Shown here: positions 1-64,000 of the stretch, in pieces
Position numbering within the stretch: position 1 is the stretch's first letter
Layout: each line of letters begins with the position of its first letter
The notes under the pieces: generated by a model
The model's input: the letters and a program-made list of their open reading frames with translations, nothing else
The model's database searches: none
What the model was told of the DNA's origin: nothing
Made by a program: the position numbers and the translations under genes
Assembly: GCF_002208135.1 (NCBI RefSeq)
Contig: NZ_CP021646.1
Span: 2,234,001 to 2,298,000 of the forward strand
From: Pseudoalteromonas piscicida
Lineage (GTDB): Bacteria; Pseudomonadota; Gammaproteobacteria; Enterobacterales; Alteromonadaceae
Length of the DNA: 64,000 nt
Direction: 5' to 3'

Positions 1-347
1 TCCAGAGGCGATAAATGCCCCATCAACACAAAGTACAAGCCATTAAATTGCCCTGTTTGCTCTATCGCCAATACGTCCGTTGGCGATTCAACCACGCAAA
101 GTAGCCCTGTGTCTTGGCGCTTGATACTTTGGCAAATATCACACACCTCAACCTCACTAAATGTTCGGCAGCTTGAGCAATGACCGATGGCTTGCATCGC
201 ATGCGTCAGGCTTTGCCCCAGTTGGCTGCCACCCTCTCTGTCTCGCTCTAATAAATGAAAGGCAATACGCTGCGCAGATTTAGGTCCAATGCCGGGTAAA
301 CAACGCAGCGCTTCTATAAGCGCCGTTAAACTTGGTGATAATTGCAT
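1..347 (-). CDS. recR: Recombination protein RecR, N-terminal part (cut by window start)
   Basis: RecR works with RecO/RecF to load RecA onto gapped DNA. The visible N-terminal ~115 residues show the helix-hairpin-helix region ([17 protein letters not shown]) followed by the four-cysteine zinc motif (CSSC...CDIC) and the start of the Toprim domain ([16 protein letters not shown]). The gene begins with ATG at 347 and runs off the left edge. In Gammaproteobacteria recR normally follows ybaB in the dnaX-ybaB-recR operon. Here ybaB ends at 17972 with its own terminator, so recR must use its own promoter in the 348-616 gap, which it shares divergently with the M13 peptidase gene. Confidence 0.95.
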
Positions 348-616
348 AAATTCGTTTCTTGTGGCCCATGCAGTGCAAATGCACCGATAACAATGCCGAG
401 ATGATAAGGGATATTGTTGTTGATTTAAAGCCTGCTCCTATCGCATGTCTACCACTCATTTTCCATTTTGAAAACGCATTCATCGCGAATTTCCCAACAA
501 TTCGACTCAAATGCTTGCAGCAAAAGCGTATTCACTCGACAATGGTTCCATTCCCGATAGTAAATACAGTAAGACGACTGTCGGACTCACTTCTCGAACT
601 AAATAGAGACTACATA

Positions 617-2692
617 ATGAAAAAAACGATAATAGCAAGTGCGCTCACAGCCATCATGCTGACAGCTTGCTCTGAGCCACAAGTCACAACAAGTGAAATC
701 AAACACGCAGAAAATGCGGCAATAGCAACAGGTAAGGCAGAACTAGGTAGTTTTGGTGTTGACCTCAGTGCACGCGATGAAAGTGTAAAACCGGGCGATG
801 ATTTCTTTATGTACGCCAGCGGCACTTGGTACAAAAACTACGAAATGCCAGCAGACAAAACGCGTTTTGGTGCATTCTCAGCACTTGCTGAACGCAGTGA
901 AGAACAAGTAAAAACCATTATCGAAGAGATTGCTAACGGCGAAAACCTAAACGCCGAAGAGCAGCTGATTGCCGATTTTTACAATGCTTATATGGATGTG
1001 GAAACCCTCAATAAGCTTGATATTAAACCTATTCAACCACTACTTGCTGACATTGACGCCATTAATAGCACTGACGGCCTCACCAAAGCATTTGGACAAT
1101 CTTGGCTAACTGGCGTCAATGCGCCGATCGGCGGCGGTATGTGGTTTAACCGTCTAGATCCGAATAAATATGAGATGTCGATGGGTGCTGGCGGACTTGG
1201 ATTACCAGACCGCTCTTACTATTTAGAAGAAGCTGAGCGTTTTGTTAAAACTCGCGAAGCATACGTTGCACATATTGCAGATATGCTTAAATTTGCGGGT
1301 AAAGACAAGCCGACTGAGCGCGCAGAAGCCATTCTTGCACTTGAAACTAAAATTGCAGAGGGCCATTGGCCACGCGAAAAACGCAGAAACCGTGACCTCA
1401 CGTTAAATCAAGTCAAACGTGACGAGCTGGCTACGCAGTACCCAGGTTTTAATTGGGATTTATATTTTGCTGAAACGGGCTACAAGGTGCCTCAGCTAAA
1501 TATGTCTCAGCCAGAGCCGATTAAAGCGATGATTGCACTTATCAACTCTGAAGACTTGGCCGTTTGGAAAGACTACTTAACTTATCACGCAATTAGCGGC
1601 AATGCATCGTTGCTGTCTGAAGATATCTTCAATACTAACTTTGAATTTTATGGCAAACATTTAAGTGGTCAGCAAGAGCCGCGCGCACGTTGGAAACGCG
1701 CAATCAGCGAAATGTCTGGCACCACTTCTCTTGGTTTTGCCATTGGTAAAGTGTACGTTGCCCGTTACTTCCCAGAGTCTTCTAAAAAACAAATGTCAGA
1801 ATTGGTTGAAAACCTACGCACCGCGCTTGGTGAAAGGATTGAAGGCTTAGACTGGATGGGTGAAGAAACAAAAGTAAATGCTCAGGCCAAACTTGCCGCA
1901 TTTACTCCTAAGATTGGCTACCCTGATAAATGGCAATCATTTGATGGGTTAACGTTAACCCGCGATAACTTAATGACGAATGTGAAAAACCTACGTGAGT
2001 TTTTCCGCAATGACAGTATCGCCAAAGAGCTTGAAAAAACCGATCGTAACCGCTGGGGTATGACACCACAACGCGTTAACGCCTATTACAACAGCTCGTT
2101 TAATGAAATCGTTTTCCCTGCGGCAATTTTACAACCGCCATTCTTCGATCCAAATGCAGATCCTGCAGTAAACTACGGCGGTATTGGCGCGGTGATAGGG
2201 CACGAAATGGGCCACGGCTTTGACGACCAAGGTTCTAAATCAGATGCCAACGGAATTCAACGTAACTGGTGGACCGATGCCGACCGCGCTGCTTTCGAAG
2301 AAAAGGCAGACAAACTCGCGGCACAATACAACCAATATGAGCCTATTGAAGGTAACTTCGTAAACGGTCGTAATAGCCTTGGCGAAAACATCGGTGACGT
2401 GGGCGGCCTTGCAATGGCTTATCATGCATATAAACTGAGCCTAAACGGCAAAGAAGCACCTGTGATTGATGGCTTGACTGGCGACCAACGTTTCTTCCTT
2501 GCCTGGGCACAGGTATGGAAAGAAAAGCGTACTGAGCAAAGCATGCTAAACCAGCTACGAGCAGGTACACACGCACCGGGGCAATTTAGAGCGCTTGCGC
2601 CTCGCAACCATGATGCATGGTACAAAGCGTTTGACGTTAAACCGGGTGACAAACTATACCTAGCACCAGAAGAGCGCGTGCGTATTTGGTAA
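617..2692 (+). CDS. M13 family metallopeptidase (PepO/neprilysin type), lipoprotein
   Basis: This is a zinc endopeptidase of 691 residues, the usual M13 size. The chosen ATG gives a lipoprotein signal (MKKTIIASALTAIMLTACSE) with a lipobox cysteine near residue 19, so the enzyme should be anchored in the envelope. An in-frame extension upstream to 359 lacks coding character. The zinc site is clear: HEMGH at about residues 529-533 within VIGHEMGHGFDDQG, and the third ligand motif ENIGD at about 590-594. The conserved NAYYN segment before the active site and a C-terminal R-IW end are also typical. The gene stands alone on the plus strand, divergent from recR and convergent with the rhomboid gene. 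Its substrate cannot be told from sequence. Confidence 0.93.
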   Translation: MKKTIIASALTAIMLTACSEPQVTTSEIKHAENAAIATGKAELGSFGVDLSARDESVKPGDDFFMYASGTWYKNYEMPADKTRFGAFSALAERSEEQVKTIIEEIANGENLNAEEQLIADFYNAYMDVETLNKLDIKPIQPLLADIDAINSTDGLTKAFGQSWLTGVNAPIGGGMWFNRLDPNKYEMSMGAGGLGLPDRSYYLEEAERFVKTREAYVAHIADMLKFAGKDKPTERAEAILALETKIAEGHWPREKRRNRDLTLNQVKRDELATQYPGFNWDLYFAETGYKVPQLNMSQPEPIKAMIALINSEDLAVWKDYLTYHAISGNASLLSEDIFNTNFEFYGKHLSGQQEPRARWKRAISEMSGTTSLGFAIGKVYVARYFPESSKKQMSELVENLRTALGERIEGLDWMGEETKVNAQAKLAAFTPKIGYPDKWQSFDGLTLTRDNLMTNVKNLREFFRNDSIAKELEKTDRNRWGMTPQRVNAYYNSSFNEIVFPAAILQPPFFDPNADPAVNYGGIGAVIGHEMGHGFDDQGSKSDANGIQRNWWTDADRAAFEEKADKLAAQYNQYEPIEGNFVNGRNSLGENIGDVGGLAMAYHAYKLSLNGKEAPVIDGLTGDQRFFLAWAQVWKEKRTEQSMLNQLRAGTHAPGQFRALAPRNHDAWYKAFDVKPGDKLYLAPEERVRIW

Positions 2693-2707
2693 TAAATTAA
2701 ATCCCAA

Positions 2708-2739
2708 AGCATAACCTGCCGTCACTGGTAGGTTATGCT
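2708..2739. terminator. Stem-loop between convergent M13 and rhomboid genes
   Basis: A 13 bp stem with one G-T wobble (AGCATAACCTGCC pairing with GGTAGGTTATGCT) and a 6-base loop lies just after the M13 stop. It lacks a long U tract on either strand, so it is a probable but not classic bidirectional terminator. Confidence 0.5.
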
Positions 2740-2742
2740 GCT

Positions 2743-3318
2743 TTAACGCCGAGCAATACGCTTTTGCTTGGTTAAGTATGCCCCGCATAATCCGCTTAAA
2801 AACCCAAAAATATGGCTTGAACTACTCGTCTGCGCCGAAAAATCAAATAACGTCGCTAAAAAGCTAATATTGGCATAGTAAGTCAATACCAGCAGAGCTA
2901 TAAAACTAACAATGCCAAGCACATCGCGATTGAATAGTGCAGCACCCAGCAGTAAGCCAAAATACCCCATCACAATGCCTGATGCACCAATGTGATTAGC
3001 ATGCCCAGCAAACAGCCAAACCAACAGCCCTGTAGCAACCACAATAAAAAAAGTAGCTCGCTTAAACCTTGGTAATCTTGCAGCCAAATAGCCGCTAATA
3101 CTTAAGCCGAGCAAATTACTCAGCAAATGCCCCCAACTACCATGCACAAAAGGCGCGGTTAACACACCACTCAAATGATGCACATTATGCGGTACAATCC
3201 CAAAACGATAGACGGGTAAGCCAAAAATCCCCCCCAACACCTGTACGAGGCACATCACCGCCATCGCGTACAAAACCAACTTAAAATTGGGCGGAAAAAC
3301 CAGTGCACGTTTACTCAT
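2743..3318 (-). CDS. Rhomboid family intramembrane serine protease
   Basis: This is a 191-residue membrane protein with about six hydrophobic segments. It carries the rhomboid catalytic pair: GASG with Ser about 113 (HIGASGIVMGYFG) and His about 169 in the last membrane helix (SSSHIFGFLSG). A conserved H-x2-x3-N type segment (HGSWGHLLSNLLGL) lies in TM2. The ATG at 3318 is preferred over an upstream in-frame start at 3429 because GGAAG sits 4-5 bases before it and because the longer version would read through a terminator hairpin at 3336-3365. Rhomboids cleave transmembrane substrates within the bilayer. The partner is unknown, and no rhombosortase-type GlyGly partner is visible nearby. Confidence 0.88.
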   Translation of the reverse strand: MSKRALVFPPNFKLVLYAMAVMCLVQVLGGIFGLPVYRFGIVPHNVHHLSGVLTAPFVHGSWGHLLSNLLGLSISGYLAARLPRFKRATFFIVVATGLLVWLFAGHANHIGASGIVMGYFGLLLGAALFNRDVLGIVSFIALLVLTYYANISFLATLFDFSAQTSSSSHIFGFLSGLCGAYLTKQKRIARR

Positions 3319-3335
3319 CTTACTTCCATATACAG

Positions 3336-3365
3336 ACAAAAATAGCGCCTTATTAAGCGCTATTT
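3336..3365 (-). terminator. Rho-independent terminator after the DUF3592 gene
   Basis: Read on the minus strand, a 9 bp stem (AAATAGCGC/GCGCTATTT) with an 8-base loop is followed by a run of U. It lies between the DUF3592 stop and the rhomboid start, so the two genes are probably separate transcription units. Confidence 0.7.
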
Positions 3366-3443
3366 CGAATAGATTTGCAAACTCAGCCCACGTGAACTTT
3401 ACATACTTAGTGTTGTAGTTACGATCCATCCACTTTCATAAGA

Positions 3444-4130
3444 TTAAGACGCGACCTTTGGAAGAAATGAAATATCCACGTGGTATTTACTCGGGTTTCC
3501 TTTTTCAATTAACACCGTTATCTCTTCTCGGTCTATGTGATTGGTTGGATCAAACCATATATTATCACTATTAAAAATATGCAATTGCGATGTTGCTGGG
3601 TTTCTCCATTGTGCACAAATTTGGTAAGGGTTTTTGCCGTTAAACTCTATTCTACGGTTAACTTCAACACTCTGAAACTTAGCCACCACTGGTGTCCCTT
3701 TTTCCTTTAGATACTTCACTTTCTTATTTTTTGACGCGCCAAATAAGATAATTGAAAGTCCAATTAGAAAAAATACGGAGCCTATTCCAGCTAAGATCAT
3801 AACCCCGCCCCAAAGCGAGAAAGTATCGTTAATTTCAGCTTTTTCGATTGAATCTTCTAGATAAACGACGCTTACAACCTCTCCTATTGAATATCTGTTA
3901 GGACCGCCCCCAGTTGAGGACACAAACTCCGCTATTTCGCCATTTTTGGTGCGGAATTTAACGAGAGGAGCATAGGTATCCGAGTCTTCAGACTGGGAAC
4001 GAATAAGGTCTACCACTGTGCCTTCGGTAATGATTGCACGGTTTAGGAAATCTTGGGTACTGTTGTACATAAAAAGAGACCCAATTAACAGTGCGGAACC
4101 AATCAGAGTGAAAATGTATTTAACTATCAC
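3444..4130 (-). CDS. DUF3592 domain membrane protein
   Basis: The 228-residue protein has two membrane segments, at the N terminus (about 5-25) and near 105-130. Between them is an extracytoplasmic domain typical of DUF3592: a TEGTVVDLI strand, YAPLVKFRTKNGE, and the S(I)GEVVSVVYL region. A second similar beta-rich module follows in the C-terminal third. The GTG at 4130 is chosen because AGGAG lies six bases upstream; a TTG two codons earlier overlaps this site. The function of the family is unknown. It lies next to the left end of the 13 kb insert but outside the repeats that bound it. Confidence 0.75.
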   Translation of the reverse strand: MIVKYIFTLIGSALLIGSLFMYNSTQDFLNRAIITEGTVVDLIRSQSEDSDTYAPLVKFRTKNGEIAEFVSSTGGGPNRYSIGEVVSVVYLEDSIEKAEINDTFSLWGGVMILAGIGSVFFLIGLSIILFGASKNKKVKYLKEKGTPVVAKFQSVEVNRRIEFNGKNPYQICAQWRNPATSQLHIFNSDNIWFDPTNHIDREEITVLIEKGNPSKYHVDISFLPKVAS

Positions 4131-4724
4131 GAGCAACTCCTTTTTGCTGGAATGATTTTATAAATTATATATGTGTAGTATGCATAACGCGTTATTGGAT
4201 CAGACTAAACTAGTTCGACCTACAAGGTAGATGTTGTTTAAGTGGCGAGAATAGATTAAGGCGAGCGACTTCACTTGCGTTGATTTATAAGCTATATCGT
4301 TACAGCTGCGCTCATTCCCTGACCTAACATCGTATCCTTTATGGCCTATTAGACCGTTTTTCATCATCTATTTCAACTTTCTTGATGCTCAGTTCAATCA
4401 TACTCGTGAACTTCACTTCGATATCTGTAGCTGATCCTGTCATGTTATGCAGCTCACTAGTAAAATTATGCGGTCTCAAGATAACCCAAAAAATTTCTGT
4501 TAAAGGGAGCTCGTTTAACACCTGTCACATAGTTCAGGGCTTACTTTTGCGGTCTAAATGTAGCTACTCAACATTGCATTGCTGTAATAGCGCGTAACTT
4601 AGTGTAATTACCACCTTGCAAAATCAACTATAAAATTACATTTAATTTCTGACTGTATGAGAGTGCTAGCCAGAACTTGTAGCTACTTAATAGCGTTATC
4701 TAGATAATTTTCAAAGGAAACTTT
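4131..4724. other. 594 bp without a convincing gene
   Basis: Short open frames on both strands (around 4339-4597) have no ribosome site, no recognisable motif and no coding character. The segment is AT-rich and lies between the DUF3592 gene and a tiny lipoprotein ORF. I see nothing further in it. Confidence 0.5.
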
Positions 4725-4796
4725 ATGAAAAAGCGTAATATAATCCCATGTTTCGCAGCTGCCCTATTGATTTCGGCGTGCTCGAGTTCAACATAA
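4725..4796 (+). CDS. Tiny lipoprotein-like ORF (23 aa), possibly truncated
   Basis: A good ribosome site (AAAGGAAA, about six bases upstream) precedes an ATG. It opens a lipoprotein signal peptide (MKKRNIIPCFAAALLISACS) with a consensus lipobox LISAC, and the frame stops only four codons after the lipobox cysteine. The mature product would be just CSSST. This is either a real very small lipoprotein, comparable in size to lysis- or entericidin-like peptides, or a lipoprotein gene beheaded by the integration event: the stop codon lies three bases from the left 21 bp repeat. No conserved family is recognised. Confidence 0.4.
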   Translation: MKKRNIIPCFAAALLISACSSST

Positions 4797-4799
4797 AAA

Positions 4800-4820
4800 T
4801 AGAACGGCATCTTAAAGCCT
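4800..4820. repeat. Left copy of 21 bp direct repeat (candidate att site)
   Basis: It matches 19 of 21 bases of the 3' end of ybaB (17973-17993), in the same orientation. Read on the minus strand it would still encode Gly-Phe-Lys-Met-Pro-Phe, the YbaB C terminus, with two synonymous changes. The similarity stops abruptly on both sides. This is the pattern left when an element integrates site-specifically at a gene's 3' end. Confidence 0.7.
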
Positions 4821-4921
4821 AATGACCATAATCGCTTATAAGTGCTGATGTGTTATGAAAGCCGTATTCTTCGTTTCTTCGACAAGTTTCATAACTGATA
4901 AACGTACCTTATTTCTAATTT

Positions 4922-4941
4922 TTTGGTATCTATTTGGTATC
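4922..4941. promoter_or_regulatory. Tandem TTTGGTATC repeats near left att copy
   Basis: Two identical 9-mers (4922-4930 and 4933-4941) are spaced 11 bp apart, about one helical turn, and lie 100 bp inside the left 21 bp repeat. They could be arm-type binding sites of a tyrosine recombinase. No recombinase gene is visible in the insert. Confidence 0.35.
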
Positions 4942-4955
4942 CTGTTTTAGAGCAT

Positions 4956-7900
4956 TTATGAAGCAAGCTTTGTCTTAGTTTTCTTAGAATGAACTAGAGG
5001 TGACAGATTTACCACCAACTTATACTTAATGTTTTCAATTTCTTCATCTGTAAAGCTTCTTTCTAAAAGGTTGTCTATTAATTCTTCTTGTCTTGGCTGC
5101 CCAAATGCTAAGCGATATAGCGAAAGCACCTTCAAAGATTCATTTAACTTGATTAAGTCCTTACTCATTGGCATCAAAGGCACAATGCGCTCTATTTGAG
5201 CACTACCTGAAGACAAGTGCCAATATGGTTCCAAATCACTAAGCCTTTCGTTTTTTGTGTGTTGATCAGCGTACTCAAACAACTTATCCCAAGAGTGTTG
5301 GTAGCTTGAGTTAACTTCATCTTTAAACCTTTCTACAAGTCGCCTACGAACAACTAACGATTTATAGCGGTTTACACGACCTTCTCGCTGTTCAAGGTCG
5401 ATTGGGTTTGATGGCAAGTTCCAATGAACTATACGACTGCAATACCAATGAAAATCTAGCCCTTCCTGCCCAATAGATGTTGAATTCAGCACAAAGGGCC
5501 TAAACGGTGAGTTAAACGCATCACGAACATGAGACACCCTAACCATACCTTTTTCATCCGTCATTTTTTGGTTACCAAGAGGAACAGCATAATGGCATCT
5601 TAACGTGGACTTTTCTCCTAACGAACCTTCACTCTTCTTGAGGGCAATATCTTCGTGAAAATGACAACCTACAGAAACCGTGTTTGTACTTAACACACTG
5701 TTTAATTTTGATAACGCTTCGCTACTATTTTGCCCAGAGCCAATCAATAAATGAAAATACTCATCAACCACCGCTTGTAAGTTACCGTCTGCGCAATATT
5801 GGATAACGGCTTGCCAATAAGGTGCTTTGTAATAGCGTTTTTTAATCGCTCTTTCTGACTCAGGTTTATTAAACAAACTTACAAAGCCCAATGCGCTCTC
5901 ACTTATATCAACTAAGTGATTATGTGAATCTTGACCTGCTAACGAACGAACGATGCATACAGCAGGGCCTGAAATTGCAAGTTGCGCCAAATAGTTAAAA
6001 AGGTCTTTAGGGAGTTTTCCTAACTCACCTCCTTCAATCAAATCAAATAAGTGCCGGATACTATCTAAGCGACCTTTATTTCTGCCATCGGATAACCTGT
6101 TTTCAAAATCAACCTGCCAGTCATCTACGTCATTTTGGTATCCATTTAACATATCTAAAAGTAGTGGCGCTACGGCATACCAATGTGTTTTAGACTTCTT
6201 TCCTTTGTTTTCATAGGACTTGAGCTTTGCCCAAAACTGGCTTTTAATCTTTTTGCTCACATCGTTTACAAGCTCATCGAGAGTTTTACCATCATAAGAA
6301 AACTCAATATTTGCCAGTGTTCGACTAGGGTAAATGTAAGACCATGCAACAAGGTTTGACTTACCATCAAATCTAATCTTAGGTACATGCTCTTTTGATC
6401 GATAATACTCCTTAGTTACGCCTCTTCTACCTTCAAGCAATCTGCGTTCAGCTTCATAAGATATCAAACCGCTTAGCGCCCTTGGCACCATTGCCCATGC
6501 AGAGAACAACAACGACTTACTAAAACCTTGTTGATTTTTAAAACTTCCTTCTAACGGGTAATACGGATTTGACGGCGGAACCCACAGCAATTCTTCGCCA
6601 TTGCCGTCAAAAAAAGTATCAAGCACAGCCTTGAACCTTGCGTTCGAACCTTGCTTAGCCAAATTTAATTTATATGACTGGATTAAATCTCGTGACAGCC
6701 AACTCATTTTCGACTGTTTTATTGCCTTTGATATAGGTGCGTGTTTTTGTAATGAATCATCAATATGATTTTTAAATTGATAGCCATTCATAAATGACAA
6801 AGCCCAAGGGGCCGACTTTTGGTACTCTAATAAGTAGCTTGAATGACTTTTCTTATTAACCTTATTCAGCTCTTCTGCTATTTGAACTAACTCTTTAAAT
6901 GCCAGAATTTCATTTCCATCAAACTTTGCTAAACATTCAGTAGCTTGTTCACTGCCTTTTCTAAAGCAAACTATTGAGTCTGCCTTATCGACGATCTGTG
7001 CTCGCTCTGTGCGGCATATGTATGAACTAAGTGAGTTTTCAATATTGTCCTTATGAGTTGAAATCAAACTGCTTGGGCATTTACTCGGATCACGCAGGCT
7101 AATAATTTCGCTATGAAGCTTCTCCCTGTTGTATTCATATTGACTTAAAAAGTTATGATCTTTTTTACTTAAAAAATTAAGTAAATACCTTAATTCATCA
7201 ACATGAGCGGTTTGGGTTTCTTCTTCATCCACTTTAGACATAGCTTTAAATGGCGTAGCTGAGAGCAATAATAATTTAGCTGCCGACTCTTTAGAAAAAA
7301 TCCCTCTGGCAATAACTGATAATTCATTGTCTTCATTGGTGTCGAGAAGGCTATTAAACCTCTGAAACTCATCTAATATAAATAAATCAGACTTTAGGTT
7401 TTGAACACAGCACCTAGCAAGCACTCTCCTCAAATAAGAGCGCAATCTATTTGGGTGTTCACACTTAACTTGATCAGTGCAAACCATTTCAATAATTGAG
7501 AGGCAGCTACTATCTTGCGCTATCTCCCAGTCACTTTCGATATAGTCTGATTGAGCGTTAAGTTGTTGATGAAACGAGTGTAATACACATTTATCAAGCG
7601 TTTTATTTTTGTCGAACCAATCTTGATTGCTCTCCCAAGTGTTACTACTACAATAGCCTCGAAACAACTTACTTAGCTTACGTTTATACTTTGATAAACT
7701 GTCATGTTTACAAAGCAATTGATAAATAATAAAGCGTTCCCAGTGAGTGCCATCCCCCTGAGTTAGAGTAAATGAGGTAGAGGGGGTGAGGGAGCAGACT
7801 TCTAATAATTTATTAGCGTCATTATCATTTTGGCTATCCTTTATAGCTAATTCAGTCAAACGGCTAAATGAAGGCTCTGATACATATTTTTCGTGCTCAG

Positions 7901-8195
7901 TCCCATCAAATACAGCTAGTTTCCTTATATTTTCATTAGCAAGTGTTAGGTTAGAGCAGATATACGTTACCCTTAAAGGCTTAAAAGGTGATTGATTCAA
8001 CCTTGCTTTGAGCATTTCAGCTATTACACCTTTTGCAACAACGGTTTTACCTAAGCCAACCTCATCGGCAACTAATACTCTTCCTGAGTGACCACTATCG
8101 ACAAAATTGCTCATCACTTGGTGCACGGTTGCTAATTGAAAATCTTTGAGTTTCGAAAGCGACTGGTTCAATAACGCTATTACGTCATCACTCAT
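4956..8195 (-). CDS. SNF2/DEAD-like superfamily 2 helicase of a defence cassette
   Basis: This 1079-residue protein has a complete SF2 ATPase core: Walker A ADEVGLGKT (Lys about 50), a Walker B variant LDEFQ (Asp about 275) in place of DEAD/DEAH, motif III LLSATPFK (Ser about 312), and a late motif VI QREGRVNRYKS (about 936-943) preceded by STSIGQEGLD. The DEVGLGKT form and N-terminal placement resemble SNF2-like translocases. About 600 residues lie between the two ATPase lobes, an unusually long insertion with no recognised domain. It is the last gene of the cassette, and its start overlaps the stop of the PLD gene by eight bases (ATGAGTGA), implying translational coupling. It probably moves along DNA or remodels it so that the PLD partner can act. 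It is not DrmA of DISARM as far as I can see, since no DUF1998 partner is present. Confidence 0.85.
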   Translation of the reverse strand: MSDDVIALLNQSLSKLKDFQLATVHQVMSNFVDSGHSGRVLVADEVGLGKTVVAKGVIAEMLKARLNQSPFKPLRVTYICSNLTLANENIRKLAVFDGTEHEKYVSEPSFSRLTELAIKDSQNDNDANKLLEVCSLTPSTSFTLTQGDGTHWERFIIYQLLCKHDSLSKYKRKLSKLFRGYCSSNTWESNQDWFDKNKTLDKCVLHSFHQQLNAQSDYIESDWEIAQDSSCLSIIEMVCTDQVKCEHPNRLRSYLRRVLARCCVQNLKSDLFILDEFQRFNSLLDTNEDNELSVIARGIFSKESAAKLLLLSATPFKAMSKVDEEETQTAHVDELRYLLNFLSKKDHNFLSQYEYNREKLHSEIISLRDPSKCPSSLISTHKDNIENSLSSYICRTERAQIVDKADSIVCFRKGSEQATECLAKFDGNEILAFKELVQIAEELNKVNKKSHSSYLLEYQKSAPWALSFMNGYQFKNHIDDSLQKHAPISKAIKQSKMSWLSRDLIQSYKLNLAKQGSNARFKAVLDTFFDGNGEELLWVPPSNPYYPLEGSFKNQQGFSKSLLFSAWAMVPRALSGLISYEAERRLLEGRRGVTKEYYRSKEHVPKIRFDGKSNLVAWSYIYPSRTLANIEFSYDGKTLDELVNDVSKKIKSQFWAKLKSYENKGKKSKTHWYAVAPLLLDMLNGYQNDVDDWQVDFENRLSDGRNKGRLDSIRHLFDLIEGGELGKLPKDLFNYLAQLAISGPAVCIVRSLAGQDSHNHLVDISESALGFVSLFNKPESERAIKKRYYKAPYWQAVIQYCADGNLQAVVDEYFHLLIGSGQNSSEALSKLNSVLSTNTVSVGCHFHEDIALKKSEGSLGEKSTLRCHYAVPLGNQKMTDEKGMVRVSHVRDAFNSPFRPFVLNSTSIGQEGLDFHWYCSRIVHWNLPSNPIDLEQREGRVNRYKSLVVRRRLVERFKDEVNSSYQHSWDKLFEYADQHTKNERLSDLEPYWHLSSGSAQIERIVPLMPMSKDLIKLNESLKVLSLYRLAFGQPRQEELIDNLLERSFTDEEIENIKYKLVVNLSPLVHSKKTKTKLAS

Positions 8196-10029
8196 ATATC
8201 ACCTCTTGTTCAAAATGCTTCCATAGTGACAAAAATTGCTCTGGGATTTGAACTTCTGTTTGCTCTAATCTCTCAAGTAAAGCTTGAATTCTATTGAGTG
8301 CTGACGGGTTGCGAGCTGCGGCTAACATTAACTGTTCATATATCGGTGCACTTTCAAATAGGCTCGCACCGCTACCGTCACTTAATCCAGCTGCTCTTGT
8401 TGTAATATCAAGCCACTCTTCTTTAGTGCTATAAGGATTTAATAATAGCCGGACGTAGTTCAGTAATTTATCTTCATTATCTAGCAACTCAGACAAAACC
8501 CTTTTATCGCGAGTATCGCCACCCTCAATATGAAGGTTTGCTTGTATAATTAGGCTCTTTTGCTGTGAGTCACTTTCACATTTAGACGTCAAACACACAG
8601 GTATCAACGCGCTAATAGCGCTCAACTCAACACCCGACCAATAAAGCTCAGATGATATAGACTTATTTGCACCAGCAATACCTAACTGGCCTATCTCAAT
8701 ATCACAAAGGGCTAAAATGTGAGTCAAAGACTCATCGTCGATATTATGAGACAGAGTTAACTCATACAGTTCGGTTTTATCATTGTATCGAGCCTCCAAT
8801 TGCCAATCCGCATTAATAATAGGAAAAGATACCTTTCTGAAGTCAAAATCTTTCGATTCCGCTTCATTTTGTAGGGTTGAAAACTCATGCGGCACGATCA
8901 AGCCTTCGCCTTCTTTATCACTTAGCCATGTCTCTAAAATACGTTGTGGGCCGATTTGAGCTGTGTTGCCCGTAAACCTCAGCATGAATTCTTCATTTCT
9001 AGGTGGTTTTTTCTCTGTACCAAGTGCGGCGGTTGTGGCATTTGCCGACCCTAAATGCCAATGGCTTGTGCCACCGCGTTGAGTGATCATAAGCTTGGCA
9101 TGAAGATCATGGGATTCTTCCGGTAATCCAGCTCGTTCTGCACCATCAACAATGGCGTCATTTATTGAGTAACACTGCCAAGATTTTAATTTTTCTTGCC
9201 CAATTTCGTTTAGCTCAGTAGCGCGACTGACTAACATTCTTTTAGTGTCAGGTGCTTTAGTCTCCAACCAATCAAGTGCTTTCACTTGTCCTGCTGAATC
9301 TTTTATAAAAGGTGAAACAACCAGTATTGAGTCATTGCTATTGTGTAAATCAAGTGGTTTATTAAACTTGCCACCACCTGGTAATAACAATGGATTACGC
9401 CCATAACTTATCGACCAGCTAATTTTAGGAAGCTCTTTTTTGAAGGTCTTTTTTAGTTCAGCGTCATTCTGTTCATTAAGCAGGTTGAGGAAAAAATCAG
9501 CCCAGCTTTTGGTGCCCAATTCCGTTACCTTAGTATTCGTTAATTTCCCATCAAGCGAAGCTGCTAAATCCCAACTTCTGTCAAAGGTAAGGTTGCGAGA
9601 TAAAACAATAAGTCGATAAATTACATTAGCTCTCTTTTTTCCACCTGATTCTTTATAGCGAATTAACCATACTTTAGGATGAAAGGAAGCGTGCTCTCCA
9701 CCACTTGGCACTACCGCCCTTAAACACGGCTCCAATAGTGTGAACAACTTGTTGTACTGCGTTGGAACTTTAATATTACCCTTTTGATAAAAAACACGAA
9801 GTCGTCCTTTTAATTGCCCAAATGCTTCTAATAACGCTAGTTTCTCACCTCGGAGATCGCCCTCAAGTGTTTCATTAAAACAAAGTGCGATAGGGGCAGC
9901 TAATAATGTGTCTAAATCTAGTGAATATGTTGTCGCAATAGCGGCATCAAACTCATATTGCACACCATCAATAAAGGGAGGTGTTAACTGCTCACCATAG
10001 TCAACGCGGTTTTCATCTGCTTTTAGCAT
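8188..10029 (-). CDS. Phospholipase D-fold (HKD) nuclease-like protein of a defence cassette
   Basis: The 613-residue protein has two HxK elements typical of the PLD superfamily. One is HPK at about 117-119 (ASFHPKVWLI); the other is HAK at about 310-312, followed by GSANATTAA (about 327-335), which gives the canonical HxK-x(n)-GS-N. The first element is flanked by VLSRNLT, a common PLD feature. In defence loci such proteins are usually nucleases. The C-terminal 250 residues are not recognised. The ATG overlaps the end of the DUF6361 gene by 17 bases, and its own end overlaps the helicase start. Nuclease rather than lipase activity is inferred from context. Confidence 0.8.
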   Translation of the reverse strand: MLKADENRVDYGEQLTPPFIDGVQYEFDAAIATTYSLDLDTLLAAPIALCFNETLEGDLRGEKLALLEAFGQLKGRLRVFYQKGNIKVPTQYNKLFTLLEPCLRAVVPSGGEHASFHPKVWLIRYKESGGKKRANVIYRLIVLSRNLTFDRSWDLAASLDGKLTNTKVTELGTKSWADFFLNLLNEQNDAELKKTFKKELPKISWSISYGRNPLLLPGGGKFNKPLDLHNSNDSILVVSPFIKDSAGQVKALDWLETKAPDTKRMLVSRATELNEIGQEKLKSWQCYSINDAIVDGAERAGLPEESHDLHAKLMITQRGGTSHWHLGSANATTAALGTEKKPPRNEEFMLRFTGNTAQIGPQRILETWLSDKEGEGLIVPHEFSTLQNEAESKDFDFRKVSFPIINADWQLEARYNDKTELYELTLSHNIDDESLTHILALCDIEIGQLGIAGANKSISSELYWSGVELSAISALIPVCLTSKCESDSQQKSLIIQANLHIEGGDTRDKRVLSELLDNEDKLLNYVRLLLNPYSTKEEWLDITTRAAGLSDGSGASLFESAPIYEQLMLAAARNPSALNRIQALLERLEQTEVQIPEQFLSLWKHFEQEVIYE

Positions 10030-11251
10030 TTTCTAATCCTTGTTGTATATCGGCTAAAATTGGTCGCGCTGCGCTCCATCTGTAATCCAATCGCTGAATT
10101 CCAACCCAAGCTTGATGAGTAAGCTTTTTGTATAATAACGAGCGTTTCTTTTTGTTATTTTTAGCCTGGCTTTCAACCAAAGTAGCTATTTCTTTGAGAG
10201 AAGCGCCTGTTTGCACTTGCTTGATGAATTCTTGAATAAAAGTCTTTGTTTTAGGCTTGATTGCTTTAATTTCAGCAATATCTAACCAGTTATCTACACT
10301 GTCTTTATGTAAGGATTTTTTAGCTATTTCAGCCCAATTATTATAATCACTTTCGTACTCAGCTACTTTTTCATCAAACCCGTTGTTTTTAGCCAGCACA
10401 ATATTATATCGAAGGTGTGCACCTTCCATTGCTAAGCTGAAAGCTTCAGCGGCATCAAGCCTTGATTTGCATATAGCAGAAACCTTATCCTGCTTTTTTA
10501 AAAAAGCTTGAAGCTGGGTAAACCCACTTACAAATTTATCATTTAAATTCAAGGCTTCATCCGTTAAGCCATGTAAGTAAAGTTGCCCAAGCACACTGTG
10601 CTCTAAATTTTTAGCATTCTTAATTTTATTAACTAAAAACTTAGCTTCATCAGCACTTAAATTTAATGTGAGGTCTTCTTGCCAGTTAGCTAAGTGGCCT
10701 TTGGGTAAATGAACTATCTGCTTGGTGTTAAGGCTGCTGGTATCATCTTCACCAAACTCGCTTATCGCTGAATCTGGTTTAGTTTTAACAGTGCCATAGT
10801 GCCTGCAGAATTCGGCTAAAGAACTTTGTGTGTCGATAATGCCAAGTTGCCTCAACCCATTCCAGTAAACAGAAGACGGCCTTCTGGCAACGCCTCCCTT
10901 ATCGATTTGGGTGCGGCCAATAATGCCTGTTTCGTCATCGCCATGAACTTCAGTCAACCGCTTTGCTACGTTGTTTTCTGCGTCTTTCAAATAAGACTCT
11001 ATAGGAGGCGCTTTCCGTTTATTGGCGGAGCACTGCTCATAATAATCGCGTAAAATACGTGGAACCGTAATAAAATACTTGGCACGGGTTTGAATGGTAG
11101 AAATACCAGGAAATAGCAAGTCAGCAAAAGCGTCTCTAATTTGTCCTATACCTAATTCATCTAAGGTTCCAGGCTCTCGCATCATCGCCATCACGTGCCT
11201 GACCCTTTCCCTGTCTTCTGAGGAAAAATCAACCCATCCTAAATCACTCAC
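10013..11251 (-). CDS. DUF6361 family protein of a defence cassette
   Basis: The 412-residue protein opens with a GTG in the overlap TAGTG with the upstream 39-codon ORF. The N terminus (LGWVDFSSEDRERV, then DELGIGQIRDAFADLLFPG and STIQTRAKYFITVPRI) matches what I recall of the DUF6361 family, which is often found beside PLD-domain and helicase genes. No catalytic motif is apparent. Basic and hydrophobic residues are spread through the middle, and the C-terminal region is Lys-rich and helical. A DNA-binding or sensor role for the cassette is possible but is inference only. The family name is from memory and should be verified. Confidence 0.7.
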   Translation of the reverse strand: MSDLGWVDFSSEDRERVRHVMAMMREPGTLDELGIGQIRDAFADLLFPGISTIQTRAKYFITVPRILRDYYEQCSANKRKAPPIESYLKDAENNVAKRLTEVHGDDETGIIGRTQIDKGGVARRPSSVYWNGLRQLGIIDTQSSLAEFCRHYGTVKTKPDSAISEFGEDDTSSLNTKQIVHLPKGHLANWQEDLTLNLSADEAKFLVNKIKNAKNLEHSVLGQLYLHGLTDEALNLNDKFVSGFTQLQAFLKKQDKVSAICKSRLDAAEAFSLAMEGAHLRYNIVLAKNNGFDEKVAEYESDYNNWAEIAKKSLHKDSVDNWLDIAEIKAIKPKTKTFIQEFIKQVQTGASLKEIATLVESQAKNNKKKRSLLYKKLTHQAWVGIQRLDYRWSAARPILADIQQGLENAKSR

Positions 11252-11370
11252 TATTTATCCTTATTTTTGTTTTGTTGTGTTTTCTTCCATGCTTGAGCAA
11301 TAACCACTTCATCAGTTAAATAATCCAAGGAAGGTTTTAGTGCACGATATTTTTCGTTAATAAGTTTCAT
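11251..11370 (-). CDS. 39-residue ORF between hsdS and the DUF6361 gene
   Basis: It has a ribosome site AAGGA seven bases before ATG 11370. The frame ends with a TAG that overlaps the GTG of the next gene by one base, so the two are translationally coupled. The product starts MKLINEKYRALKPSLDYLTD and ends in a very Lys/Asn-rich tail. The first 30 residues remind me of the N terminus of longer proteins from defence loci (an EVVIAQAWKKT-type segment), so it may be a truncated remnant kept as a leader peptide. That similarity is uncertain. Confidence 0.5.
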   Translation of the reverse strand: MKLINEKYRALKPSLDYLTDEVVIAQAWKKTQQNKNKDK

Positions 11371-11393
11371 TTAACGTCCTTGTTACTATTCGG

Positions 11394-13148
11394 CTAGTTT
11401 ACTAATGAAGATGATATTGAATCTGCAAGGTTCTTTTGGATGAGTTTCGCTTTATCAATTTTAGTTTTCAACTCTTCACAAGCTAAGAATAAATCTTCAA
11501 CCTTACTTATAATTCTTCTTTGCTCATTAAGTGGTGGAATTGGAAAGATTAATGCCTTAAGTATTTTTTGATTAAGAAACAATCTAGTAGTGCCTGCGCA
11601 CATATCTTTAATTTTGTTCAATACCATCTCACTCCCCTTGAAAGTAAAACAAAAAAATTCAGGGTCAATAAGCTCTTTTAAAAGTGTTACACGTAGCAAA
11701 TTGGTTGAAATTAGTCCGTCTTCCGTTTCATCTGGTATTACACACACCTCATCGATTGTTCCTGAACGGGAAATTATTAAGTCGCCACGAGTAGCATTAA
11801 AAGAACTAAGCTCTTCGGCTTTTTTACTATCTACAAAAATCTTATTAACACCAGTAAATTTTCCATTTTTTATAGTTTCTATCCCCCAAACAGGTATCCC
11901 ACTTAATTTGTGCTCACTTTTTTTCAGCGCTGAACCAAACGGCCCAGTTATCATACCTTTGCGAGTGTGATCTAGGAGTTGTTCTATGTTACAAAAAGAC
12001 CAACCTGATGGAAGCTCAAAAGGCTCGTTTTTAGTATCGCTCTTAGGTAACACCTTTTTACTATTAAAGAACTGCTCATTATTTTTTGACATTCTTGCTA
12101 GTAAAGTTGAAGCAGGTTCGTCATTAGGGTCTTGTTTTACTAATTTACCCATCACGGCGAGTTGCAGGATGGTTTGTTTTAGTTGGTCGATGCTGTCTTC
12201 GGTAGTGAATAAGGTGTCGAAGTGTTCGCTGATGCGCTGCCAGCTTTCGTTTAGCTCATCAGCGTCTTTGGCGTTGGTAAGCGTTGCTAATAATGTTTCA
12301 ACGAGTATTTTATGCGCTTCAATATTTGATTCAGTCTGAGATTCAAGTTGATCGCAAAGAGCCATTAATTTTTCTACTTGGTTTACGATTCTTGACTGCT
12401 CTTGCGGCACACAAAAAGGTATGACAGCTAATCTAGCCTTATCTGTGCCCATTCTAGGAAGGTTCATCCCATGCGTTGATTCATTAGCATATAAAATAAA
12501 CTGGGGAGATTTCATAACCAATCTAAGAAAAGATGGAAGGATGTGTTTATATCCACGAAGGGGGATCATTTCAGTTGTACAAACGCCAGGCTCATCCGTA
12601 ACTATAACTTTGTCTAAATAAGGTCGGAGCTTACCATAAACTACATCCCCAGACTCAAATACACTCTTAGAGCTTTTAAACTTTCTTTCTGAAAATCTAA
12701 CTTTTTTAATAAGTTTAGAGGTTACTTTTTCAACGTCTTCAAGTTCAAGAACCCATGTGTTTTCATTTACATCGTTAGCTTCAACTTTTAATGAAAGTCC
12801 GTAACTTGTTACATCACCGAGTCTTACCCATGCCCAGCTTTTAGGAATAGAATATGGATACTCTTCATTTGCTATTTGAGGTAACGACTTTTGTTTTTTG
12901 ATTCTTTTTTCTTTAATTAGCCTAGATTTCTCTTCTTGAATCTCATTTATAAGCTCGCTGATAGGTACAGTATCAGGTTCTTGCTGTATGAGCTTTCCTC
13001 GCAGAGCTAGCTCAATTATCAGCTCTCTAAGTTTTTTGATCCCATAAAGCTCAAGCTTGTTTGAGCTACCTCTGCCAGAAGCTGATTTGGTCTTAATTGC
13101 CGATGTCCAAACATCGAGATTTTCGGTAATAACGCTTTCTACAGACAT
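11394..13148 (-). CDS. hsdS: Type I restriction-modification specificity subunit HsdS
   Basis: The 584-residue protein has two target recognition domains separated by helical spacers, the standard HsdS build. The first is introduced by YPYSIPKSWAWVRLGDV and ends in CVPQEQSRIVNQVEKLMALCDQLE. The second starts at FELPSGWSFCNIEQLL and ends in PIPPLNEQRRIISKVEDLF. Both terminal spacers have the conserved PxxEQxRI motif. HsdS sets the bipartite DNA sequence recognised by the complex. Its ATG overlaps the hsdM stop (TAATG). It is somewhat longer than average because of an N-terminal extension of about 90 residues rich in charged helices. Confidence 0.93.
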   Translation of the reverse strand: MSVESVITENLDVWTSAIKTKSASGRGSSNKLELYGIKKLRELIIELALRGKLIQQEPDTVPISELINEIQEEKSRLIKEKRIKKQKSLPQIANEEYPYSIPKSWAWVRLGDVTSYGLSLKVEANDVNENTWVLELEDVEKVTSKLIKKVRFSERKFKSSKSVFESGDVVYGKLRPYLDKVIVTDEPGVCTTEMIPLRGYKHILPSFLRLVMKSPQFILYANESTHGMNLPRMGTDKARLAVIPFCVPQEQSRIVNQVEKLMALCDQLESQTESNIEAHKILVETLLATLTNAKDADELNESWQRISEHFDTLFTTEDSIDQLKQTILQLAVMGKLVKQDPNDEPASTLLARMSKNNEQFFNSKKVLPKSDTKNEPFELPSGWSFCNIEQLLDHTRKGMITGPFGSALKKSEHKLSGIPVWGIETIKNGKFTGVNKIFVDSKKAEELSSFNATRGDLIISRSGTIDEVCVIPDETEDGLISTNLLRVTLLKELIDPEFFCFTFKGSEMVLNKIKDMCAGTTRLFLNQKILKALIFPIPPLNEQRRIISKVEDLFLACEELKTKIDKAKLIQKNLADSISSSLVN

Positions 13149-14848
13149 TAAGCTTTACCCTCATCATTTGTTGAAAGAACATTTGCTAGAATGCCTTTTA
13201 ATTGGTCACGTAGTTGCTGAATATCTTTTTGCTGTGTTTGATATTGCTCAAGCAGTTCATCTGGATCGTGGCTCACTTGTTCACCAACATGTGGGTTTTT
13301 AATGTCAAAATTAAAAATGGCATTAAAAATAGCATCACCTTGGGCTTGCTCGGCATTGGTACGTTTTAAAAGCTCTTCACGTTGAGCTTTTAGCGAATCT
13401 ACTTTTTCTTTTAGTAGTTTCTTGGCTTTTTCGTCTATGCCAGTATCAGGTGACTTAAGCGAATCAATTTCGGCTTTAACCTTTTCAGCTTCTGCCTTGG
13501 TATTTTCTGCTTTGTCCCAATGAGGTTTGGCATCTGCTTCCGCTGCTTTACGTTTGGCGACAAAATCGACTTTCCAAGCTTGTTCATTTTCAACACGACT
13601 GGCAAAACCATCACTTTCTTCACCCCACCACTGAATTTCTGTTTCAAATTCTTCAAACTTCATTGGCTTGGTTTTAGAGTAGTTTTTAACGCCTTCTGGG
13701 TATGGGTGCTCGTAGAACCATATATCTTTTGTTGGCTGGCCTTTAGTGAAAAATAGGATGTTGGTTTTAATACCTGTATACGGGTTAAATACGCCGTTAG
13801 GTAACCTTAAAATAGTGTGAAGATTACATTCTTCCGTTAATAGCTTTTTGATTTTGGTTTTAACACCCTCACCAAATAATGTGCCATCGGGTAATACTAC
13901 TGCTGCTCGGCCACCATCTTTTAACACTTCTACAATGAGCTGTAAGAATAAGTCTGCCGTTTCACGGGTTTGCATTTCCGCAGGGAAGTTCTTTTCAATA
14001 CCGTCTTCTTCAGTACCACCAAATGGTGGATTGGTGACGATAACATCGAAATCACTGTCCCAGCTTGAAAGTGGTTTGTTTAAGGTATTGCCATGCTTAA
14101 CTTGCACAGGTACTTCGATTCCGTGCAGCATCATGTTGGTTGTGGCTAATAAATGCGGCAGTTGTTTCTTTTCGACACCATGAATTTGGCTTTGCAGCGT
14201 TTTATGATCAGCACCTGTTTTCACATAGTTATTTTTTACGTGATCCACCGAGCAAGCAAGGAAACCACCCGTACCACAAGCTGGGTCGAATACTTGCTCG
14301 CCTAACTTAGGATCAATACGATTTACCATAAAGCGTGTTACCGCACGCGGGGTATAGAATTCCCCTGCATTACCTGCGCTTTGTAAATCTCGTAATATTT
14401 GCTCGTAGATATCACCGAATAAATGACGTTCTTTAGAGTCGGTAAAGTCTACTTCATTGAGTTTATTGATGACTTGGCGCAATAACGTACCGTTTTTCAT
14501 GTAGTTAAATGCGTCCGAGAATGCTTCTCTAACAACGAAACCACGTGGATTTTTATCAATTGGTGCTGTTAAGTTTTTTAACGTTGGGAATAAATCGTCA
14601 TTAATAAATTCAAGTAATTCGTCACCTGTAATGCCTTCAGAGTCAGCCGCCCAGTTACGCCATAGGTATTGCTCTGGAATTGGCTCGCGATAGTCATCTA
14701 ATTCAAATTCAAGCTCTTCTTCTTGTGCGTCGAAAATCTTTAAGAAAAGTAGCCAAGATAATTGGCCTAAACGTTGTGCATCACCATCAACACCCGCATC
14801 TTTGCGCATGATGTCTTGAATCGATTTTATAACTGTACTAATTGACAT
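13148..14848 (-). CDS. hsdM: Type I restriction-modification methyltransferase subunit HsdM
   Basis: This is a 566-residue N6-adenine methyltransferase. The SAM-binding motif DPACGTGGF is at about 188-196 and the catalytic NPPF at about 273-276. It has the N-terminal HsdM helical domain (LFLKIFDAQEEE), the FYTPRAVTRFMV segment before motif I, and a long coiled-coil region (about 430-520) ahead of the C terminus. It modifies the host's sites and forms the M2S core with HsdS. It lies 82 bases downstream of hsdR and is coupled to hsdS by a one-base overlap. Confidence 0.95.
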   Translation of the reverse strand: MSISTVIKSIQDIMRKDAGVDGDAQRLGQLSWLLFLKIFDAQEEELEFELDDYREPIPEQYLWRNWAADSEGITGDELLEFINDDLFPTLKNLTAPIDKNPRGFVVREAFSDAFNYMKNGTLLRQVINKLNEVDFTDSKERHLFGDIYEQILRDLQSAGNAGEFYTPRAVTRFMVNRIDPKLGEQVFDPACGTGGFLACSVDHVKNNYVKTGADHKTLQSQIHGVEKKQLPHLLATTNMMLHGIEVPVQVKHGNTLNKPLSSWDSDFDVIVTNPPFGGTEEDGIEKNFPAEMQTRETADLFLQLIVEVLKDGGRAAVVLPDGTLFGEGVKTKIKKLLTEECNLHTILRLPNGVFNPYTGIKTNILFFTKGQPTKDIWFYEHPYPEGVKNYSKTKPMKFEEFETEIQWWGEESDGFASRVENEQAWKVDFVAKRKAAEADAKPHWDKAENTKAEAEKVKAEIDSLKSPDTGIDEKAKKLLKEKVDSLKAQREELLKRTNAEQAQGDAIFNAIFNFDIKNPHVGEQVSHDPDELLEQYQTQQKDIQQLRDQLKGILANVLSTNDEGKA

Positions 14849-14930
14849 TAAATTGTGTTCTCTAATTTTGTGTTGCTAGCTAACTGAATACCTTTTAAGC
14901 CTTTGTAAGGCAACACTTTAATATTTAGTG

Positions 14931-17384
14931 TTAAGCTTGTTTTTCAGGTATAGCTTCGTAAATTGCTTTTTCTAATTCGGTAATTGCCGCTTCATATTGC
15001 TTTGCTCCGCCGAAGCCTTTTTTGGCTAGTTCTAACGGGCGGCCAAGCTCCACCACTTTTCCTGTTTTAAGGGCATCTTTACTTTCTATGGCTGCAACGC
15101 CTTCATCACTGTACTTGTTTAACAGTTCGTTAAGGACGGTTTGGGCTAGGTCGCCATATTTGGTGAAGTAATTGCGCTTTTTAACATTGTTTGCGCGTTC
15201 TTTGCGCGTTAGAGGCGGTTGGTCGAAAACGACGTGGCAGATCATATCAAATGGGTCTAATTCTTTCCCCACTTCTTGCTCTAAAACTTCCCAAATAATG
15301 CCTTCAGCTGCAAGTTCGTCGATAATAGCTTGTTTGCGCTCGGCTTCATCCCAGCGTTTTACAAACTCATCAAGGGAACTAAAGGTTTTAGTGAGAGTTT
15401 TACGTGTGTAATCTTTAAAAGATTCTGTAACGAGCTTGCCGTCTTCATCATAATATTGAACACGTTCACCCAGTTTTTTAACCGAAACGCCATTGACGTG
15501 ATATTTATTGACCTTTTGTTCTTCTTCGCCCCAATCATCACCGTCGATTTCACCTGATGGATAATCGGTTTCAACGTCATCTGAAGATGGATCATAATCG
15601 GCATCTGATTCTCCAATTCCGTTGAGTTCATCACCAATGGTTAGTTCTGTATCTTCAATCACATCATCAAAGTCTGATTCGGGATCGTTAATATCATCAG
15701 CTTTTGTTGTTATTACTTTTTCTGGAATACCGTCGAATCGTGCGTCGGCAAATAGTTCAGTGGCTTTCTTAAAATCTAAGATGGTAAACCAGAGCTTGCC
15801 AAATCGATCATCTATGCGAGTGCCGCGCCCAATGATCTGTTTGAACTTAGTCATAGACTGAATGTTTTGATCAAGTACAACTAGCTTACAGGTTTTAGCA
15901 TCAACACCTGTTGTCATTAATTCAGAGGTAGTAGCAATAACAGGGTAAGGCTTTTTAGGGTTAATAAAGTTGTCTAGCTGTGCTTTACCAATTGCGTCAT
16001 CGCCTGTGATTTTCATCACATACTTATCGTTTTTAGCCACTTGCTCTGGATTACAGTTCACAAGTGCTCGGCGCATTCGCTCGGCGTGATCTATGTCGTT
16101 ACAAAACACGATGGTTTTAGACATAGGATCAGTTCGTTTGAGGTAATTGGTGATGGTTTCTGCCACTAACTGCGTGCGCTCATCTATTATCATTGTACGG
16201 TCAAAATCTTTTTGGTTATAGATACGGTCTTCAATTACATGGCCGTTTTTATCGACCATACCCTTAGTTGGTCGCCAACCTTGTAGATCGACATCTATAT
16301 CAACACGAACCACTTTATATGGCGCTAAAAACCCATCTTCAATACCTTGTTTTAATGAATATTGATAAACAGGCTCGCCAAAGTAATCGATGTTAGATAC
16401 TTCGTCAGTCTCTTTTGGTGTTGCCGTAAGACCAACTTGGGTCGCTGAGTTGAAGTATTCGAGTATTTCTCGCCAGGCGCTATCTTCTGATGCACTACCT
16501 CTGTGGCATTCGTCGATGATGATGAGGTCAAAGAAATTTGGGTCAACTTGCTTGTATGCTTTTTGGCTTTCTTCAGGGCCTGTTAGTGCTTGGTATAGTG
16601 CTAAATGAACTTCGTATGCAGGGTCTACTTTTCTGCCTGTGATTTTAGTCATCGCTTGACCAAAAGGCTGAAAGTCATTGATACGAGTTTGATCAACTAA
16701 TACATTTCTATCAGCTAAAAACAAAATTCGTTTTTTGGCTTTTGCTTTCCATAAACGCCAGATAATTTGAAAAGCCGTATAGGTTTTACCCGTGCCTGTT
16801 GCCATGACCAATAAAATACGGTCTTGGCCTGATGATACAGCTTCAACTGTTTTGTTTATCGCTTGTAGCTGATAGTAACGCAGAGATTTTCCTGAGCCAT
16901 CATCATAATAGTCTTGAGTGATAAGTGGAAGCTGCTCCTCTGTGTATCCTTTGTAAACACAATATTTCTCCCAAAGCTCTGCTGGAGAAGGAAACTCATC
17001 TAAGGTAATTTCTGTTTCTAGCCGTGTCAAATTAGTTTTATCATGAAATATAAACCCATCACCATTACTAGCAAAAACAAAGGGAACATCTAGTAAATTA
17101 GCGTAATCTAAACCCTGCTGCATCCCCTTACCAATCTCATGTTTATTAGCTTTAGCTTCAATAACAGCTAACGGCATACTAGGTTTATGGTAAAGAACAA
17201 TATCTGCTGACTTAACAGATTTTCGACCAGCTACAGTGCCGCGTACAACCACTTTGCCATCTCGAAGCTTCACTTCTTGACGTATTTGCGTCATATCATT
17301 CCAACCAGCTTCTTTGATAGCAGGCATAATGTACTTGGTGATGATATCGGTTTCGCTGAGTGACTTTTTGTTCATTGGGTTCAT
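14931..17384 (-). CDS. hsdR: Type I restriction endonuclease subunit HsdR
   Basis: This 817-residue ATP-dependent restriction subunit starts with a PD-(D/E)xK nuclease domain (Asp 61 in ADIVLY; Glu 77 and Lys 79 in AVIEAKANK). The SF2 motor follows with Walker [10 protein letters not shown] (Lys 200), IIIDECH (Asp 291), LTATPKE (about 320) and late motif [10 protein letters not shown]. An acidic stretch around 600-650 ([16 protein letters not shown] region) precedes the C-terminal helical domain that docks on HsdM. It is the first gene of the seven-gene run, so the promoter of the whole block should lie in 17385-17574. A second in-frame ATG three codons in is an equally possible start. Confidence 0.95.
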
Positions 17385-17574
17385 ACGTGTTTTTACTTCC
17401 TTTTTAAATCATGTGGGAATAAGTATTCTTTATCATGAAGTTAAGCATGAGCACATGTTTTAATGATCTTGCATCCAAGCACTAGTAGACGTCTAACAAC
17501 TACGTAAGTGCTTTCAAAAGCTAGCATTTTTGAGGTGATTTGTCAGCAACCTGACGTTAACAAAGGTAATTTTC
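17385..17574. other. AT-rich leader between hsdR and a decayed small gene
   Basis: The segment probably holds the promoter of the hsdR-to-helicase operon on the minus strand. GGAAG lies ten bases before the hsdR ATG, but I cannot place a convincing -35/-10 pair. Nothing else is seen. Confidence 0.35.
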
Positions 17575-17802
17575 ATTGGGTTATTTAGCTTCTTGTTTGG
17601 TTCTGACGACTCAGTTTCTAATAGTGAGCCAACTGTAAATGTAGATGGCTCACCAATGTGTTGCAGTGTTGATATCAATGGAAACCCATATGGAGTGACG
17701 TCCACAGACGATGGTATTGATCACAACTCGTGCTTTGATAATGATTTTTCTAGTTAGGATACCTTTGATGATTCAAGTTGTGGCGGGTTTGATGATTGGT
17801 AG
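17575..17802 (+). pseudogene. Decayed gene for a small Ser/Asp-rich protein
   Basis: An open frame reads GLFSFLFGSDDSVSNSEP, then a GNPYG motif, then an Asp/Ser-rich tail, with a ribosome site (AAAGG) at the right distance from an ATT where an ATG would be expected. After 60 codons a TAG (17755-17757) interrupts it, yet the same frame continues in the same Asp/Ser/Gly style for 14 codons (DTFDDSSCGGFDDW) to a second stop. The pattern fits a small accessory protein of the GLFxFLFG type that has lost its start codon and acquired a nonsense mutation. Use of ATT as a genuine start cannot be excluded. It lies inside the putative integrated element, opposite in direction to the restriction genes. 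Confidence 0.55.
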
Positions 17803-17930
17803 GTGAAGCATAATCATAATTTATTTTTTATTTGTAAGATGACTTCAGTAATGCTTGAGTTATGGGACACCTAATGTGCGTCTAAATATGTGTAACAATG
17901 ATGACAGATACAATTGAGTTTTTTAAACAA

Positions 17931-17958
17931 AAAAATAGCGCCTGAAGGCGCTATTTTT
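17931..17958. terminator. Perfect bidirectional terminator downstream of ybaB
   Basis: A 12 bp perfect stem (AAAAATAGCGCC/GGCGCTATTTTT) with a TGAA loop lies 14 bases after the ybaB stop. Read from ybaB it ends in a U run, so apt-dnaX-ybaB transcription stops here and does not reach recR or the restriction genes. Confidence 0.9.
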
Positions 17959-17971
17959 ATGGAATTCTAAA

Positions 17972-18298
17972 TTAGAACGGCATTTTGAAGCCTGGAGGCA
18001 TTTGCATGCCGCCGGTGACTTCTGACATGCGCTTTTGCGTTTCTTCACCTACGCGACGAACTGCATCGTTTACCGCAGCGGCTAGTAAGTCTTCAATCAT
18101 GTCTTTGTCGTCTTCCATTAGGCTTTCGTCGATTTCTACGCGACGTACGTTGTGGCTACCAAGCATAGTTACTTTAACTAAACCTGCGCCTGCTTCACCT
18201 GTTACTTCTAGGCTCTTTATCTCTTCTTGGGCTTTTTCCATGCGCTCTTGCATTTGCTGCGCCTGCTTCATGATGTTGCCCATTCCGCCTTTAAACAT
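17972..18298 (-). CDS. ybaB: Nucleoid-associated protein YbaB/EbfC
   Basis: This 108-residue DNA-binding protein of the YbaB/EbfC family acts as a homodimer on the nucleoid. The typical features are present: the N-terminal [20 protein letters not shown] helix, the [19 protein letters not shown] strand pair, and a Gly/Met/Pro-rich tail ending GFKMPF. It lies 63 bases downstream of dnaX, as in most proteobacteria. Its last seven codons form one copy of the 21 bp direct repeat. The terminator directly after it separates it from its usual partner recR, now 17.6 kb away. Confidence 0.95.
17973..17993. repeat. Right copy of 21 bp direct repeat (3' end of ybaB)
   Basis: This copy is the functional ybaB 3' end. 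Its partner at 4800-4820 differs at two positions, both silent in the ybaB frame. Together they bracket 13.2 kb. Confidence 0.7.
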
Positions 18299-18361
18299 AT
18301 TCTGCTCTCTTATACTTCAATTTGGTTTACTGTGATAAAAGATAAGGGCTAACGCCCTTAA

Positions 18362-20689
18362 TTACAATGCCTGAACGCTATTTTCGTCAAGCATTGCGTC
18401 AAATTCTTGGACAAATGCGCTGACGAGAGGATCGTCTCGCATCGCCGCTTTAGCTTGGACAAGTCTATGCTCATCTAGTTGTTGCTGTACCAAAAACGGC
18501 GTGTTATTTACCGTGTCGATATAGTTAATCTCAAGCGCGATTGGCTGCTCGAGTAAAGCGCTTAGGCTCTCTGTTAGTTTCTCTCTCAGCACTGCTGAGT
18601 CTAAGTGCTGTTGACTCGCATCTACTTGCAATTGTACCTGCGCGCCTTGCTGTGTTATCACGCTGTGTAATGCATACTGGCGAATTCGGCCGCCTAATTG
18701 CATCTTTTCAATCATGTTTGCCCAATCGTCGCTTTGGTGAGCAAACTTAATGTCACTGATTGGACTAACAAAGTTTTCCGGTGCAGGGATCTCTACTTGA
18801 ATACTTTGTTCGTTATCATCTTGCTTTACCGGTGATAACTGCTCTAGCAATTCTGGCGCTAAGTTTTCCGTAATAGGTTTGTGGCGCGCTTGAAACGCTT
18901 CTTTCTTTTGCTTTTTTGGTGCTAAGCGAGGTGCCGCTGGCTGTGCGCGTTGCGGCTCAGGCTGATACTCAGGTGTAGTTACCGTCGTGGCTGGCGCTTG
19001 CTCTATTGGCATTGGCGCACTAGCCGCCTCAGACTTTTTTACCTCACCATTGGCTCCCACCAATCGACCCGCCCCAGAGATATTACGATTTTTTAAAATT
19101 CGTGCTATTGCTGACTGGGCTTGGTTTTGCTGCTCGGTAACACTGGCCGTAGCAGCAGGTTCTGGAGCGCTTTGGTTATGCACCTCAGGTCGAGACCAAT
19201 CCTCTTGGTTTTGCGATGCCATTTGCGCGTATGCAGCATCATCAACAGGCGCACTTTCATGATGATGTGCAGGAACTTGTTCTTGGAACCCCTGCTCTAC
19301 CGCCTGTGACATAATGCTGTCGTATTGGTTGGCCATCTCCGCCTCAGACGGCACAGAGTCGACTGGTGCTTGGCTTTGCGCAGCAGGCGTTGGCGACACT
19401 GGCTCATCCTGTGTTGTTTGTTGCGCGGCTGGCGTCGTTGCTTCTGGTACATATGTAGGTGTTGCTGTCGGCTGCACCTGAGGTGATGGCGCTACTGTTG
19501 CGTTATCTTCCGTTGGCTTTTTTAACAGCGCTCGTAAATTCCCTACTTTACTTTGCTTTTCAGAAGTCTCTTGGCTCACAGGTGCGCTAGGCACTACACT
19601 ATGAATTTCTTTTTCGAACGCCATTAATCGCAGCATGACCATCTCAAACCCAAGTTTGGGCTCGGGTGCCCACTTTAGGTCTTTTTTGCCATTTAACAGT
19701 AGTTGATACAACAACTGACCTTGCTGCGGTGCTAATTGCTCGGCAAATAGCTTGATGTCGTTGTTATCAAAATTTGATAACCGCGCAGCACTAGGCACGA
19801 GTTGAGTGAGCTGAATAACATGCAATAACGCAATTAAATCGTCCAGCACACTGACAAAATTACCGTTTTGTAGTGCTATTTTTTCAATCGCATCAAGTAA
19901 GGCTTCACCGTCGTGGCATAAAATTGCAGACAGCAAAATGACCGCATGAGCACTATCCATCAGTCCCAGCATAGATTGCACTGCCGGCACCGTTAAATTG
20001 CCACTTGTTTGTGCAATAGCCTGATCGGTCAAACTTAATGCATCACGCATACTACCATCAGCGGCTTTCGCTAACGTTTGTAGCGCTACCGGATCAAAGG
20101 CAACTTGCTCTAGCGGGAGGATTTTTTCTAGCTGTTCAACTATTTGCCCTTGTGTCATTGCGTTCAGATTGAACTGCAAACAACGAGACAAAATAGTCAC
20201 AGGCAACTTTTGTGGATCCGTTGTGGCGAGCAAAAATTTTACATGCTCTGGCGGCTCTTCTAAGGTTTTCAGGAGCGCATTAAAACTGTGCTTCGACAGC
20301 ATGTGCACTTCATCGATGAGATAAACCTTGTAGCGACCACGAGTTGGTGCATATTGTACGTTGTCTAAGATTTCTCGCGTGTCTTCAACTTTCGTACGAG
20401 AAGCCGCATCAATTTCGATTAAATCGATAAACTTACCAGTTTCAATCTCAGTACATGCACTACACTGACCACAAGGCGTTGAAGTAACGCCTTGTTCGCA
20501 GTTAAGGCTTTTAGCAAAGATCCTAGCAATGGTTGTTTTGCCCACGCCACGTGTTCCAGTGAATAAATAGGCATGGTGTAAACGCTTTTCATTGAGTGCG
20601 TTGACCAGAGCTTGTTTAACATGCTCTTGCCCCATTAATTCATGGAAGTTTTGTGGACGCCATTTTCGCGCCAGAACCTGATAGCTCAT
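18362..20689 (-). CDS. dnaX: DNA polymerase III subunits tau/gamma
   Basis: DnaX is the motor of the clamp loader. The 775-residue protein has the AAA+ domain with Walker A GTRGVGKTT (about 45-53), the four-cysteine zinc module (CEQGVTSTPCGQCSAC), Walker B LIDEVHML (about 124-131) and the SRC sensor (LSRCLQF). A long Pro/Gln/Ala-rich linker (about 380-620) leads to the C-terminal tau domain that binds polymerase alpha and DnaB. Codons 591-593 read CCA AAA AAG, a perfect A AAA AAG slippery heptamer in the same phase as the E. coli site. This could yield a shortened gamma form. The start lies two bases after the apt stop, so apt-dnaX-ybaB is one operon. Confidence 0.97.
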   Translation of the reverse strand: MSYQVLARKWRPQNFHELMGQEHVKQALVNALNEKRLHHAYLFTGTRGVGKTTIARIFAKSLNCEQGVTSTPCGQCSACTEIETGKFIDLIEIDAASRTKVEDTREILDNVQYAPTRGRYKVYLIDEVHMLSKHSFNALLKTLEEPPEHVKFLLATTDPQKLPVTILSRCLQFNLNAMTQGQIVEQLEKILPLEQVAFDPVALQTLAKAADGSMRDALSLTDQAIAQTSGNLTVPAVQSMLGLMDSAHAVILLSAILCHDGEALLDAIEKIALQNGNFVSVLDDLIALLHVIQLTQLVPSAARLSNFDNNDIKLFAEQLAPQQGQLLYQLLLNGKKDLKWAPEPKLGFEMVMLRLMAFEKEIHSVVPSAPVSQETSEKQSKVGNLRALLKKPTEDNATVAPSPQVQPTATPTYVPEATTPAAQQTTQDEPVSPTPAAQSQAPVDSVPSEAEMANQYDSIMSQAVEQGFQEQVPAHHHESAPVDDAAYAQMASQNQEDWSRPEVHNQSAPEPAATASVTEQQNQAQSAIARILKNRNISGAGRLVGANGEVKKSEAASAPMPIEQAPATTVTTPEYQPEPQRAQPAAPRLAPKKQKKEAFQARHKPITENLAPELLEQLSPVKQDDNEQSIQVEIPAPENFVSPISDIKFAHQSDDWANMIEKMQLGGRIRQYALHSVITQQGAQVQLQVDASQQHLDSAVLREKLTESLSALLEQPIALEINYIDTVNNTPFLVQQQLDEHRLVQAKAAMRDDPLVSAFVQEFDAMLDENSVQAL
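18911..18917 (-). promoter_or_regulatory. Candidate -1 frameshift heptamer in dnaX
   Basis: The heptamer A AAA AAG lies in phase with CCA AAA AAG at codons 591-593. A -1 shift would add about 30 codons before a TGA and remove the tau C-terminal domain. The position is later than in E. coli (about codon 430), but it is still within the linker. Confidence 0.45.
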
Positions 20690-20691
20690 GC

Positions 20692-21237
20692 TTATTCGCC
20701 TTCGAACTCTACAAGTGAAAGGATTTTGATCCCAAGATCGTTGATTTTCTTTTCACCACCAAGCTCAGGCAATGAAATAACAAACGCCGCATCAGTGGCT
20801 TCACCGCCTAAGCGTTTAACCAGTTTTGCTGTTGCTTCAATAGTACCACCTGTTGCAAGTAAATCATCAACAAGTAGCACTTTATCACCGGCTTCAATCG
20901 CATCTGAGTGTAATTCAAGCGTATCTTCACCATATTCAAGCTGGTAAGACTGGCTGATCACCTCACGCGGTAATTTACCCGGCTTTCTTACTGGAATAAA
21001 AGGAATACCTAACTCATACGCCAATGGTGCACCGAAGATAAAACCACGCGACTCAGTGCCGATGATTTTAGTGAAACCGCCATCTTTATAAGCCGCAACG
21101 AACGCTTCAATTGTTGCTTTAAACGCAGCAGGATTTGCTAGGAGTGAAGTCACGTCACGGAACATGATCCCAGGTTTTGGGTAATTAGGAACCGTCGCGA
21201 TACTATTTTTGATCAATGACATATTCTCTGTCGTCAT
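20692..21237 (-). CDS. apt: Adenine phosphoribosyltransferase
   Basis: Apt converts adenine and PRPP to AMP in purine salvage. The 181-residue protein carries the PRPP-binding loop [13 protein letters not shown] (about 122-134), the hood segment [15 protein letters not shown] near residue 18, and the flexible-loop segment with RKPGKLPRE. It is the first gene of apt-dnaX-ybaB. A second ATG five codons in (MSLIKNSI) is an alternative start. Confidence 0.96.
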
Positions 21238-21382
21238 AATTGCTTTGCTTTAAGTTTATTACAAAAGAGTGAGATTATAACAATTTTCTATCCGGTTGAA
21301 ACCGACTGAGTGACTTTGTGTGTCAGGATGGAGGAAAAGCGAACAATGTATTGAGTATTTTATACCGATATACAATTGAAAA

Positions 21383-21401
21383 AGGCTGCGAAAAGCAGCC
21401 T
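21383..21401 (-). terminator. Terminator after the 39-residue membrane protein gene
   Basis: A 7 bp stem (AGGCTGC/GCAGCCT) with a GAAAA loop is followed on the minus strand by U-rich sequence. It lies 25 bases after the small ORF's stop and before the apt leader. Confidence 0.7.
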
Positions 21402-21425
21402 CTAGGTAAATACGTTCAGCTTGAC

Positions 21426-21545
21426 TTATGCAAGCGCTGTTGCCCAGCCTAGAATCGCGTTTAAACAGCCAATTCCAGCGAATACAGCAACAAATGCAAG
21501 GAAATACTTTGCATTGAACGGATCTTTAAAGTCACCTTTAGACAT
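21426..21545 (-). CDS. Small single-span membrane protein (39 aa)
   Basis: The product begins MSKGDFKDPFNAKYFLAFVA and continues as one hydrophobic helix with a Gly/Cys/Asn kink, ending ATALA. A ribosome site (AAAGGTAG) lies at proper distance, and the gene is followed by a good terminator, so it looks real despite its size. I do not recognise a family. It sits 124 bases downstream of hvfC on the same strand and could be cotranscribed, but nothing ties it to copper peptide maturation. Confidence 0.65.
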   Translation of the reverse strand: MSKGDFKDPFNAKYFLAFVAVFAGIGCLNAILGWATALA

Positions 21546-21669
21546 AGATACTACCTTTAATTTTACAACTCGCGCCAACTGCATAGCAGCAGAAAGCATT
21601 GACTAGCGCCCTAGTCCGAGTTTAAGCACGACAAAAACAGGCCGTATAATAGTCGATGTTGCCAATGGC

Positions 21670-22419
21670 TTAAAGGGTTTTTGTTTTGATAATGCCAAGA
21701 TCCGCGAATTCAGCTAGTGTGTGCTGTGCACCTTGCTGCAGCTGCTCAACAGTAAATTGGGGCACTTGCTGCGCGATAATATCCACAATGTCAGTGAGTT
21801 GCATACCATCTTTGGCTTCAATCACCGACAACATTAGGGCCGTCATCGGATTTAGTGCGACAAATTGAACATCGTCCTCTTCGTCTCTATACAGTGCAAA
21901 GCTAAACGTTTGCCCTGCTGTTTTAGTTGGCCTAAAGGTTTCACTGATCTGATGAACCGGATATTGATAATGTGCAACTCTAGCTGTACTTGCCAAGCTA
22001 ATTTCAACATCTGCAAGCGCTTGTACTTTAATCGAAAGTTCATTTTTTGCTTCAATGGTCGTTGCCACATCTAGCTCTAGCCATTCATAGTGAGCAAGCT
22101 CTAACAAGAACTCAGGATCGGCTTCTGAGGGCTCGTATTCTGTTTGTAAAAACTGCAAGAACTCTTTGCTAATCTCTAAAAAGTATGGCGAATGACAATC
22201 GTGCTTAACGAAAAATAGCCTAATTAGCGTCAACCAATCTGCATTGGTATACAAGCTTTTAAGTACAGGAAACGCACTGCTCACGAAACCTTCAACATTA
22301 TTAAAAAACAGCTCTTGATAGATTTTTAAGCGCCGAGCTTCTATGCCGTCAGGCGCTGGTTGATTGTCTGGATCTCTGATATGCGCCATAAACTGCTGCT
22401 GAGTTTCTACAAAAGACAT
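21670..22419 (-). CDS. hvfC: HvfC/BufC-type RiPP partner protein (DUF2063)
   Basis: The 249-residue protein has an N-terminal DUF2063 domain (QQFMAHIRDP near the start, then the RLKIYQELFFNNVEGFVSSAFPVL-type segment) and a C-terminal winged-helix-like part (LADVEISLAS... VPQFTVEQLQQGAQHTL). In characterised systems this partner recruits the precursor peptide to the HvfB oxidative enzyme. The gene lies three bases after hvfB, in the usual hvfA-hvfB-hvfC order. It is annotated from family knowledge and context; the hvfD (DoxX-like) gene often found next is absent. Confidence 0.85.
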   Translation of the reverse strand: MSFVETQQQFMAHIRDPDNQPAPDGIEARRLKIYQELFFNNVEGFVSSAFPVLKSLYTNADWLTLIRLFFVKHDCHSPYFLEISKEFLQFLQTEYEPSEADPEFLLELAHYEWLELDVATTIEAKNELSIKVQALADVEISLASTARVAHYQYPVHQISETFRPTKTAGQTFSFALYRDEEDDVQFVALNPMTALMLSVIEAKDGMQLTDIVDIIAQQVPQFTVEQLQQGAQHTLAEFADLGIIKTKTL

Positions 22420-22421
22420 AG

Positions 22422-23258
22422 CTATACCTTCTCCAAGCGCTTGGCGTATTTAGCCTGTACTGCAGAAATTTGTCCCGCTTCTGCCAATAATTCTGCCATG
22501 GGAGGAATATTAAAATCACGCTCTAGCAATGTCGGGAACACACCATGCAGCTCATAAGCTTTCTCTAACAAGCCCCATACTGGTGAAGATACCTCAGCGC
22601 CATGTGTATCAACGAGTAAGTCTTCGGCTTCCACATAATGACCTGCGATATGGCCGTATGCAATACGCTCGCTTGGCATAGCCGCTAAGAATTGTTCAGC
22701 ATCGTAGCCATGGTTAATAGCGTTGACATAGATGTTGTTAACATCGAGTAGCAAATCACAATCGGCCTCGGCTAATACCCCAAGGGTAAATTCCAACTCC
22801 GACATTTCTTGTCCAGGAGCGGCATAGTAAGACACATTTTCTACAGCAATTCGGCGTTCTAGATGCTCTTGGACTGCTCGGATCCGCTTAGCAGTATGAT
22901 GGATTGCTTCTTCAGTAAAAGGGATTGGCATCAGATCGTACATGTGACCATCTCCTGAACAGTAACTCAGATGTTCACTATACGTAGCGATATTATGTTG
23001 CTTAAAAAATGTTTTTAGTTGTGATAAAAATTCACGATCAAGCGGTGCGGGAGAACCCAGCGACAATGACAAGCCATGACAAATAAAAGTATGCTGTTGC
23101 GTCAATGCTTGAAATTGCTTTGCAAGCTTGCCGCCAAATTTTAACCAGTTTTCTGGCGCAACCTCATAAAAGTCTACTTGCTTTGGCGGCGCATTGAGCA
23201 CGTCATCGACCATTTCACGGCGTAAACCAAGTCCTAGCTTGCCTAACTGCATTGCCAT
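22422..23258 (-). CDS. hvfB: HvfB/BufB-type multinuclear non-heme iron oxidative enzyme (MNIO, formerly DUF692)
   Basis: The 278-residue TIM-barrel enzyme belongs to the MNIO family, which modifies cysteines of copper-binding RiPP precursors using a multi-iron centre. Metal-ligand segments are visible: FYEVAPENW near residue 30, [11 protein letters not shown] near 58, YSEHLSY near 93, AVENVSYY near 140, [12 protein letters not shown] near 172, [12 protein letters not shown] near 200 and DTHGAEV near 216. In HvfABC systems EGKCG cysteines become oxazolone/thioamide copper ligands. The gene starts 154 bases after the precursor gene, with a strong hairpin in between. Confidence 0.92.
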
Positions 23259-23294
23259 ACTTCTCTCACTTTAGACATTATTTAACACTAATCA

Positions 23295-23333
23295 GAAGCT
23301 CGCATGGTACAGGTTGCCTGTCTGCGCAGCTTC
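23295..23333. promoter_or_regulatory. Strong stem-loop between hvfA and hvfB
   Basis: Nested pairing is seen: GAAGCT with AGCTTC, CGCA with TGCG, and inner ACAGG with CCTGT around a 3-base loop. No U run follows on the minus strand, so this is more likely an mRNA processing, stabilising or leaky attenuating element than a full terminator. It would favour excess precursor over enzyme. Confidence 0.55.
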
Positions 23334-23412
23334 GCTTTGGAATTACCCAATAGCGTTATTTACCTTAACATAGATAGCTGTGCTAATGGGTCAATCACAA
23401 CAGTGTCTTTAG

Positions 23413-23820
23413 TTAGTGGTTACCACCACATTTACCTTCGCCGCACTTACCTTCTTTTTTACTTTTTGCATGGCCACCACATTTGCCTTCACCGCACTTA
23501 CCTTCTTTTTTGCCTTTGGCATCGCCACCACATTTGCCTTCGCCGCACTTACCTTCTTTTTTGCCTTTGGCATCGCCACCACATTTGCCTTCGCCGCACT
23601 TACCTTCTTTTTTGCCTTTGGCGTCACCACCACATTTTCCTTCGCCGCACTTACCTTCTTTTTTGCCTTTGGCGTCGCCACCACATTTACCTTCGCCGCA
23701 CTTACCTTCTTTTTTGCCTTTGGCGTCGCCACCACATTTACCTTCGCCGCATTTGCCTTCTTTTTTACCTTTGGTGTCGCCACCACATTTACCTTCGCCA
23801 CACTTACCTTCACCTGCGTC
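23413..23820. repeat. Eight tandem 51 bp repeats within hvfA
   Basis: The repeats code for the 17-residue EGKCG units. They differ mostly at silent positions, and the first and last units have diverged spacers (GDTKGKK; GHAKSKK and GGNH), which is consistent with growth of the central copies by unequal recombination. Several long open frames in other phases and on the plus strand here are by-products of the repeat. Confidence 0.95.
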
Positions 23821-23952
23821 AAGTTGATAACCGGCAGTCATTGTTTCAAAACTAAATGGATTAGCACTTGCGTCCGTCGCGGTTAATCCTGCGGTGCCCG
23901 CAACAACAGCGCTTAAAGTAAAGGCAATAGATTTCTTTTTAACGGTATTCAT
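23413..23952 (-). CDS. hvfA: HvfA-type copper-binding RiPP precursor with 16 EGKCG motifs
   Basis: The 179-residue precursor starts with a Sec-type signal (MNTVKKKSIAFTLSAVVAG... ASA) at ATG 23952, preceded by a GAGAGAG site. A longer in-frame start at 23997 is less likely. After a short linker (NPFSFETMTAGYQLDAG) come eight units of 17 residues, each holding two EGKCG motifs plus a spacer (GDAKGKK or variants). This gives 16 motifs and 16 cysteines. Known HvfA-type precursors carry EGKCG cysteines that HvfB and HvfC convert to copper ligands. The high Lys and Gly content and the repeat number suggest an expanded copper sponge in the periplasm. It lies upstream of hvfB-hvfC on the same strand. 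Confidence 0.88.
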   Translation of the reverse strand: MNTVKKKSIAFTLSAVVAGTAGLTATDASANPFSFETMTAGYQLDAGEGKCGEGKCGGDTKGKKEGKCGEGKCGGDAKGKKEGKCGEGKCGGDAKGKKEGKCGEGKCGGDAKGKKEGKCGEGKCGGDAKGKKEGKCGEGKCGGDAKGKKEGKCGEGKCGGHAKSKKEGKCGEGKCGGNH

Positions 23953-23987
23953 AATGTTTGCTCTCTCAAAACTAGTAGATTTAATTA

Positions 23988-24005
23988 GTAGACCCAAACG
24001 TCTAC
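23988..24005. promoter_or_regulatory. Dyad upstream of hvfA
   Basis: A perfect 6 bp inverted repeat, GTAGAC then 6 bases then GTCTAC, lies 36-53 bases before the hvfA start in the divergent gap with dusC. It could be an operator or part of an ECF-sigma promoter; the assignment is speculative. Confidence 0.35.
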
Positions 24006-24213
24006 ATATTTATTTCGCTAAATGTTTAAAAATTTTAGTGGTATTCGCTAAGTTGTGATTTACATCCAGTTATAGTCCATCAGGTGTGTTTTTGCTATTT
24101 GCGGATAACTAGGGGCTGATGATGACTTGCAGCAAACAATTAGCTAAAATGTCGCGCTTTTCGATGAGTCATCAGTGACCCATTTTATTTTTGTTGTATC
24201 TAAAGGTTAACAC

Positions 24214-25200
24214 ATGAAGCTTGTTCTGGCGCCGATGGAAGGTGTAGTTGATTTTAAAATGCGCGAATTGCTCACAGATCTCGGCGGCTTTGATCTTTGT
24301 GTGACTGAGTTTATTCGCGTCGTTGATCTCACCTTTCCACGCAGAGTATTCACTAGATACTGTCCTGAACTATTAAATGGTGGTTATACCAGAGCCGGAA
24401 CACCGGTACGAGTCCAGCTTCTAGGTCAGGTTCCCCATGCGCTTGCAGCAAATGCGCGAAAGGCAATAAAGCTTGGCTCTCATGGTGTCGATTTGAACTT
24501 TGGTTGTCCTGCGAAAACCGTGAATAAAAGCCGCGGCGGCGCGGTTTTACTGAAAGAGCCTGAGCAAATCTATCAAATCATTAAAGCAGTTAGAGATGCG
24601 GTACCAGAAGAACATCATGTAAGCGCCAAAATACGCCTTGGCTTTGACGATGATGCCAATAGTACTGAAATTGTCGATGCGGTCCAGCAAGGTGGTGCGT
24701 CGAGTTTGGCGATACATGCGCGTACCAAACGAGATGGCTACAAACCGCCAGCTTACTGGGAAAAGATCCCACCTTTATTATCAAGGTTAACCATTCCTGT
24801 CGTTGCTAACGGTGAAATTTGGCAAGTGGAAGATGCACAACTCTGCCAAACACGTAGCCAATGCCAAGACTTGATGCTTGGTCGCGGTGCGCTAGCCACC
24901 CCCGATTTGGCAGCAAAAATCAAAGCGCATGTTAACGGAACTCATTATACTCCGCTCACATGGGAAAACGTGGTCTACCATATCCTCCACTCTTCCATGC
25001 ATCAGGATGAGAATATGAGTGAAAAGTACTTTTCGGCTAGAACAAAACAGTGGTTAAGTTATCTGAAACGTCAGTATAGCGGAGCGCATGTTCTTTTTGA
25101 TGAAATCAAAACGCTCAAAAGCAAAGATGACGTCATGAAGGTGTTGCAGAAATACGCAATGTCTCCAGACCTTGATTCAAATCATAACAGTGAAGCTTGA
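24214..25200 (+). CDS. dusC: tRNA-dihydrouridine(16) synthase DusC
   Basis: This 328-residue FMN-dependent enzyme reduces uridine in the tRNA D-loop. Typical Dus signatures are LAPMEGVVDFKMR at the N terminus, NFGCPAKTVNKSRGGAVLL (about 95-113, with catalytic Cys about 98), SAKIRLGFDD and AIHARTK (about 165-171). The AKTVNKSRGG form and overall length favour DusC over DusA/B. It is transcribed with the DksA-like gene 37 bases downstream. Confidence 0.93.
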   Translation: MKLVLAPMEGVVDFKMRELLTDLGGFDLCVTEFIRVVDLTFPRRVFTRYCPELLNGGYTRAGTPVRVQLLGQVPHALAANARKAIKLGSHGVDLNFGCPAKTVNKSRGGAVLLKEPEQIYQIIKAVRDAVPEEHHVSAKIRLGFDDDANSTEIVDAVQQGGASSLAIHARTKRDGYKPPAYWEKIPPLLSRLTIPVVANGEIWQVEDAQLCQTRSQCQDLMLGRGALATPDLAAKIKAHVNGTHYTPLTWENVVYHILHSSMHQDENMSEKYFSARTKQWLSYLKRQYSGAHVLFDEIKTLKSKDDVMKVLQKYAMSPDLDSNHNSEA

Positions 25201-25237
25201 CTGAAATGATAATGGGGCGTCGGATAGGAGAGCGCCC

Positions 25238-25612
25238 ATGAATGAAAACACACATAACTACGAGCAAAGCTTACAAGCTGAACTTGCTACACTTAGAAGC
25301 GATTTTTTAGGAGAGCTAAAAGCTTCACCCAATGAGTTTACTCATAACCTTGCTAATACCTTAGAGATCAACCCACCTAATAAGTGGCTTGATATTGTGA
25401 TGGAAAAAATAAATCCCGAGCAATTTCCGCTCTATGACAGGTTGATGAAAGTCGAAGCGGCATTATGCCAAATGGAAATCGGCCAGTTTGGTTATTGTTG
25501 TGATTGTGAGAAAACCATTGAGTTTGAGTTGCTAGAACAAGATCCAGCAACCCAACGCTGCCGTAGTTGTATAACTAAGGCTCTAAAAAATGGGGAAATG
25601 CAGCAAAAATAG
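25238..25612 (+). CDS. DksA/TraR-family zinc-finger protein
   Basis: The 124-residue protein has a helical N-terminal region and a C-terminal C4 zinc motif (CCDC, then about 18 residues, then CRSC). Its length is intermediate between TraR and DksA. An acidic pair (ELATLRSDFL near the coiled-coil region) does not match the DksA DxxDxA tip, so binding in the RNA polymerase secondary channel is possible but not assured. Its last 38 bases overlap the end of the convergent lipoprotein gene. Confidence 0.8.
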   Translation: MNENTHNYEQSLQAELATLRSDFLGELKASPNEFTHNLANTLEINPPNKWLDIVMEKINPEQFPLYDRLMKVEAALCQMEIGQFGYCCDCEKTIEFELLEQDPATQRCRSCITKALKNGEMQQK

Positions 25613-26579
25613 TTGCAGGGAAATAAACTAAATTAGCAATCAATTGTTGTGCCTGTTGTTCATTCAGCGCTAGTTTTGAGTTGAGCACAACAAATGCTTG
25701 CTTTTGTGACCACCCTTGATAATGAATTCCCAAATCCACCGCCATCAAAGTCACGATTAGCGCTTTATGCCGCTCTATTGCCTTTGTACATTTTGCTACA
25801 GTTGAAGGCACATTAATAAATCCATCGCGCCAATTAAGCCCAGCCACTCTTTGGCAGTTAGTTGGCAATAACTCGAGTATATAAGGCTGTTGAGTATTCG
25901 GCGTTATCTTGAGCTCAATTGACTTACTATTTTTCTCATCAATTTTTGATAACATTGCTAAAACTTTATTAGGCGATTCTTGGATAGCCCCGTAAAAATT
26001 TAGCTTTGATTGATACCACTCTTTCCCATTAGGCAACTGATGCAGCCCAAGCATAGCTCTTGGTTTGTAATCATCCAAATAAGCCAATAGAGTTGCGCGA
26101 GATGGTACGTCAATATCCGAATCTTCAAGCTGCAGCATTAAAGCCTCTCGCTCTAGTCTGTTTAAACGAATATTACTTTCGTCTGCCTCTTTTAGTTTTG
26201 TTATTACAAATGTAAGCCACAGTTCAAGCTCCTCGCCACTCACTTTATCTTTTACGTTTTTAAGCACCGAGATATTGCTAGGCCAAGGTAAGTAACGCTC
26301 AGGGTATCGTTCTTGAATTCTTAAGTAGTCAAGCTCCTTGTGTGCCATAACATCAGGTTCGTTCAAACTGCTAGACAATAAAGCATGGCGTAACTGTAAG
26401 TAGCCCTCGGTGAACGGTAAAACAGTAATATTATCCGTAGATGAATGACTTAAACTATTGTTAAGAGAGATTAAAGAAGATCTGAGCTCTTGATAACTTA
26501 CGACTTGCTTGTGCTCACTACAAGCGGATAGGAATATAAACGCGACCAAAGTAAGGTTGAACAATAAATGCTTTTTCAT
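25575..26579 (-). CDS. Lipoprotein of about 334 aa, weakly DUF885-like at the C terminus
   Basis: A lipoprotein signal (MKKHLLFNLTLVAFIFLSAC) is followed by a helical protein. The segment VDLGIHYQGWSQKQAFVVL near residue 283 recalls the C-terminal end of DUF885 proteins, but the zinc-binding residues of that family are not seen, so an enzymatic role is doubtful. The gene follows the TonB2 operon but is separated from it by a terminator. It overlaps the DksA-like gene tail to tail. The family is not firmly recognised. Confidence 0.7.
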   Translation of the reverse strand: MKKHLLFNLTLVAFIFLSACSEHKQVVSYQELRSSLISLNNSLSHSSTDNITVLPFTEGYLQLRHALLSSSLNEPDVMAHKELDYLRIQERYPERYLPWPSNISVLKNVKDKVSGEELELWLTFVITKLKEADESNIRLNRLEREALMLQLEDSDIDVPSRATLLAYLDDYKPRAMLGLHQLPNGKEWYQSKLNFYGAIQESPNKVLAMLSKIDEKNSKSIELKITPNTQQPYILELLPTNCQRVAGLNWRDGFINVPSTVAKCTKAIERHKALIVTLMAVDLGIHYQGWSQKQAFVVLNSKLALNEQQAQQLIANLVYFPATIFAAFPHFLEP

Positions 26580-26603
26580 AATTTCACATTAAAACTTGAA
26601 ATC

Positions 26604-26628
26604 AAAAAAGCCCCTTTCGGGGCTTTTT
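26604..26628. terminator. Bidirectional terminator after the TonB2 operon
   Basis: A 10 bp stem (AAAAAGCCCC/GGGGCTTTTT) with a TTTC loop lies directly after the stop of the TPR gene on the minus strand. Confidence 0.9.
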
Positions 26629-26630
26629 AA

Positions 26631-27890
26631 TTAGAGGCTAACACCCCTACGTTGTGCTTTTTCTTTGATAAAGCTCGACCAGCTAATCGCAAATCTTCGA
26701 GTACTAGGATCTTCCTTCGCCTTCAAAATTGCTGCATAAGCTTGCTTGAACTTATCTTGATAGTAGTAAGCTTCCGCAAGATCGGCATAGGTACTGCCTT
26801 TCTTTTTGGTACCAAGCTCTAACGCTTTATTTAGTCTAACTACTGCTGCACTATACTGCTGATTTTGCAGCAGAAGGCCACCTGCTCTTCCATAAAGTTC
26901 TGCGTCATCGTCAAATTTTGCAGCTTCTTCATAGTATTTAGCAGCATCACTGATGTGTTTAGCTTGGTGGTAATAACTTGCAAGCGCAGTCACGTTTTGC
27001 TTTGTGCGTTCAATTTTGCCATCTTTCATAGCCTTTTCGAACGTTTGAGCAGCACGCCAAGGATCTTCTGTTAAAGAGTATAAGCTTCCAAGAATCTTAT
27101 AGTCATTCTCTTTTTCAAAGTAACCTTTGCTATACGCCACCTTCATTACAGTCATACCTTTACTGTAATCTTCGGTTTGCAAATAAAAACCACCCAGTTG
27201 TGTCCAAGCTTTCGGGTCTTCTGGGAAAACACGTACTAACTCTTCACCAACCTCTACAGCCTTTTTGAATTGCTTTAATTCAAAGTAAGCTGCAACTTTC
27301 ATCAGATAATATTGTTTATTTGGCTCTTCTACACCTGCGATAGCTTTATCAGCTGGAGCAATAACATTGGTATATTGCTTTAACTCATAATAAGCTTGCG
27401 CGATACGACCGTGTACTTTAGGGTCATTTTCACCCGTAAAGTCCATCCACGCTTCATAGGCTTTGATACCTTCTGAGTACTTTTCAGTACCAAGCAAAAG
27501 GTCACCAAGTAACTTCATTAGATCGCCCTGATCTTTAAAGTTAAGCGCATCAGGAGCAATAGCTAAACGCGTATATTTAATCGCTTCGCTGTAGTTTTCC
27601 TTTTGAGCATAAAGCTGACCTAGGTAACGGTTAACCGTTGCTTTATCGAAATCATCTGAAGGGTCAAGTTCGCGAAGCATTGCAATCGCTTCATCGACTT
27701 TTTCTTCATTATATAATTCGAATGCTTTGGCAACTTTTTTACCTACTCGCTCACCCATGATCTTAGTTTTTGCCGCTTTACGCTTCTCTATTTCTTCATA
27801 GTTAGGCGCAGCAGAAACTGACTCTGAGTAAATGCCACCAGTCAATGCAATAAGAAGAGCAAGAGCTGTAAATTTGGGTAAACTTTTCAT
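26631..27890 (-). CDS. TPR-repeat periplasmic protein of the TonB2 system
   Basis: The 419-residue protein has a Sec signal (MKSLPKFTALALLIALTGGIYSESVSAAP) and then about eight tetratricopeptide repeats, for example YLGQLYAQKENYSEAIKYTR and GRIAQAYYELKQYTNVI. It is the last gene of the six-gene DUF3450/TtpC/ExbB2/ExbD2/TonB2 operon. An AAGGAGG site directly precedes the ATG. Such TPR partners are a regular part of TonB2 loci in Vibrio and Alteromonadales and are thought to scaffold the energising complex. Confidence 0.88.
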   Translation of the reverse strand: MKSLPKFTALALLIALTGGIYSESVSAAPNYEEIEKRKAAKTKIMGERVGKKVAKAFELYNEEKVDEAIAMLRELDPSDDFDKATVNRYLGQLYAQKENYSEAIKYTRLAIAPDALNFKDQGDLMKLLGDLLLGTEKYSEGIKAYEAWMDFTGENDPKVHGRIAQAYYELKQYTNVIAPADKAIAGVEEPNKQYYLMKVAAYFELKQFKKAVEVGEELVRVFPEDPKAWTQLGGFYLQTEDYSKGMTVMKVAYSKGYFEKENDYKILGSLYSLTEDPWRAAQTFEKAMKDGKIERTKQNVTALASYYHQAKHISDAAKYYEEAAKFDDDAELYGRAGGLLLQNQQYSAAVVRLNKALELGTKKKGSTYADLAEAYYYQDKFKQAYAAILKAKEDPSTRRFAISWSSFIKEKAQRRGVSL

Positions 27891-27900
27891 GCCTGCCTCC

Positions 27901-28518
27901 TTAATTACCTTGGTTCAATGTGAAATCAAGCTGGACTGTGATGCCAGGTTGCTTCTGTGGTTTACCATCAACAACTTTAGGACGGTATTTCCACTTACGC
28001 AATGCACGCTTTGCTTCACGGTCAAAGATACGCTTTGGTTCAGCATCGATAATTTCAACATCTTCGACTCCACCTAGCTCATTGATTGTGAAAGATAAAC
28101 GTACCCAACCTTCTTTACCATCACGAGCGGCTTGAGGTGGATATTTTGGCTCTATTCGAACGATAGGTGTCGCATCACCATCACGGCCAAACTCGCCAGG
28201 TCCAGATAAACCACCTGCAGTACCACCTAGGTCAATACTAGGCATGTTAAAGCCGATGTTACCCGCAGAAGGATCAGCCATGTCTGGCTGAGGCGGCTGC
28301 GGCTTTGGCGGCTGCTTAGGTGGTGGCGGCGGCGGAGGCGGGACACGCTTCCGCTGCTGCACCTTCGATTCAGGCGGATTCGACATAATCTCGACTACGA
28401 TTTGTTCCTTTTGTACATCTGCCCTATCCGCTCCTCCGGAGATAAGATATGACATGAAAAAGAACAAGCCGAGAGTTACTGCCCCACCTGCTAGAAGTGA
28501 AAACAGAAGTCGAATCAT
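27901..28518 (-). CDS. tonB2: TonB2-type energy transducer
   Basis: The 205-residue protein has one N-terminal membrane helix (LLFSLLAGGAVTLGLFFFMSYL), a Pro-rich periplasmic stretch (PPPPPPPKQPPKPQPPQP), and a C-terminal TonB domain (IVRIEPKYPPQAARDGKEGW... KRALRKWKYRPKVVDGK). It passes proton-motive energy to outer membrane receptors; the copper receptor at 51.7 kb is one possible client. Its ATG overlaps the exbD2 stop by one base. Confidence 0.93.
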   Translation of the reverse strand: MIRLLFSLLAGGAVTLGLFFFMSYLISGGADRADVQKEQIVVEIMSNPPESKVQQRKRVPPPPPPPPKQPPKPQPPQPDMADPSAGNIGFNMPSIDLGGTAGGLSGPGEFGRDGDATPIVRIEPKYPPQAARDGKEGWVRLSFTINELGGVEDVEIIDAEPKRIFDREAKRALRKWKYRPKVVDGKPQKQPGITVQLDFTLNQGN

Positions 28519-28922
28519 TACTGATCTCCAGCTATTGAAATCTTCAAGTTGTCGCCTGTCGCTTTAATCTGGTCCATAACCTGAACAACTACGCCGTGTT
28601 TCGCACCTTTATCGGCTTGAATAATAATCACGTCAGTAGGCTGCTCAGCCATTAGACTTTCAAGGTTTGCACTTACACGCTCAACATCAACTTGACGCTT
28701 GTCCATCCAAATCTCACCATTTTCACGGATTGCGATAAAGATGTTTGCATTCTTAGTCTTTTGTGCTTGTGCCGCTTTTGGCTTATTAACCTCAATACCA
28801 GCTTCTTTAACAAAAGAAGTGGTTACGATGAAGAAGATAAGCATGATGAATACGATGTCTAGCATCGGCGTCATATCTACTGCTGCATCTTCTTCTTCAC
28901 GAAAACGTTGTTTACGTGCCAT
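28518..28922 (-). CDS. exbD2: Biopolymer transport protein ExbD2
   Basis: The 134-residue protein has one membrane helix, with the proton-path aspartate in MTPMLDIVFIMLIFFIVTTS (Asp about 22), and a periplasmic domain ending GDNLKISIAGDQ. It forms the motor with ExbB2. It lies between exbB2 (14-base gap) and tonB2 (one-base overlap). Confidence 0.94.
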   Translation of the reverse strand: MARKQRFREEEDAAVDMTPMLDIVFIMLIFFIVTTSFVKEAGIEVNKPKAAQAQKTKNANIFIAIRENGEIWMDKRQVDVERVSANLESLMAEQPTDVIIIQADKGAKHGVVVQVMDQIKATGDNLKISIAGDQ

Positions 28923-28936
28923 AGTTCAATCTCTCT

Positions 28937-29461
28937 CTAGTGATGAGGCAAGCTATCAACTAGCTTCTCTTTAGCCATTTTTGCACGTGCTTCTAAACGC
29001 GTGCTAAAGAAAACACCTGATAGTGCCGCAACCATTCCAGCCATTGTTGGTACCGTAGCCATTGATATGCCTGAAGCCATTAATCGTGCATTACCCGTAC
29101 CTTGAGTAGCCATCGTCTCAAATACTGTGATCATACCTGTCACTGTACCTAAAAGACCGATTAATGGACACATCGCAACCAATGTTTTGATAATCAACAT
29201 GCGCTCATCTAATTTTTCAGACGCTTCAGAAATCCAAGCATCGCGGATTCTGTGTGCGTACCAAGACGTAGTATCTTGGCGGGCGTCCCACTTAGCGACG
29301 ATATCCTTGTGTAGCTTAGGAAATTCGCCTAGTAGGAACCAATAGCGCTCAATCATTAAAACCCACATTAGAAAGAGTGCTATCGCGACCACGTATAATA
29401 CATCGCCGCCTGTAGCAACAAAATCCCTGATAGATTCCCATATCTCCATCAGGACTAACAT
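28937..29461 (-). CDS. exbB2: Biopolymer transport protein ExbB2
   Basis: The 174-residue MotA/TolQ/ExbB-family protein has three membrane segments. The characteristic TM2/TM3 region reads CPLIGLLGTVTGMITVFETM and SMATVPTMAGMVAALSGVFF. Its start overlaps the stop of the upstream TtpC-like gene (TAATG). A second ATG four codons in is also possible. Confidence 0.93.
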   Translation of the reverse strand: MLVLMEIWESIRDFVATGGDVLYVVAIALFLMWVLMIERYWFLLGEFPKLHKDIVAKWDARQDTTSWYAHRIRDAWISEASEKLDERMLIIKTLVAMCPLIGLLGTVTGMITVFETMATQGTGNARLMASGISMATVPTMAGMVAALSGVFFSTRLEARAKMAKEKLVDSLPHH

Positions 29462-30825
29462 TAGGCTTTCTCCTTCTCCGCGTGAGTAGCAACAATACCT
29501 GCGCTTTGCTCATCTAGGATATGTAGAACCGCTTTGCTACGACCGTGTACAACAGCGTGAAGTAGAATTAGAGGTAGAGCTGCAATAAGACCTAGTGCTG
29601 TAGTTACTAGCGCTAGAGAGATGTTCCCTGCCATAATCTTCGGATCACCAGTACCGTAAAGTGTGATTGATTCGAATGTCATAATCATACCAACAACCGT
29701 ACCTAGTAGACCTAGTAGTGGTGCAATTGCCGCTAGGATCTTGATGATGTTCACACCCATCTCGATACGTGGAGTTTCACGTAGGATAGCTTCATCAAGC
29801 TTAAGTTCTAGGTTTTCAACGTCTTGATCTTTGTTATCATGATAAACTTTCAAGATACGACCAAGTGGGTTGTTTGTGTTAGGGTTATTCGCGTTTTTGA
29901 TTTGCGCTTTGATTTTACCGCTAACAATGAATAGGTCTAGCATGCGAACGATTGCAATCAATGCACCTAAAATAAGTAGTGCAGTAATGATGTAACCAAC
30001 CGTGTCACCTTGGTGCCAGCGCTCTTCCATCGTTGCGCGTTGAGTATTAAGTTGTAGTAATGAACCACGAGTTGGGTCAACTGCAACCATAACGAACTTA
30101 TCAGCAGGTGCAGCGATTAGACGCTCAACGCCACCAAGTTCTCCGCTAGGTTGTTTACCAAGAGGAACAATTTGCTTGTTCTCAGCATCGTAAATAACGT
30201 AACCATCTTTAGTTAATAGGTTGAAGTTACCAACACGCGTTACTTCTTTAACGTTTACGTCACCATTTAACTCAGCAACTTCGGCTTCAAACTTAGAAAC
30301 TTTTGCTGACTCGGTCATTTCAGTTTGGAAAGCAATCCAAAGGTCTTCTAGCTCACGAGTAGTTGGCAGCTCTTTTGCTTCAGCTAGTGAACGAAGCACT
30401 TCAGCACGTCCTGGCTTTTCAGCACTTACTAGTGAAGCTTCGATTGAACCGATAGCGTCAGCTGCTGAACGACGTACAACACCGAACATTTCACCAAGTG
30501 TACCTTTGGCATTTTCTAGCTCAACTTCTTTCTCAGCTAGTGTGATTTCATTTTGCTTGAATTGTTCGTTTAAACGCTCACCACGTGCTTTCTCAGCAGC
30601 AAGTTCACGCTTCGCTTTGTTCAACAACGCTTGTTTGTCAGCACGGTCGTTTAAAAACTCTTGCTCACGTTGTTTGTTGATTTTGCCTTCAGAGATACGG
30701 TTTTGTTTAACCTGCTCTAGAATTTTGTCTAAGGCTTCAGTGTTTGCGTGTGCATTTAGCGCGGCACCAGCAGAAACTGTTAACGCTGCAGCAACTGCAA
30801 AACCTTTAAATAGTTTCTTCATCAT
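29461..30825 (-). CDS. TtpC-like MotA/TolQ/ExbB proton channel family protein
   Basis: The 454-residue protein has a Sec signal (MMKKLFKGFAVAAALTVSAGAALNAHA), a long coiled-coil region (about 35-120) rich in Glu/Lys/Ala, a periplasmic beta domain (VGNFNLLTKDGYVIYDAENK), and a C-terminal ExbB-like core with APLLGLLGTVVGMIMTFESI (about 370-390) and ALVTTALGLIAALPLIL. TtpC proteins are required by TonB2 systems in Vibrio. The gene lies three bases after the DUF3450 gene and overlaps exbB2 by one base. Confidence 0.92.
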   Translation of the reverse strand: MMKKLFKGFAVAAALTVSAGAALNAHANTEALDKILEQVKQNRISEGKINKQREQEFLNDRADKQALLNKAKRELAAEKARGERLNEQFKQNEITLAEKEVELENAKGTLGEMFGVVRRSAADAIGSIEASLVSAEKPGRAEVLRSLAEAKELPTTRELEDLWIAFQTEMTESAKVSKFEAEVAELNGDVNVKEVTRVGNFNLLTKDGYVIYDAENKQIVPLGKQPSGELGGVERLIAAPADKFVMVAVDPTRGSLLQLNTQRATMEERWHQGDTVGYIITALLILGALIAIVRMLDLFIVSGKIKAQIKNANNPNTNNPLGRILKVYHDNKDQDVENLELKLDEAILRETPRIEMGVNIIKILAAIAPLLGLLGTVVGMIMTFESITLYGTGDPKIMAGNISLALVTTALGLIAALPLILLHAVVHGRSKAVLHILDEQSAGIVATHAEKEKA

Positions 30826-30828
30826 TTA

Positions 30829-31599
30829 TTACTCCGCGCCAAAGATAGGTAGATCGATAAGTTCAGGAGCCGCTTGCTTACGTGCAATACGGATCATGCT
30901 CTTAACAGGCTTAAGGTATTCTTCGCCAAGTTGTTCCCACTGCCTAGTGTTGTTGTTCCAAACCCAAGCATGTTTTTGGTCGAACGACTGAGCAACGTAT
31001 GCGATACGGCCAAGACGTGCGAAGTCAACATTGATGTTTTTGCCGTTTTGTTCAAGAGAACCTTGGTTTGAAACTATAGTTGTGCTGTAGTCAGTTTCAA
31101 TCGTGTACGCTTCAAGAACTTGACGGAACTTCTCAGAAGTTGTTACAGACGAGTTAGTCATGATGCTGCGAAGTTTCTCAACGCGCTCTAGACGTGTATC
31201 TTGATTAAACGGAACGTCCGCTTTGATGAATTGCTCAAGCGTATCGATCATGCGATACATCAAAGGCACAACGTCCTGTTTTGTCTTGTCAATAGTACCA
31301 ATTTGACGCTCAAGAGACTCAATACCTGCATTTTGATCTGCTACAAGACGTGCAACGTGATCGTTATACACTTTAAGCAGTTCTGCTTCTTCAACCAGAC
31401 CACGATATTCCGCGACCATTTCTTGAGACTGACCGTAAAGGTTATCAATCTTTTCTTGAGACTTTTTAGCAGCCGTTTGAGTTTGTTGACCTACTTTTTG
31501 TATGTCATTCAAAGGATCTGCAATCACATTGCTGCTTGCAAAAGCTGTCGCGCCTAAAAGCGCCGTAGCTACAAGGCTCTTTCTGATTTTAACAGACAT
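30829..31599 (-). CDS. DUF3450 periplasmic coiled-coil protein, first gene of the TonB2 operon
   Basis: This is a 256-residue secreted protein with signal MSVKIRKSLVATALLGATAF and a long coiled coil (about 30-100), followed by the conserved VPLMYRMIDTLEQFIKADVPF and the C-terminal WNNNTRQWEQLGEEY segment of DUF3450. ATG 31599 is chosen for the GGGA site five bases upstream; an in-frame TTG three codons earlier is less likely. The family is nearly always first in TtpC-TonB2 operons, but its precise role is unknown. Confidence 0.9.
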   Translation of the reverse strand: MSVKIRKSLVATALLGATAFASSNVIADPLNDIQKVGQQTQTAAKKSQEKIDNLYGQSQEMVAEYRGLVEEAELLKVYNDHVARLVADQNAGIESLERQIGTIDKTKQDVVPLMYRMIDTLEQFIKADVPFNQDTRLERVEKLRSIMTNSSVTTSEKFRQVLEAYTIETDYSTTIVSNQGSLEQNGKNINVDFARLGRIAYVAQSFDQKHAWVWNNNTRQWEQLGEEYLKPVKSMIRIARKQAAPELIDLPIFGAE

Positions 31600-32002
31600 A
31601 GTTCCCAACCAATTAAGTAATGTTACTTTTATAATTTTCGCGCTCTCACCAACGTGAGAGCAACCCTGATATCATTTGACAGATATCAACTGTCCAATAA
31701 TGCTAAATGCAACACGATGTGTCAACTTCACTGTGAAAACATTTTTTGTCAATAAATAAGTAATAATTATATACAAAACAAAAAATTAACATCAAAAACA
31801 CAGCAAAAGATACACATCCCTTGTAAAACCAACCTTTTGCATACGTTGTTTACAATATTTTACACCGGATTTATTCCAATAAATTGAATAGATATTCTAA
31901 ATAGAAATCATGAATAACCTATAAAAACAGCAGCATAAGCTCGATTTTTCATTGCACAGAACGCAAATTATTTCATCTTCTGCGAACTAACGCAAAATTT
32001 GT
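31600..32002. promoter_or_regulatory. Leader and promoter region of the TonB2 operon
   Basis: This AT-rich gap of 403 bases holds two perfect dyads on the operon side. One is GCTCTCAC-CAAC-GTGAGAGC (31642-31661), a hairpin about 45 bases before the start. The other is TGATATC-8 bases-GATATCA (31667-31688), a likely operator. Neither looks like a Fur box. The remainder shows only AT-rich sequence. Confidence 0.45.
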
Positions 32003-32647
32003 TTATCTATCCCAAATCGCTTGATCTATTTTTTCCTGCAGCACTTGAACGAATTCAGCGACGTGTAGACCATCCATTAAGGCGTGGTGGACTTCAATAC
32101 AAAATGGCATCGTACCATCTGCTTTATTGTATTTTCCGAACACAAATTTCGGGATGCCAAAGTCATCTCTGCTATGCCTCGCATGACCAAAACTCGAAAA
32201 AGATAACCATGGAAGTATAGATACATGAACACAATTTGGCACCTGACTTTCCATTAAAAATTGTTCACTGACAAGCGGTCCACTTAGTTGCTCTGTTTTG
32301 CTATGAATATTGGCGCTGATAAAGCGGTTGAAATCACTTTCAGGTGCAAGCCTTACAAATCTGAAGGTTTCATCCCCTCGCAGAAAGACACTGCTAATTT
32401 CTACAGCATCATATTCAACCACCTCTCCCGCTTCAATACGGTAACGAATGGGGGTATAGCTTTGTAATGCCAGCTGTAGCGCGTACAGACAACTAAGAGA
32501 AAAAGGCACTGCATTACGTTTACTCATCTCGTACACTCTTTCCATTTGTAAGCTAACGGTAACGGTAAAATAAGGCTGGGCAAAATCATTGAAGAAGGAA
32601 AAGTGTTCTTGGCGGGGCCAAGTATCAAGAGATATTTTCTTTTTCAT
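32003..32647 (-). CDS. Chloramphenicol acetyltransferase-like (CAT type A fold) protein
   Basis: The 214-residue protein matches the CAT family in size and layout: W-x-R-x-x-HFxFF near residue 10, FSLSCLYALQLAL near 48, and the active-site HHALMDGLHVAEF (catalytic His about 188). Chromosomal members in marine bacteria are not always resistance enzymes, so the acceptor substrate is uncertain. It follows the leucine dehydrogenase terminator on the same strand, so it likely has its own weak promoter or depends on read-through. Confidence 0.85.
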   Translation of the reverse strand: MKKKISLDTWPRQEHFSFFNDFAQPYFTVTVSLQMERVYEMSKRNAVPFSLSCLYALQLALQSYTPIRYRIEAGEVVEYDAVEISSVFLRGDETFRFVRLAPESDFNRFISANIHSKTEQLSGPLVSEQFLMESQVPNCVHVSILPWLSFSSFGHARHSRDDFGIPKFVFGKYNKADGTMPFCIEVHHALMDGLHVAEFVQVLQEKIDQAIWDR

Positions 32648-32649
32648 AC

Positions 32650-32671
32650 AAAAAAAGGGGCGTTTGCCCCT
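32650..32671 (-). terminator. Terminator after leucine dehydrogenase gene
   Basis: A 6 bp GC-rich stem (AGGGGC/GCCCCT) with a GTTT loop is followed on the minus strand by seven U. It lies between the ldh stop and the CAT-like start. Confidence 0.8.
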
Positions 32672-32696
32672 CTCTGGTAATTAAACGGCGCTGTTA

Positions 32697-33737
32697 TTAT
32701 AGACCGTTTTCAATAATCTCTTGAGCTAATTTATCAGCAATTATATGTGTTGAAACTTTCTCATCTTCAGAACGCTTAAAGATTTCGGTTAGCGTGTCAT
32801 AGATACCTTCAACGTGTCTTGTCGCTGCAGCTTCATCATAACCTTCAGGCTTTGTTTCATAGTAGACATTGATGATTCCACCAGCGTTAATCACATAGTC
32901 TGGTGCGTACAAAATGCCTTTTTCACGGATGATCTCACCATGACGAGACTCTGCAAGCTGATTATTTGCACATCCTGCAATAATCGTGGCTTTGATACGT
33001 GGAATAGTGTCGTCGTTTACCGTTGCGCCTAATGCGCATGGTGCATACACATCAACATCTAAATCATAGATTTCGTCAATACCTACAGCGGTAGCATTAA
33101 AGTCATTAACCACTCTTTGTACTGAGTCTTCGTTGATATCGGTAACAAATAGCTCAGCGCCAGCTTCATGAAGATGTTTACATAATGTATAAGCAACAGC
33201 ACCAAGCCCCTGCACAGCAACTTTGATACCAGCTAAATCTTGGTGACCATATTTGTGCTGGTAAGCAGCTTTAATTCCAAGGAATGTACCTAACGCAGTA
33301 AACGGTGAAGGGTTACCGCTCTTTCCTTCAAGGCCCATTACGTAATTTGTTTCTTTGTGCATTACCATCACATCACCGGTTGTGATGTTCACATCCTCAG
33401 CTGAGTAGTAGCTGCCACCTAAGCGGTCTAGATGCTTACCAAACGCTCTGAATAGCGCTTCCGACTTGATTGTCTTAGCATCCCCAATAATAACTGATTT
33501 GCCACCACCAAATGGTAGACGTGCAACCGCATTCTTATAGGTCATCCCTTTAGATAAACGCAGTACATCATATACCGCATCTTCGTCAGAGGCATAATTC
33601 CATAGGCGACAACCGCCGACAGCTGGACCTAGCTTAGTGTTATGTACCGCGATAATCGCTTTAAGACCTGATGCTTCGTCTGAACAGAATACGACTTGTT
33701 CATGGTTATCAAATTCAACTTGGTTAAATACAGCCAC
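32697..33737 (-). CDS. ldh: Leucine (branched-chain amino acid) dehydrogenase
   Basis: This NAD-dependent enzyme deaminates Leu/Val/Ile to the 2-oxo acids. In the 346-residue protein are GPAVGGCRLWNY, the catalytic lysine region SKGMTYKNAVARLPFGGGKSV (about 65-85), and a Rossmann fold with VAVQGLGAVAYTLC. GTG 33737 is chosen because GGAG lies nine bases upstream and the product then begins MAVFNQVEFDNHEQ, the family's usual N terminus. An in-frame TTG five codons earlier lies within that ribosome site. Confidence 0.93.
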   Translation of the reverse strand: MAVFNQVEFDNHEQVVFCSDEASGLKAIIAVHNTKLGPAVGGCRLWNYASDEDAVYDVLRLSKGMTYKNAVARLPFGGGKSVIIGDAKTIKSEALFRAFGKHLDRLGGSYYSAEDVNITTGDVMVMHKETNYVMGLEGKSGNPSPFTALGTFLGIKAAYQHKYGHQDLAGIKVAVQGLGAVAYTLCKHLHEAGAELFVTDINEDSVQRVVNDFNATAVGIDEIYDLDVDVYAPCALGATVNDDTIPRIKATIIAGCANNQLAESRHGEIIREKGILYAPDYVINAGGIINVYYETKPEGYDEAAATRHVEGIYDTLTEIFKRSEDEKVSTHIIADKLAQEIIENGL

Positions 33738-34054
33738 TTTCTTCTTCTCCAAAAATTATCTATCCCATACGGGTAAGCTCTTAGGTGTGACTTTGCGTTT
33801 AATACCACACTAAGGGCAAATAGCGCTGAAATTGGCAAGACTCTATCACTAACTCTAGCACCATTCCACAAATTGAGATGATATAAACCCAATTTAAAGC
33901 AAATACAAATATTTAATTCAAAATTAAAACAAAAGAAAGGTAAGTAAGCCAGAAATACAGTCGAATTGGGAATTTTAATTTAAGTTATTGAGTTTTTCTG
34001 AAGTTACTGTTTACGTAAACGGAAGGTAAATAAGCATTGTAAACATATCAGTAC
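33738..34054. other. AT-rich gap upstream of leucine dehydrogenase
   Basis: The 317-base segment should hold the ldh promoter (minus strand). It is strongly AT-rich, with poly-A/T tracts, and no gene or clear repeat is visible. Confidence 0.4.
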
Positions 34055-34078
34055 AAAAAAGGAGGCTGAACGCCTCCT
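34055..34078 (-). terminator. Terminator after fumarase gene
   Basis: A 7 bp stem (AGGAGGC/GCCTCCT) with a TGAAC loop is followed on the minus strand by six U, about 85 bases after the fumarase stop. Confidence 0.85.
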
Positions 34079-34161
34079 CAATAATACATCAACTCGTTAA
34101 CTTAACACCCTAAGCCGAATATTTAAGCGGAAAGTATCTATATACTCTCCATCAAAACAAC

Positions 34162-35688
34162 TTAGCTAAGTTTGCTGTCTAACTCTTCAATTCGTGCTTT
34201 CCAAATTGCAGGGCCTTGAGTGTGCGCATTCTCACCATTGCTATCAACGGCAACCGTCACCGGCATGTCCTCTACTTCAAACTCGTAAATAGCTTCCATA
34301 CCTAAGTCTTCAAACGCCACAACACGTGATTTCTTAATTGCCTTAGCCACCAAGTATGCTGCACCACCTACAGCCATAAGGTATACCGCTTTATTCTGTT
34401 TGATTGACTCAACAGTTGCTGGACCGCGCTCAGCTTTACCGATCATGCCGATCAGACCCGTTTTCTCTAACATCAGATCAGTAAACTTATCCATACGTGT
34501 AGACGTGGTAGGACCTGCTGGCCCAACGACTTCGTCGCCCACAGCGTCTACAGGACCCACGTAATAGATAAACTTATTAGTGAAATCGACACCATCCGGC
34601 AAACCTTGACCAGAATTCATCATTTCTTGTAGGCGTTTATGCGCTGCATCTCGACCAGTTAAGATCTTGCCAGAAAGCAGCACAGTTTCCCCCATTTTCC
34701 ATTCTTGGATATCTGCTTTGGTCAAAGTATCTAGATTTACACGACGCGTATCTTCGCCCACTTCCCAAGTCACTTCTGGCCAATCTTCAAGTTTTGGTGC
34801 TTTTAGCTCTGCAGGGCCAGAACCATCTAACGTGAAATGTACGTGACGTGTAGCTGCACAGTTAGGGATCATAACCACTGGCTTAGACGCTGCGTGTGTT
34901 GGTGCCGTTTTGATTTTTACATCAACGACTGTTGTTAAACCACCAAGGCCTTGTGCGCCAATGCCTAACTTGTTTGCACGTTCGAAGATTTCTAGACGAA
35001 GTTTTTCTTCTGCGGTTTCGGCACCACGTTCCATCAGCTCATGGATATCAACAGGATCCATTAAAGATTCTTTTGCCAATACAGCTGCTTTTTCTGCTGT
35101 ACCACCGATCCCTATGCCTAGCATGCCTGGGGGACACCAACCAGCGCCCATTGTAGGTAATGTCTTTTCTACCCACTCTGCAACATCATCTGATGGGTTT
35201 AGCATCACCATTTTAGTTTTGTTTTCAGAGCCGCCCCCCTTTGCTGCAATCATCACTTCAACTTCAGCACCAGGTACTAAGTCAATGTGCACTACCGAAG
35301 GCGTATTATCTTTGGTGTTTTTACGGCTACCTGCCGGATCAGCCACAATTGACGCACGTAATGGGTTGTCTGGGTTCGTATAGGCACGACGAGTTCCCTC
35401 ATCTACCATTTGTTGCACCGTCAAATCAGTTTTATCCCACTTCACGTCCATACCGACTTTTACGAAGCAGGTTACGATCCCCGTGTCTTGACACAGTGGA
35501 CGTTTACCTTCTGCTGACATGCGTGAGTTAATCAAGATCTGTGCAATCGCATCTTTCGCGGCCTTACTTTCTTCTTTTTCGTAGGCTTTTTCTAATGCTT
35601 GGACAAAATCAAGTGGGTGGTAAAATGAGATATATTGAAGCGCATCTTCAATGCTATCAATAAAGTCTTGCTGACGGATTGTACTCAT
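34162..35688 (-). CDS. fumA: Class I fumarate hydratase (4Fe-4S type)
   Basis: This is a 508-residue iron-sulfur fumarase of the TCA cycle. The N-terminal alpha domain has RPLCQDTGIV (cluster Cys about 67), PNPDNPLRAS and GGGSENKTKM. GWCPPGMLGIGIGG, MIPNCAATRH and the C-terminal beta domain (GKILTGRDAAHKRL, YYVGPVDAVGDEVVGPAGPTTSTRMD) follow. The three cluster cysteines are present in CQDTG, GWCPPG and NCAAT. It stands as a single gene, divergent from pabB. Confidence 0.95.
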   Translation of the reverse strand: MSTIRQQDFIDSIEDALQYISFYHPLDFVQALEKAYEKEESKAAKDAIAQILINSRMSAEGKRPLCQDTGIVTCFVKVGMDVKWDKTDLTVQQMVDEGTRRAYTNPDNPLRASIVADPAGSRKNTKDNTPSVVHIDLVPGAEVEVMIAAKGGGSENKTKMVMLNPSDDVAEWVEKTLPTMGAGWCPPGMLGIGIGGTAEKAAVLAKESLMDPVDIHELMERGAETAEEKLRLEIFERANKLGIGAQGLGGLTTVVDVKIKTAPTHAASKPVVMIPNCAATRHVHFTLDGSGPAELKAPKLEDWPEVTWEVGEDTRRVNLDTLTKADIQEWKMGETVLLSGKILTGRDAAHKRLQEMMNSGQGLPDGVDFTNKFIYYVGPVDAVGDEVVGPAGPTTSTRMDKFTDLMLEKTGLIGMIGKAERGPATVESIKQNKAVYLMAVGGAAYLVAKAIKKSRVVAFEDLGMEAIYEFEVEDMPVTVAVDSNGENAHTQGPAIWKARIEELDSKLS

Positions 35689-35852
35689 GACGGTTCCTCA
35701 ATTTTCGACGGTATTTTTTGGTATTGAAACTTTCGCTGGCAATTGGTGTTATTCAGCATCAGAAAGTCAATTTCAATACCTTAAACTATGGAATAGCAGG
35801 TAACTATGATAACCTCCCCGCCCGTTTGGGGCTAGCTTTGCAGGTCAAGTAA

Positions 35853-37201
35853 ATGATAAACGAGCGAATAAACTGTACGAAATTAGACATTAGACACAAT
35901 GCACTAGAATTATTTGAACACTTTGCGAACGAACATCAAGCTATTCTGTTAGATTCCAGTGATTCTGAGCATATCAATAGCCGCTACGATATCATTGCGA
36001 TTGCACCAATTAATTTACTTGAAGCTAAAGACGGAAATGTATTTTTAGACGGAGAATTGCAGAGTAATTCTGTTTTCACTGTGATGAAAGATAAGCTTGC
36101 CCAATTTAGTAATCATATTGCCCCCATGATTTACCCTTCAATGGCGGCTGGCTTGGTTATTTTGGCTATGATCTCGGCCGTTATATTGAGCACATACCAC
36201 ACTTTGCAGAACACGATATTAAGCTACCCGATGCCTGTGTTGGCTTGTATCCAGATGCGTTGATTTATGACAAGGTACTCAAGGCTTGGTTTTACGTGTC
36301 GCAACCTGATACACAAAGGCTAGACATGTATTTACAACGGCTCGACGACACCTCTATTTTTGAGTCATTTAGACTGACATCACAGTGGCAGTCAAACATG
36401 ACGAGAGCACAATACGAGCAAAATTTTGAGCGAATTCAATCTTATCTATTAAGTGGCGACTGTTATCAAATCAACCTAGCACAGCGATTCAGCGCAAGCT
36501 TTGAAGGAACTCCGTGGCTCGCGTATAAAAAGCTGCGAAACCACAACCGTGCACCTTTCTCAGCATTTTTTAACTTAGGCGACAGTGCTATTGTTTCCGT
36601 GTCGCCGGAGCGCTTTATCCAAGTAAAAAACGGCATTGTAGAAACTAAACCGATTAAAGGCACCCTGCCAAGGTTACCAAATACTGACGCCGATAAAGCG
36701 CAAGCTGAAAAACTGAAAAATAGCAGCAAGGACCGAGCCGAGAATGTCATGATAGTAGATCTACTACGTAATGACTTAGGTAAGGTCGCAGAGCCTGGTT
36801 CCGTTGCGGTTCCATCGCTTTTCGCAATCGAGAGTTTTCCTGCAGTTCACCATCTAGTAAGCACGGTAACGTCTACATTGGCGCAAGGAAAATGCGCGGT
36901 TGATCAGCTTGAAGCCGCCTTCCCTGGCGGCTCTATAACAGGAGCACCTAAGATCCGCGCCATGGAGATAATCGAAGAGCTAGAGCCACACAGACGCAGC
37001 GTTTACTGCGGTTCAATCGGCTATCTCAGCGCCTGTGGTAACATGGATACTTCGATCACCATCAGAACGCTAGTTTGTCATCAAAATAAGATACATTGCT
37101 GGGCAGGTGGTGGTATAGTCAAAGACTCTCAAGTACAGTTAGAATTTGAAGAGACTTACCACAAAGTGAATAAAATCCTTCCGGTATTAAATGAAGATTG
37201 A
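35853..37201 (+). pseudogene. pabB: Aminodeoxychorismate synthase component I PabB, frameshifted
   Basis: PabB makes aminodeoxychorismate for folate synthesis. The first ~90 codons read correctly (MINERINCTKLDIRHNALEL to QFSNHIAP). The frame then shifts at a run of five C (36121-36125) and the true sequence continues one frame over (DLPFNGGWLGYFGYDLGRY, then VGLYPDALIYDK). One added C would give an intact 449-residue protein. The rest is complete, with NLAQRF, the PIKGT motif (catalytic Lys), RAENVMIVDLLRNDL and FPGGSITGAPK. Given two similar cases in this window, a sequencing undercall is more likely than real loss. It overlaps nudL by 11 bases, matching the pabB-nudL-sdaA order of E. coli. 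Confidence 0.88.
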
Positions 37202-37751
37202 TCAAGTTATATCGCAATTTATGTTGTCGCCTATCATGGCGCAAACGCCAACCACACTACATACCTTAAAGCAAAGTGCGGTGCTTATTCCTATTGTTGA
37301 TGTAAACGCTCATGCGCACCTGTTGTTTTGTAAACGCAGCAGCGAATTACTGAGCCACCCCAGTCAAATTTGCTTTCCCGGCGGCAAAGTCGAACAACAA
37401 GATAGTAATATCATCAACACCGCACTGCGCGAGACCGAAGAAGAAATAGGTCTGACAATCTCAGAGTCCCAAGTGCTAGGCATATTACCTTTTATGCAAA
37501 CGCTAACCGGCTACCAAATCACCCCCGTTGTTGCTTCCGTACAACAAGATGCAACTTGGGTGAACCAAAGCGACGAGGTGCAACATACCTTCACGGTGCC
37601 ATTAAACCAATTAAGCGCAGCCAAGAATTGGCAATCCTTCCATTTTACCAATAAAGGCAAACCAGTATCACTCGACGGATTTATGACGCCTCATGGTTTG
37701 CTGTGGGGCGCAACGGCAAAAATCGTAAAACAATTTACCGCCCTATTTTAG
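37191..37751 (+). CDS. nudL: Nudix hydrolase NudL, probable CoA pyrophosphatase
   Basis: The 186-residue protein has the NudL/YeaB-type Nudix box GGKVEQQDSNI followed by NTALRETEEEIGL (about 63-87) and, before it, the family-specific LLFCKRSSELLSHPSQICFPGG. It presumably cleaves CoA and related pyrophosphates. The start lies within the end of pabB, and sdaA follows after 168 bases, as in E. coli. Confidence 0.9.
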   Translation: MKIDQVISQFMLSPIMAQTPTTLHTLKQSAVLIPIVDVNAHAHLLFCKRSSELLSHPSQICFPGGKVEQQDSNIINTALRETEEEIGLTISESQVLGILPFMQTLTGYQITPVVASVQQDATWVNQSDEVQHTFTVPLNQLSAAKNWQSFHFTNKGKPVSLDGFMTPHGLLWGATAKIVKQFTALF

Positions 37752-37919
37752 CCCTTCACTGGTAAGACCTTTTTTAAAATCCCTCTCCACCTTGCGGATT
37801 AGTTACCTTTCTATCACGCTTAGTTAGAAACTGGCATATACTTTTGCCGATTATGGGTTACTTCCCTAAATAGACACGTTATGATGGCGTCCGTTTTAAA
37901 GGCAATGTGAGTAAAATTT

Positions 37920-39296
37920 ATGATCAGTGCATTCGATATGTTTAGTATCGGTATTGGCCCTTCTTCCTCTCATACCGTGGGACCAATGCGTGCTTCTAGG
38001 TTATTCGTACAAGACCTTCAGGCACAAGGCATCGTTGATGATATCACTTCGGTGAAAGTGGAACTGTTCGGTTCTTTAGGCCAAACAGGTATTGGCCATG
38101 GTTCTGGCAAGGCTGTTATTTTAGGGCTTGCGGGTTACGACCCTGAGACTATAGACGCAGATCTCGTACCAGAGATATTAGAAACCATAGAAAATGAACA
38201 AGTTATCTATCTCGACAAGCGATATAAAGTAAAGTTTCCTAAGCAAGGCGCGATTGTTTTTCACCGTCGCAAAACGCTGCCTAAGCACTCCAATGCAATG
38301 GAAATTAAAGCGTACAAAGGCGAAGAGCTTGCTCATAGCCAAATTTACTATTCGATTGGTGGTGGCTTTATCGTTACCGATCAGAATTTTGAAGCTGAAA
38401 AGCAAGCCGCGCTAGATATCAGAACAGAAAACCCAGCTCCTTATCCATTCAACTCAGCCGCTGAGCTACTGGAAATGTGTAAAGAGTCAGGACTCAGTGT
38501 CTCTTCGTTAATGATGGCCAACGAGAAAACATTACGTAAAGAATCTGAAATCAAAGAGACGCTATTCCACATCTGGCAGGTAATGAAAGCTTGTATTGAA
38601 CGTGGTATGAAAACCGAAGGTATTTTACCAGGCGGTTTGAAAGTTCGTCGTCGTGCACCTAGCCTGTATTTAAAGCTCAGTGTAGAAACGCACCAAGATC
38701 CGCTACGCGCAATGGATTGGGTGGATCTGTTTGCACTGGCAGTTAATGAAGAAAATGCAGCGGGCGGCCGCGTAGTGACCGCACCAACCAATGGTGCAGC
38801 CGGTATTCTTCCAGCTGTGTTAATGTACTACCACACTTTTATCAAAGAAGTGGATATAGAGATTGCCACACGTTATCTACTTACCGCGGCGGCGATTGGG
38901 ATCTTATATAAGAAGAATGCCTCTATTTCTGGCGCTGAAGTTGGGTGCCAAGGTGAAGTAGGTGTTGCGTGTTCAATGGCTGCTGGCGCGCTAACCGAAA
39001 TCATGGGTGGTAACGTAGTACATGTTGAGAACGCCGCTGAAATTGGCATGGAGCATAATCTAGGCCTAACCTGCGACCCAGTCGGTGGGCTTGTGCAAGT
39101 TCCGTGCATTGAGCGTAATGCAATGGGTTCTATTAAAGCCATTAACGCATCTCGTCTCGCTTTGCGCGGTACGGGCGATCAAAAAGTATCACTAGATAAA
39201 GTGATTAAGACCATGCTTGATACCGGCAACGATATGAAAACCAAGTACAAAGAAACCGCACGCGGTGGATTGGCGGTAAATATCATTGAGTGCTAA
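37920..39296 (+). CDS. sdaA: L-serine ammonia-lyase (serine dehydratase)
   Basis: The 458-residue single-chain, iron-sulfur type enzyme converts serine to pyruvate and ammonia. Features include [17 protein letters not shown] at the N terminus, [17 protein letters not shown] (about 282-298), [17 protein letters not shown] (about 342-358), with Cys 343 and Cys 351 as cluster candidates, and [23 protein letters not shown] (about 379-401), which supplies the third. The C terminus ends in NIIEC, as is typical. It is followed by a clear terminator. Confidence 0.96.
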
Positions 39297-39329
39297 CTGA
39301 CAATTGTCAGTTCACTTTAAAAATGGCTT

Positions 39330-39369
39330 AATGGCATCATGATGGTAAATCATGGTGCCATTTTTTATT
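39330..39369 (+). terminator. Terminator after sdaA
   Basis: A 14 bp stem with one wobble pair (AATGGCATCATGAT/ATCATGGTGCCATT) around GGTAA is followed by a U run, 33 bases after the sdaA stop. Confidence 0.85.
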
Positions 39370-39436
39370 GTCGCTTATCTACACTACAATAAATTTGTCT
39401 TGGTATCACTTATTAATAAAAAGGAGTACATGCTTT

Positions 39437-39667
39437 ATGTCTGGCACTACGATGGTTTTTCTAATTGTGCTTATCTGTGTTGGTAGCGGAATAATCAGTG
39501 AGATTTATAAACGCCGCTTAGAATCTAAAAAAATAGATGCACAAAAAGCAAAGGTGCACGATGAGCTACACTCAGAGATTACTGCATTAAAAGCAAGAGT
39601 GGCAATACTTGAGCAAATTGTTACTGAAGAAGGTTATCAAGTTAAGAGAGATATAAATAATTTATAA
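39437..39667 (+). CDS. PspB-like small membrane protein
   Basis: The 76-residue protein starts at ATG 39437, ten bases after AAGGAG. An in-frame start at 39368 has no ribosome site. One membrane helix (TTMVFLIVLICVGSGIISEI) is followed by a charged coiled coil with LKARVAILEQIVTEEGY and KRDINNL. This layout resembles phage-shock protein B, but no pspA/pspC neighbours are present, so the assignment stays at the level of fold. Confidence 0.7.
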   Translation: MSGTTMVFLIVLICVGSGIISEIYKRRLESKKIDAQKAKVHDELHSEITALKARVAILEQIVTEEGYQVKRDINNL

Positions 39668-39895
39668 AAAAATCGCTAGCACTGGCTTTTTGGCAAAGAA
39701 AAGGAATCCTTTCAGGTTACTTTTTTCATGTATCGTTATCGTTTACATTCGTTTTCAAATAAACTAAGTGATTGTAATAATGAATAAAAAAGCATATTTC
39801 ATTGCAATTAATTTACATAAAGTGAAATTATAAGATTGCTAACAATAAGTTACTTGAGTACATTCGTTACCGCAAAGTGTACAAAGGTAAATAAT

Positions 39896-42238
39896 ATGAA
39901 TAACAATAAATTCAAATATACCGCTTTATCCGCAGCGATAGTGCTAGCATTATCTGCTTGTGGTGGAAGCGATAACAACAAAAATAGTTCAGCTCAAGAG
40001 CTAGATCATGCACCTCAGGCTGGTGTTACCCAGCTGGAAAATGTAAAACATTGGCAAACCATTTCAGGTTCTATTCAAGCCTCCGACGCGGATAGTGACA
40101 ATCTATCTATTACAATATTTGATGGTGAAACTGAGATCACCCCAGAAAACAATGTTTATACTCTTTCACATGGTATTTTGACACTAAAAGGTATCAACGC
40201 GTTTGACTACCTGTCAGTTACAGGCGAAGCGGCAACAATTAACTTCACAGTGACAGCAAACAGTAAATCTGCTAGTGGTAGCATCCAGATCCCAGCAGCC
40301 ATTACGGATCCACTAGCTAGCCAACAATGGCACTTAAACAACACCGGTCAGAAAGCATATGCACTAAGTGACGAAATGAAACAAGGTCTCGTCGACTTAT
40401 ATGTAGGCCGTGGAATAATGACAGAAGAGGAAGCCCAACAATATTGGGATAAAGAATTTGAAGAAGCGGAAACAAAAACCTTAGTCGCCGGCGAAGATAT
40501 GAACGTGAAAAGCGCATTCGCTCAAGGTGTTACTGGTCAAGGCGTTACTGCGGTAGTAGTAGACTCTGGACTTGAAATTCGACACGAAGATTTAGCACCT
40601 AATGTGCTTCCGAATCGATCATTAAACCTTTTAAACGACGCTTTGGATAAAACAGACCCAACAAGCAAGGCAACCAATGGTGACCATGGTACCAGCGTAG
40701 CTGGCCTTATCGCCTCAAAAGGCTGGAATGGCTTAGGTGGCCGAGGTGTTTCACCCGATACAGGCCTCATTGGAATGAACTTATTGGCAAGCGGCGAAAA
40801 AACGCCGAAGCAAGATCTTTTAGTTCATGGTTTCCCAGGCTCTGGGATCACAGAAAGTGAGTCTATTTCTGTATTCAACCGCAGTTATGGTCTTACCTAC
40901 CCTGTTCAATTTAGCTATTCAGAACTCGATGAAGCCATTGAGTCTTATCCAAACAGAAAGCTTCGATCAGGTAAGGGGTCGACCAACGTAAAATCAAGCG
41001 GTAATAGCTTCGTTAGTGAAGACTTGGAAGGGTCATTCTGTGAGGATAATGGTGCAAATGACCTTGGATTAACTTGTTACAATAGTAACAGTGAAAGCAG
41101 TCAAGGCCACCCATACTACTTTTCTATTGGTGCTGTTAACTCAAATGGTAAACACACGAGCTATTCAAGTGCTGGTTCTAATCTATTAGCTGCAGCCCCA
41201 GCCGGAGAATATGGCCGTTGGGCTCCTGCCATGGTCACCACGGATCCGATGACCTGTCTGAGTGGTAGCTCAGGTTATACTGGCCGTACAATTGCTGGTT
41301 GGTCTGGTGTTTATGGTGAAGAGTTTGCTGCAAGTCAATACCCATTTGATTACCCAGGACACCCTGATAACCCAAACTGCAACTACCGCTCTTCTATGAA
41401 CGGAACGTCATCAGCTGCCCCTAATGCATCAGGTGTGATCTCATTGATTTTATCAGCTAACAATGAGCTGACTTGGAGGGATGTGCGTCACATCATTGCA
41501 TCAACTAGCACCAAGAACGATGCTGAAAATGCACCCGTAACTGTACCCGTAGGTGATAACGAATTCGTAGCACATGATGGTTGGGTTGAGAATGCGGCTG
41601 GTTATAGCCATAATAATCTTTACGGATTTGGACGTGTAGATGCTGGCGAAGCTGTGAAAATGGCTAAGTCTTACTCTAACGATTTAGGTGAAGAAGTCAT
41701 TACTGGTTGGATCGGCGAAGGCTCAGTTGTAGCAGAAGAATCACTTGAAATGCTAATTCCTGATAATAGCTTAGTTGGTGCGACATACAAAGTCACAATT
41801 GAAGATGATATCAAAGTTGAAGCAGCTCAGTTTAAACTAGACGTATTCAACGATGAATTCGGTATGGGAATGCAAAGTGGTGAAGATGTCCTTCAGTCTA
41901 CTGCGGGATCCGATTTAGCGATTGAAGTTATCTCTCCGAGTGGAACTAGAAGCGTTTTATTGTCATCTAGACAAGCGTTGATACGCCCAGCATACGATCT
42001 TAGTGGAGCTGGTTTCCAGAACGGTTATATCCTGAAAAATGGGGTATTTTTATCAAATAGCTTCTATGGCGAGTCTGCCAAAGGGGAATGGACAATTCGC
42101 GTGCTAGACGTTTCTGACAAATCGTTTGCAACAGCTAGCACAGGCGATATTGTCTATAATGGTTACGTAAACAACTCTACACCATCAAAATTGATGGGCG
42201 CAGCTGTACGTATCTTTGGTCACCAATCTGCTGAGTAA
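39896..42238 (+). CDS. Subtilisin-like (S8) serine protease lipoprotein with P domain
   Basis: The 780-residue secreted protease starts with a lipoprotein signal (MNNNKFKYTALSAAIVLALS, then ACGGS) at ATG 39896, after AAAGGT. Next come an Ig/cadherin-like segment (about 45-135), the S8 catalytic domain with Asp 223 (VVVDSGLEI), His 264 (GDHGTSVAG) and Ser 505 (NGTSSAAPNASG), and a C-terminal proprotein-convertase P domain (about 610-760). The kexin-like plan matches the Aeromonas sobria protease ASP. The next gene overlaps in phase context (TAATG) and encodes a probable dedicated chaperone. Confidence 0.9.
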   Translation: MNNNKFKYTALSAAIVLALSACGGSDNNKNSSAQELDHAPQAGVTQLENVKHWQTISGSIQASDADSDNLSITIFDGETEITPENNVYTLSHGILTLKGINAFDYLSVTGEAATINFTVTANSKSASGSIQIPAAITDPLASQQWHLNNTGQKAYALSDEMKQGLVDLYVGRGIMTEEEAQQYWDKEFEEAETKTLVAGEDMNVKSAFAQGVTGQGVTAVVVDSGLEIRHEDLAPNVLPNRSLNLLNDALDKTDPTSKATNGDHGTSVAGLIASKGWNGLGGRGVSPDTGLIGMNLLASGEKTPKQDLLVHGFPGSGITESESISVFNRSYGLTYPVQFSYSELDEAIESYPNRKLRSGKGSTNVKSSGNSFVSEDLEGSFCEDNGANDLGLTCYNSNSESSQGHPYYFSIGAVNSNGKHTSYSSAGSNLLAAAPAGEYGRWAPAMVTTDPMTCLSGSSGYTGRTIAGWSGVYGEEFAASQYPFDYPGHPDNPNCNYRSSMNGTSSAAPNASGVISLILSANNELTWRDVRHIIASTSTKNDAENAPVTVPVGDNEFVAHDGWVENAAGYSHNNLYGFGRVDAGEAVKMAKSYSNDLGEEVITGWIGEGSVVAEESLEMLIPDNSLVGATYKVTIEDDIKVEAAQFKLDVFNDEFGMGMQSGEDVLQSTAGSDLAIEVISPSGTRSVLLSSRQALIRPAYDLSGAGFQNGYILKNGVFLSNSFYGESAKGEWTIRVLDVSDKSFATASTGDIVYNGYVNNSTPSKLMGAAVRIFGHQSAE

Positions 42239-42252
42239 TGGGAGTGTATATT

Positions 42253-42777
42253 ATGAACAAGTTAAAAATCGCAGCACTAATTACGGGTTCACTATTCTTG
42301 ACTCAAGCAGAAGCTAATGACAACTTGACTCCAAAAATGGAGAAGGTCAACAAAGTGGCAAGTTTTGAACAACCTGACTTTGGTGCTTATAAAATCATGT
42401 CTGATCATGCATTAGTTCCTGCAACAATTGCAGACCCCAATGCTGTTATTAGCAAAAAAGGCAATAAAGCTTTGGTTAAGTCAACTTCTGTCAGTAAGTT
42501 GTTCACTAAAGGCTCTTTAGTAAAAAATATTTTTAATGGTGAAATTGCTCCAGTGTCTGGCAATATTAACCTTCTATTGAAAGACGATGCGTCAGCAAGC
42601 GATTTAGCAAGTGATTACGGCGTTGCAGTTGAAAATACATATGACGGTGGCAGAATTGCTGTTGTTAGTGTAAATAGCAATCAAGATTTACTTGGTAAAC
42701 TTGCTGAGTTGAAGCAATCTGGAAAGGTAGTTGAAGCTAGAATTGAAGTGTTAGGTACTTTATACACATCTAGATAA
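42253..42777 (+). CDS. Secreted partner of the S8 protease, ORF2-type external chaperone candidate
   Basis: The 174-residue protein has a Sec signal (MNKLKIAALITGSLFLTQAEA). ATG 42253 has GGGAG nine bases upstream and is preferred over the ATG overlapping the protease stop. Its N-terminal half is not recognised. The C-terminal half (INLLLKDDASASDLASDYG, then GRIAVVSVNSNQDLLGKLAEL) has the beta-alpha-beta pattern of subtilase propeptide/inhibitor I9 domains. In Aeromonas sobria the gene directly after the kexin-like protease encodes a chaperone that matures it and inhibits it in transit. The same position, size and secretion here suggest the same job. This is inference from layout. Confidence 0.6.
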   Translation: MNKLKIAALITGSLFLTQAEANDNLTPKMEKVNKVASFEQPDFGAYKIMSDHALVPATIADPNAVISKKGNKALVKSTSVSKLFTKGSLVKNIFNGEIAPVSGNINLLLKDDASASDLASDYGVAVENTYDGGRIAVVSVNSNQDLLGKLAELKQSGKVVEARIEVLGTLYTSR

Positions 42778-43097
42778 CTTCACTGTTAAACACTGACTTT
42801 TCTCAAGCCTCATGTCGAATGGGGCTTTTTTGCGCTCGGAAAGCCTAAAACACTGACGACTGTACTTTCTGCTTGGCCTCAAAGAATGGCCAGATAGAGT
42901 GTGAGCACCTTACTTTAAAATCCCTTACCTTCTCTTATATTCAACCTGTAAAAACTAACTAAGCCAGAAATCATAAACTTACAATTCTTTATAAAATTAC
43001 CTATTTAGTCGCTCCTGAATATTGACGTTTTAATGCTTAGGTTGGCCGCATTCAATCAATCCAGACTTGGGCATTAATTTTATCGACAATTCTATTA
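42778..43097. other. Gap with terminator and left flank of the insertion sequence
   Basis: Apart from the terminator at 42805-42831, this 320-base gap shows no gene. A weak match (10 of 13) between 43067-43079 and the inverse of 44483-44495 is the best candidate pair of IS ends, but it is not convincing. Confidence 0.4.
42805..42831 (+). terminator. Terminator after the protease partner gene
   Basis: A 9 bp stem with one wobble (AAGCCTCAT/ATGGGGCTT) and a GTCGA loop is followed by U6, about 30 bases after the stop. Confidence 0.85.
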
Positions 43098-44387
43098 TTA
43101 CACAGCGCATTTTGCTGCTAATAACTGATATAAAATCCAGGCATAAAAAAGCCGCAGTTGGGCTAGGATTTTACGGCAGTTTTGGCCTTCGTTAAGCCTG
43201 TCACCGAGCTTTCCTTTTAAACGGTTAAGACCCAAGTGGCCATCTTGTTTCATGTGCCCGATGATTGGCTCTATCGCGTTGCGTCGCCTGAGCTTTTTCT
43301 TAATGCTCGGCGTCACACCACGTTTTTGCCCCGCAATATACACATCATAACGTTCTGCAAAGTGCCCGCGATAACCTCTATCTACAAAACAGCTGTATGG
43401 CCTTTTATCTGTGACGTTTTCTACTATTCTCAACGTTTCCCATAACGTGTCACCGTCATAGGGGTTGCCGTGCATTGCATGAGCGCACACCACAAACTGC
43501 TCTTTCAATGTGGTTGCGACACTCACTTTGACACTAAACTCATATGGCTTTGCGCTTTTTCCCTTGGCGATACATTCAACACCCGGCTCATGTAGGCTAT
43601 AGAGTTTGTTTTTACTCGTTTTTTCTTGCTTTAACAGCCGCTCAGCCTGCTGTAGGGTGTCGAAGAATTCCTTGATTGGTTGCTCGGTGATTTTCCGCAA
43701 TATGTCTTTCATCACTCGCCTGAGATAGTTTTTCTGTTTTTTCAGTGTTTTCTTCATGCGTTTGAATTGTTTGGCATGAGCATAACTTGCCACCTTTTGA
43801 GCGGCCTTAGGGCCTACTTGTTCATAACTTTGCCTAAGCACAATGCCGGCTTGCTTAGCGAAGCCAACCAGTTTATTGCGGCATTTTTCTAGTAGTTTAC
43901 TGTCTGTTGGATGGGCGATATTTTTCTCCATAACGGTGCTGTCTACGACTACTTCTCGCAAGCTTGAAGGCTTGATGGTATTACTTTTAATGCCCGCATC
44001 TACCGTGAGTGACAGCATTAACTCAACGCCATCCTCACCAATTCGCTTGCGAAAGCGTGTCATTGAACTTGGGCTGCAAGGCGGTTCATGCGTAAAAAAT
44101 TGCATGCCACAAAAATATTGCCAATACGGGTTTTCGCACCACATGGCCACCGTGTTTTCGTCAGACAGTTTGTGAATTTGTTTCAGGTATTCGAGACCCG
44201 CAAGCAGGCGGATAGGCTTGGCGCCAGCGCCTTTATCGCCATAATGCTGTTTAAATTCAACCTCTAGACGCTGCCAATCAATGAGTTTTGCCAATTTCAC
44301 GAGTTCATGACGCGGTGAAACAATATCAATAAGCTCGACTTGAAACAGGTGCTTTTGTGGTGTTTGCATGGTTGGTTTTGGTTTCAT
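43098..44387 (-). mobile_element. IS5-family-like transposase (insertion sequence, ends not fixed)
   Basis: The 429-residue DDE transposase shows an N-terminal DUF772 region (RLLAGLEYLKQIHKLSDE), the first acidic site DSTVMEKNI (Asp about 145), CFVDRGYRGH (second Asp) and RRNAIEPIIGHMKQDGHLG (Glu). The ATG at 44387 is preferred over an upstream TTG at 44399. It is intact and probably active. An 11 bp perfect inverted repeat (44395-44405 and 44434-44444) forms a hairpin upstream of the start that may limit expression. Clean terminal inverted repeats and a target duplication could not be identified by eye. Confidence 0.85.
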
Positions 44388-44394
44388 TTTTACA

Positions 44395-44444
44395 CTCAAA
44401 TTGCAATGTTTTGGTTGTGTGATTTAAAAAAGCTGCAATTTGAG
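44395..44444. repeat. Inverted repeat upstream of the transposase
   Basis: CTCAAATTGCA at 44395-44405 pairs perfectly with TGCAATTTGAG at 44434-44444 around 28 bases. It would form a hairpin in the transposase leader. Confidence 0.7.
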
Positions 44445-44697
44445 GGTAGTAAGATCGTTCATCCTGAAAATTAAGTTATACCAATTTAAGCCCCATACCT
44501 TAAACCATAGCTCTAGTGATGATTTTTCGTGGGAGTTTGATGACTTACTTTTAGCATTGATTAATAACGATTATGGAGAGAAACAGGATAATAAATATCA
44601 GCATGAAGTTAGCCAACTGACCCACAATATTGAAGCGGGTAAATATTGTGGGTTATCAGTGGACTCTGTTATCGAATGTTCTGCTTTAGCCGACTAA
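44440..44697 (+). pseudogene. C-terminal remnant of a gene beside the insertion sequence
   Basis: From about 44500 the frame has real coding character (DDFSWEFDDLLLALINNDYG and SQLTHNIEAGKYCGLSVDSV) and ends in a stop that overlaps the end of the convergent YjiH gene by 12 bases. No proper start or N-terminal half is visible, and the frame runs out of the transposon flank. It looks like the tail of a gene truncated by the insertion. No family is recognised, and no matching 5' half is found left of the transposon. Confidence 0.5.
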
Positions 44698-46056
44698 CCA
44701 TTTCGCCATAAAGACGATAACAGGTAAGGTAACAAGCGTTCTTAAAATAAAGATAAGGAATAGCTCCCACAAGTTCACCGGGATTTTGCTACCAAGCAGT
44801 AATGCCCCAACTTCAGACATGTAAATTAACTGGGTAACACTCATAGCCGCAACGATAAATCTGGTGGTATCACTTTCAATAGAACCTGCAGCAAGGATTG
44901 ACGGAATAAACATATCGGCAAAGCCTACCACTATCGTCTGTGCTGCTTTTTCTGCTTCTGCCACATTGAGTAGCTCGAGGTAAGGAACGAACGGTGTGCC
45001 TAAATATTGGAATACAGGGGTGTATTCTGCGATGATTAGAGCAAAAGTACCGACAGCCATAACTACAGGTAACACAGCAAAGACCATATCTAAGGCATTA
45101 TGTAGGCCTTCTTCTAATGTTCCTTTCAGCCCAGGTGCCGTTTTTGCCTTGGCAAGTGCAATATCTAAAGAATGACCGAACAGCCCTTTTCCTTCCGGAA
45201 CCGCTTCTGAGTCTTGGTTGTGATCACTACCATCGACATAGATATCTTTTTTGAATCTTAGTGGCGGTAAACGCGGCACTATAATAGCTGCTACAAAGCC
45301 AGCTGCACATACGGTGAGGTAAAACGGAGCAAACAGGTGTTCGAGTTTAACTTGACCAATAACAACTAAACAGAAAGTAATGGAAACCGCAGAGAATGTA
45401 GTACCAATAATAGCTGCTTCTCGTTGTGTATAATGCTTATCTTCATATTGGCGAGCAGTCATCAAGATACCTACACTGCCGTCGCCAAGCCAAGAAGCAA
45501 CACAGTTTACAGCGCTACGACCTGGCACACCAAATAGCGGGCGCATCACTTTGGTCAAGAGTGTGCCAACCATCTCAAGTAAACCAAAGTTAAGGAGTAA
45601 TGGCAGTAACAAACCAGCAAGAATAAAGACAGAAAAAAGTACAGGTAATAAGTCATTTAACACTAATGCACCTGTATTTTCCGAATGGATCGCTTCTGGA
45701 CCAACACCATTGAAGGTAAGCACAATAAACACCATGCCAACTAGTCGGGTTATCAACCAAATCCAACTAACGTCAAATAGATGCTTTATTATGGTTATTT
45801 TTAATAGCGCTTGGGGTCTTAAGAGCTTCATCACTAAACTCATGATCCCGGTAATACATACTATTGCGACAATCATGTCTTTAATAAAAGGAGCGACTTG
45901 CGCTTGTAACCACTTCGCCATAACAGCAATTGGGATAGTCATTGCTTCCCCTACCGCTACTGGCGTCATAAATAAAAAAATACCAATCAATGACGGTACG
46001 ATAAACGCAAACCACGTTTGTAAGGTGGAGCGTGGTGTCATAGTGCTCTCTGTCAT
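44686..46056 (-). CDS. YjiH family multispan membrane protein (nucleoside-recognition/Gate domain)
   Basis: The 456-residue protein has about ten membrane helices. The Gate-type core is visible in GVPGRSAVNCVASWLGDGSVGILMTARQYE (about 180-205) and again near GFADMFIPSILAAGSI. A hydrophilic loop (about 265-320) lies between the halves. The family is annotated as YjiH or nucleoside-recognition proteins; its transport substrate is unknown. A GGAAG site lies six bases before the ATG. It is downstream of bamC but behind a terminator. Confidence 0.85.
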   Translation of the reverse strand: MTESTMTPRSTLQTWFAFIVPSLIGIFLFMTPVAVGEAMTIPIAVMAKWLQAQVAPFIKDMIVAIVCITGIMSLVMKLLRPQALLKITIIKHLFDVSWIWLITRLVGMVFIVLTFNGVGPEAIHSENTGALVLNDLLPVLFSVFILAGLLLPLLLNFGLLEMVGTLLTKVMRPLFGVPGRSAVNCVASWLGDGSVGILMTARQYEDKHYTQREAAIIGTTFSAVSITFCLVVIGQVKLEHLFAPFYLTVCAAGFVAAIIVPRLPPLRFKKDIYVDGSDHNQDSEAVPEGKGLFGHSLDIALAKAKTAPGLKGTLEEGLHNALDMVFAVLPVVMAVGTFALIIAEYTPVFQYLGTPFVPYLELLNVAEAEKAAQTIVVGFADMFIPSILAAGSIESDTTRFIVAAMSVTQLIYMSEVGALLLGSKIPVNLWELFLIFILRTLVTLPVIVFMAKWLVG

Positions 46057-46078
46057 TTTTTACTTCCACAAAAACAAA

Positions 46079-46106
46079 GAAAAGAGCCGAAGCTCTTTTC
46101 GTTTTT
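46079..46106. terminator. Terminator after bamC
   Basis: A 9 bp stem (GAAAAGAGC/GCTCTTTTC) with a 4-base loop lies between the bamC stop and the YjiH start. It has U runs on both strands. Confidence 0.85.
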
Positions 46107-46121
46107 AAGTTATTATATTTA

Positions 46122-47180
46122 TTAGATTGTTAGACCTTTTTGCCTAAGCAGGGTGATCAAGGCTTGGTGCAGGTTATTCATGGTGTTTGCATCAAGTACG
46201 TTGCCTTCGCTATCCTTCCAGGTAATAGAAGTACGCGTATCCTGCGCTTGAGCGATTTTTATCGTGTAATCACCATTGTCGATTGGCAAGACAACCGCCT
46301 CTTCACCCCAAATAGAGTCCCAAACGCTGCTTTCAGGTGCTTCGTAACGAACCAAAACTTCCTGCTTTTCTCTATCGACACGGACAACCGTAAAGTTACT
46401 TCTTTCTAGGAAGTTAGAGAAGCGATCAAGCACCGCTTCTTGACCTTTTTCAGTCAGTAGCGCCGAATCACCATTCTTGTCAAACCCAAGTTCAAGTGCC
46501 AGTACACCTTGGCGCTTACGCATTTCAACTTGCAGTAGACGATATTGATAGTCAAATTCTGAAACAACTTCGTTCAGTGCCCGTACTTCGAGGTGGTTTT
46601 TCTGAAGCGCAGTTAATTCACCATCGCCTTGATAATCCACTAATTCAGCTCGAATTGAAGCCGTACGCTGATGTTCTTTTTGCTCGACAGTAAACTTAAA
46701 CTTTTGCTTAGATGGTTCTGCCGCGTCTTCCCAGAACCAGCCGTCTTTTGGCTTGATCAGTGAATACCAAGTTGTAATCACCGAGCCTTGCGCTTTGTTA
46801 TCGCTTTCAAGCCCAGCATTATGCATCGCCACGACGCCATCTACAGCACGCCAAATAAATGCCGGTAAATCTTCTATGCCGTCATTTTTATCAAAAAAGA
46901 TCCTTGCAGCTTCTTCGCCCTGCTCTACCCAACTGCCTTGTGCAACCGTTAATACCTGTTGCGGTGCACGGTAGCTTACCGGCTCAGCTGTATTTTCATA
47001 TTGGCCAACTGGCATTGCAAATTCTGGGTCTCGATAAGGCTGAGCTAAGCCCTCAGGGGCTTTCACCGGTGCATTTGCACGATAATTTCTTTCATGATGT
47101 GCATCGTTTGTGAAAATACTACAGCCGCTTAGACTCACGGCAATTCCAAGAACCAGTGATTTTGGGATCCAATACTGCAC
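46122..47180 (-). CDS. bamC: Outer membrane assembly lipoprotein BamC
   Basis: The 352-residue lipoprotein has signal MQYWIPKSLVLGIAVSLSGCS. BamC is part of the beta-barrel assembly machine. The N-terminal unstructured loop that binds BamD is present (NYRANAPVKAPEGLAQPYRD), followed by two helix-grip domains (about 100-215 and 235-350). In many relatives dapA lies directly upstream; here the upstream neighbour is the divergent gcvR instead. Confidence 0.92.
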   Translation of the reverse strand: MQYWIPKSLVLGIAVSLSGCSIFTNDAHHERNYRANAPVKAPEGLAQPYRDPEFAMPVGQYENTAEPVSYRAPQQVLTVAQGSWVEQGEEAARIFFDKNDGIEDLPAFIWRAVDGVVAMHNAGLESDNKAQGSVITTWYSLIKPKDGWFWEDAAEPSKQKFKFTVEQKEHQRTASIRAELVDYQGDGELTALQKNHLEVRALNEVVSEFDYQYRLLQVEMRKRQGVLALELGFDKNGDSALLTEKGQEAVLDRFSNFLERSNFTVVRVDREKQEVLVRYEAPESSVWDSIWGEEAVVLPIDNGDYTIKIAQAQDTRTSITWKDSEGNVLDANTMNNLHQALITLLRQKGLTI

Positions 47181-47512
47181 TCATTTACTCCTTAGCAAAC
47201 CCTATTGTTATTCGAATCAAAGTTATGATTTAGGATTGCCGAATTGGTTCACACAAAGTTGCCAAAAATTGACAATCTCTGAATTAATAACGCTATGGTA
47301 TCAAACATTCCTCGTACTATATTGGGAACGCACATCTCATAGCCAAAATTTTGCCTTATGTTACTTGTCATACATTAGAAAAACAAGCAACCATGCAACG
47401 CAACCCTAATTCTATTTTTTATTACAACGCGCTAGCGCTAAAACTCAGATATGGTAGTATTTCGCGTTAACTATTAACCTTGAGCGCATTACGTGAAATC
47501 AGAGGTTCCAAA
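47181..47512. promoter_or_regulatory. Divergent promoter gap between bamC and gcvR
   Basis: The 332 bases should hold promoters for both directions. The minus-strand reading shows no dapA sequence. The short open frame covering part of this gap on the plus strand is antisense to the bamC start and has no support. Confidence 0.4.
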
Positions 47513-48046
47513 ATGACCATGCATGCAAACCATCAACTTGTCTTAACCGCCATAGGAGAAGACAGATCTGGTATTGTTGGCGAATTGACACAGCTTGTGA
47601 GTGACTGCAACTGTAATATTATTGACAGCCGCATCGCAATATTGGGAAATGAATTTACCTTTATTATGTTACTCGCCGGTGACATGGCGTCTATTAGTCG
47701 TGTAGAACATACCTTACCTGCCAAAGGCATGGAACTCGGTCTCTTAACCATGATGAAACGCACGTCGAGCCATCAGCAAGGCGAATACAGTGCAGGTTAT
47801 ACTTTGGAATATGAAGGACTAGATACTCCCGGTACATTAAGCAAAGTAACGCGCTATTTTGCAGCACAAGGAGTGAATATTTGTTCATTGAAGTCAGATA
47901 CCTTTGAGCAAGAAGATGAGCTACATATGCGCTGCGAGCTTGAGTTTAATATTCCAGTGGATGTGGATATTGATAACTTTAAAGTTCAGTTCGAAGATCT
48001 TTCTCACTCCTTAAACGTAGACTATATATTTAGACGCATTCGCTAA
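47513..48046 (+). CDS. gcvR: Glycine cleavage system transcriptional repressor GcvR (ACT domains)
   Basis: The 177-residue protein has two ACT domains. The first is HQLVLTAIGEDRSGIVGELTQLVSD (about 6-30); the second is YTLEYEGLDTPGTLSKVTRYFAAQG (about 95-120). GcvR holds GcvA in the repressing state when glycine is low. ATG 47513 has AGAGG seven bases upstream; an upstream in-frame ATG at 47480 has no such site. It is followed ten bases later by bcp, the order seen in E. coli and relatives. Confidence 0.92.
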   Translation: MTMHANHQLVLTAIGEDRSGIVGELTQLVSDCNCNIIDSRIAILGNEFTFIMLLAGDMASISRVEHTLPAKGMELGLLTMMKRTSSHQQGEYSAGYTLEYEGLDTPGTLSKVTRYFAAQGVNICSLKSDTFEQEDELHMRCELEFNIPVDVDIDNFKVQFEDLSHSLNVDYIFRRIR

Positions 48047-48055
48047 GGATTTACT

Positions 48056-48529
48056 ATGAATACTTTAAAAGTTGGTGATAAAGCGCCACTATTTTCACTG
48101 CAAAACCAAAACGACGAGACCGTTGAACTTGCTACTTTATTAAAGTCTCACCAAGTCTTAGTCTATTTTTATCCTAAAGCATTGACCCCGGGCTGTACGG
48201 TTCAGGCAGAAAACCTACGCGACCACAAAGCTGAACTTGCTGATTTAAACACGCTAGCCGTAGGCATTAGTCCAGATCCTGTGAAAAAGTTAAAGAACTT
48301 TGAAAACAAAAAAGAGCTTAACTTTGACTTACTGTCGGATGAAGACCACGCGGTAGCCGATAAGTTTGGAGTGTGGGGACTAAAGAAATTTATGGGTAAA
48401 GAATATGATGGCATTCATCGCCTATCTTTCTTAGTCGGCCAAGACGGTACCATCAAGCACGTGTTCAATAAGTTTAAGACCAAAGATCACCATGAAGTTG
48501 TGATTAACCACTTGAAAGAACACGCTTAA
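48056..48529 (+). CDS. bcp: Thioredoxin-dependent peroxiredoxin Bcp/PrxQ
   Basis: The 157-residue peroxidase has the peroxidatic cysteine in FYPKALTPGCTVQAENL (about 38-54, Cys 47). The usual PrxQ resolving cysteine five residues on is replaced (CTVQAE), so this is a 1-Cys-like variant. RLSFLVGQDGTIKHVF near 120 is typical. It lies ten bases after gcvR and ends before a bidirectional terminator. Confidence 0.93.
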   Translation: MNTLKVGDKAPLFSLQNQNDETVELATLLKSHQVLVYFYPKALTPGCTVQAENLRDHKAELADLNTLAVGISPDPVKKLKNFENKKELNFDLLSDEDHAVADKFGVWGLKKFMGKEYDGIHRLSFLVGQDGTIKHVFNKFKTKDHHEVVINHLKEHA

Positions 48530-48560
48530 AGTGACTCCTTAAACCGTATATTAAAAAATA

Positions 48561-48590
48561 AAAAACGGAGCTGATTGCTCCGTTTTTTAT
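48561..48590. terminator. Bidirectional terminator between bcp and putP
   Basis: An 11 bp perfect stem (AAAAACGGAGC/GCTCCGTTTTT) with a TGATT loop serves the two convergent genes. Confidence 0.95.
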
Positions 48591-48605
48591 TCGCTTCAAC
48601 CGACT

Positions 48606-50087
48606 TTAATCAAGTGCACTTTCTACTTTCTTAAATAGGGTTGTGATCTCTTTACTTGGCTCCTTGGTCATTAGGCTGACAGCAAAGATAGCGACTGTCG
48701 CAACAATAAACCCAGGGACAATTTCATATAGTGTCGCGCTAAGCGGCTCACCATTATAAGTAAACGGACCGTAGATCCAAACCAACACAGTCACTGCGCC
48801 AGATACCATACCAGCAAGCGCGCCGGCAAAATTCATGCGAGACCAGAATAAGCTTATCAACACCAGCGGGCCAAATGCCGCACCGAAACCAGCCCAAGCA
48901 TTACTTACAAGATCTAGAATCGAGCTATCTCTGTCGTACGCAAGATAAATGGCAGCAAGCGCTACAACTAACACACTAATACGACCAACAAGCACAAGCT
49001 CTGTATCCGAAGCTTTTTTATTCAAAAATATCTTATAAAAGTCTTCTGTTAACGAACTCGAACTCACTAACAACTGCGAAGAAATAGTACTCATAATTGC
49101 AGCAAGAATAGCTGCAAGTAAAAAACCCGCAATCAATGGGTGGAACAGCAGCTGAGATAAAATCAAGAAAATAGTTTCTGCATCATCCACAACAATCCCA
49201 TGTTCATGTGCGTATGCTGCACCAAACAAACCAGTGCCCACAGCACCGAGTGCTGCAACTATCATCCAGCTCATACCTATGCGACGCGCTGTCGGCATGT
49301 CTTTCACACTTCGAACAGACATAAAGCGCACAATAATATGAGGCTGGCCAAAGTAGCCAAGACCCCAAGACATTGCTGAAATAATGCCTATTGCGCCAGC
49401 CGAGCCTACCCAAGTTAACATCGTCGGGTTTAATTCATTTAGTGTTTGAGATAGAGGATTATCAAGCAGTGAGAAGGTAACTAAAGGAACTAAAATCAAA
49501 GCGATAAACATGATACAGCCTTGTACAAAATCGGTCAGACTTACCGCTAAAAAGCCGCCAAATAAAGTATAAAGCACAACAACGCTAGTCGTGATGTATA
49601 AACCACTTTCATAACTCATGCCAAAGGAACTTTCAAACAGCTTACCGCCCGCAACCACGCCAGAAGAGGTATATAACGTGAAGAAAACAATGATAACCAA
49701 CGCAGAGACTATTCTTAGCGCGTTTCCTTTATCTTCGAAACGATTTGCAAAGTAGTCAGGAATGGTGATCGCGTCATTTGCATACTCTGTGTAAACACGT
49801 AGGCGTGGGGCTACCAATAAATAGTTAAGCCAAGCACCGATTACAAGACCAATTGCAATCCATGTACTGCTAAAACCATAAAGGAACATGGCGCCCGGAA
49901 GACCCATTAAGATCCAACCACTCATGTCGGATGCGCCAGCTGAAAGCGCCGCTACACTTGGTGGTAAGCTACGACCGCCCAACATGTAACCAGACACATC
50001 ACTGGTCGACTTTTTATATGCATATAACCCAATTCCCAACATCGCAATAAAGTATAGTGCGAGAGAGATTATCGTACCTATCTCCAA
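48606..50087 (-). CDS. putP: Sodium/proline symporter PutP
   Basis: The 493-residue transporter of the sodium:solute symporter family has about 13 membrane helices. Sodium-site residues lie in LSAGASDMSGWILMGLPGAM (about 48-67), GMSWMIVAALGAVGTGLFG is near 270, and the family signature AILAAIMSTISSQLLVSSSSLTEDFYK is near 325-351. It imports proline, perhaps as osmoprotectant. No putA is adjacent. Confidence 0.94.
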   Translation of the reverse strand: MEIGTIISLALYFIAMLGIGLYAYKKSTSDVSGYMLGGRSLPPSVAALSAGASDMSGWILMGLPGAMFLYGFSSTWIAIGLVIGAWLNYLLVAPRLRVYTEYANDAITIPDYFANRFEDKGNALRIVSALVIIVFFTLYTSSGVVAGGKLFESSFGMSYESGLYITTSVVVLYTLFGGFLAVSLTDFVQGCIMFIALILVPLVTFSLLDNPLSQTLNELNPTMLTWVGSAGAIGIISAMSWGLGYFGQPHIIVRFMSVRSVKDMPTARRIGMSWMIVAALGAVGTGLFGAAYAHEHGIVVDDAETIFLILSQLLFHPLIAGFLLAAILAAIMSTISSQLLVSSSSLTEDFYKIFLNKKASDTELVLVGRISVLVVALAAIYLAYDRDSSILDLVSNAWAGFGAAFGPLVLISLFWSRMNFAGALAGMVSGAVTVLVWIYGPFTYNGEPLSATLYEIVPGFIVATVAIFAVSLMTKEPSKEITTLFKKVESALD

Positions 50088-50405
50088 ATTAGCCTCCTAA
50101 GTGTTAGTTGGGCTCTTCTCCAAATGTGAGCTTTTTCTGTAACTTAATTATTCGATTTCTAACTCACTTTGAATAAAAGCCAAAAACATAAAGGCTTCAC
50201 TATAACACGCACAAACCATACACCCAACCACCTGCGACCATTGACCAAAACTGTCTTTCATTCGTACCTAATTCAACTGGTTACTAATCACTCATTCTAT
50301 GTTTGGTATTTACCCATATTCAGTAAACTCAATTTCCCGACGTGACCTGACTGCACTTTTACCTTATATTTAACCCAATAGCATTTTGTTTGGACGGTAG
50401 TCTCT
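50088..50405. promoter_or_regulatory. Divergent promoter gap between putP and the EAL-HDOD gene
   Basis: This 318-base AT-rich gap is expected to hold two divergent promoters. No gene, repeat or clear operator is seen. Confidence 0.35.
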
Positions 50406-51626
50406 ATGTACTTTTACGCGGCTCGTCAGCCAATTTTTGATGTCCAAAGGGAATTGATTGGCTACGAACTTTTATTTCGCGATGGTTTAAATAACGTATT
50501 TCCCGAGATTGACGGCGATGAAGCGACAAGCCGCTTGGTTGAAGGTAGCCAATTTACCTTAGGATTAGATGACCTTACAAATCAGTACCCTGCTTACATT
50601 AACTTCACTTTAGAAACACTAGCAAAAGGCTATGTGCAAATGTTAGCGCCCGACCAAGTCGTCGTAGAAATATTAGAAACAGTACAGCCAGGAAAACGAC
50701 TCTTAGCCTGTGTCAAAGAACTAAAAGAACAAGGTTATACGCTCGCACTTGACGATTATCATCACCAAAATGTATGGCGCCATTTCTTTCCCTATATCGA
50801 CCAGATAAAAGTCGATTTGCTGGCGACTAACCTTGAGCAAATCAATGTCATTAAAGCGGCAATAGAGGATTACCCTCAGATTGATTTAGTGGCAGAGAAA
50901 GTGGAAACCTACGAGCAGTTTGAACTCGCTAAATCGCTTGGATTCAAGTATTTTCAAGGCTTCTTTTTTGCCAAACCCGAAATGGTCAAAACCAAAGCGC
51001 TAGCTCCTTCGGAATTAGCCATGGCTGAATTGCTTTATGAAACTTCGAGCGTTGAGCCCGATCTTGCTAGGATCACACAAGTATTTGAGCGTGATGTAAA
51101 TCTAAGCTACAAACTTCTTCGGTATGCTAATAGTGCCGTGTTTAAACGCAGAGCCGAGATATCGACGATTAAGCAAGCCTTGGTTGTACTCGGTAGTGAA
51201 GAGCTTAAACGCCTGATCTCATTGTTGTTTGCTTCACAACTTAATACTGAAAAGCCCAAAGAACTACTTTCACTGTCATTATTGCGCGCACATTTTATGG
51301 AAGCAATAGCAACCGAGGCCAATAAAATATCCGATACTGGGAGCACATTTTTGGTTGGTATGATGTCGCTTATGGACGCCATACTTGATGATGACATGGC
51401 CAGTTTATTGAAGAAATTACCATTATCTCAAGAAATTAAGTCAACCTTACTGAAAAAATCAAGTGCTTTTGGTATTTACCTAGACCTTGCGGAATCTATG
51501 GAAAAAGGTGACTGGGATAGTGTTGAGAGCATGTCTAAATCTCTCGGCGTAACCAGCCAAAATATCGCAAAGTTATATCAAACATCGCAAATTTGGAGTG
51601 ACACTCAAATAAAAGCGATAGAGTAA
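50406..51626 (+). CDS. EAL-HDOD domain signalling protein (YuxH/CdgJ type)
   Basis: The 406-residue protein has an N-terminal EAL domain (YAARQPIFDVQRELIGYELLFRD at 4-26; LALDDY near 116; VAEKVET near 160) and a C-terminal HDOD domain (LARITQVFERDVNLSYKLLRY near 225-245; IKQALVVLGSEELKRLISLL). The EAL motif itself reads ELL, and several metal ligands of active phosphodiesterases are missing, so it is probably a degenerate sensor of cyclic di-GMP rather than an enzyme. In Vibrio such proteins affect motility. It stands alone. Confidence 0.88.
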   Translation: MYFYAARQPIFDVQRELIGYELLFRDGLNNVFPEIDGDEATSRLVEGSQFTLGLDDLTNQYPAYINFTLETLAKGYVQMLAPDQVVVEILETVQPGKRLLACVKELKEQGYTLALDDYHHQNVWRHFFPYIDQIKVDLLATNLEQINVIKAAIEDYPQIDLVAEKVETYEQFELAKSLGFKYFQGFFFAKPEMVKTKALAPSELAMAELLYETSSVEPDLARITQVFERDVNLSYKLLRYANSAVFKRRAEISTIKQALVVLGSEELKRLISLLFASQLNTEKPKELLSLSLLRAHFMEAIATEANKISDTGSTFLVGMMSLMDAILDDDMASLLKKLPLSQEIKSTLLKKSSAFGIYLDLAESMEKGDWDSVESMSKSLGVTSQNIAKLYQTSQIWSDTQIKAIE

Positions 51627-51635
51627 CCTATTAAA

Positions 51636-51658
51636 GGATGCGACAATCTGTCGCATCC
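51636..51658. promoter_or_regulatory. Perfect 10 bp hairpin before the copper receptor gene
   Basis: GGATGCGACA pairs with TGTCGCATCC around a 3-base loop, ten bases after the EAL-HDOD stop. It lacks a U run, so it is either a weak terminator for that gene or an element in the leader of the receptor gene. Confidence 0.5.
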
Positions 51659-51715
51659 CGCTAAGCGCCTGATAGCGATAAAATAAGTCCACTAAAACAA
51701 CTTCAAAGTGAACTT

Positions 51716-53734
51716 ATGAAACGCACCCTACTTTCTCTCGCTATTGTTTCTTTATCGTCCATAACCCATGCTGATGAAATTGAAAAAATCGTTGTTATTG
51801 CGCCGATGCAAACACCAATTGCGCTTACAACGGACACGAAAGCTGTTCGCCAACCACTACCAGCACAAGATGGCGCGGACTTGCTTTCTTCTATTTCCGG
51901 GTTTTCATTAATTAAAAAAGGTGGTGCAAGCGCCGATCCGGTGTTTCGTGGCATGGCAGGCTCTCGAATTGCCATTATCGCCAACAATGGTCAAACGCTT
52001 GGTGGCTGCGGTAGCCGTATGGATCCGCCTACGGCATATATCACTCCGCAGTCCTATGACACCTTAAAAGTCATCAAGGGCCCGCAAACAGTGTTATACG
52101 GCCCAGGCAACAGCGCTGCTACAGTAGTGTTTGAACGTGACAATGAACGTCTTGCTAAATCTGAAGTTATTGGCTTTGCCAATGCTGTACTTTCTAGTCA
52201 AGGTCGCCATAGTGTCAATAGCGATATCAAGACTGGTAATGAAAACGGGTATGCCCGTATCGCCGCAAATTACAGCGATGCCGATGATTATGAAGATGGC
52301 AACGGCACCGAAGTTCACTCTGCTTATGAGCGCTGGAATATAGACACAGAGTTTGCCTACACTCCTACCGATGACGCATTTTACTCCATCACTTACGGGG
52401 TGAGCGATGGAGAAGTTGCCTATGCCGACCGTATGATGGATGGCAGCCTCTTCGACCGCGAAAATATTGGCCTGAATATCAAATTATCTTCCCTTTCATC
52501 ACTTATTGAAGAGCTAACATTCAACGCTTACTATAATTACGTCGACCATATCATGGACAATCATAGCCTACGTCCTTTTGTGGCTAACATGATGATGAAA
52601 ACCCCAACGTCTTCCAATCCTGACCGAAAAACTTATGGGGCAAACCTTACGCTGACTTCGGAAATCAATACGCAACATACTTTTATTTACGGTGTCGATT
52701 ATCAAACAAACGAGCATCGCAATCGAGTCAGCCGAGATCAATTCAACAATCCGGTCGAAACGATGCCGCGCCAGATCGATGCAAAATTCAGACAACTCGG
52801 TGTATTCGCCGAGTTCGAATATCAATTGAGTCGCTCCAGCCAATGGGTTAGCGGTTTACGTATTGATGATTGGCAAAGTGAAGATCACCGCACCATGATA
52901 AGCGCTATGATGTCGATGAAACCAAACCCAACCGCCCTACAAACAAGAAACGATACGTTATTCAGCGGATTTAGTCGTTATCAAGCACAATCTGAAAACA
53001 GCAGCTACTTTGTCGGTTTTGGCGTTACAGAGCGCTTTCCCGATTATTGGGAAGTGGTGGGGGGTAACCGCGGAAGTGAAACGTCTATTTCTGCCTTTAA
53101 TGTCGATACCGAAAAAACTTTGCAGCTAGACGCAGGACTTGTGAAGCAGTTCAAAGACATTAACGTCAATTTCTCGATGTTTTATAACCAAATCGACGAC
53201 TATTTATTGATAGACAATATGTTTGAAAAGATGAATATGACATCAAAAGTGACCAGAAATATTGACGCAGAAACCTTCGGTTTTGAAGGAGAAGTAATGT
53301 GGCAAGCAAGCAAAGCGCTACAACTCACAGGTAGTATTAATTATGTAAAGGGTAACAACCTTACTGACAACCTCGCGCTAGCCCAGCAACCACCTCTACA
53401 ACTGCGTATTGCAAGCAATTATCAATTGAGCGATAAGTGGCAACTAGGCGGATTGGTGCGGCTAGTACAAAACCAGCATAGAGTGGCGACTGGCCAAGGA
53501 AATATTGCAGGCCAAGATATCGCTGCGACTACTGGCTTTGGTACACTTGCACTCAACACCAATTACCAATATAGCGATGCATTACAGCTCAGTGCTGGTG
53601 TAGACAATGTACTCGATAAAACTTATGCCGAGCATTTAAGTCGTTCAGGCGCTGCGGTAAGTGGCTTTGACCAGACTGACCGAGTCAATGAACCGGGACG
53701 AACGCTCTGGGCCAATCTCAACTGGCGTTTCTAA
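51716..53734 (+). CDS. TonB-dependent copper receptor (OprC/NosA family)
   Basis: This 672-residue outer membrane receptor begins with signal MKRTLLSLAIVSLSSITHAD. The plug domain is at about 50-155 and contains GGCGSRMDPPTAYI (about 97-110), a hallmark of OprC/NosA copper receptors whose Cys and Met residues bind copper. The barrel follows and has Met-rich loops (MMMKTPTSS; MISAMMSMKPNP; DNMFEKMNMTSK). It ends in a C-terminal aromatic residue (NLNWRF), as barrels require. It likely depends on a TonB such as TonB2 at 28 kb. Confidence 0.9.
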   Translation: MKRTLLSLAIVSLSSITHADEIEKIVVIAPMQTPIALTTDTKAVRQPLPAQDGADLLSSISGFSLIKKGGASADPVFRGMAGSRIAIIANNGQTLGGCGSRMDPPTAYITPQSYDTLKVIKGPQTVLYGPGNSAATVVFERDNERLAKSEVIGFANAVLSSQGRHSVNSDIKTGNENGYARIAANYSDADDYEDGNGTEVHSAYERWNIDTEFAYTPTDDAFYSITYGVSDGEVAYADRMMDGSLFDRENIGLNIKLSSLSSLIEELTFNAYYNYVDHIMDNHSLRPFVANMMMKTPTSSNPDRKTYGANLTLTSEINTQHTFIYGVDYQTNEHRNRVSRDQFNNPVETMPRQIDAKFRQLGVFAEFEYQLSRSSQWVSGLRIDDWQSEDHRTMISAMMSMKPNPTALQTRNDTLFSGFSRYQAQSENSSYFVGFGVTERFPDYWEVVGGNRGSETSISAFNVDTEKTLQLDAGLVKQFKDINVNFSMFYNQIDDYLLIDNMFEKMNMTSKVTRNIDAETFGFEGEVMWQASKALQLTGSINYVKGNNLTDNLALAQQPPLQLRIASNYQLSDKWQLGGLVRLVQNQHRVATGQGNIAGQDIAATTGFGTLALNTNYQYSDALQLSAGVDNVLDKTYAEHLSRSGAAVSGFDQTDRVNEPGRTLWANLNWRF

Positions 53735-53754
53735 ATCCTACACCAAGATAACGA

Positions 53755-53784
53755 AAAGGTCGGCGAATGCCGACCTTATTTTTA
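53755..53784. terminator. Terminator between the copper receptor gene and mlaA
   Basis: A 9 bp perfect stem (AAGGTCGGC/GCCGACCTT) with a GAAT loop is followed by a U run on the plus strand. It touches the last codon of convergent mlaA. Confidence 0.9.
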
Positions 53785-54513
53785 TAGGTTTTCTAAGAAG
53801 TTCTCATCAAAATCATCCGGCTCTTCTTCCATTGGCGGATTGCCATCATATAGCTCATATAACTGACGTTGATAATATACATCCTTCAAGAAAGTGTATG
53901 GATCAAGCGACTCATTAAGCAGCTTTTCTTGTGACATCAACGCAGCTCTAGCTTCAACCGCGCGCAGCGCAAACACTAACACCGTTTGTGGCGTAGTGAG
54001 TGCAATTTCTGGCAAGACAAAGTTATCGACCACGTCACCCGTTAAATTTCTCGCGGTCGTCGGCCCCATACCTGGGACCATAATATATGCACCATCACCA
54101 ACGCCCCACACCCCCAAGGTTTGGCCAAAGTCTTCGTCTTTGAGCTCTAGGCCAAGTGTTTTCGCAACATCAAACAAGCCAAAAATACCAACCGTAGAAT
54201 TAACTAAGAAGCGAGCAACATTAATTGCCATATGATCAGGCTTACCCTGCAGCGCCGCGTTTACCGCATCGGTCGGCGCGGCAATGTTGGTTGTGAAATT
54301 GACCACACTACTGCGCACGGGAGCGGGAGTCACAGCAACATATCCCTTAGCAACAGGACGCAAAATATAGGCATCTAACACATCCATGTTGAAATCATAG
54401 AGTGGGCGGTTTAGTGATTGAAAAGGATCTCGTGGATCCTTTTTCTCTTCGGGTACTTGCGCACAACCGACAACGGTCAACGCAAGTAAACCTGTGAGCA
54501 CAGCTTTAAGCAT
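53782..54513 (-). CDS. mlaA: Phospholipid-transport lipoprotein MlaA (VacJ)
   Basis: The 243-residue lipoprotein has signal MLKAVLTGLLALTVVGCAQ. MlaA removes phospholipids from the outer leaflet of the outer membrane. Conserved segments are DPFQSLNRPLYDFNMDVLDAY (about 28-48), GIFGLFDVAKTLGL near 110 and DEDFGQTLGVWGVGDGAYIMVPGMGP near 125-150. The C-terminal tail is acidic. It begins one base after the ccmI stop and may be read from the ccm operon. Confidence 0.95.
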   Translation of the reverse strand: MLKAVLTGLLALTVVGCAQVPEEKKDPRDPFQSLNRPLYDFNMDVLDAYILRPVAKGYVAVTPAPVRSSVVNFTTNIAAPTDAVNAALQGKPDHMAINVARFLVNSTVGIFGLFDVAKTLGLELKDEDFGQTLGVWGVGDGAYIMVPGMGPTTARNLTGDVVDNFVLPEIALTTPQTVLVFALRAVEARAALMSQEKLLNESLDPYTFLKDVYYQRQLYELYDGNPPMEEEPDDFDENFLENL

Positions 54514-55797
54514 TTATTTCCCTGTATTTGTTAAGACACGACTAATCTCGACATTGAGCTGGTTTTCGCCTTGTTGAAGTTCAATTACGTTTGAAACCCC
54601 CTCAAGTTCTCCATCTGAAGGCATTACTGAACCATCATTAGAAATACGTGCAGTGATCGTAACGTGAGAAAATTTCGACAAGGTTAATTCAGGCATCATC
54701 GCCATACTATCATCTAGGTTTACCGTCATTGGCAAGTTAAAGTTTGTAATTTTGGCCACCGCCAATGGCATAGCAGGGCCTTCAGCCGCTTTTGCAAAAA
54801 CGAACAAGGTACTGTCATTTGGAATATTGTTCTGTAACTCAGCTGAAATGGTTACGGTAACGACAATTCTGGCTTTGACAGCCATAGATTCATCAGTTTG
54901 TTGACCCAGTTTTTGCTCGATTTCAGCAATGCGCCCTGCGATCATCTCATAACGCGGATCATCTTTGGTCAATTGTGATAACAATACTTCAAATGCGGCT
55001 TTTGACTCTTTCCAATCTTGACGCTCATAAGCAATTAACGCCAGTAGGCTTATCGCATCAATATTAGTCGGGTCATTCTTGAGCACTTTTGATAACATTT
55101 TAGCCGCGCGATTCGTACTTGGCTCAGAGCCCTCTATCAACAACGCTTGGCTATAATTCACCAAAACATTATTGTTATTAGGTTGCATCACAAGAGCCTT
55201 ATCAAATGCCTGCATCGCCATCTCAAAGTCACTCAGTGACATTGCAACGCGACCCAGCAGCATCCATGCAACCGCATCGTCGCCAGCGGTTGCTAGTTTA
55301 GTTCTTAGCCCCAGTGCAAAAGCTTGTAGCTCATTGGCATTTAACGGCTCTCCAGATTGCATTACCGCTCGCTCACCATACTCAGGTAACTTTTCGACGG
55401 CTTCGTGCCAGCTTGCAATCTGCCTATGACTACCAGTGTAATAGTAAAAAACCCCTGTCACCAACACCATAAAAGCAATACCTGTCAGCGCCAGCACACG
55501 GTTGTCACCACGACTCGTCAATGACTGTTCGGACGATAACTCATTCAATAAGCGGCGCTTTAGCTCAATCACGGATTCATTATAACTGTCTTTTTCGATA
55601 CGTTGATTAGCAAGCTCTTCTTTTAACTCTTCCAAACGCTGATGGAAAATATCGATACGCTCAGCATTCGCATCGTGATCGACCGTGAGACGCTTTTCCT
55701 TTTTAATAAACGGAAACACCACAAAAAGACCGGCAAATACGCCTAGCAGAAGGAACAAAAACCACATTTGGGTTAAATCTGTCGAGAATTCGCTCAC
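54514..55797 (-). CDS. ccmI: Cytochrome c maturation protein CcmI (TPR)
   Basis: The 427-residue protein has two N-terminal membrane helices (about 10-30 and 103-120) with a leucine-zipper-like loop between them. TPR repeats follow (about 150-290; WMLLGRVAMSLSDFEMAMQAF). A C-terminal beta domain (about 310-420) has the VFAKAAEGPAMPLAVAKI pattern typical of CcmI. It presents apocytochrome to the haem ligation complex. It overlaps ccmH by four bases. Confidence 0.93.
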   Translation of the reverse strand: MSEFSTDLTQMWFLFLLLGVFAGLFVVFPFIKKEKRLTVDHDANAERIDIFHQRLEELKEELANQRIEKDSYNESVIELKRRLLNELSSEQSLTSRGDNRVLALTGIAFMVLVTGVFYYYTGSHRQIASWHEAVEKLPEYGERAVMQSGEPLNANELQAFALGLRTKLATAGDDAVAWMLLGRVAMSLSDFEMAMQAFDKALVMQPNNNNVLVNYSQALLIEGSEPSTNRAAKMLSKVLKNDPTNIDAISLLALIAYERQDWKESKAAFEVLLSQLTKDDPRYEMIAGRIAEIEQKLGQQTDESMAVKARIVVTVTISAELQNNIPNDSTLFVFAKAAEGPAMPLAVAKITNFNLPMTVNLDDSMAMMPELTLSKFSHVTITARISNDGSVMPSDGELEGVSNVIELQQGENQLNVEISRVLTNTGK

Positions 55798-56258
55798 TGC
55801 TCACGCTCCTGACGTTGATATTGATTAATGAGCTCAGCCAGCTTTTGTTCGTCCGCGGCATTCCAGTCTTGCTTCTTCGCTGCGCGTTTTTGACGAAATA
55901 CAATAAAGCCGAAGCCTAAAATAATGATTGCCACAGGCAGTACCCAAAGCACGATTGTTGCAGGCGTAACAGGTGGTTGATAATGAACGAAATAGCCATA
56001 GCGGTCTATCATATAGTCAATGACCTCTTGCTTAGACTGGCCTTCATTAACCAAAGCAATAACTTTGTCACGCAGATCTTTAGCAACGACGGCATCTGAA
56101 TCTGCAATGTTTTGGTTCTGGCATTTTGGGCAACGCAGCTCATGAGTCAGCTCTCGGAAAGTTTGCTCACGTTCAGCTGTAGCAAAGTTATATTTGTCTT
56201 CCGTTGCTTGCACCGCTGCGGTCACCATCATTAAAAGCAAAACAATTACATATCTCAT
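55794..56258 (-). CDS. ccmH: Cytochrome c maturation protein CcmH
   Basis: The 154-residue protein has a signal peptide, the redox motif LRCPKCQNQNIADSDA (about 42-57, CxxC), and one C-terminal membrane helix (IVLWVLPVAIIILGFGFIVF). It reduces the apocytochrome haem-binding cysteines together with CcmG. It overlaps both neighbours by four bases (ATGA). Confidence 0.96.
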   Translation of the reverse strand: MRYVIVLLLMMVTAAVQATEDKYNFATAEREQTFRELTHELRCPKCQNQNIADSDAVVAKDLRDKVIALVNEGQSKQEVIDYMIDRYGYFVHYQPPVTPATIVLWVLPVAIIILGFGFIVFRQKRAAKKQDWNAADEQKLAELINQYQRQEREQ

Positions 56259-56827
56259 TGCGTTAACTCCTGATAGATTGCTGCAAACTTAGTGCGCCAT
56301 ACGCGTTCATTGATGTCGCCAGTATGATGCAACAAAATCTTACCTTGCTTATCTACCAAGAAAGTCTCTGGCGCGCCCGAAACCCCTAAATCCAGCGCTA
56401 ATGTACGCTCCAAATCAAGAATGTTAAATTGATATGGGTTACCAGCACGACTTAGCATGTTATTGACATCTTGCCTTAACGCATTGATATCAAACTGGTC
56501 GCCAAAATCAGGGTCATAAGCCTGCTCGTAATACAGACCAATTATTTTCACGCCACGCTCTCTAAGCTCAGTTAAATAACCCAGCTCAGCGATACACGTT
56601 GGGCACCAAGTGCCCCATACGTTCATCAAGTAGACTTCACCCTTAAGCGAGTCGGCGGTCCAGGTTTTATCACTATCCATTAAATCGGGTAATGAAAACT
56701 CAGGCATAGTGTGCCCTAAACGGCCTGTCTGGATCTCTCTTGGGTTACCAAATAGTCCTTGGTACAAAAACACACAAAGGAAAATAAATATCAAAAAAGG
56801 CACTAAACCTAATAACTTGCGGTTCAT
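56255..56827 (-). CDS. ccmG: Thiol:disulfide interchange protein CcmG/DsbE
   Basis: This 190-residue membrane-anchored thioredoxin-like protein has an N-terminal helix (LLGLVPFLIFIFLCVFLYQGL), active site WGTWCPTCIAEL (about 70-81) and cis-Pro segment GVSGAPETFLVD near 150. It keeps CcmH and apocytochrome thiols reduced. It starts one base after ccmF ends. Confidence 0.96.
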   Translation of the reverse strand: MNRKLLGLVPFLIFIFLCVFLYQGLFGNPREIQTGRLGHTMPEFSLPDLMDSDKTWTADSLKGEVYLMNVWGTWCPTCIAELGYLTELRERGVKIIGLYYEQAYDPDFGDQFDINALRQDVNNMLSRAGNPYQFNILDLERTLALDLGVSGAPETFLVDKQGKILLHHTGDINERVWRTKFAAIYQELTQ

Positions 56828-56828
56828 G

Positions 56829-58787
56829 TTAAGCCTCCACTTGGGATGATTTTTTCACGCGGCTGCGGTAGCGTTTATCCGCAAGCACAATGAAGCCGGC
56901 AAAAGAGATAAGTAGCCCACCTAACCACATCCAGCGTACGTATGGTTTGTGATAGATCCTAAGCGACCACGCGCCTGCAGAAAGCGGCTCGCCGAGTGCT
57001 AGATATAAATCACGAAAGAAGCCATCATCAATAGCGGCTTCGGTCATAAACTGCATCCCTACATCATAGCGGCGTTTTTCTGCATGCAGCTCGGTGACTT
57101 TTTTACCATTTTTGAATACCGTCACTACGCCTGCATGGCCACCATAGTTTGGACCTCGAATTTCTTTCACGCCATCAAAGCGATATTCGTACTCGTTTAG
57201 CATCGCCGTTTCACCAGGCTTCATACTCACTGAACGCTCGACTGAATATGCTGAAGTTAACGTCACCGATGCAATAACAAAGGCAATACCAACATGCCCC
57301 AGCACCATCGCCCAATAGCTTAATCCTAGCTTTTTAAAGCCGATCGCAACACTTGGGTGAACAGTCACTTTATTAAATAAGTCAGCAGTAGTAGCCACGC
57401 TTATCCACACAGCTAAAGCTGTCGCAACAAATGTCAGTGGTGCCACCACTTCATAGCTCGAGTACAACCAGGCTGCCGTGAGCACTAAACTAACCACAAT
57501 CAGTAAAGCCCATTTTTTCACCAGTGGCGGCATCTTATTTTGCTTCCAACGCAGCATAGGTGCTAAACCTAGCAAAATCGCGAACGGAACGATTAATACC
57601 GCAAACATCTGATTGAAGAAAGGCACACCAATAGAAATAGAACCTAAGCCCAACTCTTTGTGGATCATGGGCAATAGCGTGCCCAGTAATACAATTAAGG
57701 TCGCAACCACTAAGAAGATATTATTTATCCACAGCGCCACTTCACGCGAAATGAATTGATAACGTCCTTCACTATATACTTGAGCTACGCGCATTGCATA
57801 AAGCGCTAAGCTGCCACCCACAACTACAGCCAAGAATGACAGGATATATAAACCACGGTCGGGATCGGTTGCAAACGCATGCACCGAAACGATGATACCG
57901 GAGCGAACGATAAAGGTACCCAGTAAACATAAACTAAACGCGGTGATGGCAAGTAGTACAGTCCAAGACTTAAACACACCGCGCTTTTCTGTCACTGCGA
58001 GTGAATGCAATAATGCGGTTGCAACCAGCCAAGGCATCAGTGAAGCGTTTTCAACTGGATCCCAGAACCACCAACCGCCCCAGCCTAACTCTGAGTACGC
58101 CCACCAACTGCCAATGGTAATACCTAGAGTAAGAAAGCCCCATGCAGCCATTGTCCAAGGACGTGACCATTTAGCCCAAGTATTATCCAGTTTACCGGTT
58201 AAAAGCGCTGCAATTGCAAAAGAAAAAGACACAGATAAGCCAACATAACCCATATAAAGAAGTGGCGGGTGAATGATCATGCCTGGGTCTTGCAGCAATG
58301 GATTTAAATCACGCCCTTCAACAGGGAAATAAGGAAGCAAACGCTCAAACGGGCTCGACATCCAAAGGGTATAGAGCATAAAGCCCACACCTAAAAAGCC
58401 AAGTACGCCTAACACACGCGCTCGCAATACCCACGGCAACGACTTTGACATCACCGCAACCAACATGGTCCACATAGATTGCATCACCAACCACAGTAAA
58501 ATTGCGCCTTCGTGACCACCCCAAGTTGAGGTGATTTTATAATACCAAGGCAAAGTACTGCTTGAGTGATGTGCCACATACGCAACCGTAAAGTCATCCA
58601 TTAATGTGATGTAGATCAGTACCACAAATGAGAACACCACAAGAATACACTGACCAACGGCCAGTGAAGGAGCGGCTTTCATCAGCCTCAAATTACCCGT
58701 ATAAGCACCCCACAATGGGAAAATACACAGTAATAAGCTCAATGCCATCGCCAGAACTAAAGCGAAGTAACCTATTTCTGGGACCAT
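56829..58787 (-). CDS. ccmF: Haem lyase subunit CcmF
   Basis: The 652-residue membrane protein has about 15 helices and the haem-handling WWD signature GWGGWWFWDPVENASLMPWL (about 233-252). Conserved histidines lie in the flanking loops (HHSSSTLPWYYKITSTWGGHEG near 75; MIIHPPLLYMGYVG near 170; LHSLAVTEKRG). It joins haem to apocytochrome c with CcmH and CcmI. Confidence 0.97.
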   Translation of the reverse strand: MVPEIGYFALVLAMALSLLLCIFPLWGAYTGNLRLMKAAPSLAVGQCILVVFSFVVLIYITLMDDFTVAYVAHHSSSTLPWYYKITSTWGGHEGAILLWLVMQSMWTMLVAVMSKSLPWVLRARVLGVLGFLGVGFMLYTLWMSSPFERLLPYFPVEGRDLNPLLQDPGMIIHPPLLYMGYVGLSVSFSFAIAALLTGKLDNTWAKWSRPWTMAAWGFLTLGITIGSWWAYSELGWGGWWFWDPVENASLMPWLVATALLHSLAVTEKRGVFKSWTVLLAITAFSLCLLGTFIVRSGIIVSVHAFATDPDRGLYILSFLAVVVGGSLALYAMRVAQVYSEGRYQFISREVALWINNIFLVVATLIVLLGTLLPMIHKELGLGSISIGVPFFNQMFAVLIVPFAILLGLAPMLRWKQNKMPPLVKKWALLIVVSLVLTAAWLYSSYEVVAPLTFVATALAVWISVATTADLFNKVTVHPSVAIGFKKLGLSYWAMVLGHVGIAFVIASVTLTSAYSVERSVSMKPGETAMLNEYEYRFDGVKEIRGPNYGGHAGVVTVFKNGKKVTELHAEKRRYDVGMQFMTEAAIDDGFFRDLYLALGEPLSAGAWSLRIYHKPYVRWMWLGGLLISFAGFIVLADKRYRSRVKKSSQVEA

Positions 58788-58788
58788 C

Positions 58789-59268
58789 TTAGTTCTCGCT
58801 GTTTAAATTATATTTTGGCTTTTCGTGCTTAATGCCTTTCACGGCTTCCGCCACTTCTGATGGCATATACTCTTCATCGTGCTTGGCCAGCACTTCAAAC
58901 GCTTCAACAACATTAGACTCAACTAACGTCCCTTGTGCTACGATACCTTGGCCTTCACGAAATAGATCAGGAAGAATGCCTTTATAACGAATAGTAACCA
59001 TAGGACCGGTGTCGATAAGTTTAAATGACACATCTAAAGACGTTTCATCACGCACCACGGAACCCGGCACAACCATACCGCCGATACGCAGTTTCTGGCC
59101 GATTTGCGGTATTTCTTTTAACTCACCTTTACCTTCAACAAGCTCGCTCGGCGTGTAAAACAAATTGATGTTTTCTTGTAGTGCGTATAGCGTAAGCCCC
59201 ACCGCTGCCCCAATACCAAAGATAACGGCAACAACGGTGAATAATCTCTTTTTGCGTCTAGGATTCAT
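58789..59268 (-). CDS. ccmE: Haem chaperone CcmE
   Basis: The 159-residue protein has an N-terminal anchor helix and an OB-fold. The haem-binding histidine lies in [10 protein letters not shown] (His about 129, HxxxY motif). The VKFKLID-like strand and GQGIVAQG segment are typical. It carries haem from CcmC to CcmF and overlaps ccmD by four bases. Confidence 0.96.
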
Positions 59269-59468
59269 GCTCGCGACTCCTCTTTTGCTTTTTTAATGCG
59301 CGCTTCTCTTGCCATTTGTGCCTTAACCGCTTGCTTTAGCTTCTTACCATCCATGATGGAGCCGACTAAAATACCAGCCAGTATTAATGCACATGAGCCA
59401 AATGAAAGCCAAACATAAAAGCCATAGCCACCCATGGCTAAAAATTCACTGAAGGATTCAAACTGCAT
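59265..59468 (-). CDS. ccmD: Haem exporter protein CcmD
   Basis: This 67-residue single-span protein ([24 protein letters not shown]) has a basic C-terminal coiled-coil tail ([20 protein letters not shown]). It aids release of holo-CcmE from CcmABC. It lies between ccmC and ccmE, as is standard. Confidence 0.92.
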
Positions 59469-59470
59469 GA

Positions 59471-60208
59471 TTAACCCCTATTCACTAATTCGCGGACCCA
59501 AGGACGGTGTTGCTCACTTCGTAAGATTTCATTTTTCAAACGAATAAGTGTTACCACGCCAAGTACACCAGCAAACGCCACTATGTTGATCAGTAAAGGC
59601 CACAACATAGAAGGGTCTATCGCTGAAGTGTCAAATTTGGTGATGGTTGAGCCTTGGTGCAGCGTATTCCACCACTCTACCGAGAAATGAATAATAGGCA
59701 GGTTAACGACCCCAACAATGGCAAGAATACAGGCAGCTCGACCACCTGATTTTTTGTCTTCAAAGGCGTGATATAGAGACAAGACACCAAAATACAAAAA
59801 CAATAGGATAAGCTCTGACGTCAATCTTGCATCCCAAACCCACCAAGCGCCCCACATAGGTTTACCCCAAGCAGCGCCGGTGATTAACGCAATCGCAGTC
59901 ATTGCCGCACCAATAGGCGCAATGGCGATAACCGCCAGTTCAGCATTACGAATTTGCCATACTAAGGCAACAATCGCTGCAATAGCCATAGAAGAGTATG
60001 CGCCCATTGACCAGATAGCCGATGGCACATGAATAAAGATAATACGATAGCTGTCTTTTTGTTGGTAGTCGGCTGGCGCATAGGCTAACCCCCAAACCCA
60101 TCCAACAATTAAGCCCACTACCGCAATCACGGCAAAGTAAGGAAGCAAGGTGTTACACAGTTGGTAAGCACGCTCCGCTTTGGCATAAGGATGTAACCAC
60201 TTCCACAT
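59471..60208 (-). CDS. ccmC: Haem-handling protein CcmC
   Basis: The 245-residue protein has six membrane helices and the WWD motif WGKPMWGAWWVWDARLTSEL (about 114-133). The two flanking histidines are in IFIHVPSAIWSM and LPIIHFSVEWWN. It attaches haem to CcmE. Confidence 0.96.
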   Translation of the reverse strand: MWKWLHPYAKAERAYQLCNTLLPYFAVIAVVGLIVGWVWGLAYAPADYQQKDSYRIIFIHVPSAIWSMGAYSSMAIAAIVALVWQIRNAELAVIAIAPIGAAMTAIALITGAAWGKPMWGAWWVWDARLTSELILLFLYFGVLSLYHAFEDKKSGGRAACILAIVGVVNLPIIHFSVEWWNTLHQGSTITKFDTSAIDPSMLWPLLINIVAFAGVLGVVTLIRLKNEILRSEQHRPWVRELVNRG

Positions 60209-60209
60209 T

Positions 60210-60896
60210 TTAACTTACACTCACTCTTAAAGCTGACGATATGGCAATTGGTGCGGCAACAATTGCGACGGCAAGCATCGCACCAAGGATTGCAAGCTGA
60301 CCACCATACGCTAAAGACATGCTACTGGTATCTATGGCGGACGTTGCAAAAATCAATACGGGGATATAAAGCGGTAGGACGAGTAAACTCATTAAAATGC
60401 CACCTTTTTGCAATGCAACGGTGAGTCCTGCGCCAATGGCCCCAATAAAACTTAATAACGGTGTACCTATCAGTAAGGTCAAGACAGTCGCATTGAGAGA
60501 CTGCGACTCGAGATTCATTAACAGCGCGAACAAGGGCGCAAGCACCACCATTGGCAAACCACTGACTGTCCAATGCGCTGCTACTTTTGCTAATACTGAT
60601 AGCGATAAAGGATAAGGTGAAGCAATCAATTGCTCTAATGAGCCGTCGTTGTAATCGTCCCTAAATAATTTATCTAGACCTAACATAGTCGATAAAAGCG
60701 CCGCTACCCAAATAATACCCGGTGCCATTCTGGTAAGCAGCGCAGGTTCGGGCCCAATTGCTAACGGAAATAGGGTGATCACGATTAAGAAAAACAACAG
60801 CGGGTTGACTATCTCAGCGCGTTGTCTAAAGGCCAAGGTCACATCTTTGGCGTAAACCGATTTAAAAGCTAACCAGTAAGAATGTTGAGTCTGCAT
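60210..60896 (-). CDS. ccmB: Haem exporter permease CcmB
   Basis: The 228-residue protein has six membrane helices. The conserved segment FRQRAEIVNPLLFFLIVITLFPL is near the start, and LFRDDYNDGSLEQLIASPYPL near 85. ATG 60896 overlaps the repaired ccmA stop (TAATG). A longer open frame upstream is merely the frameshifted end of ccmA and should not be included. Confidence 0.95.
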   Translation of the reverse strand: MQTQHSYWLAFKSVYAKDVTLAFRQRAEIVNPLLFFLIVITLFPLAIGPEPALLTRMAPGIIWVAALLSTMLGLDKLFRDDYNDGSLEQLIASPYPLSLSVLAKVAAHWTVSGLPMVVLAPLFALLMNLESQSLNATVLTLLIGTPLLSFIGAIGAGLTVALQKGGILMSLLVLPLYIPVLIFATSAIDTSSMSLAYGGQLAILGAMLAVAIVAAPIAISSALRVSVS

Positions 60897-61518
60897 TACA
60901 AACGGTACTCCAACGCCAAGGTTTGTAACTGTGCAAAATGTGCGGTGAGATCTTGGTGGGTCGTCAATAAAATGGCGCCCCCTTGTCAAGATGAGACTGA
61001 AATTGGGTTTGCAACATGGCGACCCCTTTTTTATCCAGCGCAGTAAATGGTTCATCTAGCACCCAAAGCTTGGCCTGATTCAGCCACAAACGTACTAACG
61101 CAACACGGCGCTGTTGGCCTGCCGACAATGTCCGCACAGGTACATCTTCAAGCCCTATTAAACCGAGCTTGGCAAGCAGTGTATAGACTTCTTCTTCATC
61201 GGCCTGAGCGCCATGAACCATAAGCCAATGTTGGACATTTTCGTAGGCGCTAAGTTGTTGATTGACACCTGTCTTATGACCAATAAATAATAAATCGGCA
61301 GCGAATGAATCATAATCATCGCTGATATCAGTGCTGTTGTAGCGGATCTGCCCTTCGTCCGCTCTGGCGAACCCAGCAATGATCCTCAACAAAGAGGTTT
61401 TTCCGGCACCATTTGGGCCTTCAATTTGCATGATCTGCCCCGCATGGAGAGTGAAACTTAATGAGTCAAACAAGCATCTATCTTGTTTGGTACAAGTGAC
61501 GGCGTCTATCTCTAGCAA
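60896..61518 (-). pseudogene. ccmA: Haem exporter ATPase CcmA, frameshifted near the 3' end
   Basis: The ABC ATPase has Walker A EGPNGAGKTSLLR (about 33-45), signature LSAGQQRRVALVRLWL and Walker B LWVLDEPFTALD. The frame as given stops at 60964 after SHLDKGAPFY. With one more G in the G5 run (plus-strand C run 60978-60982) the protein continues GGAILLTTHQDL, with the switch histidine, and ends EYRL at a TAA overlapping ccmB. That gives 207 residues, the normal CcmA length. A sequencing undercall is the likely cause. The start appears to be TTG. It is the first gene of the ccmABCDEFGHI operon. Confidence 0.9.
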
Positions 61519-61621
61519 ACTTGGGCTTCTCTTTACCTAAAATTGGGCGTTAGTCTAACATAATGGTATGGTAATACGAATAATCCGATGCGACCGATTA
61601 GCGAAAATTTGATTTAAAATA

Positions 61622-64000
61622 ATGAATAAGCTGCCAATTACAACAAATACGACGACAGCATCTGTGATAAGCACAGATAATAGCGAAGTATCGAGATTAG
61701 ACTTAGCCAAAAACCAACCGTTTGCAGCGAAGAATATCCAAATTAGTAACGATAAACTAAAAATGGATGTGGCAATTGATGGCCGCTGGCAAACTATCCA
61801 ATTAGCGCTTAAGCCTCCAACCCAGCCCAATCAGCTTCCAGAAGCACAGGTTAGTATCGATGAAACTGGCAAGGTGATCACCTTTCAAACGCCCAAATTA
61901 CAAGCGCAAGTAACGCTAACAAAACAGCTTTTTGATATTTTAACGACGCTAAAGACACATACGCCAAGCCCTGTAGTACAGTCTTCAGCTACCACGTTGC
62001 CAGACGCCACATTACACATCAAGGCGCTTGATTTAAAAGTACCGCTTCCGCAAGCCGTGGCACAATTGCTCGCAAGTGAAAACAAACTCATTGCCCATCT
62101 TAGTGCCCAACAAAGTAATGTTTCCTTGCAAGTCGTCAATCAATTTAAAGACTTGCTGTTTAGTACAGCTTTACCTAAGTCAATGATTGCAAAACTTATC
62201 TCAAGTCAACTTAGCAGTGTTGAGGTAAAGCCGCAGCCAAGCGGAATAACACTTAACATTCATGACCGTTCAGTCACCTTATCGCCAATAAGCAGTAACT
62301 GGCCAGCAGCAACCACATGGCAAAAGGGCGAAGTAAAAACGGCTTTCAATGGAATTGATATCACAAAATCGACACAACAAGTAAAAGTAGAAACCATAAA
62401 GCCGCTTAGCGCTTTGCTGCAACAGGTAAGCGTAGTCAATAAGGATGCACCTTCACCGCTTGAGTCACGCTTAGCGTCAGTACATACGCTGGCGTATGAC
62501 AAACCGTTACTTGAAGTCAATCTGCAACAAATTAAGTCAACGGTAGTAAAAGCGTTGCAAGTACTGATCGGAAGACCTTTTGGTAAACCACTCACAAATC
62601 AGGTAGATCAGCCCGCGAACTCCCCAGTCAAGAAAGGTAAAAATGATGTTTTGAGTCGCTCGGTCTCAACTCTGCTTGCGCCAAACGAGAAAGTAAGTGC
62701 TCACAATAAAAATAAATCAAGCACGCCACTGCAACAACTCTCAAACCAAATAAAGCTTAATCTTACAGAGCTAATGGCAAAGCAACCATTACCATTGCAA
62801 AAAAGTCACACACCTTTGCAAAACGAAAAGTTAGCCAGCTCCATTTCTCGTTACTTACAACACCAGCTAGCAGAGACACCAAAATATCAAGCGCCACCGG
62901 TTGATTTTGAGGTGAAACAAAAAGCCCTGTCCTTATTATTGGACACCCTCACAGATAAACTGTCGCTTAGCAACAAGCAAGTTGAACAGCTGACACAAGT
63001 CTTAGAGCGGCCGCTTTATCGTAAAGCGAGTTCTGTGCCTGTAGATCCTGCTAAAACGCTCCAGTTGCAATTTACACATTCACAAAGCACAAAAGTAACC
63101 GCTTCGCCTCCTCAAGTACCTCAGCCTACCAGCAATCAAATTAAAGGGGTAATTGAAGCCCTGCTTACTCTGCCCATGGCTAAGCCCGAACAAAAAGAAA
63201 ACACACCAAACATGTTACGCCAAGCTTCTGCAACCATCGAAAAGCTCGCAAAAGCAGATACATTCAAACAAACGCCTGAATTACAGAAATTAGTCAACCA
63301 AGCATTTTCGCGCTTGCTTGATGACCGCTCAGTCAACGCGCTCACCGTTAAAAACCAGTTAGAAAGCCAACTGGGCGTGGCAACCTTTGCTAACACGCCA
63401 ACAAGTTTAGCTCAATCGAGCTTTACACAAATGTTGGACCGTTTAATTGTGTCGCTATTAGGTAGTCAGGTGGCAAACCAAGCTCAGAGCAATGAACAAG
63501 CAACACAAAAAATACAAGCCTTGCTGGATGCGCTGCTACCACAGCTGAAGCTGCTCTCCCCAAGCAAACAGCAGACGCGCTTCAACAACCACAAGCAAAA
63601 GAGCTGTTAAGCGAATTGGGGCAATTGCATAACCAATTACAACCGCAACAATCACACACTACAGCGACCAACTCTGCAAAACAAGACAGCGAAGCACAGT
63701 TGATTGTTAACCTGCTCTTCCCCACTAAAGTAGGACAAGAGCAACAGCAAACACAATTACAAATAGGTGAATATAAAAAATCGCCCAAACCTGGTATGCC
63801 AGAGAAATCCGTGTGGTTTATTCGTCTTTGTTTTGATTTTGCTGAAAAAGGTCAGATCCATGCCCAAGCCGAGCTGATGGATAAAGCCCTAGAATGTGCA
63901 TTAGTAGCCACCTCTAATCAGGTCAAACAGCTCGCAGAGCCACATTTGGCAATGCTCAGACATAAGTTAGCATCTCATGGGCTACAAGTCGCTGAGATAG
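61622..64000 (+). pseudogene. FliK-like flagellar hook-length control family protein, frameshifted and cut by the window end
   Basis: The first frame runs from ATG 61622 to a stop at 63610 (662 codons). The protein is low in aromatic residues and rich in Gln/Thr/Ser/Pro, as FliK-like proteins are. At a C4 run (63558-63561) the frame shifts; one added C continues it as SPKQTADALQQPQAKELLSE and on to the window end. The downstream part (KSVWFIRLCFDFAEKGQIHA, then ECALVATSNQVKQLAEPHLA) matches the FliK C-terminal domain pattern. Such a gene, often followed by a small FlhB-like gene, is common next to ccm operons in marine Gammaproteobacteria. Its role outside the flagellar cluster is unknown. 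Confidence 0.75.

Follow-up and report, generated by a model that had tools for sequence, protein, structure and literature searches.

Azaca genes over a DRT1 stub suggest that type I restriction operons swap defence modules behind hsdS

What are the three genes that run on from the type I restriction operon of this Pseudoalteromonas stretch, and how did they come to stand there? Positions 4956-17384 of the window, by which we mean the whole 64,000-nucleotide stretch analysed, carry six intact genes on the minus strand: hsdR, hsdM, hsdS, zacA, zacB and zacC (Table 1). The first three, intact and adjacent, make up a type I R-M system. The preliminary description had read the locus as a defence cassette of DUF6361 protein, PLD nuclease and helicase that follows a type I operon, and this was right, down to its overlaps of 17, 8 and 1 bases, which are exact. 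It counted seven co-directional genes; the shared direction stands, but the number falls to six because the 39-codon ORF before zacA is a gene remnant. Its statement that no firmly described system has exactly these three proteins has to be given up. In the Pfam and PADLOC model searches that it proposed, the trio matched the PADLOC models of Azaca end to end: ZacA with 340 bits over residues 2-407, ZacB with 477 bits over residues 1-608, and ZacC with 946 bits over residues 10-1067 on model positions 7-1017 of 1019. Judged by these matches, the trio is ZacA, ZacB and ZacC of Azaca, a named anti-phage system. The preliminary description had itself held that a match to a named system would remove the novelty; the identity of the cassette is thus settled, the false claim of novelty is dropped, and a new three-gene system is ruled out by the PADLOC matches.

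Table 1. Features of the type I restriction and Azaca locus, in window coordinates
Feature	Position	Strand	Product or description	Supporting match
hsdR	14931-17384	-	817 aa, EcoAI/FtnUII family	NF046051, 1174 bits (cut-off 550); PADLOC REase_I, full length
hsdM	13148-14848	-	566 aa	PADLOC MTase_I, 884 bits, full length; Pfam N6_Mtase, E 2.7e-86
hsdS	11394-13148	-	584 aa	PADLOC Specificity_I, 596 bits, full length; Pfam Methylase_S
39-codon ORF, drt1a 5' remnant by homology	11251-11370	-		codons 1-32 (11275-11370) homologous to Drt1a
zacA (DUF6361)	10013-11251	-	412 aa, GTG start	PADLOC PDLC03828; PF19888
zacB (predicted PLD-superfamily nuclease)	8188-10029	-	613 aa	PADLOC PDLC03829
zacC (predicted SF2 helicase-translocase)	4956-8195	-	1079 aa	PADLOC PDLC03830
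Terminator-like hairpin just after ybaB, on its hsdR side	17931-17958	-	12 pairs (5 G-C), then T-rich	
21-bp direct repeat, right copy	17973-17993	+	3' end of ybaB	
21-bp direct repeat, left copy	4800-4820	+	2 mismatches, just past zacC	

Azaca is reportedly the ZacA, ZacB and ZacC system of Millman et al. 2022. In print, as far as the partial sources go, listings for Azaca name ZacC as its helicase and include a PLD-like domain. A survey of homologue neighbourhoods, also suggested at the outset, covered the 80 best of 168 related loci and found ZacA in 80, ZacB in 79 and ZacC in 73 of them; all three genes occur together in 72 of the 80, in A-B-C order on a single strand in every one of the 72, and six of the seven loci that lack ZacC end at a contig edge. 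The window shares with Azaca all three proteins, full-length model matches and the adjacent genes in the same order, and differs in that its copy closes a type I operon on the 3' side, preceded by a stub of a DRT1 gene. Viral contigs yielded no Azaca relatives with a single-protein query that reaches close relatives only, and a phage collection gave one partial Azaca match.

The protein features agree with this identity. Pfam confirms ZacA as DUF6361-type (PF19888, E 2e-29). The window's ZacA is at most about 50% identical to that of the 80 named loci and up to 94% identical to Pseudoalteromonas and metagenome proteins; by sequence, the PDB offered it no convincing relative of known structure (best E 0.034). 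The PLD fold proposed for the second gene is upheld through its relatives: of 46 aligned ZacB relatives, 26 match Pfam PLDc_2 and 14 match RE_NgoFVII, while the window protein itself has no Pfam match at E 0.1 and so neither of these domains. Two HxK/N half-sites (H117, K119, N146 and H310, K312, N330) are present in 46 of 46, and a ZacB profile search matched R.NgoVII (E 5.5e-5). In ZacC the LDEFQ Walker B (residues 274-278) and the long insert, about 580 residues from SATP (312-315) to a C-terminal lobe beginning at about residue 892, are there as first described; they are normal for ZacC and not odd, LDEFQ being a family trait: all 57 aligned relatives carry DEFQ unchanged, and likewise DEVGxGKT and SATP. 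The last motif (936-943) is kept, residue by residue, in 55-57 of the 57. A ZacC profile search matched RapA (E 2.8e-6), a match confined to residues 35-61, the Walker A region.

DISARM likewise pairs a PLD protein and a SNF2-type helicase beside a methylase, and short helicase stretches are common to ZacC, DrmD and DpdE. A new DISARM-like system has nonetheless a negligible probability: the ZacC model scores 946 bits and no other model more than 62 (the partial matches to DpdE and DrmD reach 61 bits each), the methylase is HsdM, and Pfam finds no DUF1998 among the six proteins, in accord with the initial verdict of 'not DISARM' on these grounds. The six proteins include no DrmB with other Drm proteins, their helicase matches to DrmA/DrmD being weak and partial, and they belong to other protein families. 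DISARM, or another DUF1998 system, is accordingly ruled out by the Pfam and PADLOC results.

What, then, is the 39-codon ORF, first taken for a tightly coupled gene? Its codons 1-32 are 91% identical to the start of the 1233-aa Drt1a encoded at locus L091, in another genome of the order, where a whole DRT1 gene follows hsdS after 21 bp in a related type I operon (its HsdR is 86% identical to the window's, its HsdM 93% over residues 1-427). Searched against the window's whole genome, the Drt1a model gave a single match, at the stub (E 5.2e-5, model positions 1-28). By this homology the ORF is the 5' remnant of a drt1a gene and lies outside the Azaca system: the first 32 codons of DRT1 (UG1 reverse transcriptase-nitrilase) persist, the remainder and hence a full reverse transcriptase-nitrilase gene are absent genome-wide, and no 3' remnant was found in the window. 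The stop of the ORF and the start of zacA share one base, as would suit a functional leader peptide coupling hsdS to zacA translation. We consider such a leader very unlikely, since the ORF is the start of DRT1 and since in the sister genome it stops after codon 25 while the surroundings of the zacA start are conserved; the Drt1a homology and the early stop also rule it out as a gene. From the DRT1 scar before Azaca it would seem that type I operons exchange one defence module for another in this place.

In this operon Azaca appears to occupy an exchangeable 3' slot as one of its cargos. We sampled the 30 best of 48 HsdR matches (the window's, G322 and 28 others), setting the lower 18 aside; operons were picked by HsdR score alone, and L144, L150 and L152 could not be evaluated. 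Of 26 evaluable operons in the window's lineage, those of the window and its sister being excluded, 20 have a PADLOC-recognised defence gene after hsdS, of nine kinds in all, and six show no recognised cargo. Besides Azaca the slot holds DRT1, a UG5 reverse transcriptase, GmrSD pairs (L130, and L131 and L134 partly by clustering), PDC-S11, PtuA-like ATPases, DarT with a macro-domain gene, AbiD, PDC-M04 and an MkoC-like gene. In 25 of 29 operons the next gene after hsdS runs in the same direction and begins no more than 200 bp away, in 20 of them no more than 50 bp away; for the gene before hsdR the 200-bp figure is eight of 29. As a 5' control, two of ten genes before hsdR match PADLOC, the ten being a non-random choice, one per operon, from 27 available, and the 3' search being wider, with up to three genes read or an insertion passed over. 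Could Azaca merely stand beside a restriction operon in an ordinary defence island, with no special slot? Defence genes generally cluster, and in a class sample one of six further Azaca loci has type I genes upstream, with three genes intervening (L207). This reading is unlikely in our judgement, given the tight packing after hsdS and the cargo found in operons selected by HsdR score alone.

Might Azaca and the type I enzyme instead form one functional supersystem, with Azaca as a PrrC-like back-up or cutting DNA that HsdR has handled? PrrC is a published precedent for a back-up to an inhibited restriction enzyme. Co-directional type I genes lie within 2.5 kb of the zac genes in 13 of 79 loci (12 without L030), and such loci span Pseudomonadota, Bacteroidota and Bacillota. 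On plasmid pHALHY01 Azaca lies inside hsdM-hsdS-zacABC-hypothetical-hsdR, and at L036 it is within a type I gene set. Of the labels, L030 (a 196-residue HsdM-like piece, 81 bits) was dropped, and L043 (a 216-residue HsdR piece, 81 bits) was kept because its piece ends 12 bp before a zacA that is identical to the zacA of L041, where a whole HsdR stands in this place; L035, whose complete type I operon runs on the opposite strand, was scored 'no', and L001, L002 and L083-L085 were too short for the neighbour survey. The ZacA tree, from which L031 (217 residues) dropped out as too short and L021 was lost from the ZacA cluster by gene picking, shows ten changes of the type I label, a point for the supersystem; the label is only weakly clustered on it (14 of 500 shuffles as low), a point for the ordinary island. 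Against a supersystem, 66 or 67 of the 79 loci have no such co-directional type I neighbour in the stretch available, many of the stretches being short, and the same slot carries nine other kinds of cargo. Moreover, in the sister genome a transposase-like gene interrupts hsdS, and zacA, zacB and the available part of zacC are open; dN/dS between window and sister is 0.18 for zacA, 0.12 for zacB and 0.15 for zacC, values that also span the time before the interruption. At some other loci the stretch read around Azaca contains no type I genes, for example on a Cronobacter plasmid with an integrase alongside. In the available text of PMC11411939, V. cholerae tgvAB alone gave 10- to 100-fold less protection against several phages than the five-gene cluster, which would speak for a supersystem, though the authors suspect the artificial promoter; against one, a catalytic mutation of hsdR left the protection pattern similar. 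A supersystem is thus, to our minds, quite unlikely.

We propose, with a probability of roughly 0.8, that Azaca is the current cargo of a 3' slot on an EcoAI/FtnUII-type hsdRMS operon. Azaca would have replaced a DRT1 gene by recombination with a breakpoint about 32 codons into drt1; no close-relative pair with the states before and after this exchange was seen. The zac cargo may be transcribed from a promoter before hsdR, and a single transcript for hsdRMS and the zac genes is plausible; a sequence scan of the hsdR-ybaB interval revealed nothing promoter-like, and terminator-like sites in the scanned stretch, nine against 10.2 expected, are not above chance. ZacC would be a DNA translocase and ZacB a nuclease of the PLD type, akin to the NgoVII restriction enzyme, both by homology, with ZacA perhaps an adaptor or sensor; jointly they would find and cut invading DNA, independently of the adjacent type I enzyme. 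It is reasonably probable, beyond this locus, that EcoAI/FtnUII-type hsdRMS operons of the window's taxonomic order have a dedicated slot at their 3' end, where ten or more kinds of defence module interchange under one promoter by stub-leaving recombination.

Single defence modules inside type I operons have been published (PMC12255303 and PMC11411939, as far as the excerpts go). According to the excerpt of PMC12255303, a type I RM operon that also has the regulator RptR carries DarTG2, there between hsdS and hsdR; RptR control of the window operon was rejected, a look at 17385-17975 upstream of it having turned up no RptR-type TAGCTA site. Similarly, the part of PMC11411939 available places TgvAB (GmrSD-type) within a V. 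cholerae type I RM operon and independent of HsdR restriction activity; its cargo and position differ from the window's. In the open-licence literature searched we found no description of the Azaca mechanism, of a DRT1 stub before Azaca or of slot exchange in type I operons; open-licence literature likewise yielded no mention of DUF6361 and none of DRT1 within a type I restriction operon, nor, among its top-ranked matches, any paper dealing with Azaca alongside type I restriction and hsdS.

With its DRT1 stub before Azaca in the same restriction operon, one locus shows a possible turnover of defence modules. If the slot is general, it bears on the frequent passengers of type I operons, and reading behind hsdS becomes a cheap, targeted route to new defence systems; the slot cargos without a model match (L125, L132/L133 and L136) would then be good candidates. 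Finally, we note the 21-bp direct repeat that flanks the locus: 0.01 matches to the ybaB 3' end were expected in shuffles, the pattern having been picked after the likeness was noticed.

What is the trio at the 3′ end of this operon? Our recheck reproduced exactly the coordinates, gene lengths and overlaps of the preliminary description, which named no firmly described system with exactly the DUF6361, PLD-type and helicase proteins. An HMM check places them in a named one: because the PADLOC models for ZacA, ZacB and ZacC give full-length matches (340, 477 and 946 bits, respectively), we assign the trio by sequence to Azaca; against models other than ZacC, the helicase scores at most 62 bits. 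In print, one listing gives the Azaca helicase as ZacC (PMC12278908), a PLD-like domain is tabulated for Azaca (PMC10952713), and a 2026 review counts Azaca among systems whose mechanism is unknown (PMC12926258). These sources cite Millman et al. 2022.

Features discussed here, with window-relative positions
Feature	Position	Strand	Remark
recR-like stretch	about 1-350		about 17.6 kb from ybaB
Rhomboid gene	2743-3429
Start of short lipoprotein-like ORF	4726-4797	+	stop just before left repeat copy
21-bp direct repeat of ybaB 3′ end	4800-4820 and 17973-17993		2 mismatches; brackets hsd-zac block alone
hsdR, hsdM, hsdS, 39-codon ORF and three overlapping genes (zacA, zacB, zacC), in succession	4956-17384	-
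DUF2063 protein	21670-22419	-	beside repeat protein gene
MbnB/TglH/ChrH-type enzyme	22422-23258	-	beside repeat protein gene
Small repeat protein	23413-23997	-	51-bp repeat in 7.6 copies, coding for units of the EGKCGEGKCGG type

The distribution of the family is patchy. Within the genus, 2 of 108 genomes carry ZacA, whose closest named relatives are in Pseudoalteromonas strain GCY (94%) and P. phenolica (78%); within the order 4 of 394 do, one of them with a match no better than E 2.3e-5. ZacB exceeds 400 bits in 7 of 369 genomes of the class. The window's own genome (5.3 Mb, two contigs) is counted in all three figures. Another 59 class genomes gave weak ZacB matches only, and 5 of 14 control genomes also gave matches. 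Among the best 80 of 168 related places in named genomes, ZacA is present in 80, ZacB in 79 and ZacC in 73, and the order A-B-C on one strand is kept in all 72 loci with the three genes; a contig end cuts six of the seven loci without ZacC, and L031, without ZacB, looks degraded. Matches to ZacB were also found in 38 PLSDB plasmid records, in 22 of them covering 80% or more of the protein. On a Cronobacter plasmid, for example, the trio is next to an integrase, and the annotation of that stretch shows no restriction gene. On Caballeronia sp. Lep1P3 plasmid p2 (L093), DUF6361 is annotated as a short piece only, beside full-length zacB-like and helicase genes.

Homology suggests how the system probably works. 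The two PLD half-sites of ZacB (H117/K119/N146 and H310/K312/N330) are conserved in 46/46 aligned relatives, of which 26 match Pfam PLDc_2 and 14 the NgoFVII restriction-enzyme PLD domain; the window's own ZacB has no Pfam match, and the ZacB profile matches R.NgoVII (E 5.5e-5), with a weak further match to the nuclease NucT (E 0.0028). ZacC carries DEVGxGKT, DEFQ and SATP in 57/57 aligned relatives and the last motif in 55 to 57. The odd Walker B remarked on earlier is indeed present, and since DEFQ is kept in every aligned ZacC it is a trait of the family. The ZacC profile matches RapA, an SNF2-type translocase, at E 2.8e-6 over residues 35-61 only, and its partial matches with DpdE and DrmD agree with this. 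In ZacA, many residues, including D31, E32, G34, R39, F47, P48 and G49, are invariant in 76/76 aligned relatives, and a sequence-based search for a structural relative returned none. We propose that ZacC and ZacB would form a translocase-nuclease complex, for which ZacA may serve as adaptor or sensor.

Is the association of Azaca with a type I operon particular to this locus? A co-directional type I gene lies within 2.5 kb of zac in at least 13 of 79 ZacA-cluster loci from the 80-locus set (12 without L030), a lower bound, many of the stretches being short. HsdR or its end directly precedes zacA in L037, L040, L041, L043, L073, L076 and L077; one gene intervenes in L068 and L081; zacABC lies within a type I gene set in L036; type I genes follow zacC in L026 and L069; and plasmid pHALHY01 has the order hsdM-hsdS-zacABC-hypothetical-hsdR. 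On the ZacA tree (79 rows; 12 loci plus the window labeled) the type I label requires 10 changes, at least 9 by starred branches, a value reached or undercut in 14 of 500 shuffles. One of six further class loci (L207) has upstream type I genes, with three genes between. The partnership is recurrent but not obligatory. In L004, L006, L015 and L038, the gene immediately ahead of zacA falls into the cluster of a UvrD-type helicase bearing a PD-(D/E)XK domain, and in the last three a member of a PD-(D/E)XK protein cluster stands before that gene (Pfam basis: L006); this AddAB-like combination is another recurrent partner.

We also read the DNA downstream of related operons (the top 30 among 48 HsdR matches in 394 genomes of the order). 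Beyond the window and its sister genome G072, 27 have a recognizable hsdS, of which 26 are evaluable, L152 being cut off. In 20 of the 26, one or more of the genes that follow hsdS in the run match PADLOC when scanned individually: PDC-S11 (L127, L128, L129, L139, L143, L147), PtuA-like ATPase (L134, L146, L148), DRT1 (L091, L141), UG5-nitrilase reverse transcriptase (L140, L149), PDC-M04 (L138, L145), GmrSD-type (L130, L131; partial model coverage, with Pfam supporting L130), DarT (L135), AbiD (L137) and MkoC-like (L142; model covered in part only). The match is the second or third gene in L127, L128, L138, L145 and L149; that of L129 comes after an insertion within hsdS. Clustering alone adds a PDC-S11-like gene in L137, a GmrSD-like pair in L134 and, for L145, a macro-domain gene resembling the neighbor of DarT in L135. 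PADLOC cargo behind hsdS is absent in six: L126 and L151 have hsdS followed by a gene in the opposite direction, and L125, L132, L133 and L136 have co-directional slot genes with no clear PADLOC match among those scanned. The slot genes of these four are candidates for undescribed defence genes. Counting the window, sister and L152, the gene (at least 90 aa) following hsdS runs co-directionally and begins within 200 bp in 25 of 29 operons; for the gene preceding hsdR the count is 8 of 29 (two without an upstream gene in the stretch). As a small 5′ control, one gene per operon, 2 of 10 nearest 5′ genes match PADLOC, one weakly.

Azaca itself is already published, and so is the carriage of defence genes by type I operons. 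Published type I cargo includes DarTG2 (PMC12255303), PrrC (PMC12707154) and TgvAB, with GmrSD homologues frequent in type I loci (PMC11411939). In the TgvAB study, protection against several phages by tgvAB alone was 10- to 100-fold lower than by the complete cluster, for which its authors suspect the artificial promoter, and an hsdR mutation changed protection little (PMC11411939). In the open-licence papers searched, bioRxiv not among them, we found no description of Azaca as type I cargo, of a DRT1 stub before Azaca or of an exchangeable 3′ slot. Also cited in this literature is a preprint of Payne et al. about embedded defences, which may cover part of these observations.

The 39-codon ORF had been considered part of the coupled unit. 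Over residues 1-32 it shares 91% identity with the beginning of a 1233-residue protein from another genome of the order (L091), which scores 1477 bits against the Drt1a model. There the DRT1 gene begins 21 bp behind hsdS, in an operon resembling the window's (HsdR 86%, HsdM 93% over residues 1-427, HsdS 41% identity). Among 295 genomes of the order, 3 (the window's own being one) have such a DRT1 start, as does one plasmid record; in L090 and L092 the DRT1 gene lacks such an operon. The Drt1a model has no match in the window's genome besides this ORF, and no 3′ DRT1 remnant was found in the window. In the sister genome the ORF stops after codon 25, so that its one-base overlap with zacA is lost, and the surroundings of the zacA start are conserved. 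The ORF is therefore a scar of a DRT1 gene. In the sister locus (L086, 11285-14202) the hsdS recognition regions differ in sequence, and its second half is interrupted by a transposase-like gene that looks to be of IS3 type.

Finally, how did the block arrive? In 20 loci of the genus, own included, ybaB and recR (presumed from its sequence) are separated by at most 10 bp in 10 and at most 80 bp in 2; recR follows another gene in L155, L156, L157 and L159, and no recR lies within 1.5 kb of ybaB in L153, L158, L164 and the window's own L154. With 8 of 20 having at least 0.75 kb of other DNA between the genes or no recR within 1.5 kb, this junction is a hotspot for insertions across the genus. 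The intervening DNA of L155 and L156 includes a segment similar to the rhomboid gene of the window. The repeat bracketing the block fits insertion at the end of ybaB, of which it is probably the footprint; 0.01 matches are expected, for a pattern chosen after the likeness was seen. The block's Pfam matches include no integrase. The lipoprotein-like ORF beside the left copy is perhaps a gene stub. Elsewhere in the window, the small repeat protein with its MbnB/TglH/ChrH-type and DUF2063 neighbors may form a bufferin/oxazolin-type copper-binding RiPP cluster.
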